Below are positions 1 through 35,761 of a stretch of DNA of 35,761 nucleotides, piece after piece (position 1 is the stretch's first letter; the number at the start of each line of letters is the position of its first letter). Under the pieces are notes generated by a model. The model worked only from the letters and a program-made list of their open reading frames with translations, made no database searches and had not been told where the DNA came from. The stretch comes from Elusimicrobiota bacterium (GTDB lineage Bacteria; Elusimicrobiota; Elusimicrobia; Elusimicrobiales; UBA9959): positions 1 to 35,761 of the forward strand of contig JAAYVG010000013.1 of the NCBI GenBank assembly GCA_012517285.1, read 5' to 3'. A program made the translations under genes and the position numbers.

Positions 1-380
1 ACCACCAAACTTAATAACTTTGGCGTTACAACACTTAGATTTCAGATGTAATTTAGTCATACACCTGAAATTTAACATTTTTTGATGTTTTTACCTATGA
101 AGTTTTAAAAATCCACCAACCGAATTAGCGCCCTTATCCCACGATCGTCTTTTTTTTGTCGATTTTTTATTAAACCCAAAATAACCAAAGAATTTGAAAA
201 AAATTATAATTTTAAGTGTTTTCTTAAGAACACATACAGGAAAATAAATCTCTATCTCTGCAAAAAATAAACCAAATTATAAATATGTTCTGCTTGTCTT
301 GATTTTAATTTATTAATTAGGTAAATTATTTTTAAGAGTTGTTTATCTGTAGAAAATAAAATGTTTGAAAAGGAGGAAGA
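1..380. other. AT-rich upstream gap with no gene seen
   Basis: I see no convincing coding frame, RNA gene or repeat in these 380 bases. The only interpretable parts are at the right end. There is a weak promoter candidate at about 299-327 and a strong Shine-Dalgarno sequence (AGGAGG, about 370-375) directly before the aminotransferase start. The left part may be the non-coding end of an unseen neighbour. Confidence 0.5.
299..327 (+). promoter_or_regulatory. Weak promoter candidate for the aminotransferase
   Basis: TTGATT (299-304) and TAAATT (322-327) are separated by 17 bases. Each matches the sigma-70 consensus at four of six positions. The implied start near 334 leaves a leader of about 47 bases before the ATG at 381. 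In DNA this AT-rich such matches arise easily by chance. Confidence 0.3.
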
Positions 381-1610
381 ATGATAGATATAGTTAAGAA
401 TATTGCAACTACGCCGAGGAGAACAAAGGCTTCAGTTATACGTGAACTTTTAAAGCTCACAAACAAACCAGGAATAATATCATTTGCAGGTGGGCTTCCA
501 GACCCGGAGGTTTTTCCTTACGATTTTATTTCAGATTCTGTTAAAAGAATAATGGATAAAAATGGAAAGATTGCACTTCAGTATGGCCCTACAGAAGGAC
601 TTATGGAGCTTAAAGAGGAGTTTCTAAAATTTCTTGAAAAAGAAGAGGGGATAAAGGCAAAGCCAGAAAATCTTTTGATAACCACAGCTTCACAGCAAGC
701 TCTTGATATGGTTGGAAGGCTTTTTATTGATGCATCAGATCCTGTTCTTGTAGAACTTCCAAGCTATATGGGTGCTCTTCAGGTTTTCAAGTCATATGGA
801 GCAGATTTTGTTGGTGTTAAGATGAATGATGTTGATGGTATAGAGATAGATGATCTTGAGGAAAGGCTTAAATGGCTTGTCTCTCAGGATGAACACTATA
901 AATTTCTTTATCTAATCCCTGATTTTCAAAATCCAACAGGGGTAACAATCCCTCAAGAAAAAAGAAAAAAGATAATAGAGATTTCAAACAAATACAATGT
1001 TGCCATAATTGAGGATTCTCCTTACAGGCAGGTTAGGTTTGAGAGCAAGGCTCCTGATATGCTTTATAAACTGGATAAGGATACATTAAAGACCGATAAC
1101 GTTGTTTCACTATTTACCATTTCAAAGACATTTGCACCAGGTCTTAGAGTTGGGATAGTTTTAGCAAATGAGCAGATAATAAGAAAAATGGTTATACTTA
1201 AACAATCACTTGACCTCTGTACAGCAAGCCTTAATCAGTTGCTTTTTGCAGATTTCTTGGCAAGTGGAGAGTTTTACAAGCATGTTGAGGTGGTTAAAAA
1301 AGTTTATAAGAAGAAAAAGGATGCAATGCTTGATGTGCTTCAAAAATATATGCCTGAGGGTGTTACATGGACAAAGCCTGAGGGTGGACTGTTCTTATGG
1401 GTTAAACTCCCTGAGTATATGAGTGCTGATGATATGTTTGAGGATGCAATAAAAGAGAATGTTGCGTATGTTATAGGTTCAGCTTTCCATTGTGATGGAA
1501 GTGGGAAGAACACTATGAGACTCAACTTCTCATATGCTACTATGGATGAGATTGAGGAAGGCATAAAGAGACTTGCAACAGCAATAAAGAAAAGAATGAC
1601 ACATAAATAA
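381..1610 (+). CDS. PLP-dependent class I/II aminotransferase (LysN/2-aminoadipate type)
   Basis: This is a 409-residue fold-type I aminotransferase, expected to move an amino group between an amino acid and a 2-oxo acid in the cytosol. Visible motifs are the N-terminal ISFAGGLPDPEVFP segment, NPTG in the centre (substrate/PLP region), DSPYRQVRF, and SKTFAPGLRVG, in which Lys249 should form the Schiff base with PLP. The N-terminal GGLPDP pattern and the length fit the LysN / 2-aminoadipate transaminase and MocR-like subgroup rather than classic AspC. The start is set by AGGAGG six bases upstream of the ATG. The gene stands alone, with a terminator-like palindrome behind it. Exact substrate (2-aminoadipate, aromatic or branched-chain) cannot be told from sequence. 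Confidence 0.88.
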   Translation: MIDIVKNIATTPRRTKASVIRELLKLTNKPGIISFAGGLPDPEVFPYDFISDSVKRIMDKNGKIALQYGPTEGLMELKEEFLKFLEKEEGIKAKPENLLITTASQQALDMVGRLFIDASDPVLVELPSYMGALQVFKSYGADFVGVKMNDVDGIEIDDLEERLKWLVSQDEHYKFLYLIPDFQNPTGVTIPQEKRKKIIEISNKYNVAIIEDSPYRQVRFESKAPDMLYKLDKDTLKTDNVVSLFTISKTFAPGLRVGIVLANEQIIRKMVILKQSLDLCTASLNQLLFADFLASGEFYKHVEVVKKVYKKKKDAMLDVLQKYMPEGVTWTKPEGGLFLWVKLPEYMSADDMFEDAIKENVAYVIGSAFHCDGSGKNTMRLNFSYATMDEIEEGIKRLATAIKKRMTHK

Positions 1611-1638
1611 AGAGAATTAACTAAAAAAGATAGAGTGT

Positions 1639-1670
1639 AAACAGGCTGAACTTTAAAGTTCAGCCTGTTT
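1639..1670. terminator. Perfect palindrome, probable bidirectional terminator
   Basis: A 32-base perfect palindrome whose right arm is AACTTTAAAGTTCAGCCTGTT-like and whose centre is TTTAAA. It sits between the end of the aminotransferase (plus strand) and the 3' end of the tRNA-Ser (minus strand). Folded, it gives a stem of about 14 bp with a short AT loop, followed by TTTTAATT on the plus strand and flanked by A-rich sequence (T-rich on the minus strand). It can therefore end transcription from both sides. Confidence 0.65.
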
Positions 1671-1695
1671 TAATTGGAAGTATAATTTATCATCA

Positions 1696-1782
1696 CGGAG
1701 GGAGTGGGATTCGAACCCACGTTCCGAATAATCGGAAACAGGTTTTCGAGACCTGCGCCTTAAACCACTCGGCCATCCCTCC
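1696..1782 (-). tRNA. tRNA-Ser (anticodon CGA)
   Basis: Read on the minus strand, the gene begins GGAGGGATGGCCGAGTGG, and its seven-base acceptor stem (GGAGGGA/TCCCTCC) pairs fully. The anticodon arm CAGGT-CTCGAAA-ACCTG gives anticodon CGA, which reads the serine codon UCG. A long variable arm built from CCGA...TCGG marks a class II tRNA, and GTGGGTTCGAATCCCAC is the T arm. The discriminator base is G, as usual for tRNA-Ser. The 3' CCA is not encoded. Length is 87 nt. Confidence 0.95.
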
Positions 1783-1832
1783 ATCTTCAAACAGATCAAT
1801 AAATCTATCTCAATTTATATTTTACATATTTT

Positions 1833-1849
1833 GTATAATTTCATTATAC
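1833..1849. promoter_or_regulatory. Inverted repeat with opposed TATAAT boxes
   Basis: The sequence GTATAAT-TTC-ATTATAC is a 7+3+7 perfect inverted repeat that places a TATAAT hexamer on each strand (1834-1839 plus, 1843-1848 minus). It lies between the minus-strand tRNA and the plus-strand YbaB-like gene, where divergent promoters are expected. I find no good -35 element for either, so it may be a pair of -10 boxes, an operator, or chance. Confidence 0.3.
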
Positions 1850-1958
1850 AGCAAAAAAGTTGTATTTTGATTATAAGGTAAAAGTTTATAATGAATATTA
1901 GCAGTTTGAAACAGATTCTATACATTTTATTTTTTTAAATTGCTTGCAGGAGGATTAT

Positions 1959-2228
1959 ATGTTCGATAAAATGAAGGATATATGGGAATTAAAAAAGAAA
2001 GCAGATGAGATTAAGAAAGAGCTTGAGAAAATTAATTTCACATCAGAGGACAACTATACTTCTGTAACGGTTAAGGGAACACTTGAAATAGAAAATATTA
2101 CCATAAAGATAGAACCATCTTCTGTAAAAAAAGAAAAGCTTGAGGATTCTATAAAGGATAACATCAACAAGGCTATGAGAAATGCTCAGATGGAGAGTGC
2201 AAAAAAAACCTTTGGCCAGATGATGTGA
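1959..2228 (+). CDS. YbaB/EbfC-like nucleoid-associated protein
   Basis: This 89-residue protein fits the YbaB/EbfC family of small dimeric DNA-binding, nucleoid-associated proteins. It begins MFDKMKDIWELKKKADEIKKEL, a lysine-rich amphipathic helix, then has a short beta segment (TSVTVKGTLEIENITIKIE) and a C-terminal helix ending KKTFGQMM. The ATG at 1959 is chosen because AGGAGG lies five bases upstream. A longer reading from a TTG at 1944 would run through that ribosome site. It lies 24 bases before the SixA-like gene and probably shares its transcript. Divergence from typical YbaB (about 100 residues) is noticeable, so the family call is likely rather than certain. Confidence 0.7.
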   Translation: MFDKMKDIWELKKKADEIKKELEKINFTSEDNYTSVTVKGTLEIENITIKIEPSSVKKEKLEDSIKDNINKAMRNAQMESAKKTFGQMM

Positions 2229-2252
2229 ACTTTATAAGACAAAAAATTTGAT

Positions 2253-2702
2253 ATGGAAGTTGCTATTTTTAGGCACGGTCATTCACTGTCTGTATCTGAA
2301 TCAGGAGCAGCAGTTGATTTTGATAGAATACTTTCAGAGAGGGGAATGGATGAGGTTAAAAAATCAGCTATAAATCTTAAGAATGAAGAATTTTTACCTA
2401 AGATTATTTTTTCTAGTCCTATAAAGAGGGCAGTAGAAACAGCAAAAATAATAGGAGATATTTTAGATATAAAAGATGTTGTTATCACCGATGTTTTAAA
2501 GCCATCCAATGACATAAATAAGATTATTGATCTGATAAAAAGCGAAGATCACAACACAGTAGTTGTAAGCCATATACCGTTTGTTGATGATCTATTATAT
2601 GGATTATCAGGAACAAGATTTTCATTTACAACTGGTTCATATGTAAGGGTTTCTATCAATGGAGAAAAAGATGTTAAAATCGTTTCTAAATATACCCCTT
2701 AA
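2253..2702 (+). CDS. SixA-like histidine phosphatase
   Basis: A 149-residue member of the histidine phosphatase (phosphoglycerate-mutase-like) superfamily, short like SixA, the phosphohistidine phosphatase that dephosphorylates HPt-type domains. The RHG motif is at residues 7-9, with His8 as the expected phosphoryl acceptor. SSPIKRAVETA carries the second conserved arginine region, and VVSHIPFVDD supplies the second catalytic histidine near residue 106. No clear Shine-Dalgarno sequence precedes the ATG. The 3' end overlaps the SpoIID gene, which suggests translational coupling. Its natural substrate cannot be assigned here. Confidence 0.82.
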   Translation: MEVAIFRHGHSLSVSESGAAVDFDRILSERGMDEVKKSAINLKNEEFLPKIIFSSPIKRAVETAKIIGDILDIKDVVITDVLKPSNDINKIIDLIKSEDHNTVVVSHIPFVDDLLYGLSGTRFSFTTGSYVRVSINGEKDVKIVSKYTP

Positions 2703-3822
2703 AATATCATTTGTTTTTTTAATCTTTACTTTATCCTCATTTGATCTGAAAATAGGAATTCTTGATAACAAGCATATAAATAGATTTACAGTTTCTCCAA
2801 TTAACAATACAACTCTGATCATAGGCACGGAAGCTGTCAAATCATCTGCTAAATTCAATATATACAGGGATGATATAAAAATAGATATTGATGGAAGGAT
2901 TAAATTTGAAAAACAGATAAAAATATTATCGGATGGATTATTTTCATTAAAATTTAATAACTCCGAGCGTTATTATAAAGGGAAGCTCAGCGTTCAGCGT
3001 CATGGCAAGAGTTTTTTAATTATAAACTCACTGGATATTGAGGACTATGTAAAGGCTGTAGCATCCGCTGAGACTGAGGGTATGGATAGTATTGAGGCGA
3101 TAAAAGCCAACGTCATAGCAATAAGGACATATGCTATTGCTGCAATGAACAGGCATATAGATGAAGGATATAATCTTTGTGATCTAACCCACTGTCAGCT
3201 CTACATTGGGTTTGAGAAAGTGAATGACAAGATAATCAGAGCAGTTGATGATACGAGAGGAATGATAATAACATATAATAATAAACCAATATGGGCAATG
3301 TATCACAGCAACTGTGGGGGAAGAACTGAAACAGCAGCTGATGTATGGGATTATGATACAATGCCTTATCTGAAATCCATTGACGATAGAATTGGTAAAA
3401 AGTTTTTTTGTTCTGGTGGATGGGCATACAGATGGAAGACAAGGATATCACTAAAAAAATTTGAGAGTTTTTTAAGGAACAGTATTATATCTAAGAATGA
3501 AAAGTTTTTAAAGATTGATAATGTTAATTATACTGAGGGTGGAAGGGTGAAGAATTTTAACATAGTTACAGATAAAAGGAAGATCAACATATCGGGAATA
3601 GATTTCTATCATCTTGTAGGCAGATATCTTGGATGGATGGCTATAAAAAGCACTGCTTTCAGTGTTGATATGGATAATAAATATGTAATATTTGATGGCA
3701 AGGGCTATGGTCATGGTGTTGGTATGTGTCAGGCAGGGGCAGATGAGATGGGGGAATTAGGATATAATTATAAAGAGATAATAAGGCATTATTATAAAGA
3801 TGTAAAACTGAAAAAAATCTAA
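2671..3822 (+). CDS. SpoIID/LytB-domain protein (peptidoglycan lytic transglycosylase type)
   Basis: About 383 residues. An N-terminal hydrophobic segment (ISFVFLIFTLSSF) should export or anchor the protein. The SpoIID core follows: YVKAVASAETEG with the expected catalytic Glu, AIKANVIAIRTYA, then CGGRTETAADVWDYDTMPYL and the C-terminal GYGHGVGMCQAGA motif. SpoIID enzymes cleave denuded peptidoglycan glycan strands. Outside spore formers they are usually linked to cell-wall remodelling, and nothing here implies sporulation. The ATG at 2671 is preferred because GGAG lies six bases before it; an in-frame ATG at 2659 would add four residues. Either start overlaps the SixA-like gene. Confidence 0.88.
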   Translation: MLKSFLNIPLKISFVFLIFTLSSFDLKIGILDNKHINRFTVSPINNTTLIIGTEAVKSSAKFNIYRDDIKIDIDGRIKFEKQIKILSDGLFSLKFNNSERYYKGKLSVQRHGKSFLIINSLDIEDYVKAVASAETEGMDSIEAIKANVIAIRTYAIAAMNRHIDEGYNLCDLTHCQLYIGFEKVNDKIIRAVDDTRGMIITYNNKPIWAMYHSNCGGRTETAADVWDYDTMPYLKSIDDRIGKKFFCSGGWAYRWKTRISLKKFESFLRNSIISKNEKFLKIDNVNYTEGGRVKNFNIVTDKRKINISGIDFYHLVGRYLGWMAIKSTAFSVDMDNKYVIFDGKGYGHGVGMCQAGADEMGELGYNYKEIIRHYYKDVKLKKI

Positions 3823-3897
3823 TCATCGGGACTAATTAGTTATTTAGTTATCTCGTTGTCTAGTTATTTAATGAAAAACAGATGTCAGAAGTCAGAG

Positions 3898-3930
3898 CCT
3901 GCCTGTCGAAGCCGATTCGGCGTAGGCAGG
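3898..3930. repeat. GC-rich palindromic repeat element with flanking short repeats
   Basis: CCTGCCT (3898-3904) pairs with AGGCAGG (3924-3930), and the centre holds a near-palindrome, GCCGATTCGGC. The block stands out as GC-rich in AT-rich surroundings. It is bordered by repeated phrases of the type TAGTTATTTA/TTAGTTATC at about 3834-3870 and 3950-3970. This looks like a dispersed intergenic palindromic repeat. It could also act as a terminator for the SpoIID transcript, although it lacks a U-tract. Confidence 0.55.
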
Positions 3931-3979
3931 GACAGAAAACAGAAAAGCAAATTAGTTATCTGGTTATTTAGCAATTTGA

Positions 3980-3985
3980 TATAAT
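3980..3985 (+). promoter_or_regulatory. -10 box for uppP, implying a leaderless start
   Basis: A perfect TATAAT ends seven bases before the ATG at 3993, and there is no Shine-Dalgarno sequence. Transcription from this box should start at or within a base or two of the initiation codon. Confidence 0.5.
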
Positions 3986-3992
3986 TTAACTT

Positions 3993-4775
3993 ATGAATAT
4001 ATTTGATTCAATAATACTTGGATTTGTTCAAGGCGTGGGGGAGTTCTTGCCTATTTCTTCGTCAGCTCATCTTTTTTTAACATCCTACATATTCAATTTT
4101 AAATATCAGGGGCTTGCGTTTGATGTTATGCTTCACATAGGAACACTTTTTGCCATTTTTATTTATTTTTACAGGGATATAATAAGCATAATTTCAAATT
4201 CAATAAAAGATATCAGAGGTAAGGATGCAACCTTTTTAATAAATATTATAATAGCAACCATCCCTGGTGGAGTATGTGGAGTTTTACTTGAACACACTGC
4301 AGAAAACATATTCAGAACACCTATTGTGATCAGTTTGAGCCTCATATTTTTTTCTATAGTTATATATGCTGTTGATAGGAAAGGGAATGGTAACAAAACC
4401 GAGTATGAGCTTACATCCAGAGATGCATTAATTGCAGGGCTTTTTCAAGCAATAGCAATAATACCGGGGGCTTCAAGGTCAGGAATGACAATAATAGCAC
4501 TCCTTATTTTAGGATACAGCAGATACTCTGCAGCAAGGATTTCATTTTTTATGTCAATGCCAATAATATTCGGGGCAGGTCTTATGGAGATGAGAAAGTT
4601 TTCTATTGCTTCATTTGATTCATCCTTTATAACAGCATTTGTTTCAAGCTTTGTTTTTGGAATACTTTCAATAAAATTTTTATTATCATATCTTAAGAAA
4701 AATAATCTTACTCCATTTGTTATATACAGAATTATTCTGGGCTGTGTTGTGATAGCCAAATATTTTATTCCTTAA
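3993..4775 (+). CDS. uppP: Undecaprenyl-diphosphatase UppP/BacA
   Basis: This 260-residue polytopic membrane protein removes a phosphate from undecaprenyl diphosphate, recycling the lipid carrier used for peptidoglycan and other envelope polymers. It can confer bacitracin tolerance. Diagnostic motifs are GEFLPISSSAHL at residues 16-27 (the E-rich/SSSAH catalytic signature) and PGASRSGMT in the second half, with the active-site serine and arginine. The length matches the family. It is followed 19 bases downstream by an AI-2E-family permease. The start lacks a ribosome site and is placed by the N-terminal family match and the adjacent TATAAT box. Confidence 0.95.
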   Translation: MNIFDSIILGFVQGVGEFLPISSSAHLFLTSYIFNFKYQGLAFDVMLHIGTLFAIFIYFYRDIISIISNSIKDIRGKDATFLINIIIATIPGGVCGVLLEHTAENIFRTPIVISLSLIFFSIVIYAVDRKGNGNKTEYELTSRDALIAGLFQAIAIIPGASRSGMTIIALLILGYSRYSAARISFFMSMPIIFGAGLMEMRKFSIASFDSSFITAFVSSFVFGILSIKFLLSYLKKNNLTPFVIYRIILGCVVIAKYFIP

Positions 4776-4782
4776 ATTTAAG

Positions 4783-4788
4783 TATAAT
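4783..4788 (+). promoter_or_regulatory. -10 box for the AI-2E-family gene, implying a leaderless start
   Basis: TATAAT is followed by TTTATT and then the ATG at 4795, with no ribosome binding site. The arrangement copies the one before uppP. Confidence 0.5.
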
Positions 4789-4794
4789 TTTATT

Positions 4795-5829
4795 ATGGAA
4801 CACAATAAAAGCCTTAATAAACGATTCATCATAAATATAATATTTGCTGTCTTTACACTTCTATTTTTATATGGTTTTGTAAAGCTTATAATCCCTTTCT
4901 TATCAGCTTTTTTTCTATCCATCATATTTGCAATAGTTTTTTATCCTGTTTATGAATTCTTTTTAAAAAAGAAAATAAACAACACAATATCCGCATTTCT
5001 TGCAATATTTTGTTTTCTTTTTACAATAGTCATACCTTCAATAATATTTGGTTGGCTTCTTATAAACGAGGTCAAAGATATATATCCACAAACCATATCT
5101 TATCTCAATCAGAATATGCCAAGGATTAAGGTCAATCTTCCAGAGTTTATTTCGCTATCAAGCTTTGATCTCGATAATATTATTATATCCAATATTGGAA
5201 CCATTCAACAGGTTATTTTAAAATATGCTGGTAATGTAATAAAAAATATTTTTTTCTTTTTTGTAAATTTTTTTGTTATGATACTTTCTATGTTCTTTTT
5301 TTTCAAGGATGGCAAAAACCTTTTGAAATGGCTAATGGATATCATTCCACTGAACAAAAATTATTTAGAAAAAATATCTTTTCAATTTTCTTCAACAACA
5401 AATGCAATAATAAGAGGAGTAGTTTTAACAGCTTTTATTCAAGGAATAATAGCTTCTATTGGTTTTTACATTGCAGGTATATCATCACCACTACTCTTAG
5501 GATTTTTTGTTATTCTTTCAGCATTCGTTCCATTTATAGGAACAACTCTCGTAACAATACCTGTTGCCGTGTTTGCGTTTTTTAAATCAACTGGAAGTGG
5601 TGTATTCCTTCTTGTGTGGGGGGTTCTTATTGTCGGGGTTGTGGACAATCTAATAAGACCCATATTTATAGGAAAGGGGGCAAAGCTACCCTTAGGGCTT
5701 GTGTTCCTTGGAATACTTGGTGGGATAAAGGCTTACGGACCAATAGGTATATTTGTAGGGCCAATATTTGTATCTATTATAATAACAATACTTGAAATGT
5801 ACAAAGAAAACGCTAACACTTTAAACTAA
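4795..5829 (+). CDS. AI-2E transporter family permease (YdiK/PerM-like)
   Basis: A 344-residue integral membrane protein with two hydrophobic hairpins near the N-terminus, a central soluble stretch (about residues 95-150) and a hydrophobic C-terminal half. FFKDGKNLLKWLMDIIP after the third hydrophobic block, and the glycine-rich LVWGVLIVGVVDNLIRPIFIG followed by LPLGLVFLGILGG, are typical of PF01594. Members export the AI-2 signal or act as transporters of unclear substrate; some act as Na+/H+ antiporters. Substrate cannot be inferred. It is adjacent to uppP but has its own -10-like box. Confidence 0.85.
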   Translation: MEHNKSLNKRFIINIIFAVFTLLFLYGFVKLIIPFLSAFFLSIIFAIVFYPVYEFFLKKKINNTISAFLAIFCFLFTIVIPSIIFGWLLINEVKDIYPQTISYLNQNMPRIKVNLPEFISLSSFDLDNIIISNIGTIQQVILKYAGNVIKNIFFFFVNFFVMILSMFFFFKDGKNLLKWLMDIIPLNKNYLEKISFQFSSTTNAIIRGVVLTAFIQGIIASIGFYIAGISSPLLLGFFVILSAFVPFIGTTLVTIPVAVFAFFKSTGSGVFLLVWGVLIVGVVDNLIRPIFIGKGAKLPLGLVFLGILGGIKAYGPIGIFVGPIFVSIIITILEMYKENANTLN

Positions 5830-5877
5830 ACTACAAAAGAATATATTAAAAACAAAAAAATATTTGATAAATCATAA

Positions 5878-5895
5878 TTGTTAATTAATTAACGT
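5878..5895. promoter_or_regulatory. Rex-like operator upstream of the hydrogenase operon
   Basis: TTGTTAATTAATTAACGT matches the redox repressor Rex site known from Clostridia (TTGTTAA-N4-TTAACAA) at all but the last two bases, and contains a perfect 14-base palindrome. It lies about 205 bases before a hydrogenase operon that uses a pyridine nucleotide, the sort of target Rex controls. The surroundings are very AT-rich, so chance is a real alternative. No rex gene is in the window. Confidence 0.35.
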
Positions 5896-6012
5896 TCTTG
5901 TATCTTTTATTTTTTTATCTATGTAAACAAAATCTAAAGCTTATAAGTTTTAAAGATAATATATTAAGATTTTCTAATAACAATTTTTTTTTATAAAATT
6001 ATAGAATAACAA

Positions 6013-6018
6013 TATAAT
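6013..6018 (+). promoter_or_regulatory. -10 box candidate for the hydrogenase operon
   Basis: A perfect TATAAT sits 84 bases upstream of the hydrogenase start, with only a poor -35 match (TTTATA) at the right distance. It would give a leader of roughly 75 bases. The remainder of the 5830-6101 gap shows no gene. Confidence 0.3.
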
Positions 6019-6101
6019 AGTGTGTGGACAGGTTTGAAAATGTGTTATTATAGTTTTGTTTTTCGGTCTGATGAATGTTGTTGTTTTTTTAGGAGGCAAA
6101 C

Positions 6102-7139
6102 GTGAAATATCATATACTGGATAAAAAAAATCTGGATAGTTTTATAAAGAGTCTTGCCAGAAGGATGAAGGTTGTAGGACCTGTAAAGAAATCTGGCAAG
6201 AATTATGTATTTAAGGAAGTAAAGACTGCTGATGAGATGTCACTTAAATATATACCGACAATACTTCCGCCCAAAAAGTATCTTATGCCAGAAAGAGAAA
6301 AGATTTTGGATCTTAAGTTTGAAAGTGATGGAATAAAGGAAGAGGCTTTTATAGAAAATGAGAAAATAGCTATCTTTGGAGTTCACACCTGTGACCTCAG
6401 TGGAATACAGTGTTTGAACATTGTATTCAATGATAAGCCTGTGGATAAAAATTTTCTTATGAGAAAAGAAAATGTTTTTATAGTTGGGCTTGAATGTAAT
6501 TCCTACTGCGATGAGTATGCAAGCTGTGGACTTGTAAACTCATATATGCCAAATGGTGGCTTTGATCTTTTCTTTACTGATTTAGGTGATAAGTTTATAA
6601 TAAATGTCAACACTCAGGATGGTGAAGAGCTTGTTGAGTCTCTGAAACTTCCTCCAGCAACACCTAAGGAAATGTCGGAGCTTGATAAGCTGAGAGATGA
6701 GAAAAGAAAGATATTTAAGAATGAGATAAATGTTGATCCTCATAAGATTCCGCAGATGTTTGATAAGGTTTATGAATCAAAGCTCTGGGAAGAGGTTGGT
6801 AACAAATGTCTCTCCTGCGGTAACTGTACAAATGTTTGCCCAACATGTTACTGCTTTGATGTCGATGAAAAAATATCTCTTGATATGTCATCAAGTGAAA
6901 GAATAAGGAGCTGGGACTCCTGCCAGTTTGAGACATTTGCTAAAGTTGCTGGTGGTGAAAACTTTAGGAAGGAAAGAGGATTAAGGCAGAGACACAGAGT
7001 TTATAGAAAGTTTAAGTTTCCTCAGGACAAGTATAATAGGTTTTTCTGCACTGGTTGTGGAAGGTGTTCAAGAACATGTATGGCAGGTATAAATCTCAAG
7101 GATATACTTGTTAAAGTGGCAGAAGAATCAAAAATTTAA
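6102..7139 (+). CDS. hydB: Group 3b [NiFe] hydrogenase, beta subunit (4Fe-4S)
   Basis: This 345-residue iron-sulfur subunit matches sulfhydrogenase beta / anaerobic sulfite reductase subunit A-like proteins. It passes electrons between the hydrogenase module and the flavin subunit. Two C-terminal ferredoxin-like cluster motifs are visible: CLSCGNCTNVCPTC from Cys236 and CTGCGRCSRTC from Cys316. Earlier cysteines (HTCDLSGIQC, ECNSYCDEYASCG) are also family-like. The start is a GTG with AGGAGG five bases upstream. It is the first gene of a four-gene operon whose order (beta, gamma, delta, alpha) is the one known for Pyrococcus and related group 3b enzymes. Confidence 0.9.
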   Translation: MKYHILDKKNLDSFIKSLARRMKVVGPVKKSGKNYVFKEVKTADEMSLKYIPTILPPKKYLMPEREKILDLKFESDGIKEEAFIENEKIAIFGVHTCDLSGIQCLNIVFNDKPVDKNFLMRKENVFIVGLECNSYCDEYASCGLVNSYMPNGGFDLFFTDLGDKFIINVNTQDGEELVESLKLPPATPKEMSELDKLRDEKRKIFKNEINVDPHKIPQMFDKVYESKLWEEVGNKCLSCGNCTNVCPTCYCFDVDEKISLDMSSSERIRSWDSCQFETFAKVAGGENFRKERGLRQRHRVYRKFKFPQDKYNRFFCTGCGRCSRTCMAGINLKDILVKVAEESKI

Positions 7140-7150
7140 GAGAGGTGATT

Positions 7151-8005
7151 ATGTCTATTAAAACAGAGAACAAATTAGAAGTAAAGGAATCAAACTGGGT
7201 GTATAGAAAGGGAAAAATAACAGCCACGAGGATGATGACCAATACAGAAAAATGGTTTGAAATCGAGTTATCAGATGGTGAGTTGGGTCATGAGCCAGGG
7301 CAGTTTGTTCAGGTAGAGATATTTGGTGTTGGTGAGGCTCCAATATCAATATGCTCATCACCTACAAAAAAGGGAAGATTTGAGCTTACAGTAAGAAACA
7401 CAGGGAAGGTTACTGAACAAATCCATAGGCTTTCTCAGGGCAGTGATATTTATATAAGAGGACCATTTGGAAGGCCATTTCCAGTGAAGCAGATGTTTGG
7501 CAGTGATATTCTTTTTGTTGCAGGTGGGCTTGGGATAGCACCGCTAAGATCTCTTATAAACTATGTTATGGATAACAGAAGAGATTTTGGAAAGGTTGAT
7601 ATTCTTCTGGGCTGTAAAAATCCTAAGGAGATGCTGTTTAGCGAAGACATTGAAAAATGGTCCAAAAGAATGGATATTAACTTTGCATGCACCGTTGATA
7701 GAGGTGATCCTGACTGGAAGGGAAATGTAGGTCTGATAACAACTCTTATTCCCGGTGTAACACTTAACACCGAACAAACATATGCTGTGGTAGTAGGACC
7801 ACCTGTTATGTATAAGTTTGTTATAGCCGAGCTTTTAAAGAAAAACCTTTCTGAAAAGAGAATAGTTTTATCGCTTGAAAGACATATGAAGTGCGGTATG
7901 GGAAAATGCGGACACTGTCAGATTGACAGTCCTAAAAACTATTACTGCTGCAAGGACGGTCCTATATTTATGTATGATGAGGTAAAGGACTCAAAGAAAC
8001 TGTGA
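7151..8005 (+). CDS. hydG: Group 3b hydrogenase, gamma subunit (FAD/NAD(P)-binding)
   Basis: The 284-residue flavin reductase-type subunit is expected to bind FAD and NAD(P)(H) and connect them to the hydrogenase. GQFVQVEIFGVGEAPISICS is the flavin-binding region, VAGGLGIAPLRSLI the nucleotide-binding start, and the C-terminal CGMGKCGHC (Cys248-Cys256) plus a later CC pair supplies a [2Fe-2S] cluster. This is the layout of dihydroorotate dehydrogenase electron-transfer and sulfhydrogenase gamma subunits. The ATG at 7151 is preferred over a GTG at 7145, because the GAGGTG overlapping that GTG is a good ribosome site for the ATG. It is 11 bases after the beta gene. Confidence 0.9.
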   Translation: MSIKTENKLEVKESNWVYRKGKITATRMMTNTEKWFEIELSDGELGHEPGQFVQVEIFGVGEAPISICSSPTKKGRFELTVRNTGKVTEQIHRLSQGSDIYIRGPFGRPFPVKQMFGSDILFVAGGLGIAPLRSLINYVMDNRRDFGKVDILLGCKNPKEMLFSEDIEKWSKRMDINFACTVDRGDPDWKGNVGLITTLIPGVTLNTEQTYAVVVGPPVMYKFVIAELLKKNLSEKRIVLSLERHMKCGMGKCGHCQIDSPKNYYCCKDGPIFMYDEVKDSKKL

Positions 8006-8037
8006 GAGTGAGGATTAACCACTAACAAGGAGTTAAT

Positions 8038-8826
8038 ATGGCTAAAGAAACAAATAAACCAAAGATAGCATTTTTTGATTTTGCGTGCTGTGAAGGATGT
8101 CAGCTTCAGGTCGCAAATTTAGGGGAAACACTTGTAGATCTCTTAGGTGCTGTTGATCTGGTGGAATTTAGAGAGGTTATGAGTGAAAAGTGGGATAAGG
8201 ATTATGATGTTGTTTTTATTGAGGGTTCTATAGGTGACCATCATGCTGAGGAAAGATTGAAGAAAATAAGAGAGAGGGCAAAGGTTTTGGTTGCATATGG
8301 ATCCTGCGCAGCACTCGGTGGAGTAAACGGTATGAAGAATGGATTTAACATTGATGAAATAAGAAAGTATGTATATGGTGACAAGTATAGCTATTTTGAC
8401 TCCACTCCAACAAAGGCAGTTGATCAGGTTGTAAAAGTAGATTATTATATATACGGATGCCCTGTTTATCTGCCTGAGGTCGTTGAGGTTATAAAGTGCA
8501 TACTGAGAGGTGTTCAGTATTCAGTTCCTGACAAGCCAGTATGCGCTGAGTGCAAGCTTAACGAAAATGGATGCCTTTACGACAAGGGAGTTGTATGTTT
8601 AGGTCCATGGACAAAAGCAGGATGCAACAGCTGGTGTCCTAATAATGGGAATATATGCTATGGATGTAGAGGACTTGTTTCAAACCCTGCCAAAAATGCT
8701 GCAAATGATATAATTCAAAAATACAATATTAATGATAAGATAAAGGATTTAGGACAGGATCTTATGAAGAAAAAATTAGAGATGTATAACAAAGCAAAGG
8801 AGGTTATAAATGAGCCTAAAAAATAA
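8038..8826 (+). CDS. hydD: Group 3b [NiFe] hydrogenase, delta (small) subunit
   Basis: A 262-residue small subunit of the [NiFe] hydrogenase / NuoB-like superfamily. It carries the proximal iron-sulfur cluster that takes electrons from the NiFe site. The N-terminal CCEGCQLQ (Cys17, Cys18, Cys21), GSCAALGGVNGM in the middle and GCPVYLPEVVEVI are the expected cluster-ligand motifs. A further cysteine-rich C-terminal part (residues about 165-225) suits additional clusters. There is no twin-arginine signal, so the enzyme is cytoplasmic. AAGGAG precedes the start. The gene overlaps the alpha subunit by 17 bases. Confidence 0.92.
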   Translation: MAKETNKPKIAFFDFACCEGCQLQVANLGETLVDLLGAVDLVEFREVMSEKWDKDYDVVFIEGSIGDHHAEERLKKIRERAKVLVAYGSCAALGGVNGMKNGFNIDEIRKYVYGDKYSYFDSTPTKAVDQVVKVDYYIYGCPVYLPEVVEVIKCILRGVQYSVPDKPVCAECKLNENGCLYDKGVVCLGPWTKAGCNSWCPNNGNICYGCRGLVSNPAKNAANDIIQKYNINDKIKDLGQDLMKKKLEMYNKAKEVINEPKK

Positions 8827-10141
8827 GGATTTGGATGTTAAGGTTGAGTATGTTACAAGGGTTGAAGGACACGGCAATATTGTCGTCAACATAAAAGATG
8901 GCAATATAGAAAAATGTGAGTTTCATGTTGTTGAGACACCCCGTCTTTTTGAAGGCATGCTTAGAGGAAGAAGCATATTTGAGGCACAGCATATAACATC
9001 AAGAATATGTGGAATATGCTCCTGCGGCCACTCCCTTGCTTCAATACAAGCAGCTGAGGATGCACTTGGTTTTAACCCGTCAGAACAGACTATAAAACTA
9101 AGAAAATTATTGCTTGATTATGAGTTTTTAGACAGTCATCTGCTTCATATATATCTTCTCGCAGCTCCTGATGCATTAGGGGTTCAGTCGTTTGTTCCAC
9201 TTTTAAAAACCAATGCAGGACTTGTGAAAAAGATACTGGTTATGAAGAAAAAGTTTAACGACGTCTGCGATATACTTGTTGGAAGACATGTTCATCCAAT
9301 ATCAGCAATAGTTGGAGGCTGGACAAAGCTACCAACAGCAGATGATATAAACTCAATGATATCTATACTTGAAAGCGCAAGACAAGATCTTGATGATCTG
9401 CTTCAGGTTGCATCAAAGCTTAAATTCCCTGAGTTTTATAGAGAAACAGAGTATGTTGCCCTCGTGAATGATACTGATGAATATCCACTTCTTGAAGGAG
9501 ATATAGGATCTTCCGATGGAAAGAGATTTGATAAAAAGGATTACAGATTAGCAACAAATGAGTTTGTAGATCCACGATCATCAGCGAAGTTTACAAAGCT
9601 TTCAAGGGAGTCTTATATGGTTGGAGCTTTAGCAAGGTTTAATCTGAACCATAAGAAACTTCATCCAAAGGCAAAGAAGGTTGCAAAGGATCTTCATTTA
9701 GAGGCACCAAACTATAATCCATTTATGAACACTATTGCTCAGGCAGTTGAGCTTGTTCACTGCTATGAACACGCTATAGATACTCTCAAGGAATTAAAAA
9801 AGAATGGAATAAACTATTCAGAGGAGATAGTTGTTGGTATAAACGAAAAAGGCGTTATACCAACGAGAGCTGGCAATGGCGTTGGAGCTGTAGAGGTTCC
9901 AAGAGGAATATTATTCCACAACTATGAAATAGATGACAATGGAATTATAAAGAATGCCAACTGCATAATACCAACAAACCAGAACATAAACAACATTGAG
10001 TATGATTTTATGAAGTTTCTTCCTGAGATAATAAATGAATCAAGGGATGAGATAAGGCTTAAATTAGAGATGCTCGTCAGGGCATATGACCCTTGCATAT
10101 CATGCTCAGCACATTACTTAGATGTAAAGTTTGTTGATTGA
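8810..10141 (+). CDS. hydA: Group 3b [NiFe] hydrogenase, alpha (catalytic large) subunit
   Basis: The 443-residue large subunit holds the NiFe(CN)2CO site that oxidises or evolves H2. Both pairs of metal-ligand cysteines are present: RICGICSCGH (Cys67, Cys70) near the N-terminus and DPCISCSAH (Cys429, Cys432) at the C-terminus. RVEGHGNI is the usual first motif. Only eight residues follow His435, a short C-terminal tail of the kind trimmed by a HycI-type protease, and such a protease gene lies 75 bases downstream. With the flavin and beta subunits, it builds a soluble NAD(P)-linked H2-cycling (possibly sulfur-reducing) complex. AAAGGAGG lies before the ATG. Confidence 0.95.
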   Translation: MSLKNKDLDVKVEYVTRVEGHGNIVVNIKDGNIEKCEFHVVETPRLFEGMLRGRSIFEAQHITSRICGICSCGHSLASIQAAEDALGFNPSEQTIKLRKLLLDYEFLDSHLLHIYLLAAPDALGVQSFVPLLKTNAGLVKKILVMKKKFNDVCDILVGRHVHPISAIVGGWTKLPTADDINSMISILESARQDLDDLLQVASKLKFPEFYRETEYVALVNDTDEYPLLEGDIGSSDGKRFDKKDYRLATNEFVDPRSSAKFTKLSRESYMVGALARFNLNHKKLHPKAKKVAKDLHLEAPNYNPFMNTIAQAVELVHCYEHAIDTLKELKKNGINYSEEIVVGINEKGVIPTRAGNGVGAVEVPRGILFHNYEIDDNGIIKNANCIIPTNQNINNIEYDFMKFLPEIINESRDEIRLKLEMLVRAYDPCISCSAHYLDVKFVD

Positions 10142-10166
10142 AACAGTTAGCTGTAATGATATTTTT

Positions 10167-10203
10167 AATCATCCCGATGCCTCATCGGGATGATTTTATT
10201 TTT
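10167..10203 (+). terminator. Intrinsic terminator of the hydrogenase operon
   Basis: AATCATCCCGATG and CATCGGGATGATT form a perfect 13-bp stem around a CCT loop, followed by TTTATTTTT. This is a textbook rho-independent terminator 25 bases after the alpha subunit stop. Confidence 0.92.
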
Positions 10204-10204
10204 G

Positions 10205-10210
10205 TAGAAT
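10205..10210 (+). promoter_or_regulatory. -10 box of the hydrogenase protease gene (leaderless type)
   Basis: TAGAAT is followed by ATTTAT and then the ATG at 10217, with no ribosome site. It starts within the terminator's T-tract, so the protease gene would be transcribed separately from the hydrogenase operon. Confidence 0.45.
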
Positions 10211-10216
10211 ATTTAT

Positions 10217-10681
10217 ATGGATGAAAAGATAAGAACAGAGCTGATGACCCAAACTGGAAAAACTGTCTTTGTTTTTATTGGAAATGATTTAAGAGCTGAT
10301 GATGGTGCTGGCCCATATATAGCAAAGAACATAAGAAATGACAGCGTAAAGATCATCAATGCAGAGACTGTTTTTGAAAACTATGTTGAGGAAATAATAG
10401 AATTAAAACCCGATAAGATTGTTATATTTGACTGCGCATTTTTTGATGGTAAACCTGGTGAGATAAAACTTCTTGATGAGAATAAACTTCTGAACTATAA
10501 GATGATATCCACACACAGCTTTCCATTAAATGCCCTCATAAACGTTATCAAAAGTGATCTAAAAAATATTAAGGTGATTATAATTGGAATACAACCAGAG
10601 TCGGTTGATTACAAGGAAGGGTTAAGTGAAAACGTTAAAAAAAGTTCTGATGAGATAATAAATTTTATAAACTCACTCTAA
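10217..10681 (+). CDS. [NiFe] hydrogenase maturation endopeptidase (HycI/HyaD family)
   Basis: A 154-residue nickel-dependent protease that removes the short C-terminal tail of the hydrogenase large subunit after nickel insertion. GNDLRADDGAGP at residues 22-33 is the family signature, VIFDCAFFDG holds a metal-binding acidic residue, and STHSFPLNAL supplies the conserved histidine. The length equals the family norm. Its location just behind the alpha-subunit gene fits the role. No other hydrogenase accessory genes (hypA-F) are in the window, so they must lie elsewhere. It ends four bases before the cation-efflux gene. Confidence 0.93.
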   Translation: MDEKIRTELMTQTGKTVFVFIGNDLRADDGAGPYIAKNIRNDSVKIINAETVFENYVEEIIELKPDKIVIFDCAFFDGKPGEIKLLDENKLLNYKMISTHSFPLNALINVIKSDLKNIKVIIIGIQPESVDYKEGLSENVKKSSDEIINFINSL

Positions 10682-10685
10682 ATCT

Positions 10686-11597
10686 ATGGAAGATATTAAT
10701 CACAGACATCACAACCATAACAGTGATATATCAAAGAGAAAAAAAAGATTTATCTTTGTTATAATCTTAAACCTTTTTATATCGGTTGTTGAGATAATAT
10801 CAGGGGTTATATCAGGAAGTATGGCACTCATATCCGATGCATTTCATAACTTTGAAGATACAGCATCACTTATTGTAAGCTATATTGCATGGCTTTTTTC
10901 ATTCAAGGAAAGCGATTATGATAAGACATATGGTTATAAAAGATTTGAGGTTATCGCTGCGTTTTCAAATTCTCTTGTTCTTATTATATCCTGCCTTTTT
11001 ATACTTTTTGAATCAATAAAAAGATTTTTAATACCTGAACAGATCAATTCAAATATTATGATATTTATATCTCTTTTAGCATTTGTTATAAATTTCATAT
11101 CAGCACTATCGCTTCATATTGAAAAGGAACACAGCCTAAACTGGAGATCAAGCTATCTACATCTGATTGGTGATGCAGGATTTTCATTGGCTGTTTTTGC
11201 TGGTGCTATATTTATTAAAAAATTTAATCTTAATTTTATTGATCCACTCTTATCAGTGATTATGAGTCTGTTTATCATATATCAAACATATATGATACTC
11301 AAAAGATCATTTAATATACTTATGGAGTCAAGCCCAGAGATAAACTATGATGATGTCAAAAAAGAAATAGAAAATATAAATGGTGTAAAAAATATTCATC
11401 ATATTCACAGCTGGATGGTAAATGAGGATATGCTATACTTTGAGGCTCATATAGAGGTTGATGATTGTCTTGTTTCGGATACATCAAAACTTCAGAAAGA
11501 GATAGAGGATATACTTACCAGCAAATTCAGTATATCACACATAACACTTCAGTTTGAGATAGATAAGTGTAAAAACAAGGGGATAATATCCTGCTGA
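10686..11597 (+). CDS. Cation diffusion facilitator family transporter
   Basis: This 303-residue CDF protein should export divalent metals such as zinc, iron, cobalt or manganese. The N-terminal HRHHNHN is a typical metal-loading tail. SDAFHNFED (D51, H54, D58) in the second transmembrane region and LIGDAGFSLAVF in a later helix hold the transport-site residues. HHIHSWM and the C-terminal ITLQFE segments belong to the cytoplasmic metal-binding domain. It follows the hydrogenase protease by four bases and may be co-transcribed. A link to nickel for the hydrogenase is conceivable but unsupported; zinc is the default for this motif set. Confidence 0.92.
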   Translation: MEDINHRHHNHNSDISKRKKRFIFVIILNLFISVVEIISGVISGSMALISDAFHNFEDTASLIVSYIAWLFSFKESDYDKTYGYKRFEVIAAFSNSLVLIISCLFILFESIKRFLIPEQINSNIMIFISLLAFVINFISALSLHIEKEHSLNWRSSYLHLIGDAGFSLAVFAGAIFIKKFNLNFIDPLLSVIMSLFIIYQTYMILKRSFNILMESSPEINYDDVKKEIENINGVKNIHHIHSWMVNEDMLYFEAHIEVDDCLVSDTSKLQKEIEDILTSKFSISHITLQFEIDKCKNKGIISC

Positions 11598-11640
11598 TTT
11601 TTTATTATTTTTTTTATTTGAATGTCTGTTAAAATCTCAC

Positions 11641-11669
11641 TTGAAAAACTATAACTTATGTGTTATAAT
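11641..11669 (+). promoter_or_regulatory. Strong promoter of the Hxs-type gene array
   Basis: TTGAAA (11641-11646), a 17-base spacer and TATAAT (11664-11669), with TGT directly before the -10 box (extended -10). The expected start is near 11676, leaving a leader of about 160 bases before the first gene at 11836. This is the best promoter match in the window, and everything from here to 34292 reads in the same direction. Confidence 0.75.
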
Positions 11670-11835
11670 ATAGGTATTACTTTTTAATTTATACTGTATT
11701 AAAAATTAGCTTTTTTGATAAGCGTTAGAGTTTATGATTGTCTTAGGTTTAGAAGTATGATGTTTGAGGTTTAAATGGTGGTTTTATATGATTAAAAATG
11801 ATATGCTTCTCCGATATATGAAGAGGGGAGGAGTT

Positions 11836-12705
11836 ATGGTTAAATCAATATTTTCAAGGAAAATGGCTAATATATTTTTATTAACTACAATTTACGTTCT
11901 TATAGCTGTTAATATTGTAAACAGTGAAAACCTTCAGATATCAACCTATTATCCTGCGCCATATGGAGGATATGTTAGTATACTCACAACCAACAACACA
12001 TGGCTTGCAAGGGATGCTGGAAATGTTGGTATAGGAACAGCAAACCCTTCATCAAAACTAACACTTGCTGGAAAGATGGAGTTTTTTCATGCTGGTGGAA
12101 ATGATAATAACACTGATGTTTATTCAATTGAAAAGATATATGGTGGGTACAACGTAAGTTCTCTCAGGATGACAATCAATGATGATGCTGACGAATCATT
12201 TCAGATATGGGGAAACTCTTGTGCCACACCAGCTGGATGTGGTGGACCAGGCGAGCCACTTTTTAACTTTTCTGCCAGTGGATATATGACATGGGGAAAC
12301 AACTCAGTTATTGGTGGCGATCAGGGTGGAAGTTTGGAACTGGGTGGCAATAATGGGACTCCAGGAGATGGAGTACCCTATATAGATTTTCACTACTCAG
12401 GACTGACTCAGGATTACAACGTAAGATTGATAAATGATGTAAATGGAAGGTTATCTCTCTATGGCAACTTTTATGTGAGTGGTCAGATTGATTTTTGCAG
12501 GGCAATATACAATGGAAGCGGTGGTTGGAGCGGCACATGCAACTGGAATGAGAGAACTATGGGATTTGTTGCAACAGGCTGGAGCTTTCTACCAACATGC
12601 GGTGGCTGGTATATACCAGCTGATCTGATACCACGATGTTCATCTGTTAGTGGATATTATGTGCCAAATGCTGGGTATCTTATATGCTGCAGGACCATCT
12701 ACTAA
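11836..12705 (+). CDS. Secreted 'YYPAPYG' surface-type protein of unknown function
   Basis: A 289-residue exported protein. Basic N-region KSIFSRK, hydrophobic core LLTTIYVLIAVNIV and likely cleavage after VNS give a signal peptide. The mature part opens with ISTYYPAPYG and then NVGIGTANPSSKLTLAG, a pattern shared by tail-fibre/adhesin-like proteins of candidate phyla. The glycine- and asparagine-rich middle looks like a beta-rich fibre. The C-terminus is cysteine-containing (SGTCNWNER, PTCGGWYIP, LICCRTIY). The ATG at 11836 is chosen because GGGGAGGAG directly precedes it and a signal peptide follows. It is the first gene after the strong promoter and ends 15 bases before hxsD, so it may be a partner or cargo of the system. 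Confidence 0.6.
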   Translation: MVKSIFSRKMANIFLLTTIYVLIAVNIVNSENLQISTYYPAPYGGYVSILTTNNTWLARDAGNVGIGTANPSSKLTLAGKMEFFHAGGNDNNTDVYSIEKIYGGYNVSSLRMTINDDADESFQIWGNSCATPAGCGGPGEPLFNFSASGYMTWGNNSVIGGDQGGSLELGGNNGTPGDGVPYIDFHYSGLTQDYNVRLINDVNGRLSLYGNFYVSGQIDFCRAIYNGSGGWSGTCNWNERTMGFVATGWSFLPTCGGWYIPADLIPRCSSVSGYYVPNAGYLICCRTIY

Positions 12706-12720
12706 AAATGGAGGATATGG

Positions 12721-13155
12721 ATGATAGATTTTATTTTTGATATCAAAGATTACAGCCTTGATGTCATAAAAGAGACATCGTATTTGTTTTCTGATAGCTT
12801 CTGGGTATTTGTAGAAAAGAACAATAATAAAATAAAAGTAACTTTTGAACCATTCAATAAAAAGGTAAAGATCAAAGATCTTCAGAAACTTTTTACAAAA
12901 AAATTGAAGGAAGAAAAAATAAAGGATGAAATCTTTAATGAGAACATCAAGCTCAGAGAGTATCTCATAAAACAGGCTATGACATACAACCCAGAAGAAA
13001 ATAACAATGATGGGCTTACAGCGGAAGAGGAAAAAGAATTAGAAAAGCTTATAAAAGAGGTTGAGGATGAGCTAAAAAAGGAATCAGGAGGAAGCAATGA
13101 CAGTGAGATCAAAAAAACTTGGGAAGAAAAATACGGCGGTAAAACCTCAAAATAA
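12721..13155 (+). CDS. hxsD: HxsD-like protein 1 with Glu-rich tail
   Basis: This 144-residue protein resembles HxsD of His-Xaa-Ser systems, a small protein always found with the radical SAM maturases and thought to act as their partner. The start DYSLDVIKETSYLFSDSFWV, the beta segment KIKVTFEP and the end of the core NIKLREYLIKQAM follow the HxsD pattern. After residue 85 there is a non-family tail rich in Glu and Lys (LTAEEEKELEKLIKEVEDEL), probably helical. GGAGG six bases before the ATG sets the start. It overlaps the following hxsB gene by 59 bases, a strong sign of coupled expression. Confidence 0.72.
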   Translation: MIDFIFDIKDYSLDVIKETSYLFSDSFWVFVEKNNNKIKVTFEPFNKKVKIKDLQKLFTKKLKEEKIKDEIFNENIKLREYLIKQAMTYNPEENNNDGLTAEEEKELEKLIKEVEDELKKESGGSNDSEIKKTWEEKYGGKTSK

Positions 13156-14599
13156 ATATAATACTCCTCAGATTAGGTGGAGAAGGATAGGGGCAAAATA
13201 TATAGTTACTAATGATTTTGGTAGGTATGTTGTAATCGGAGAAAAGGATTTTAATAATCTTTTAGCCAATAAGATTAAATCAGATGATAAGCTTTATCCG
13301 CTGCTTGCTTCAAACGGATTTATAAAAAACAATATGGATTTTGGTGATTTATGGTCAAGCTGGCAAAAGCTTAACTCTTATGTATTTCAGGGTCCATCGC
13401 TTCACATACTTGTTCTCACACTTAGATGCAATTATAAATGTGTTTATTGCCAGAGTGGTTCTATGAATGAAGATGCAAAGAATATGGATATGAGCTGGGA
13501 AACCGCTAAAAAATCTATTGATACAGCATTTGAATCAAATGTTAATAACATCTCAGTAGAATTTCAGGGGGGAGAGCCATTGATGAACTGGGATGTGATG
13601 AAAAAATCAGTGAAATACATAAAAGAGTGTGAAAAGAAATCTGGTAAGAAAGCAAACATTGCTCTGGTATCCAACTTTTCTTTGATGGATCAAGAAAAGG
13701 CGAAGTTTTTAATGGAAAATGAGGTTTCACTCTGTACATCTCTTGATGGCTTTGAGAAACTTAACAATAAACTTAGGGTATATCCAAATGGTAATTCTTA
13801 CAAAAAAGCTGCCAGCTGGATAAAATATCTTACGGATAAATACAATTCCCAGCACGGCAACATGTTTAAGATATTCAAACCATCGGCTTTAACAACAATA
13901 ACAAAAGAAACCCTTCCTTTTTATAAAGAAATAGTGGATGAATATCTTAACCTTAATCTTGAAACTATTTTTTTAAGGCCGCTTTCTCCAATAGGCTTTG
14001 CCAGAAAATCATGGAATAAGATAGGATATAACTCAGATGAGTTTTTAAAATTCTATGAGAAAGCCTTTGATTATATAATCTCATTGAATAAAAAGGGAAT
14101 AATGATAAAGGAAAAGATGGCTGAGATGCTACTAAAAAAAATAATAAAGAACGAAGACCCTGGGTATGTTGATTTAAGATGTCCGTGCGGTGCGGGTATA
14201 GGACAATTAGCATATAACTATAATGGTGATATATATACTTGTGATGAGGGGAGGATGATAGGCTGGGAAGGAGAAGAGCTATTTAAAATAGGAAATATTA
14301 ATGATATGACATATGAGGATATAATAAACTCTGACACAGTTAAGCTGTGCAGTCTGTCATCAAATTTAGAGAGTCAAGTTATGTGCCATAAATGTGTTTA
14401 CAGGCCATACTGTGGTATATGCCCCGCAATAAACTTTGAAGAAGAAAGATCTACGGTTGGTAATAATATTATATCAGAAAGATGTAAAATTTTTATGGGT
14501 ATTTTTGATATAATATTTAAGAGAATAGGTAAAAAAGATTGTTATGATGTATTTAATAAATGGCTTAATTATGAAGAAAAGACAAAAGGGGATAAGTGA
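13097..14599 (+). CDS. hxsB: Radical SAM/SPASM maturase HxsB-type (copy 1)
   Basis: A 500-residue radical SAM protein of the HxsB type, expected to modify the His-Xaa-Ser repeat peptide. Order: an N-terminal domain of about 105 residues (RRIGAKYIVTNDFGRYVVI), LRCNYKCVYC with Cys111, Cys115 and Cys118 for the SAM-binding [4Fe-4S] cluster, QGGEPLMNWD, then a C-terminal SPASM region with CPCGAGIGQLAYNYNGDIYTCDEGRM and CHKCVYRPYCGICP for auxiliary clusters. CAGGAGG lies before the ATG inside the upstream hxsD-like gene. The adjacent HxsD-like proteins and the repeat peptide support the assignment. Similar full-length copy at 26300. Confidence 0.82.
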   Translation: MTVRSKKLGKKNTAVKPQNKYNTPQIRWRRIGAKYIVTNDFGRYVVIGEKDFNNLLANKIKSDDKLYPLLASNGFIKNNMDFGDLWSSWQKLNSYVFQGPSLHILVLTLRCNYKCVYCQSGSMNEDAKNMDMSWETAKKSIDTAFESNVNNISVEFQGGEPLMNWDVMKKSVKYIKECEKKSGKKANIALVSNFSLMDQEKAKFLMENEVSLCTSLDGFEKLNNKLRVYPNGNSYKKAASWIKYLTDKYNSQHGNMFKIFKPSALTTITKETLPFYKEIVDEYLNLNLETIFLRPLSPIGFARKSWNKIGYNSDEFLKFYEKAFDYIISLNKKGIMIKEKMAEMLLKKIIKNEDPGYVDLRCPCGAGIGQLAYNYNGDIYTCDEGRMIGWEGEELFKIGNINDMTYEDIINSDTVKLCSLSSNLESQVMCHKCVYRPYCGICPAINFEEERSTVGNNIISERCKIFMGIFDIIFKRIGKKDCYDVFNKWLNYEEKTKGDK

Positions 14600-14919
14600 T
14601 GAATAAAGCAATAGACAAGGATATTTATGCTCCTGAAGCTCTTGAGATAGCGAAGAGTATAATTGACAGAGATAATAAAATAAATATAATAAGAAAAGGA
14701 AACAAAATATTTATTTCAACTGATGATGATATATTGTTTAAGAGGTTTATGAACGAGGCTCTTCATCAGGATCTGAGGCTTAGTTTAACAAGGAAAAATT
14801 TTAATATAATAAGACTTATAACAACAAAGGCTATAGCTTCAGCAATCGGAAAGGAGAATAAAGAAAAAAAGCCAACCAAAGTTATCAGAAGAAATAATAA
14901 AAGGAGGGATAAAAGATGA
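14599..14919 (+). CDS. hxsD: HxsD-like protein 2 with basic tail
   Basis: A 106-residue protein whose fold order parallels HxsD-like protein 1: DIYAPEALEIAKSIIDRD, a short beta stretch (NKIFISTDDD), a helix (FKRFMNEALHQDLRLSLTRKNF) and IIRLITTKAIASAIG. The final 22 residues are strongly basic (KKPTKVIRRNNKRRDKR), the opposite charge balance to the other copy. The ATG at 14599 overlaps the hxsB stop by one base; the in-frame GTG at 14596 lies too near AGGGG to be preferred. Assignment to HxsD rests on length, context and pattern rather than strong identity. Confidence 0.55.
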   Translation: MNKAIDKDIYAPEALEIAKSIIDRDNKINIIRKGNKIFISTDDDILFKRFMNEALHQDLRLSLTRKNFNIIRLITTKAIASAIGKENKEKKPTKVIRRNNKRRDKR

Positions 14920-15971
14920 AAAAGTATATTATTCTTGTTTTGGTCATATTGATTATAGTTTCAGGAGTCTATTATCTCAGAAGCTCAAAGAAGCCATCAT
15001 TACCAATCAAACAGAGTGAAACATATATCAATAATGAAAGTCTTACACCAAATCAGTTAGAGCGATCTACCATTTCTTTCCAATCTCAGAATAGAAATAC
15101 AAATATAAATTATTCAGAAATAGCAAAGAAACAGATGGAAGAAATGATGAAAGCTTCATCCACTTTATCAGACATATCAACAAGCTATAATAATTCTTCA
15201 TTGCCTCCTCAGTATGCTCAGATGATAAATTGCAATAAAAATGTGGATGATATAATAAGTGATTATGGAAAGATATGGGGTAATATTACGATAGGAAATA
15301 TCAAGGATAAAAAAACAAAAACTTATACTTTTGCTAAAGAAGAACAGGACAATATTAATCAACTATTATTGAATTATCAGAGCTGTATATCATTTGTAAG
15401 AAATGATTCATCAGTATGTAAGAAAATCCCATCATCAAAAGAGTGCAAAAAAATATTTGACAATCAGATAAGCTATTATCTTTTATTAGATTATATAAAC
15501 GGTAAAAATAATAATATAGACAATTGTATTAATAATATTTCTAATTCTCCAGAAGCAGCACAGTTAATGGGATCACTTACTCTAGAGAAAGCATGCCAGA
15601 TGATACATGGAGTTAAGGTAAAAAATGTGTGCGATAAAATAAATTCTGTAAACAACCTTGGTAATAATATAAAGTTTTGCTATAAATTATTTTCAAAAGG
15701 TGATTCTTGCCAAGAAAATAATGAACAGTGTAACATATCAATTGCTTTTGCTAAATCCAATCCTGATTTATGTCCGAATAATAGTTGTAAAGCGTTTATA
15801 TCAAAAGATGAAAAGACATGTGACAATATGAAAGCTCAACTATTAATTACATATTGTGACTATTATAACAGTTTAATGAACAGAAAAAAAGTTGATGAAG
15901 AAAAGACCAATATGAACGAGAAAATGAAAAAGAAAAACTCTAATGAGGAGAATGATGCGGAGGATAAATGA
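14916..15971 (+). CDS. Membrane-anchored Cys-rich protein of unknown function
   Basis: A 351-residue protein with one N-terminal transmembrane segment (YIILVLVILIIVSGVYYL) followed directly by RSSKK. The rest should therefore lie outside the cytoplasm if it is inserted with the N-terminus in. There is a Ser/Thr/Asn-rich linker to about residue 100 and then a helical region with many spaced cysteines (for example SCISFVRNDSSVC, CQENNEQC, LCPNNSC, YCDYYNSL), suggesting disulfide-braced repeats. The C-terminus is lysine- and glutamate-rich. AAGGAGGGA precedes the ATG. It lies between HxsD-like protein 2 and the repeat peptide, four-base overlap on each side. I do not recognise the family. Confidence 0.7.
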   Translation: MKKYIILVLVILIIVSGVYYLRSSKKPSLPIKQSETYINNESLTPNQLERSTISFQSQNRNTNINYSEIAKKQMEEMMKASSTLSDISTSYNNSSLPPQYAQMINCNKNVDDIISDYGKIWGNITIGNIKDKKTKTYTFAKEEQDNINQLLLNYQSCISFVRNDSSVCKKIPSSKECKKIFDNQISYYLLLDYINGKNNNIDNCINNISNSPEAAQLMGSLTLEKACQMIHGVKVKNVCDKINSVNNLGNNIKFCYKLFSKGDSCQENNEQCNISIAFAKSNPDLCPNNSCKAFISKDEKTCDNMKAQLLITYCDYYNSLMNRKKVDEEKTNMNEKMKKKNSNEENDAEDK

Positions 15972-16285
15972 ATGTTAAAAAGAATAAAGCCAGAAAACAA
16001 CTAAAAACATTTATAACAAGCGAAGAAGGAAAGATTCTTGACAGCGATATTGTAAAGACTGCTATTGCGTTGGGTATAATAGGAGCTGTGAGCAGCAGCA
16101 TCCCTGATAATTTATCAGCTCAAATTCATTCAAACTTTATGACCTCAAATGCACACTACAACCATATCTCACATGGCTCACATGCTTCCCATGGTTCACA
16201 TGGCTCTCATGGCTCTCATGGCTCTCACGGCTCTCACGGCTCTCATGGCTCTCATGGCTCTCACTCAAGGGGTGGGTGGTGCTAA
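15968..16285 (+). CDS. hxsA: HxsA-like His-Gly-Ser repeat precursor peptide
   Basis: A 105-residue candidate substrate of the system. The N-terminal part (1-50) looks like a leader: basic start NVKKNKARKQLKTF, then TSEEGKILDSDIVKTAIAL and a mildly hydrophobic GIIGAVSSS. Asn/His-rich spacer AQIHSNFMTSNAHYNHI follows. Residues 68-99 hold eleven Ser-His units, nearly all followed by Gly, i.e. the His-Xaa-Ser repeat with Xaa = Gly. The protein ends SRGGWC. Such repeat proteins are modified by radical SAM enzymes in known Hxs systems, but the product is uncharacterised as far as I know. GCGGAGG lies upstream; ATGA overlap with the previous gene. No other such peptide is encoded in the array. Confidence 0.8.
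   Translation: MNVKKNKARKQLKTFITSEEGKILDSDIVKTAIALGIIGAVSSSIPDNLSAQIHSNFMTSNAHYNHISHGSHASHGSHGSHGSHGSHGSHGSHGSHGSHSRGGWC
16169..16264 (+). repeat. Nine-base tandem repeat encoding Ser-His-Gly
   Basis: About eleven copies of a nine-base unit close to TCTCATGGC encode Ser-His-Gly. Codon third positions vary (TCA/TCC/TCT, CAT/CAC, GGC/GGT), more at the left end than the right. This suggests an older left part and recent copy-number change on the right. The reading frame is kept throughout. Confidence 0.95.
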
Positions 16286-16294
16286 CAACAACTG

Positions 16295-17371
16295 ATGATT
16301 GATGAGATACAAAAGATAAAGATTGCTTTAACATCAAGATGCACGTTGAAATGTGATCATTGCAATATAGATAAGGTTTCAGCATCCTCTATATCTATAG
16401 ATTATGCATTAAAGACTGTTGATTTTATCCTTTCATCCAAAGGGAAGGACAAAAGGATTGAGATATACGGTGGAGAACCATTTACTGAGTTTGAAAAGCT
16501 AAAGATTTTGGTAAAATACATAAGACAAGAATCACAGATAAGAAACAAAACCACATCCATACACGTAGCTTCAAACGGGACAATAGTAAATGATGAAATA
16601 TTAGACTGGCTTAAAAAAAATGATATTTTTTTGGCAATAAGTTTTTCAGGCAGCAGGAAGAGTCATAATTATAACAGAAAATTTCCAAATGCTAAAGGAA
16701 GCTATCAAATGGTTAAAGAAAATATAAAAAAAATATTAAACACAATCGGTAATAAAAGGCTTGTCTGTATATACTGCATACATCCTGAATTTTCATCAAG
16801 AATACTTGATGACTTTAAAAAGATTATTAATCTGGGGATAAGGATAGTGGATATAGAGTGTGTCTCAGGATGCATGTGGGGTGAAAATGATTACACAAAT
16901 CTAATAAGTGGAATTAAAGAAATAAATAAATATATATTAAAATTAGCAGGACAAAAAAAATACATATTTCATGAGGTTTTTACCGAATATTTAAGAACAA
17001 AAAATTTATGTTTTCCAAATTGTCCCGGATATATGGATATAGAACTATATCCGGATGGAAACCTCGGTTTTTATCCTTACGCATTTATAAACTATAACAG
17101 ATATAAAAATAAAATATCTATAGGAACAGCAAGAAAAGGAATAAACAAAAAATATTCAAAATGCAAATATAAATCTAAAAGATGTGATGATTGTGTTAAA
17201 AATTATTATACACTACAAGGCTTAGACGATGGGTCAAAGGCATATGAAATAAGAAATAAAATAATAATAAATTTTTTTAAAGAATTGGTCTCCATCTCTT
17301 CTAAAAACTGTTTGGCTAATAACTATTTTAAGCAGACAATAAAACTATCAAATTTTTTTTATGACAAATAA
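16295..17371 (+). CDS. Radical SAM protein with SPASM-like C-terminus, next to precursor
   Basis: This 358-residue radical SAM enzyme has SRCTLKCDHC (Cys16, Cys20, Cys23), YGGEPF for SAM binding, and a C-terminal region CFPNCPGYMDIELYPDGNLGF... then CKYKSKRCDDC, which looks like a SPASM/twitch auxiliary-cluster domain. It begins nine bases after the repeat peptide gene, the position where an HxsC maturase would be expected, but I do not see the details I associate with HxsC, so I leave the symbol blank. There is no clear ribosome site. It overlaps the next radical SAM gene by 11 bases. Confidence 0.75.
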   Translation: MIDEIQKIKIALTSRCTLKCDHCNIDKVSASSISIDYALKTVDFILSSKGKDKRIEIYGGEPFTEFEKLKILVKYIRQESQIRNKTTSIHVASNGTIVNDEILDWLKKNDIFLAISFSGSRKSHNYNRKFPNAKGSYQMVKENIKKILNTIGNKRLVCIYCIHPEFSSRILDDFKKIINLGIRIVDIECVSGCMWGENDYTNLISGIKEINKYILKLAGQKKYIFHEVFTEYLRTKNLCFPNCPGYMDIELYPDGNLGFYPYAFINYNRYKNKISIGTARKGINKKYSKCKYKSKRCDDCVKNYYTLQGLDDGSKAYEIRNKIIINFFKELVSISSKNCLANNYFKQTIKLSNFFYDK

Positions 17372-18443
17372 TATTACAAAGACACAGTTGGATAATCTAA
17401 AATTTATAAAAAAGAATAACCCAAATATTTCTGAAGCTGATATATTAAAAAGGATAAAAAATATTGAATGGTCATTAAAACTTTTTCCACAGGTTTGTGA
17501 AGTTACAATAAACTATAATTGCAATAATAAATGTATATTCTGTTATTATGATGAAAAAACTTTAAATAAAAGCCCTCAGCCTTCACTCAAAAGCATATAT
17601 AAGACTCTGTATCTGGCAAGAAAAAATGGAGCAAACCTTGCCAATATTGTAGGAGGTGAGCCAACGCTGAGAAAGGATCTAGGCAAAATAGCAAATTTTG
17701 CCAGAAAAATAGGCTATCCCTGCGTTAAGATATCAACAAATGGAAGGCTCTTATCAGATAAAAACCTTGTCAGATCACTTGTAGAAGATGGAATAAATAT
17801 GTTTAATATATCCATACACTCATCAAATCCTGAGATTCATAATAAAATGGTCGGGATAAAAACTGCTTTCAGTGATGTTATGAAGGCCTGTGAAAATATT
17901 ATAACAGCAGGTGCAGAGTTAGGATGTGATCACGTAATAAACAAATTGAATTATAAATTATTCCCTAAATTTATTGACTTAACTTATAATAAGTTAGGAA
18001 TAAACTACTATAATGTAATATACATTCATTACGAGGGAATGGGATACGCAAATTTCAAGGAATTAAGTGTTTTATTAGATAAAACTGTAAAATATATAGA
18101 AGAGGGAGTAAATATTATAAAGAAAAGTAATTTTCCAGCTTTTTCAAGAATTCTGGTTAACTTTCCACCATGTTTTTTTCCATCATATATCAGTATATTA
18201 GCAGATTGGGAAAGAGAACCCCGCAAAAAAGAATTTTTACTAATTGATGATAAAACTGTTGATTTAAGTCATGTGAAAGATAAAGAAATTGGATATACAA
18301 AAAATTGTACTAAATGTCTCCTTTATAAAAAATGTAAGGGCTTTGATAAAAGTTATATTGAAAATATTAGCGACAATTTTAAACCTTTGAAGAAAATATA
18401 TCCTCAAAGATTGAAAACAATATTTGATTATGAAAAAAATTGA
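17361..18443 (+). CDS. Radical SAM protein, CX2CX5CXG family (member 1)
   Basis: A 360-residue radical SAM protein. After about 45 residues with no recognised domain comes NYNCNNKCIFCYY (Cys54, Cys58, Cys61), then VGGEPTLRKDL. The auxiliary-cluster region has FPPCFFPS followed by CTKCLLYKKCKGF and ends in FKPL-like sequence. Five further genes in the array share this C-terminal plan, and together they look like a family amplified within the locus. It may act like HxsC. No reaction can be assigned. The stop overlaps the HemW-like gene start by 14 bases. Confidence 0.78.
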   Translation: MTNNITKTQLDNLKFIKKNNPNISEADILKRIKNIEWSLKLFPQVCEVTINYNCNNKCIFCYYDEKTLNKSPQPSLKSIYKTLYLARKNGANLANIVGGEPTLRKDLGKIANFARKIGYPCVKISTNGRLLSDKNLVRSLVEDGINMFNISIHSSNPEIHNKMVGIKTAFSDVMKACENIITAGAELGCDHVINKLNYKLFPKFIDLTYNKLGINYYNVIYIHYEGMGYANFKELSVLLDKTVKYIEEGVNIIKKSNFPAFSRILVNFPPCFFPSYISILADWEREPRKKEFLLIDDKTVDLSHVKDKEIGYTKNCTKCLLYKKCKGFDKSYIENISDNFKPLKKIYPQRLKTIFDYEKN

Positions 18444-19755
18444 TTACAAAAATGTTATATCAAGAATTGATTCATTTAAGTTCATGTGCTATCCACCCCA
18501 TTATCCAATAATAGATATATGGGGAAACAATAATAACAATGAAAAAATTAAAGAAAAGATTAAAAATTATTTTGAAAAAAAGCAGGAAAGAGAATTAGGA
18601 ATATATATTAATGTCCCTTTCTGTAAAAGAAAGTGCAGCTTCTGTTTCCTTGATATAATGATATACAATCAGGAAGCAGAAAAGAGATTCTTATATGGAA
18701 TAAAGAATGAGATTAAGCTATTGAATGAATTAAAAATAAAGAATCATATCTCCAATAGTTTATACTTAGGCGGAGGGACAATAAGTATATTAACTAATAA
18801 TGGATTAAGAGAACTGTTTGAAACAATAAGAAACGGAATTAATTTTTCAAAAAATTTTCAATTTTCATTAGAGACATCCCCTGAGTTTATAACAGAGAAG
18901 AATGCTGAAATATTTTCTAGATACGGTGTTAACCTTGTTATGATGGGAATACAGAGTTTTAATGATGATAAAAATAAAAAATTTAATAGATTTCAAAAAA
19001 AAGAAAATATAGAAAAGGCAATCAGAATATTAAAAAACAAAAATATTTATGTAAATCTTGATATAATAACAGGACTTACTGGAACTGATGAAAAGGAATT
19101 TATAAAGGAGGTTATTTCTGCTGTGAATTTAACCCCTGACATGATACATCTCAATAAATTTAAACCAATATATGATGAAACAAAAAAAATGGAAATAGAA
19201 AAATTACAAAAAAAAGGATTGACGATATTAGCAAAGTCGGGATATAAAATACTTGATGAGGAATCAGGGGTTATTTCTCCGTTTGTAGGAAACACTCAGG
19301 GCGATATAAATTTTCAAACTGATGCAAGCATAATATCTATGGGACCCAATTCTATTGCCCATTTATACTCATCAATCAGATACAAGAATTATACTAACTT
19401 CAACAATTATCTTTTAAGGACTAAGAATAACACTTTACCGATAGAATCGTTTATAGAAGTAGATGAATATGATGAAGCAGTAAATTATTGTTTAAATAAT
19501 ATTCATAATAATGGTGTTGATCTGAATAAAATAAAAAAATTATTTACATCTAAAACATATAATAAAATTTTAAAAAAACTAAAAAAACTTTATGATAACA
19601 ATTTTATCAAAAAACAAGATAATATATATAAAACAGATGGTGATTGGTTTGAAGTAACAAAGGGCTTATATAAAAATATTTATTTATCAAAGGAAGCTAA
19701 AAAAAATAATTTTTATGAAAAACATAACAACAATAGATGCAATAAAAAAGTATAA
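18430..19755 (+). CDS. HemW/HemN-like radical SAM protein
   Basis: A 441-residue protein of the coproporphyrinogen III oxidase-like/HemW group. PFCKRKCSFC (Cys65, Cys69, Cys72), YLGGGT for SAM binding and VMMGIQSFND are typical, and a winged-helix-like C-terminus (about 370-441) matches HemW/HemN-type proteins. The family includes class C radical SAM methyltransferases acting on peptides. Since it sits among peptide maturases, a methylase or related role is more likely than haem synthesis. I do not see HemW's HNxxYW haem motif. The ATG at 18430 is used rather than the TTG at 18424, because it overlaps the previous stop in the usual coupled way. It overlaps the next gene by 41 bases. Confidence 0.75.
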   Translation: MKKIDYKNVISRIDSFKFMCYPPHYPIIDIWGNNNNNEKIKEKIKNYFEKKQERELGIYINVPFCKRKCSFCFLDIMIYNQEAEKRFLYGIKNEIKLLNELKIKNHISNSLYLGGGTISILTNNGLRELFETIRNGINFSKNFQFSLETSPEFITEKNAEIFSRYGVNLVMMGIQSFNDDKNKKFNRFQKKENIEKAIRILKNKNIYVNLDIITGLTGTDEKEFIKEVISAVNLTPDMIHLNKFKPIYDETKKMEIEKLQKKGLTILAKSGYKILDEESGVISPFVGNTQGDINFQTDASIISMGPNSIAHLYSSIRYKNYTNFNNYLLRTKNNTLPIESFIEVDEYDEAVNYCLNNIHNNGVDLNKIKKLFTSKTYNKILKKLKKLYDNNFIKKQDNIYKTDGDWFEVTKGLYKNIYLSKEAKKNNFYEKHNNNRCNKKV

Positions 19756-20737
19756 CTGGCCATATTATAAAACAAAAGTTTGTGAGCTAACCTTAACATA
19801 CAGATGTAATGCAAAATGTCTTTTCTGTTATACTCCCGAAGAAAACACGTCATTACATACAAAAAATGAAATAGATATCAAAATGGCTGGCAGATATATT
19901 CTTGATTCATATAAAAGTGGATCGAGAATCATTCAGATAATAGGTGGTGAACCGACAGTCTATCCTGAACTGGCTGAGATAATAAAAATTGCGAGCAGAA
20001 TAGGGTATCCTGTTATACAGATAGTTACTAATGGCCAGATGCTAAAAGATTTTAATTATATCAGAATGCTTAAAGATGCTGGTTTAAACACAATTACATT
20101 TTCAATACATTCTGATAACAATAAGATTCATGACAAAATTGTTGGTATAAATGGGGCATTTAACAACATAATGATGGCTATATATAACGCAATAAAATTA
20201 GATATATATATTACAGTTGGAACTGCAATAAATGCTTTGAATTATAAAAGGATACCACATATCGCTAAATTTATTTATGAAAACTTTGGCATAGAAACAT
20301 TTCATTTCATTGCATTACATTTTATAGGTAAAGCAGGTAAAAAATCTAAGGAGTTAAAAGTTAGTTATGATGAAACTCTCCCATATTTAAAAGAGGCATT
20401 GAATTATTTATCAACTAAAAAAATTCTTCCCATATCACCAATACTGAGCAATTATCAACCTTGTATATTACCCGGCTTTGAACATCTTATAACTGACTGG
20501 AAAATTCCATTCAATGATGATGATCTTTATTTACCCGAGACTATATATAAAGAGAAGATGTACACTATGATAACAAATACATTAAGAATGAAGGGGAATA
20601 ATTGTAAAAAATGCTTATACTATAAAATTTGTGCTGGCTTTGAAAAAAAGTATTTTGAGACTTATGGTGATGAGGAATTTAAACCATTGAAAAGCATATC
20701 AAAACCATTTAAGATAGGAGTTTTTTATGAAAGATGA
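19715..20737 (+). CDS. Radical SAM protein, CX2CX5CXG family (member 2)
   Basis: A 340-residue radical SAM enzyme with YRCNAKCLFCYT (Cys31, Cys35, Cys38), IGGEPTVYPEL, and a C-terminal auxiliary-cluster region NYQPCILPG plus CKKCLYYKICAGF, ending EFKPLKSI. It is closest in plan to the gene at 17361, and the two flank the HemW-like gene. Both share the 'Y/FxPC' cysteine ahead of the CX2CX5CXG group, so four ligands for one extra [4Fe-4S] cluster are available. Its start lies inside the upstream gene, implying translational coupling. Confidence 0.78.
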   Translation: MKNITTIDAIKKYNWPYYKTKVCELTLTYRCNAKCLFCYTPEENTSLHTKNEIDIKMAGRYILDSYKSGSRIIQIIGGEPTVYPELAEIIKIASRIGYPVIQIVTNGQMLKDFNYIRMLKDAGLNTITFSIHSDNNKIHDKIVGINGAFNNIMMAIYNAIKLDIYITVGTAINALNYKRIPHIAKFIYENFGIETFHFIALHFIGKAGKKSKELKVSYDETLPYLKEALNYLSTKKILPISPILSNYQPCILPGFEHLITDWKIPFNDDDLYLPETIYKEKMYTMITNTLRMKGNNCKKCLYYKICAGFEKKYFETYGDEEFKPLKSISKPFKIGVFYER

Positions 20738-21464
20738 ATTAGCGTTTGTATTATACAGTGGTGGTAAGGATTCTCATATTGCACTTTATAATGCTATAAA
20801 GGATGGATATGATGTAGTATTATTTCATGCAAATTCATCTGATATGAGTGCAGATATCTTCAGTTCTCCCTATGTTTCTGATATAGTAAAAAAACAGGCA
20901 AGTTTAATGGGAATACAATTATACGAATTAAAAATAAAAGGAATGATAGAAGAAGAAAATATTTTTTTAAAAATTATAAAATTACTTAAGTCTAAACATA
21001 AAAAAAATATTATATATTATGATTCATTCCAGTACTCAGCATCGATATCAGAAACAGACATAAAAAATATCAGAAAAATATCAGAGATCTTTAAGGCTAA
21101 TGGGATACGAACCATCCCTTTCAGTAAAATCATAAAAGGGAATACGGTATATGATTCATTTAAAAGCTATTTAAAATCTGGAATCAAAGCAATAATAACA
21201 GGGGTTGAAAATGGCATATCCAGTGATTTTCTTGGCAAAGAGCTTGATGATGTATTTATAAAACATTTAAAAGAGCTGATTAAAAAAAATAATGGTATTG
21301 GAGGATATAATTATCAAACACTTGTAACATCATCTCCACTATTCAACGGATACAGTTTTAAGATAACACAATCCAAAATATTTTACAATCCGAAAAACAA
21401 GTCTGATATGTTAAAAATAATTAAATGGAAATGTTATAAAAATAATGAAAGACAGACTGAGTAA
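20727..21464 (+). CDS. Dph6-like PP-loop ATP pyrophosphatase
   Basis: A 245-residue protein of the PP-loop family, resembling the MJ0570/Dph6 (diphthine-ammonia ligase) group, which adenylates a carboxylate and joins it to ammonia. YSGGKDSHIAL (residues 10-20) is the PP-loop, with the FHAN step of the nucleotide-binding fold nearby. A C-terminal GGYNYQTLVTSSPLF segment matches the 'GE(F/Y)xTxVxDxPxF' signature of Dph6, with the acidic residue replaced. Bacteria do not make diphthamide, so here it may amidate or otherwise condense on a peptide carboxylate. AGGAG precedes the ATG. It overlaps both neighbours, placing it firmly in the array. Confidence 0.72.
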   Translation: MKDELAFVLYSGGKDSHIALYNAIKDGYDVVLFHANSSDMSADIFSSPYVSDIVKKQASLMGIQLYELKIKGMIEEENIFLKIIKLLKSKHKKNIIYYDSFQYSASISETDIKNIRKISEIFKANGIRTIPFSKIIKGNTVYDSFKSYLKSGIKAIITGVENGISSDFLGKELDDVFIKHLKELIKKNNGIGGYNYQTLVTSSPLFNGYSFKITQSKIFYNPKNKSDMLKIIKWKCYKNNERQTE

Positions 21465-22668
21465 TAAAAAAGAAATACTATCGAGATATATAATAAATGA
21501 TATATATCCTGAAGAACATATAATATCTTTAGGTAGAAAATGTAATTCTAATTGCATATACTGTATAAACAATGCTGGAAAAGATTCCACAGAGATGTTG
21601 GATCTAAAAACCGGTAAAAAAATAATTGACTTTATATTTACTATTCCAAAAGATTATTATTATATTGAATTTACTGGCGGTGAACCATTTGAAAACTTTG
21701 ATGTTTTGTTTAAACTTACTGATTATGCAAAAAATAAGGCCTTTTTACTAAATAAAGATATTCATTTTTCAGTTGTATCAAATCTGATTGATTTAAAACC
21801 AGAATATATTAAGTTTATAATAAGAAATAATATAACAATATGCACATCATTGGATGGACCAAAGCACCTACATAATAAAACAAGGAAAAGCCCATACTAC
21901 AAAGATACATATTCAAATACACTTAAAAATCTAAAAAAAATTATTTACTACTCAAAAAAAGGAGTTATAGAAACACCAAATATAATAACCACTGTCACAA
22001 AATACTCCCTTGCTTATCCAAAAGAAATAGTAGATGAATATATAAAACTAAATATTTCAAGAATTCAATTAGGATTTTTAGAACCATTGGGAAGGGCAGA
22101 GAATCTCTGGAAGAGTATAGGTTATACATACAAAGATTATCTTGACTTTTATTTTAAGGCTATAAACTATATCATATATTTAAATATTAAAAAGGAAATT
22201 CCCGTATATGAAAAAGGATTGCTGTTATTACTAAGATCTGTTTTAACACAAAACAACTCGAGACACAGGGCTATTGATATAGCCAACAGGCTTGCTTATG
22301 ACTGTAAAGGAAACATCTATCCATCCGATGAGACAAGGATAATAGGTGAAGAAAAAGATTTTACTTTTAAGATTTTAAATGTAGAAAATAATAATTTTAA
22401 TAGTTTTATACATAATAAAAAAACTATATTATTTTTGATATCAAACTTCCAGGAATTGATAAATCCACTCTGTTCAAAGTGCCCTTATTCTTTTTATTGT
22501 AAAATAACGACACATTATTCTTATATATGCTCAGGAAGAATATTTGGAAATATGATAGACAGTGAAAGATGTCAACTATTTAATAAAATATTTGAATTTA
22601 TATTTAAAAAATTAGAGGATAAAGAGATAAGGAAACTGTTTAATATTTGGATAGAACTCTATCCATAA
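21445..22668 (+). CDS. HxsB-like radical SAM protein with degenerate SPASM domain
   Basis: A 407-residue relative of the HxsB genes. The radical SAM core is intact, with GRKCNSNCIYC (Cys33, Cys37, Cys40) and TGGEPFENFD, and it shares TSLDGP...HNKTR and 'DEYIKLN' patterns with HxsB. It lacks the N-terminal domain of about 80 residues seen in the other copies. In the SPASM region the CGAG and TCDEGR cysteines are missing (the latter reads YPSDETRI), although a CX2CX5C-type group remains near the end. It therefore may bind fewer auxiliary clusters and act on a different step or partner. No frameshift is needed to explain this. It overlaps the PP-loop gene by 20 bases. Confidence 0.72.
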   Translation: MKDRLSNKKEILSRYIINDIYPEEHIISLGRKCNSNCIYCINNAGKDSTEMLDLKTGKKIIDFIFTIPKDYYYIEFTGGEPFENFDVLFKLTDYAKNKAFLLNKDIHFSVVSNLIDLKPEYIKFIIRNNITICTSLDGPKHLHNKTRKSPYYKDTYSNTLKNLKKIIYYSKKGVIETPNIITTVTKYSLAYPKEIVDEYIKLNISRIQLGFLEPLGRAENLWKSIGYTYKDYLDFYFKAINYIIYLNIKKEIPVYEKGLLLLLRSVLTQNNSRHRAIDIANRLAYDCKGNIYPSDETRIIGEEKDFTFKILNVENNNFNSFIHNKKTILFLISNFQELINPLCSKCPYSFYCKITTHYSYICSGRIFGNMIDSERCQLFNKIFEFIFKKLEDKEIRKLFNIWIELYP

Positions 22669-22674
22669 TTTTGC

Positions 22675-22680
22675 TAAAAT
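22675..22680 (+). promoter_or_regulatory. Internal -10 box before the first U32 gene
   Basis: TGCTAAAAT forms an extended -10-like element 9 bases before the ATG at 22690. This is the first real gap (21 bases) in the array after 16295, and it has no Shine-Dalgarno site. A secondary leaderless promoter here is plausible. Confidence 0.35.
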
Positions 22681-22689
22681 GTAATAATA

Positions 22690-23538
22690 ATGAAAATTCA
22701 GTTAGGAATTGGAAGTAAAAAAGATTTATTGGAATTTATAAATAAAGGGGTGGATGAGTTTTATATAGGGATTGAAAACATTCCTGGCCACCTTTACGGT
22801 TCAAATCATATAGCCAATCTTCGTGAGGTATTAGAAATAATTGATATAGTTCACTCAAATAAAAAAAAGTTGTTTGTTGTGGCAAATGAGGTAAGGGGTG
22901 ACCTGTTTAACAAAACAATAAAAACAATAGATGAATTAGTCCATAATCAAATTGATGGCATAATAGTAAGAGATATAGCTGTTTTAGAAACATTAAAAAA
23001 GAAAAATATTAAAATCTATTTAATACTGAGCAGTCTGGCACTTTGTTTTAATAAGGATTGTTTGAAGTTTTATAAAGGACTTGGAATCAACAGGATAGCT
23101 TTACCTGAGCATATAACATATCAAGAAGCAGAACCAATTATAAACAACAAAATCGGTATTGATACAGAGATGTTTCTCACAGCAAGAGAATTTTGCCTTG
23201 TTTTAAATGGGTTCTGTTATCTCAAGTCTTTTACTGATAGCTGTATATGCAGGAATGCATTTATATCAGACGATAATAAAATATTTACTCTGCCAAGATT
23301 TGCTGTTAGTGAACATTTTAAAAATATATATAATTTTCATAGAAGTGGATGTAAAACAATAAAGATAGGAAGAGGACCAAGGGATTTTTCTAATTTTGCA
23401 CTCAACGAAACACTTTTTATATCTAAGCTTCTGGAATCAAATCTTAGAGTGGATGAGTTTATAAAAAAGGCAGTTGATATTCATTTAAAATTTACGAGGT
23501 TACTTTTAGAATGGCAAAAAAGATTGAAAAAGCAATAA
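22690..23538 (+). CDS. U32-family protein, first of pair A (UbiU/YhbU-like)
   Basis: A 282-residue protein of the peptidase U32 family fold (TIM-barrel-like). IVRDIAVLETL, ILSSLALCFN...FYKGLGINRIALP and EAEPII are the repeated U32 patterns. EFCLVLNGFC followed by DSCICRN gives four cysteines in the region where U32 proteins bind a [4Fe-4S] cluster. U32 members include UbiU/UbiV (oxygen-independent hydroxylation), RlhA and TrhP (RNA hydroxylation) and YhbU; proteolysis is rarely shown. With the next gene it forms a pair like UbiU/UbiV. In this locus I infer an O2-independent hydroxylation-type step, unproven. Confidence 0.72.
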   Translation: MKIQLGIGSKKDLLEFINKGVDEFYIGIENIPGHLYGSNHIANLREVLEIIDIVHSNKKKLFVVANEVRGDLFNKTIKTIDELVHNQIDGIIVRDIAVLETLKKKNIKIYLILSSLALCFNKDCLKFYKGLGINRIALPEHITYQEAEPIINNKIGIDTEMFLTAREFCLVLNGFCYLKSFTDSCICRNAFISDDNKIFTLPRFAVSEHFKNIYNFHRSGCKTIKIGRGPRDFSNFALNETLFISKLLESNLRVDEFIKKAVDIHLKFTRLLLEWQKRLKKQ

Positions 23539-24194
23539 TTTTAAATACAAAAAAAATTAGTTATCAAAAAGAAATAAATAGATTTGATATCGTATATATC
23601 GGAAGCTTCTTTTGTGAAAACTTAATACCAGATATTACAGAGATTGATAATATATTCCAATCAGGAGTTAGAAGGGTTGCTATTCAAACATCTTTCTTTA
23701 CTCAGGATAATATTGAAAATTTTAAAAACAAATTAGCAGAGATATTTTATAGTTTTAGTAATATAGAGTTATCAATAAATGATTTAGGACTTCTTGATTT
23801 TTTAAACAAAAATTATCCAAAAGTTAAAAAAGGAATAGGCATACCTCTTTCATATGATTTTATGAGAATGAATAGCAAGTCATTAAATAAATTTATGAAT
23901 AAAAACAATTTAGAAAGAATTGAAACAGATGAAGATTATTTAATAAAAAACTTTAAAGAAAGGGATTTTCTAATATCATATCACTTTCCATTAAAGTTTA
24001 TTGGTGTGAGCAGATTCTGTCCATTCACAAGAAAGATAGTAGGAAAATGTAGTTATGAATGCATAAATGATATTAAAAAATTAAAAATAAAAGATACCGA
24101 TAAGGAAATGATATTATGGCAAAACGCTTATTTTGATAAAAAGGAAAAGATCGGTTCTACAGATTTTAATAGATTAGTCATTTTTTCAATATGA
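23511..24194 (+). CDS. U32-like partner protein of pair A (UbiV-like)
   Basis: A 227-residue shorter U32-like protein. Its C-terminus has RFCPFTRKIVGKCSYECIND, a C-x8-C-x3-C set next to YHFPLKFIGVSRFC, resembling the smaller partner of UbiU/UbiV-type dimers. DIVYIGSFFCENLI near the N-terminus echoes the barrel start of the partner at 33627. It overlaps the preceding gene by 28 bases, consistent with a stoichiometric complex. It carries too few residues for a full U32 barrel, so its fold may be a partial one. Confidence 0.62.
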   Translation: MAKKIEKAIILNTKKISYQKEINRFDIVYIGSFFCENLIPDITEIDNIFQSGVRRVAIQTSFFTQDNIENFKNKLAEIFYSFSNIELSINDLGLLDFLNKNYPKVKKGIGIPLSYDFMRMNSKSLNKFMNKNNLERIETDEDYLIKNFKERDFLISYHFPLKFIGVSRFCPFTRKIVGKCSYECINDIKKLKIKDTDKEMILWQNAYFDKKEKIGSTDFNRLVIFSI

Positions 24195-25390
24195 AGACTA
24201 AAAACTTAAGATATTCTTACAACTTAAACATTTCTTTACTGGTCAATCCGCCTGAAAAAGAGTTTATATTTAGCTATGATATCAATTCTCAAAAAAAGAT
24301 ATACATTCAAGATGATGGATACTCATATTTTTCTGACCTAAACGATAAACAGGAATATGGCTTTTTTCTAAATCAGTCATACCTGATGATAAAGAATAAC
24401 CCAGAAATAAAAGATAGTAGGGATATATTAAAAATTAGTATAAAAACATCAGAAGAAGAAATCGTTATTAAAAGAATAGAAAAATTAAAGAGCTCAAATA
24501 TAAATTATGATCTGTGGATAGAATTTGAGAACAATGAATACTACGATTTTGACAGTAAAGAAAATGATAAAAAATTTATAGAAGCACTATTTGCTAATTT
24601 AGGAATTAAAAGTATGCTTGATATAAAAATAAAAGATAATAAAATGTTTCTTAAATATTCATCGTTAAAAAAATTTAAATATGAACTTTTTCAAAAAATA
24701 ATTAATCCAAATTTTATTGCAAATTTTTATCTTACATATATGAGATTTATACTAAAAGAGTTAAAAAACATTAAAGATAAAAACAATGATCGTGAATATA
24801 TAAGGCAGCTGAATTTTAACTTAGCCATTTACAATTTCATATATACAAGAATAGCTAACTATAAGACAGAAACTATCTTAAAAGAGTTCAATATTGAAAG
24901 ACAAAATATTTTTCGTATTATAGACAATAATAAGAAACTAAAAGATTTTTTTTTAAACAATGATAAAATTACATTAAGAATAAATGAATATTTAAAACTT
25001 TTGACAGAAAAAATCGTTTTAAAGAATAAATCCAATAAGTTTATTAGAAAGGTTATAAGAAATAAAATTGATGTAAATTTTTCTATAAGAGGTGAGTTTT
25101 TATTAAACAAGGATATTGAAGGAGTTGTAAAAGTGATTGATAATCCTGATGACCTAAAAAACATAAACAAAGATGAGATACTGGTTATGAGCTATCCTGA
25201 TATAGATAGCCCTTATATAGTAAAAAAAATAAATGGCATAATAAGCGAAAGTGGTGGGTTTACAAATGAGGCAGCTATGAGCTGTATAAAATTTAAAAAG
25301 CTATTCGTTAGCGGGGTAACAGGTTGTAAAAATGTCTTTAGCAATGGAGAGAAAATAAAAACAATTAATGGATTGATATATAAAATATGA
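24191..25390 (+). CDS. Protein with C-terminal PEP-utiliser-type swivelling domain, catalytic His missing
   Basis: A 399-residue protein. I do not recognise the first roughly 310 residues, which are very Lys/Asn-rich and probably helical. The last 85 residues match the phosphohistidine swivelling domain of PEP synthase-like enzymes: GIISESGGFTNEAAMS, FVSGVTGC, then FSNGEKIKTINGLIY. The canonical GGxxSHAA reads GGFTNEAAM, so the phosphoryl-carrying His is Glu360. The domain cannot work as a His phosphocarrier. It may be a fold reused for binding. ATGA overlaps join it to both neighbours. Confidence 0.6.
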   Translation: MKTKNLRYSYNLNISLLVNPPEKEFIFSYDINSQKKIYIQDDGYSYFSDLNDKQEYGFFLNQSYLMIKNNPEIKDSRDILKISIKTSEEEIVIKRIEKLKSSNINYDLWIEFENNEYYDFDSKENDKKFIEALFANLGIKSMLDIKIKDNKMFLKYSSLKKFKYELFQKIINPNFIANFYLTYMRFILKELKNIKDKNNDREYIRQLNFNLAIYNFIYTRIANYKTETILKEFNIERQNIFRIIDNNKKLKDFFLNNDKITLRINEYLKLLTEKIVLKNKSNKFIRKVIRNKIDVNFSIRGEFLLNKDIEGVVKVIDNPDDLKNINKDEILVMSYPDIDSPYIVKKINGIISESGGFTNEAAMSCIKFKKLFVSGVTGCKNVFSNGEKIKTINGLIYKI

Positions 25391-26313
25391 AAAGGAAACT
25401 TGATATAAAGATTACTTTTAAATGTAATAATCACTGTTCATTCTGTGCTCAAGGAAATAAAAGAACTATTATAAAGCCTGTAAGCAAGGAAGAAATAATA
25501 AAAAATCTTAGTGAGGCTAAAAGTAAATATAAAACAGATGAGGTGGTTTTTACAGGCGGGGAACCTACACTTCATAAGGATATAATAGAACTGATAAAGA
25601 AAGCAAAAAAATTGGGATATAAAACAATACAGCTCCAAACGAATGGCAGAACTATTTCTTCAACTGATTTTATTAAAAAAATAAGCGATGCTGGAATAAC
25701 AGAGATAGGCCCTGCACTGCATGGCTCAAAGCCAGAGATACATGATAAACTTACCAATTCTAAGGGAAGTTTTGCTCAAACCGTTAAAGGTATAATTAAT
25801 GCAAAAAAATTAGGACTTTATGTTTTAACCAACACTGTTATAACATCTCTAAATTATAAGGATTTGGAAAATATTGCAAGGCTATTAATATATTTGAAGG
25901 TTGATCAGTTTCAATTAGCATTTGTCCACATAATAGGCACTGCATGGGAAAATAGAAAATGGATAGTCCCTAAAAAATCAGATGCTATGCCATATATAAA
26001 AAAGGCACTTGATCTTGGAATAAATAGTGGAACCCCATGCTACACAGAGGCTATACCATATTGCTTGATGAAAGGATATGAAGACTGCGTAGCTGAGAGG
26101 ATCATTCCTGATGGACCAGTTGTTGATGCTGAAGTGTTTGTGAAAAACTATGGGAAATATAGAAGGGATGAGGGAAAGATTAAAAGAAAAGAATGTGAAA
26201 GATGTATATATTTTAAGATATGCGAGGGACCATGGCGAGAGTATCCTAAGATATATGGTTGGGAAGAGTTTAAACCAGTAATAAAACAGAGTGGGGAAAA
26301 TGGAAGTCATTAA
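25387..26313 (+). CDS. Radical SAM protein, CX2CX5CXG family (member 3)
   Basis: A 308-residue compact radical SAM enzyme with almost no N-terminal extension: KCNNHCSFCAQG puts the cluster at Cys13, Cys17 and Cys20. TGGEPTLHKDI follows. The C-terminus contains IPYCLMKGYEDC and CERCIYFKICEGPW, ending in EEFKPVIK. It is the most compact member of the family and shares the CAQG/CSQG style after the third cysteine with the gene at 31711. The ATGA overlap with the swivelling-domain gene suggests coupled expression. Confidence 0.78.
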   Translation: MKRKLDIKITFKCNNHCSFCAQGNKRTIIKPVSKEEIIKNLSEAKSKYKTDEVVFTGGEPTLHKDIIELIKKAKKLGYKTIQLQTNGRTISSTDFIKKISDAGITEIGPALHGSKPEIHDKLTNSKGSFAQTVKGIINAKKLGLYVLTNTVITSLNYKDLENIARLLIYLKVDQFQLAFVHIIGTAWENRKWIVPKKSDAMPYIKKALDLGINSGTPCYTEAIPYCLMKGYEDCVAERIIPDGPVVDAEVFVKNYGKYRRDEGKIKRKECERCIYFKICEGPWREYPKIYGWEEFKPVIKQSGENGSH

Positions 26314-27706
26314 TTTCTATATTGAAAAAATTATAAAGAAAAAATATTTTATATCAAATGATAGTGGGAAAAATCTTGTAATTGATGAACTTGAACTAAA
26401 AAAAATCATAAATAAAAAAATAGATACTGATGGAAAACTATACAAAAAATTATTAAATAATAACTTTATAATAGTAGATAAGGATATAAAAAATTTTATA
26501 CTGGATTTTAAGAAATTATCAAAATATAGATTTTCTACAACATCACTTCATATAATAGTTTTGACTTTAAAATGCAATCATTTTTGTAGATATTGTAGAG
26601 CAACAGGATTTAACCAAGACGGAACAATGACATTAGCAACAGCAAAAAAGGCAATAGACTTTATATTTGATACACCTAACCATAGTATAACAATAGAATT
26701 TCAGGGTGGTGAAGCTCTTTTAAACTGGGACGTTTTAAAGAATTCAATTGATTACATAAAAGAAAAAAATAAGAAATACAAAAAGGATTTACAGGTTGCT
26801 GTGGTCACAAATTTAAGTATTATGGACGATGAAAAGCTCAAATTTATGATTAAAAATAACATATCAATATGCACTTCACTTGATGGGCCTGAGTTTATTC
26901 ACAATAAAAACAGAGTTTATTATAATGGCTCATCATATAAAAAGGTCGTTTATTGGTTAAAAAAGATAAAATTTATTACAGAAAAAATAAATAACAATAG
27001 GAAAGATTCTCTTCCATCAGCACTCATGACAACCACGAAACTATCACTAAAATACCCAGAAAAGATAATTGATGAATACAGAAATTTAGGACTTGGTGGA
27101 ATTTTTTTAAGGCCGTTATCCCCTATAGGATATGCTAAAGGTGTATGGAATGATATAGGATATAATGCAAATGATTTTTTAAATTTTTATGAAAAGGCAA
27201 TTGATTATATACTTAAAATAAACAAGAAAGAACTGTTTGTTGAAAGAAATGCTGCCATAAAGCTTAAAAAAATACTTTTTCAAGAGGATCCTAATTATTT
27301 AGATTTAAGAAGCCCGTGTGGGGCGTCAACAGGACAGTTAGCATATAATTATAATGGTGATATATATACCTGTGATGAGGGAAGGATGATTGCGACATCC
27401 GATGATTTTTCATTTAAGGTTGGAAATGTTTATAGTTCAAGATACTTTGATGTTATAACCTCAAAGCCAACAAAAAGCTGTATCATCTCATCATGTCTTG
27501 ATAATAATATAAACTGTTATAAATGTGCTTTTAAGCCATACTGCGGTATATGTCCAGTCTTTAATTATGAGGTTTCGGGCAAAACCTACTCATCAATTAA
27601 AACAAATTACTGGTGTGATATTGAAAAAGGGATATTTAAAATACTTATTAATAAGCTTATGAAAAATGAAAATTATAATATATTTTTAAGGTGGTTTGAT
27701 GCCTGA
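26300..27706 (+). CDS. hxsB: Radical SAM/SPASM maturase HxsB-type (copy 2)
   Basis: A 468-residue HxsB-type maturase, intact. N-terminal domain (YFISNDSGKNLVIDELEL), then LKCNHFCRYC (Cys92, Cys96, Cys99), QGGEALLNWD, TSLDGPEFIHN and the SPASM set SPCGASTGQLAYNYNGDIYT, CDEGRM and CYKCAFKPYCGICP. It resembles the gene at 13097 along its length, and IFLRPLSPIGYAKGVWNDIG is nearly the same in both. The ATG at 26300 sits three bases after GGGG; an in-frame GTG at 26291 would add three residues. Two intact HxsB-type enzymes beside one substrate gene is unusual. Confidence 0.8.
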   Translation: MEVINFYIEKIIKKKYFISNDSGKNLVIDELELKKIINKKIDTDGKLYKKLLNNNFIIVDKDIKNFILDFKKLSKYRFSTTSLHIIVLTLKCNHFCRYCRATGFNQDGTMTLATAKKAIDFIFDTPNHSITIEFQGGEALLNWDVLKNSIDYIKEKNKKYKKDLQVAVVTNLSIMDDEKLKFMIKNNISICTSLDGPEFIHNKNRVYYNGSSYKKVVYWLKKIKFITEKINNNRKDSLPSALMTTTKLSLKYPEKIIDEYRNLGLGGIFLRPLSPIGYAKGVWNDIGYNANDFLNFYEKAIDYILKINKKELFVERNAAIKLKKILFQEDPNYLDLRSPCGASTGQLAYNYNGDIYTCDEGRMIATSDDFSFKVGNVYSSRYFDVITSKPTKSCIISSCLDNNINCYKCAFKPYCGICPVFNYEVSGKTYSSIKTNYWCDIEKGIFKILINKLMKNENYNIFLRWFDA

Positions 27707-28589
27707 TATATGTTTATGGAACAAATGTAACAATAGGTGTATAATGTGTACTAATTCTGAGGAGTTTAGCAACTCAAATTCAGTTGGTAGTTATGACCTG
27801 AAAACTCAGATAAAAAAATTTGAGATGTTTCTTAATGGTAAGAAAGTTTTTAAAGGTGGTAGTGGTTATAACAGCTATATAAACATCACAGGGGGAGAGC
27901 CAACCATACATCCATGTTTTTTTGAGTTGATTGGTTATATAAGAAAACGTGCTCCTGATATGCCTATAACACTACTTACAAATGCAAGAATGTTTTCCAA
28001 AATAGCTTTTACCCAAAAATTTATAAAACTTGCGAAATTACCTTTCACTGTGGCAATAAATTTTCCATCTTATAAAAAATCAACCTTTGAAAAAATAACA
28101 AATATAAAAGGAAGCTATAAAGAAACATTAAAAGGAATTGACAATCTATTTAAAATATTTAATGGTAGAATAGAGTTTAGAATAGTTATTCATAAATTAA
28201 ACATATATGAACTAAAAAAAACAGTTGAATTTTTATTGAAAAGATATAAAAATTATTATAATTTTTATATCGTTATAATACATTATGAGATTGAAGGGAT
28301 GAGTGATATAAACAATAAACTGATTGAACTAAAGATTAAAGATTCTGCTAAATATATTAATAAGAATTTAAAGTATTTAATAAAAAAATCTAATGTAGAA
28401 ATAAGGTTGTATCATTATCCACTATGTTTATTAAACAAAGATTTAAGAAAACACGCATGGATAACTCTGCCATCATATGATAGAATATATACAAAAAAAT
28501 GTGAAAGATGTAGTTTAAGAGATAAATGTCTTGGATTAATGAAAAGCTACTATAAGAGATATAATGATTATGAGATCAAACCACTATAA
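27699..28589 (+). CDS. Radical SAM protein, CX2CX5CXG family (member 4)
   Basis: A 296-residue radical SAM enzyme with a nine-residue N-terminus before WNKCNNRCIMCTN (Cys10, Cys14, Cys17). TGGEPTIHPC and a C-terminal YPLCLLN plus CERCSLRDKCLGL, ending YEIKPL, complete the family plan. The ATG at 27699 has AAGGTGG upstream and overlaps the HxsB copy 2 stop by eight bases; the TTG at 27696 is not needed. The CxMC variant between the second and third cysteines differs from the CxFC seen in the other members. Confidence 0.77.
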   Translation: MPDICLWNKCNNRCIMCTNSEEFSNSNSVGSYDLKTQIKKFEMFLNGKKVFKGGSGYNSYINITGGEPTIHPCFFELIGYIRKRAPDMPITLLTNARMFSKIAFTQKFIKLAKLPFTVAINFPSYKKSTFEKITNIKGSYKETLKGIDNLFKIFNGRIEFRIVIHKLNIYELKKTVEFLLKRYKNYYNFYIVIIHYEIEGMSDINNKLIELKIKDSAKYINKNLKYLIKKSNVEIRLYHYPLCLLNKDLRKHAWITLPSYDRIYTKKCERCSLRDKCLGLMKSYYKRYNDYEIKPL

Positions 28590-29763
28590 TTTAACCATCA
28601 TATTATCATACATAACCACAATTATATATTTAATATGGTCAATATCTATTGTTAAAGAGGATATGGAAACAGGAAAGATAAAAAACATTAAAATAATGCA
28701 AGGAATAAAAATTATAGGGATTATTATTTTTGTTCATATTATTAACACTGTATCCGGAAATTTAGGGTACTCAAAAAGTTATATGAATTTGTCGTTTTAT
28801 AAATTTTATTTTATTAACATTTTATACTCTTTGATATCATCATACATACTGTGGTATGGTGAGATATGGCCGGCAGGAGATGCAAAATTTTTTATTATAA
28901 GTTTATTGTTTATACCATTATGTAAATACGATATATACGGATTTCCATCATATCTTTGGTTGATATCAATGATAAACATATTTATAATAGCTGCAGTTTA
29001 TTCAATATATAACTATTTGAAAGATAATTTTTCTAATATAAAAAACGAACAGATTGCTTTCAAGGAAATAAAAGACTTTCATACAGATAGGATTAAAAAT
29101 AAAAATATATTAAATATTAATAATATGTTTAAAATTTTTTCAATATTCTCTATATTTCTTGGAAAACAGTTTTTAAATATGATAATGTTCAGATATATAT
29201 TTAACATATTTCACCGAACTGATATTTTCTTTTTTATACTTTTTTTTCTCTGGCCAAAGATTTCAAAATTTTTAAACACAAAGATATGGAGATACACGCT
29301 TGCTACAATCTATATCATTATAATAATATACAGTCTGTATATGACAGATATATCATCTTATTTTATTAAAAAAATATTTTTAACATCCATTTCAAACACA
29401 GTTATGTTCGGTGGAATATTTTTTATAGCTAAAGTAATATTTGAATATATACTTGAGAAACATAATACCTATTATGCTGGAACAGATGAGATAAAAGAGG
29501 GGATGATTTTATCATCAAAGGAACTTGAAATAGCTAAAAAAAATGAATTATTCAAGGGAATGTTTGATGATGCCTTTAAGGATGGTTTAACAAAAGAACA
29601 GGCTGAGGTTTTAAAAGAGTGGCTAAAAAACCATCCTGATAAAAATGCAAAATTAGAGTTTGTTAAAGCTAAACCATTTGCATTATCAATATTTATAGGT
29701 ATTATTTTCTGCCTTGTTTTCAGTAAAAATATAATGCTTTATTTAAAGAATCTTATAAAATGA
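28564..29763 (+). CDS. Type IV prepilin peptidase-like (A24) membrane protease
   Basis: A 399-residue polytopic membrane protein with the two aspartates of the A24 prepilin peptidase family: D33 in the D-x5-I-x-N context (DMETGKIKN), and D106 in GDAKFF (GxGDxK-like). It lacks the N-terminal zinc/methyltransferase domain, as in archaeal and Tad-type enzymes, and is longer than those at the C-terminus. Residues about 310-370 form a charged, probably cytoplasmic stretch before a last transmembrane segment (PFALSIFIGIIFCLVFS). Prepilin peptidases cut a leader from class III signal peptides. Here it could process or modify a component of the array. No pilin genes are near. Confidence 0.7.
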   Translation: MIMRSNHYNLTIILSYITTIIYLIWSISIVKEDMETGKIKNIKIMQGIKIIGIIIFVHIINTVSGNLGYSKSYMNLSFYKFYFINILYSLISSYILWYGEIWPAGDAKFFIISLLFIPLCKYDIYGFPSYLWLISMINIFIIAAVYSIYNYLKDNFSNIKNEQIAFKEIKDFHTDRIKNKNILNINNMFKIFSIFSIFLGKQFLNMIMFRYIFNIFHRTDIFFFILFFLWPKISKFLNTKIWRYTLATIYIIIIIYSLYMTDISSYFIKKIFLTSISNTVMFGGIFFIAKVIFEYILEKHNTYYAGTDEIKEGMILSSKELEIAKKNELFKGMFDDAFKDGLTKEQAEVLKEWLKNHPDKNAKLEFVKAKPFALSIFIGIIFCLVFSKNIMLYLKNLIK

Positions 29764-30677
29764 AAAAAATAAAAAAAATAGTTATATTCTTAGGATATAA
29801 ATGCAATAATAACTGTTTGTTCTGTATAAATGCAGATAAGAGAAGTTATAAAAATAAAAACACAGATGAGGTTATAAAAGAAATATATAAGGCAAAAAAA
29901 GAAAATGCTGATATTATAGAATTTATCGGGGGTGAAGCAACAATAAGAGATGATTTTTTAAGAATTATAAAAACAGCAAAAAACATTGGAATAAAAGATA
30001 TTGTAATTGCTACCAATGGAAGGATGTTCAGTAATTTGGAATTTGCTAAAAAAGCTGTTGATAATGGACTAAGTGCAATAATATTTTCCATTCATGGTCA
30101 TAACGCAAAAGCACACGACGCTCTTACTCAGTCTTTGGGATCATTTGAACAACTCGTTGAGGGAATAAAAAATTTAAGAAGTTTAGGATTTGATAATATA
30201 AACGGCAATACTACTGTTGTAAAGCAAAATTACAGACATATTCCTGATATAGCTAATCTATATGTCAAATATAATGTAAGGAATGTAGAGTATATATTTG
30301 TAGATCCATGTTATGGTGGAGCATATAATAATTTTCATAAATTAGTTCCAAAAATTTCATTGGCATCAAAATTTATGAAAAAAGCATTAGACATAGGAAA
30401 CAAATACGAATATCATCAATGGAAGGTAAGATATGTTCCATTATGTTATTTTAAAGATTATTTAGATCAGATAAGCGAGATAAATGAAAGGATTCTATTT
30501 GATACTAAGCACTGGGCACCAGATTTTATAGACAATGACGTAATAAGAGGAAGGACAGTCTATGCGAGAATAAAAACAAAAAGATGTAATGGATGTAAAT
30601 TGTATGATATATGTGAAGGAATATGGAAGGAATATATAAAATATTACGGCGACAAAGAACTAAAAAAAGTGATATAG
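29760..30677 (+). CDS. Radical SAM protein, CX2CX5CXG family (member 5)
   Basis: A 305-residue radical SAM enzyme with YKCNNNCLFC (Cys15, Cys19, Cys22) and IGGEATIRDDF, the GGEP proline replaced by alanine as in HxsB copy 2. The C-terminal region has VPLCYFKDY and CNGCKLYDICEGIW, then an atypical GDKELKKVI ending. ATGA overlap joins it to the prepilin-peptidase-like gene. It overlaps the following radical SAM gene by 55 bases. Confidence 0.77.
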   Translation: MKKIKKIVIFLGYKCNNNCLFCINADKRSYKNKNTDEVIKEIYKAKKENADIIEFIGGEATIRDDFLRIIKTAKNIGIKDIVIATNGRMFSNLEFAKKAVDNGLSAIIFSIHGHNAKAHDALTQSLGSFEQLVEGIKNLRSLGFDNINGNTTVVKQNYRHIPDIANLYVKYNVRNVEYIFVDPCYGGAYNNFHKLVPKISLASKFMKKALDIGNKYEYHQWKVRYVPLCYFKDYLDQISEINERILFDTKHWAPDFIDNDVIRGRTVYARIKTKRCNGCKLYDICEGIWKEYIKYYGDKELKKVI

Positions 30678-31714
30678 AAAAACTTGTTGTATATCCAACT
30701 TTTTTCTGCAACCTGAACTGTTCATACTGCTTTTATCATAAAAAAAATAATAAAATGATATCTCTAAAAGATTTCAGAAAAGCTTTTTTAAGATTTATAA
30801 GAATTTCTAAAAATCCAGAATTAGTTTTTTTAGGAGGGGAACCAACAACACATAGAAACTTAATTGATATTATGGATGAGGCTAAAAGAATAAATAAAGA
30901 TATACCTATCACACTTTTTACTAATGGAACACTAATTAATAAAAAATTGGCAGATTATATAATAAATAATAAAATAAATCTTGTGATAAGTCTTGATGGA
31001 AATAGATTAGTAAATGATAGCCAAAGAAAATTTTTTAAAAACCCCGATTCAGTTTATGATAGGGTAATTTCAAACCTAAAAAGATATGATTTAATTAAAT
31101 TAACAACCGTTAACATAGTAGTAACAAAAAAAACTTTAACTACTTTAAATAAGAATATAAACCATTTAAATGCTCTTGGCTTTAATTCAATTGGCTTTAA
31201 TATTGACTATTCAGACAATTGGCAAACAAAGGATAAGGCGGAGTTAAAAAAACAGATTAATCTTATATTTTTAGACTATTTTAAAAAAATAAAGAATAAA
31301 GAAAAGTTATATAGATTTTCAAATATATATGAAATATTTGATTTCATAAAGGATGGAAAAATACCAGAATGTAGAAACCTTATTTTGCTTCCAGATGGAA
31401 GGTTTTGTCTCTGTGATAAAATAGCGACAATAGATAAAAAAATTAAGGAAAAATTTATCATAAAAACTGATATAATTGACGAGAGAAATAGGTTTTTTAA
31501 TGATATAAAAAAAATGGGTTTAGACAATAACCAGCTTTTTTGTAAAATAGGCTTATACCTTTATTTTAGATACTTTAAAAATTTAAAGGATAAGAAATTA
31601 GATAAAAACCTTAACAATATATTTGATATACAAAAAATATTAAAGGATGAAACTATAAAATATATAAAAGTACTTATAAAAAATAAAGATTTTTGTGAAA
31701 TACATAAAATATGA
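30623..31714 (+). CDS. Radical SAM protein of a separate type
   Basis: A 363-residue radical SAM protein with FFCNLNCSYCFY (Cys29, Cys33, Cys36) and LGGEPTTHRNL. Unlike its neighbours it has no CX2CX5CXG ending; instead LLPDGRFCLCDKIA and a late CEIHKI are visible. It may belong to the general SPASM-like anaerobic maturase group. The only usable start in frame is the ATG at 30623, with GAAGGA close before it. It overlaps the upstream gene by 55 bases, so the first 20 residues may not be part of the true enzyme fold. Confidence 0.68.
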   Translation: MEGIYKILRRQRTKKSDIEKLVVYPTFFCNLNCSYCFYHKKNNKMISLKDFRKAFLRFIRISKNPELVFLGGEPTTHRNLIDIMDEAKRINKDIPITLFTNGTLINKKLADYIINNKINLVISLDGNRLVNDSQRKFFKNPDSVYDRVISNLKRYDLIKLTTVNIVVTKKTLTTLNKNINHLNALGFNSIGFNIDYSDNWQTKDKAELKKQINLIFLDYFKKIKNKEKLYRFSNIYEIFDFIKDGKIPECRNLILLPDGRFCLCDKIATIDKKIKEKFIIKTDIIDERNRFFNDIKKMGLDNNQLFCKIGLYLYFRYFKNLKDKKLDKNLNNIFDIQKILKDETIKYIKVLIKNKDFCEIHKI

Positions 31715-32868
31715 GAACTAATCAATGTTATGAGATATTATTAAACTATACTTGTAATGCAAGGTGTTTATTCTGCTCTCAGGGAGATTTTGATAAGTCT
31801 AAAAATGCAAGTTTTGATAGCATAATAAAGGAAATATATAAAGCCAAGAAAAATGGATATCAAAAATTGGGGCTTAGTGGAGGGGAACCAACTGTAAGGA
31901 ATGACCTGATAGAAATAATAAAAGCAGCAGCTAAAATAGGTTTCAATTTTATAAGAATACAAACGAATGGTATAAAACTAAGCAATTTTGATTATGCCAA
32001 AAAATTAAAAGAGGCTGGTCTTAGGTTCTGTAAGTTCTCATTTGTTTCTGATGATCCAAAGATCTATGACAAACTTGTTTCTATAAATGGGGCATATGAA
32101 AGATCAATTAAAGCCATAGAGAACATGATAAGGCTTAAGGTTAGAACAGGAAACAATATTTTAATTAATAAATATAATTATAATAAACTTGATAGATTAA
32201 TAAACTTTTTACTAAACAAGGGCATTTCAAATTTTGTAATAATTTATCCAATATATACAGGCAATATGTATTTAAACAAGAGCTTAGGAGTATCGCTTGA
32301 GAAATGTTCTCCACATTTTATAAAGGCTGTAAAATTATTGGAAGATAAAGGACTTGGGGAGGAAATACTCTTTCTAAATGTCCCACCATGTTTTCTTGGT
32401 GAATATTATCAAAAGGCTATAGGTCTTGATCCATTTAATACAGTCGTAGCATCTCCAGATGGGGATGTAATAAATTTAGATAAAAACTCTGATTCAAACA
32501 AGATAAAGGGCAAGGTATGTAATAAATGTATAATGAATAAAAGGTGTAGAGGGGTGGATAAAAATTATATTGATATATTTGGATGGAAGGGATTTAAATC
32601 TATAAAAAAGGAAATAACAAAATACAAGCCAGTAAAAAAAGAATACCTTACTGATAATGAAAAATGTCTTATTGAAATATTAAAGATAGAAAATAATATT
32701 CCAATTGAAAAGATAATAAAATTATCTAAAAAGATACCGCTATGTTATGATTGTCAGGATGGTAACAATATAATTAATGCAGCAAACAAACTTGCAAACA
32801 AAAATGTGATAAGTATGGAATTTAAAAAAGGTAAATATTATTTCAGTTTATTAAAAGACACGATATGA
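31711..32868 (+). CDS. Radical SAM protein, CX2CX5CXG family (member 6) with C-terminal extension
   Basis: A 385-residue radical SAM enzyme. YTCNARCLFCSQGD (Cys15, Cys19, Cys22), SGGEPTVRNDL, then VPPCFLGEYY and CNKCIMNKRCRGVD, as in the other five members. It carries an extra C-terminal domain of about 80 residues (from about residue 305: YLTDNEKCLIEILK...) that looks like a winged-helix or peptide-recognition module similar in size to the C-terminal part of the HemW-like protein. ATGA overlaps on both sides. CSQG after the third cysteine recalls known HxsC-like enzymes, but this is a weak clue. Confidence 0.77.
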   Translation: MRTNQCYEILLNYTCNARCLFCSQGDFDKSKNASFDSIIKEIYKAKKNGYQKLGLSGGEPTVRNDLIEIIKAAAKIGFNFIRIQTNGIKLSNFDYAKKLKEAGLRFCKFSFVSDDPKIYDKLVSINGAYERSIKAIENMIRLKVRTGNNILINKYNYNKLDRLINFLLNKGISNFVIIYPIYTGNMYLNKSLGVSLEKCSPHFIKAVKLLEDKGLGEEILFLNVPPCFLGEYYQKAIGLDPFNTVVASPDGDVINLDKNSDSNKIKGKVCNKCIMNKRCRGVDKNYIDIFGWKGFKSIKKEITKYKPVKKEYLTDNEKCLIEILKIENNIPIEKIIKLSKKIPLCYDCQDGNNIINAANKLANKNVISMEFKKGKYYFSLLKDTI

Positions 32869-33617
32869 TGAATATACTAATTGGTATAAATAACTTAAAA
32901 GAGGCTATGGAATTCAAAAATGATATACAGGAATTTTATTTTGGACTTGGAGAAATATCAAACCACAGAAAATGGTATAAGAATTTAAATTTAAATTCAA
33001 TCAATGAAGCCAGAGAGATAATAAAATTCGCCAATAGTTTCAATAAAAAAATATATCTTGCTGTCAACGAAATATATGAAGAAAAAGAGTTTAATTCATT
33101 ACTAAAAATTGTGAAAGATTTGTTAGAAAATGGATTAAGCGGTTTGATAGTGAGAGATATAAGACTTCTTAATATTTTTAAGGGAAAAACTTTTTTGATT
33201 CTTTCCACGACAGCCACAACCTTTAATTCTCAATCAGTAAATTTTTACAAACAACTTGGAGCTGAAAGAATAACTCTGCCATGTCATCTAATGCCATCAG
33301 AAGCAAAAGAAATTATAACGGCAAATAATAATAAGATTGATTTTGAAATATTCTATTTTCCACATGAATTTTGTAGAAATATAGATGGAATATGTTTATA
33401 TCATACATTTAGAAGCAACATAACAGCTGGAAACTGTAAATACCCTTTAGTAGCAAAAGAAAAAAGGTTTATTATGCCATTACCTGACATTACATCAAGA
33501 GAAAATTTTATTAAAGAATATAAAAAGTTAGGTGTAAAATATTTAAAAATACCGAGGGATGGTGAAATAAAGGAAAAAAAAGAAATAATAAAAAAAATAA
33601 AGAATTTAACAAGATAA
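32865..33617 (+). CDS. U32-family protein, first of pair B
   Basis: A 250-residue U32-type protein clearly related to the one at 22690. Shared patterns are EFYFGLGEISNH versus EFYIGIENIPGH, GLIVRDIRLL, ILSTTATTFN...FYKQLGAERITLP and EAKEIIT. EFCRNIDGIC followed by GNC supplies three of the cluster cysteines. The fourth seen in pair A is not evident, and the C-terminus is shorter. It overlaps the radical SAM gene before it by four bases. Confidence 0.7.
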   Translation: MMNILIGINNLKEAMEFKNDIQEFYFGLGEISNHRKWYKNLNLNSINEAREIIKFANSFNKKIYLAVNEIYEEKEFNSLLKIVKDLLENGLSGLIVRDIRLLNIFKGKTFLILSTTATTFNSQSVNFYKQLGAERITLPCHLMPSEAKEIITANNNKIDFEIFYFPHEFCRNIDGICLYHTFRSNITAGNCKYPLVAKEKRFIMPLPDITSRENFIKEYKKLGVKYLKIPRDGEIKEKKEIIKKIKNLTR

Positions 33618-33626
33618 TAAAAAATT

Positions 33627-34292
33627 ATGGAAAAAGCTATAGTGGTAAGCTCATATAAAAACCTATTAGAAGAAATGGATGGATATGATATTATATATCT
33701 TGGTGATGAGTTCTGTCCAAATTTTATAACTTTAGATGATTTATTAAAACTTAAAAATATTCGCAAAAAAAAAGTATTTTTAACCCCAATGGTTACTGAC
33801 AGAGAGATACAAAAAATAATATCAATATTAGATTTTAATAAAAAAAATATTTTATTTGATGAGATTACCATAAATGATATCGGATTGTTGAAGTATATAT
33901 ATGATAACAAAATAGATATAAAGATAAATATTGGAAGAATACTTCTTTTGAGCCTTTCTTCTTCCATAACGTCAAATTATTTTATTAATATGTTTAAAAA
34001 ATTAAACATATCATCGTTTGAAATAGATTCTGCCGATCATTTAAAATATATAAACAATCTTAAAAATAAGATATCACTTCACACGCCATACAGATATATT
34101 ACAATGACAAGGTTCTGTCCTTCCGCTAAAAACAGGTGGATAAAAGATTGTAGGAACAGATGCAGTAAAAGATATATGCTATTACAATCCAAGCTTTTTG
34201 GTAATATTTTTATAAATGGAAATGCTTATTTTTACAGGGATGAACCATTATTAACGGATACACGTATCACAAGGATCATAGAAAGTAAATAG
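33627..34292 (+). CDS. U32-like partner protein of pair B
   Basis: A 221-residue protein matching the partner at 23511. DIIYLGDEFCPNFI near the N-terminus parallels DIVYIGSFFCENLI, and TMTRFCPSAKNRWIKDCRNR keeps the C-x10-C-x3-C set. It ends the plus-strand array, 16 bases before the 3' end of a minus-strand gene. No terminator hairpin is seen between the convergent genes. GATAAT lies eight bases before the end of its leader, so a weak separate start is possible. Confidence 0.65.
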   Translation: MEKAIVVSSYKNLLEEMDGYDIIYLGDEFCPNFITLDDLLKLKNIRKKKVFLTPMVTDREIQKIISILDFNKKNILFDEITINDIGLLKYIYDNKIDIKINIGRILLLSLSSSITSNYFINMFKKLNISSFEIDSADHLKYINNLKNKISLHTPYRYITMTRFCPSAKNRWIKDCRNRCSKRYMLLQSKLFGNIFINGNAYFYRDEPLLTDTRITRIIESK

Positions 34293-34308
34293 GATTCACT
34301 GAAAAACT

Positions 34309-35178
34309 TTATTCAAAATATATTTCAAGTATATCTCCTTCTTTTGTTACCGAAAAGTTTGTTATTTTCTTATCAATTAATAGTCCCCTATATTGATCAT
34401 TCAGCAATTTATCAATATATAATAAATCTACAGGTTTTTTAAACATTATATATGATTTCTCATGCTCTGAGATCTTTTGATGCCCATAAATTCTATTAAG
34501 CCTTATTACGGAATTAACTTTTTTCAAACCAATCATATTTATTCCTTTTTTTTCATAATTATAAAAATAATCTATACCATATGATCTTAATGGATATCTG
34601 TTGTATATCTTATAATTTAATGCTTTTTTATTATAAAACACATCGACAGCAAACATATCTATATTTTTAAAAAGTTTATTTAATTTTTTTATATCTTTGA
34701 ATTCTATTATATTAGCTAATTTTTTTATATTTTCTAAGTTCATTTTATCAAAAACAACATAAAATGTTGATTTTAAATAAATCATTTTATGTAGATCCCA
34801 TTCAAGGCTTATAATTGTTCGAGGATAAAACTCAAAATTATTTCCCAAAAATGATATTATATCTGAAATAATTTTTATATTTTTGATATAAAAATAGTTT
34901 GTTTTTTTTAAAATTTCTAAAAATCTCTTTGCATATATATAACCAGCATATTTTCTTTTAATAGGGGTAAGTGCATCTTTAAACATAAAATAATGTATAA
35001 ATCTGGCATTATTTTCTTTTTTCTTTAATACAATACTGGTCTCATATCTTTCAGATAAGATATAATCTTTTTTTATATCAGTTTTACATAAATCCATAAG
35101 ATTCAAGCATTTTTGGTTAAAGATATTATTTTTATCGGATAAGGCATGTAAATAATTCTTGATTTGAATTAAGTCCAT
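34309..35178 (-). CDS. Hypothetical protein, unrecognised
   Basis: A 289-residue protein on the minus strand. It has no signal peptide or clear membrane segments and is rich in Lys, Ile, Asn and Tyr. Alternating hydrophobic stretches such as IISLEWDLHKMIYLKSTFYV and MFAVDVFYNKKALNYKIYNR suggest beta strands. I do not recognise a family. It converges on the end of the array and is divergent from the next gene with 31 bases between starts. The start ATG is preceded by TAAAAT and ATTTAT, the same arrangement as at 10217. Confidence 0.6.
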   Translation of the reverse strand: MDLIQIKNYLHALSDKNNIFNQKCLNLMDLCKTDIKKDYILSERYETSIVLKKKENNARFIHYFMFKDALTPIKRKYAGYIYAKRFLEILKKTNYFYIKNIKIISDIISFLGNNFEFYPRTIISLEWDLHKMIYLKSTFYVVFDKMNLENIKKLANIIEFKDIKKLNKLFKNIDMFAVDVFYNKKALNYKIYNRYPLRSYGIDYFYNYEKKGINMIGLKKVNSVIRLNRIYGHQKISEHEKSYIMFKKPVDLLYIDKLLNDQYRGLLIDKKITNFSVTKEGDILEIYFE

Positions 35179-35184
35179 ATAAAT

Positions 35185-35196
35185 ATTTTATATAAT
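35185..35196. promoter_or_regulatory. Back-to-back -10 boxes of a divergent gene pair
   Basis: TATAAT (35191-35196, plus strand) directly abuts TAAAAT (35190-35185, minus strand). On the minus strand six bases separate the box from the ATG at 35178. On the plus strand six bases separate it from an ATG at 35203 and 13 from the ATG at 35210. Initiation in the two directions is likely mutually exclusive. Confidence 0.5.
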
Positions 35197-35209
35197 ATTT
35201 AAATGAGTT

Positions 35210-35761
35210 ATGTTTACTTATCCTGAAAATAAAAAGATATTGGTATTATCCACACCAGCGACCTTTGTATCAGAAATGGCGTTATGTAATCTGTCTCAAG
35301 TTCCTGTAAACATACTCAAGATAATAAGTTTTTTAAAATCAAGAAATAATTACGTCTTATATATAAATCTTCATTACGGAGATTTAGAAACCCAACCTGA
35401 TATACTATCAAGCAACTGGAAGAAAAAGCCAGCATCAATAGAGGGGAATGCAGAGCTTGATATGAATATAGGAGGGAGATCTCCTGAATGGTTAAAGAAC
35501 AAACTAAATACTATTGATTTCAAACCTGATTATTTATGGATAAGCTGTTCATTCAGTTTTGACTATGATCTCGTTGAAGAATACTTAACTATTATAAAGG
35601 AAAGATTTCCTTATATAAAAGTTGTGCTTGGTGGAGATTTTGTAAGGTCTGCACCATTTTTGGGAAAAAAGCTTAAAGCTGATTATACATTTACTGGTAG
35701 AATAGTAGAAGCAGATACGATGAAACCTGATTTTAGTGTAAGTGATTACTGGTCATATGGG
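35210..35761 (+). CDS. B12-binding-domain radical SAM protein, N-terminal part
   Basis: The gene runs off the window; 184 codons are visible. It begins MFTYPENKKILVLSTPATFV, a Rossmann-like opening, then VVLGGDFVR and DYTFTGRIVEAD, which follow the pattern of cobalamin-binding domains that precede radical SAM domains in BchE/MiaB-like class B methylases and related enzymes. The radical SAM domain itself is beyond the window, so the assignment is by N-terminal pattern only. Start: ATG at 35210 in the open frame; an ATG at 35203 gives only seven codons in another frame. Confidence 0.6.
   Translation, partial: MFTYPENKKILVLSTPATFVSEMALCNLSQVPVNILKIISFLKSRNNYVLYINLHYGDLETQPDILSSNWKKKPASIEGNAELDMNIGGRSPEWLKNKLNTIDFKPDYLWISCSFSFDYDLVEEYLTIIKERFPYIKVVLGGDFVRSAPFLGKKLKADYTFTGRIVEADTMKPDFSVSDYWSYG

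Follow-up and report, generated by a model that had tools for sequence, protein, structure and literature searches.

What is made from the short, repetitive open reading frame at positions 15,968–16,285 of an Elusimicrobiota contig (JAAYVG010000013.1), and why does it end in a single tryptophan followed by a single cysteine? The frame was studied within the window, that is, the whole 35,761-nucleotide stretch of DNA that we analysed. A sequence-only reading had described a leader, eleven Ser-His units, one of them an Ala variant, and an SRGGWC end, and had guessed at a precursor of the Hxs type. Each of these elements is present in the 105-aa product, with the sole Trp and sole Cys at residues 104 and 105, the extreme C-terminus.

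The precursor and its Hxs neighbourhood

The ATG of the frame shares four bases with the stop codon of the preceding gene (ATGA). The leader is charged, with a basic start, the motif SEEGKxLDSDIVK (residues 18–30, SEEGKILDSDIVK) and then a weak hydrophobic stretch; a possible AxA-type processing site lies at its end, near Q52. In an 18-row alignment, F15, S18, E19 and E20 of the leader are invariant, as are the three spacer residues given in Table 1. The Ser-His dipeptides fall at residues 68, 71 and so on to 98, encoded by a 9-base tandem unit in which CAT and CAC codons are mixed with TCT, TCA and TCC. A minus-strand frame over the repeat (16,137–16,385, 82 aa) mirrors it and is not a separate gene.

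Table 1 Features of the precursor gene and of the surrounding gene block in the window
Feature	Coordinates	Strand	Evidence
Secreted "STYYP" protein, CC near end, heads conserved block	11764..12705	+	Homologous loci
HxsD-like protein	12721..13155	+	TIGR03976 44.9 bits, E 1.1e-11, cut-off 50
HxsB radical SAM/SPASM maturase	13097..14599	+	TIGR03978 474.5 bits, cut-off 370
Second, weak HxsD-like protein	14596..14919	+	TIGR03976 19.4 bits, E 0.001
Membrane-anchored Cys-rich helical protein, 351 aa	14916..15971	+	Homologue alignment, helical model
HxsA4 precursor, 105 aa	15968..16285	+	NF038313 73.5 bits, cut-off 55
Leader, residues 1–51	15968..16120	+	Alignment of homologues
Spacer QIHSNFMTSNAHYNHI with invariant H54, N56, H63	16121..16168	+	Alignment of homologues
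Core, eleven Ser-His units, (SHG)n plus one SHA	16169..16264	+	Sequence
C-terminal cap SRGGWC (class RGGWC)	16265..16282	+	38/38 GGWC genomes with 16295 enzyme family
Candidate cap-associated radical SAM enzyme, 358 aa	16295..17371	+	PapB/CcpM/SCIFF-maturase-like, all below cut-off
HxsC-like radical SAM	17361..18443	+	TIGR03977 98.8 bits, cut-off 267.9
HemN-like radical SAM	18424..19755	+	Profile match
HxsC-like radical SAM	19715..20737	+	TIGR03977 122.3 bits
Dph6-like ATP-dependent ammonia ligase-type protein	20727..21464	+	PF01902 57.6 bits, cut-off 23.2
HxsB paralogue without N-terminal part (profile 82–466)	21445..22668	+	290 bits, cut-off 370
HxsC-like radical SAM	25387..26313	+	Profile match
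Third HxsB	26291..27706	+	473 bits
HxsC-like radical SAM, general partner	27696..28589	+	TIGR03977 153 bits, E 7.6e-45, cut-off 267.9; 47/51 genomes, all end classes
Integral membrane protein, prepilin-peptidase-like aspartates	28564..29763	+	Motifs ED..TGKIKN, WPAGDAKF
HxsC4-like radical SAM	29760..30677	+	NF038332 146 bits, cut-off 500

The product matches the NCBIfam HxsA4 profile over residues 9–100 with a score above the curated cut-off, and an HxsA4 match was obtained in 53 of the 59 same-family genomes (above the cut-off in 47). This distribution, with the conserved leader and end, rules out a chance low-complexity frame. Judged from its sequence, the product is an HxsA4-type His-Xaa-Ser precursor, belonging to a family already described. 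The adjacent HxsB gene (13,097) also lies above its cut-off. The window's best HxsC score, that of the homologous gene at 27,696, falls below the curated threshold and the HxsD-like protein at 12,721 misses its own narrowly; the cluster is therefore filed as HxsA4/HxsB-type and not as the canonical four-gene set. Twelve radical SAM genes were counted in the window as family hits plus, where unscanned, genes with a visible CxxxCxxC motif. The guess at an Hxs-type precursor thus held: the precursor has HxsB-type radical SAM genes next to it in almost every homologous locus, and homologues without the leader or such neighbours, which would have pointed to a plain low-complexity surface protein, are not the pattern found. 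Given the family match and the HxsB, HxsC-like and HxsD-like neighbours, we interpret the gene as encoding a precursor. A scan of the genome contigs for HxsB alone found nothing, a viral-contig scan gave one irrelevant match, and no paper assigning a product to Hxs systems was found among the open-access papers searched.

The protein heading the block (11,764) carries an N-terminal TTYYPAPYGG-type motif, is encoded once in the genome and comes first in nearly every RGGWC operon. For the HxsD-like protein, the predicted structure is beta-alpha-beta-beta plus helices; a fold search returned no PDB match at E ≤ 0.001, so that any assignment to a known leader-binding domain would be putative. The weaker HxsD-like gene (14,596) keeps its position in most homologous loci. 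Between HxsD and HxsA4, in RGGWC loci and in several GSY loci, sits the Cys-rich gene (14,916), whose product has seven invariant cysteines (C157, C168, C177, C204, C227, C291 and C302) and likewise no PDB match at E ≤ 0.001. The membrane protein at 28,564 has no match in Pfam or NCBIfam; its prepilin-peptidase aspartates, D33 and D106, are invariant in 12 homologues. The Dph6-like and HemN-like genes are found near only some RGGWC loci; for this reason, the diphthamide-like or C-methylated histidine that they might suggest was set aside.

Further genes lie amid the radical SAM cluster. Two tandem pairs (22,690–24,194 and 32,865–34,292) each begin with a peptidase-U32/UbiU-like gene (UbiU score 58 bits, cut-off 440), and similar pairs are seen at several of the homologous loci; enzymes related to this family carry out oxygen-independent hydroxylation. 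The protein at 24,191–25,390 ends in a PEP-utiliser mobile domain (E 8e-5); by eye, Asn-Glu stands there in place of the usual catalytic Ser-His. Outside the family, the genomes G037–G060 of its sister family f2 (same order; 1.3–1.7 Mb) have no HxsB above the cut-off and almost no HxsA4 match; the Hxs system thus appears to be lost or absent there.

Chain ends and their partner enzymes

The sequence-only reading had proposed to check among homologues whether leader and GGWC end stay the same while repeat number changes. Leader and end are indeed conserved and the repeat number ranges from about 5 to 29, but GGWC is one among several alternative ends: the first homologue set (n = 44) comprises 20 RGGWC, 21 GSY and 3 GQW ends. 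Across all loci, 91 of 94 distinct tails have either an aromatic terminus (GSY, GQW, GSW) or a GGWC-type end; by class, 55 end in an aromatic residue, 29 in GGWC and 8 in GGWC extended by four or five residues, and there are 3 others, the tail GGWCCPRCF being counted in two classes. The C-terminus of HxsA4 is modular while the repeat number varies, which is new here, and the alternative ends GSY, GQW, GSW and CRGGWCNPRC seem to go with different partner enzymes.

Related peptides were also encountered farther afield. GQW/GSW-type tails occur, behind unrelated leaders, in loci of Deltaproteobacteria, Myxococcales and Binatia. Six loci of these types (L114, L118, L122, L123, L126 and L128) encode (SHG)n peptides with unrelated leaders, several terminating in GQW or GSW, and L114 and L118 have HxsB-like genes nearby. 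At L102 (9,920–10,342) is an HxsA relative in which His-Gly-Asn replaces the Ser-His-Gly repeats; its leader motif is unchanged, and it terminates in GSGGWC.

The GGWC end is tied to the radical SAM enzyme encoded immediately downstream of the precursor, at 16,295. Within family f1, 27 of the 59 genomes carry an orthologue of this enzyme; among the 52 with HxsA4, it is found in all 26 genomes with RGGWC and in none of the 26 without, whereas the control, the HxsC-like gene at 27,696, is present in 47 of 51 genomes irrespective of end class. In family f7, genomes whose precursor ends in CRGGWCNPRC or a close variant have a homologue of the enzyme about 1–2 kb from HxsA4, and those with other ends have none at comparable scores. 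Genomes with two precursors of differing ends (G001, G007, G070, G076 and G079) also have the enzyme.

The pairing extends to the whole phylum. Among 341 Elusimicrobiota genomes, a GGWC-ended HxsA is encoded in 38, every one of which also carries a member of the enzyme family. The enzyme profile, built from 12 members including two distant ones (for which it is not blind), was positive in 40 genomes. The DNA pattern His-x-Arg/Ser-Gly-Gly-Trp-Cys, which misses ends where neither Arg nor Ser precedes GGWC, matched 40 genomes, 38 of them shared with the enzyme; the other two matches (G305 and G307) are short non-HxsA frames and reflect chance. Only 2 of the 303 remaining genomes have the enzyme without a GGWC-ended HxsA, namely G023 and G326, which are 78% and 73% complete. 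Fisher's test gives p = 1.5e-45 for the phylum count, in which genomes share ancestry and the counts are not independent. For this reason, the case rests on four precursor backgrounds and on out-of-sample genomes: in each of six genomes detected via the enzyme alone (G324, G325, G327, G329, G337 and G340), the enzyme's locus also encodes a GGWC-ended HxsA4.

The four backgrounds are spanned by a 25-row clade with starred SH-aLRT support in the enzyme tree, a quick tree without a mixture model in which some branches are long and the deep order is unsure. They are RGGWC in f1, CRGGWCNPRC in f7, SHSRGGWC in G240, and His-Gly-Asn repeats with GSGGWC in a MAG. In G240, the SHSRGGWC precursor lies at a second locus (C17) and adjoins a GSW/GQW-type HxsB. 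A tree of the HxsB genes that lie upstream of HxsA4 shows at least four changes of end type and four of the enzyme. Collectively, the phylum-wide confinement of the GGWC end to genomes with this family points to a dedicated enzyme for the chain end.

The closest named models of the enzyme are PapB (120.9 bits), CcpM (105) and the SCIFF maturase (81), with cut-offs of 340, 500 and 425, and it is accordingly not filed as a PapB-type ranthipeptide maturase (NF047865). Besides CxxxCxxC at 16/20/23, the f1 orthologues conserve C161, C243, C290, C297 and C300; four of these five extra cysteines are placed like one auxiliary cluster, and there would be room for one.

A different gene accompanies the GSY end. 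A GT28-like gene (PF04101, 22.4 bits, cut-off 22) lies directly 3′ of at least 14 of about 29 GSY-ended genes (for example at L052, L053, L054 and L164). A genome-wide search located it in 19 of 51 genomes. Each of the 19 encodes a GSY precursor, and RGGWC-only genomes are not among them; two of these 19 matches are distant (29% identity).

Possible functions of the GGWC cap

We consider it reasonably probable that the gene at 15,968 encodes an HxsA4-type substrate in which the GGWC cap is a separate module, modified by the enzyme encoded downstream. The conserved leader would be read by shared Hxs machinery, comprising HxsB, HxsC-like and HxsD-like proteins, which would act on the Ser-His repeat; GGWC-ended precursors would additionally need the 16,295–17,371 enzyme, perhaps also extra HxsB paralogues. 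The enzyme, whose direct action on the cap we infer, would bond the Cys (thioether) or the Trp (cross-link), closing or anchoring the chain end; the Trp and Cys may serve for anchoring, cross-linking or cleavage. A Cys-centred bond is proposed because thioether formation is the annotated function of PapB, CcpM and the SCIFF maturase, the Trp bond being the alternative; most caps, however, hold one Cys, a point against this reading. The product would be exported and its leader removed at the membrane, as suggested by the hydrophobic segment of the leader, by the Cys-rich neighbour with its membrane anchor and by the prepilin-peptidase aspartates of the 28,564 protein.

Co-occurrence is no proof of such action. 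A rather unlikely alternative is that the GGWC end and the enzyme are co-inherited in a larger version of the operon, the enzyme acting on the repeats or another substrate and the cap serving, for example, in docking. The HxsB 21,445 and 26,291 clades are likewise confined to RGGWC genomes among the sampled loci, so that either could be the cap enzyme, and a related operon is kept in GSY genomes without the whole module. Independent switches are also few within f1, where a sign test on the HxsB tree found 2 well-supported switch pairs, too few to reach significance, and two distant members of the enzyme clade do not have the auxiliary-cluster cysteines. Against co-inheritance, the enzyme clade pairs with GGWC across other operon architectures, HxsB backgrounds and repeats.

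It is also unlikely that the terminal Cys is an anchor binding the exported chain to a lipid, glycan or partner protein, with the radical SAM enzyme merely preparing it. The Cys is terminal in the precursor, a membrane Cys-rich protein (14,916) and a secreted protein (11,764) whose sequence has CC close to the C-terminus are encoded nearby, and a glycosyltransferase-like gene often follows GSY genes; yet no gene in the block was recognised as sortase-like, lipoprotein or ligase, and a terminal side chain that could act as nucleophile is missing from GQW and GSW ends. An unmodified metal-binding chain, the radical SAM cluster serving other substrates, we regard as very improbable: it would account for eleven His in register and for the CDF-type transporter upstream (10,686–11,597), but that transporter is not seen beside other loci, and the family is a curated one with constant HxsB and HxsD partners. 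A plain low-complexity or collagen-like surface protein is scarcely credible, as the Pfam collagen match (PF01391, 19.1 bits, E 0.0011) is below the gathering cut-off of 27.2, the repeat has no Pro, the HxsA4 score exceeds its threshold, and leader and cap are conserved more than repeat number, with constant radical SAM partners.

Returning to the modification of the cap by its own enzyme, a tentative extension, which we hold to be possible but somewhat doubtful, is a "cap code": common machinery would treat the Ser-His repeat, and interchangeable ends (GGWC, GSY, GQW/GSW and CRGGWCNPRC) would recruit their own finishing enzymes, giving one backbone different terminal chemistry: Trp-Cys ends would be closed by a radical SAM enzyme, whereas Ser-Tyr ends would be the substrate of a glycosyltransferase. 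If so, one repeat-peptide pathway would gain different ends by swapping its last residues and one gene. The one-to-one tie of cap and enzyme in itself reduces the question of the Hxs product to six residues and a single enzyme.

Comparison with known systems

The HxsA4 family was known; what is new is the GGWC cap paired with a putatively dedicated radical SAM enzyme. As in the His-Xaa-Ser system (Haft and Basu; HxsA4, NF038313), the locus combines a leader and His-Xaa-Ser repeat with an adjacent HxsB above the cut-off and HxsC-like and HxsD-like genes. It differs from that system in having several HxsB and many HxsC-like genes, in HxsC and HxsD scores below the curated cut-offs, and in a C-terminal GGWC cap that would be served by a radical SAM enzyme of its own. 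PapB-type ranthipeptide, CcpM and SCIFF maturases provide the nearest named models for this enzyme, which in contrast scores far below their cut-offs, has one conserved set of auxiliary cysteines and would act on a one-Cys substrate. HxsB and HxsC are named solely as putative maturases in PMC9062424. The TvgA/TvgB repeat RiPP described there shares with the present locus a repeating core handled by a radical SAM enzyme, but has a TVGG repeat, a cyclopropylglycine product and an enzyme of another family (PMC9062424).
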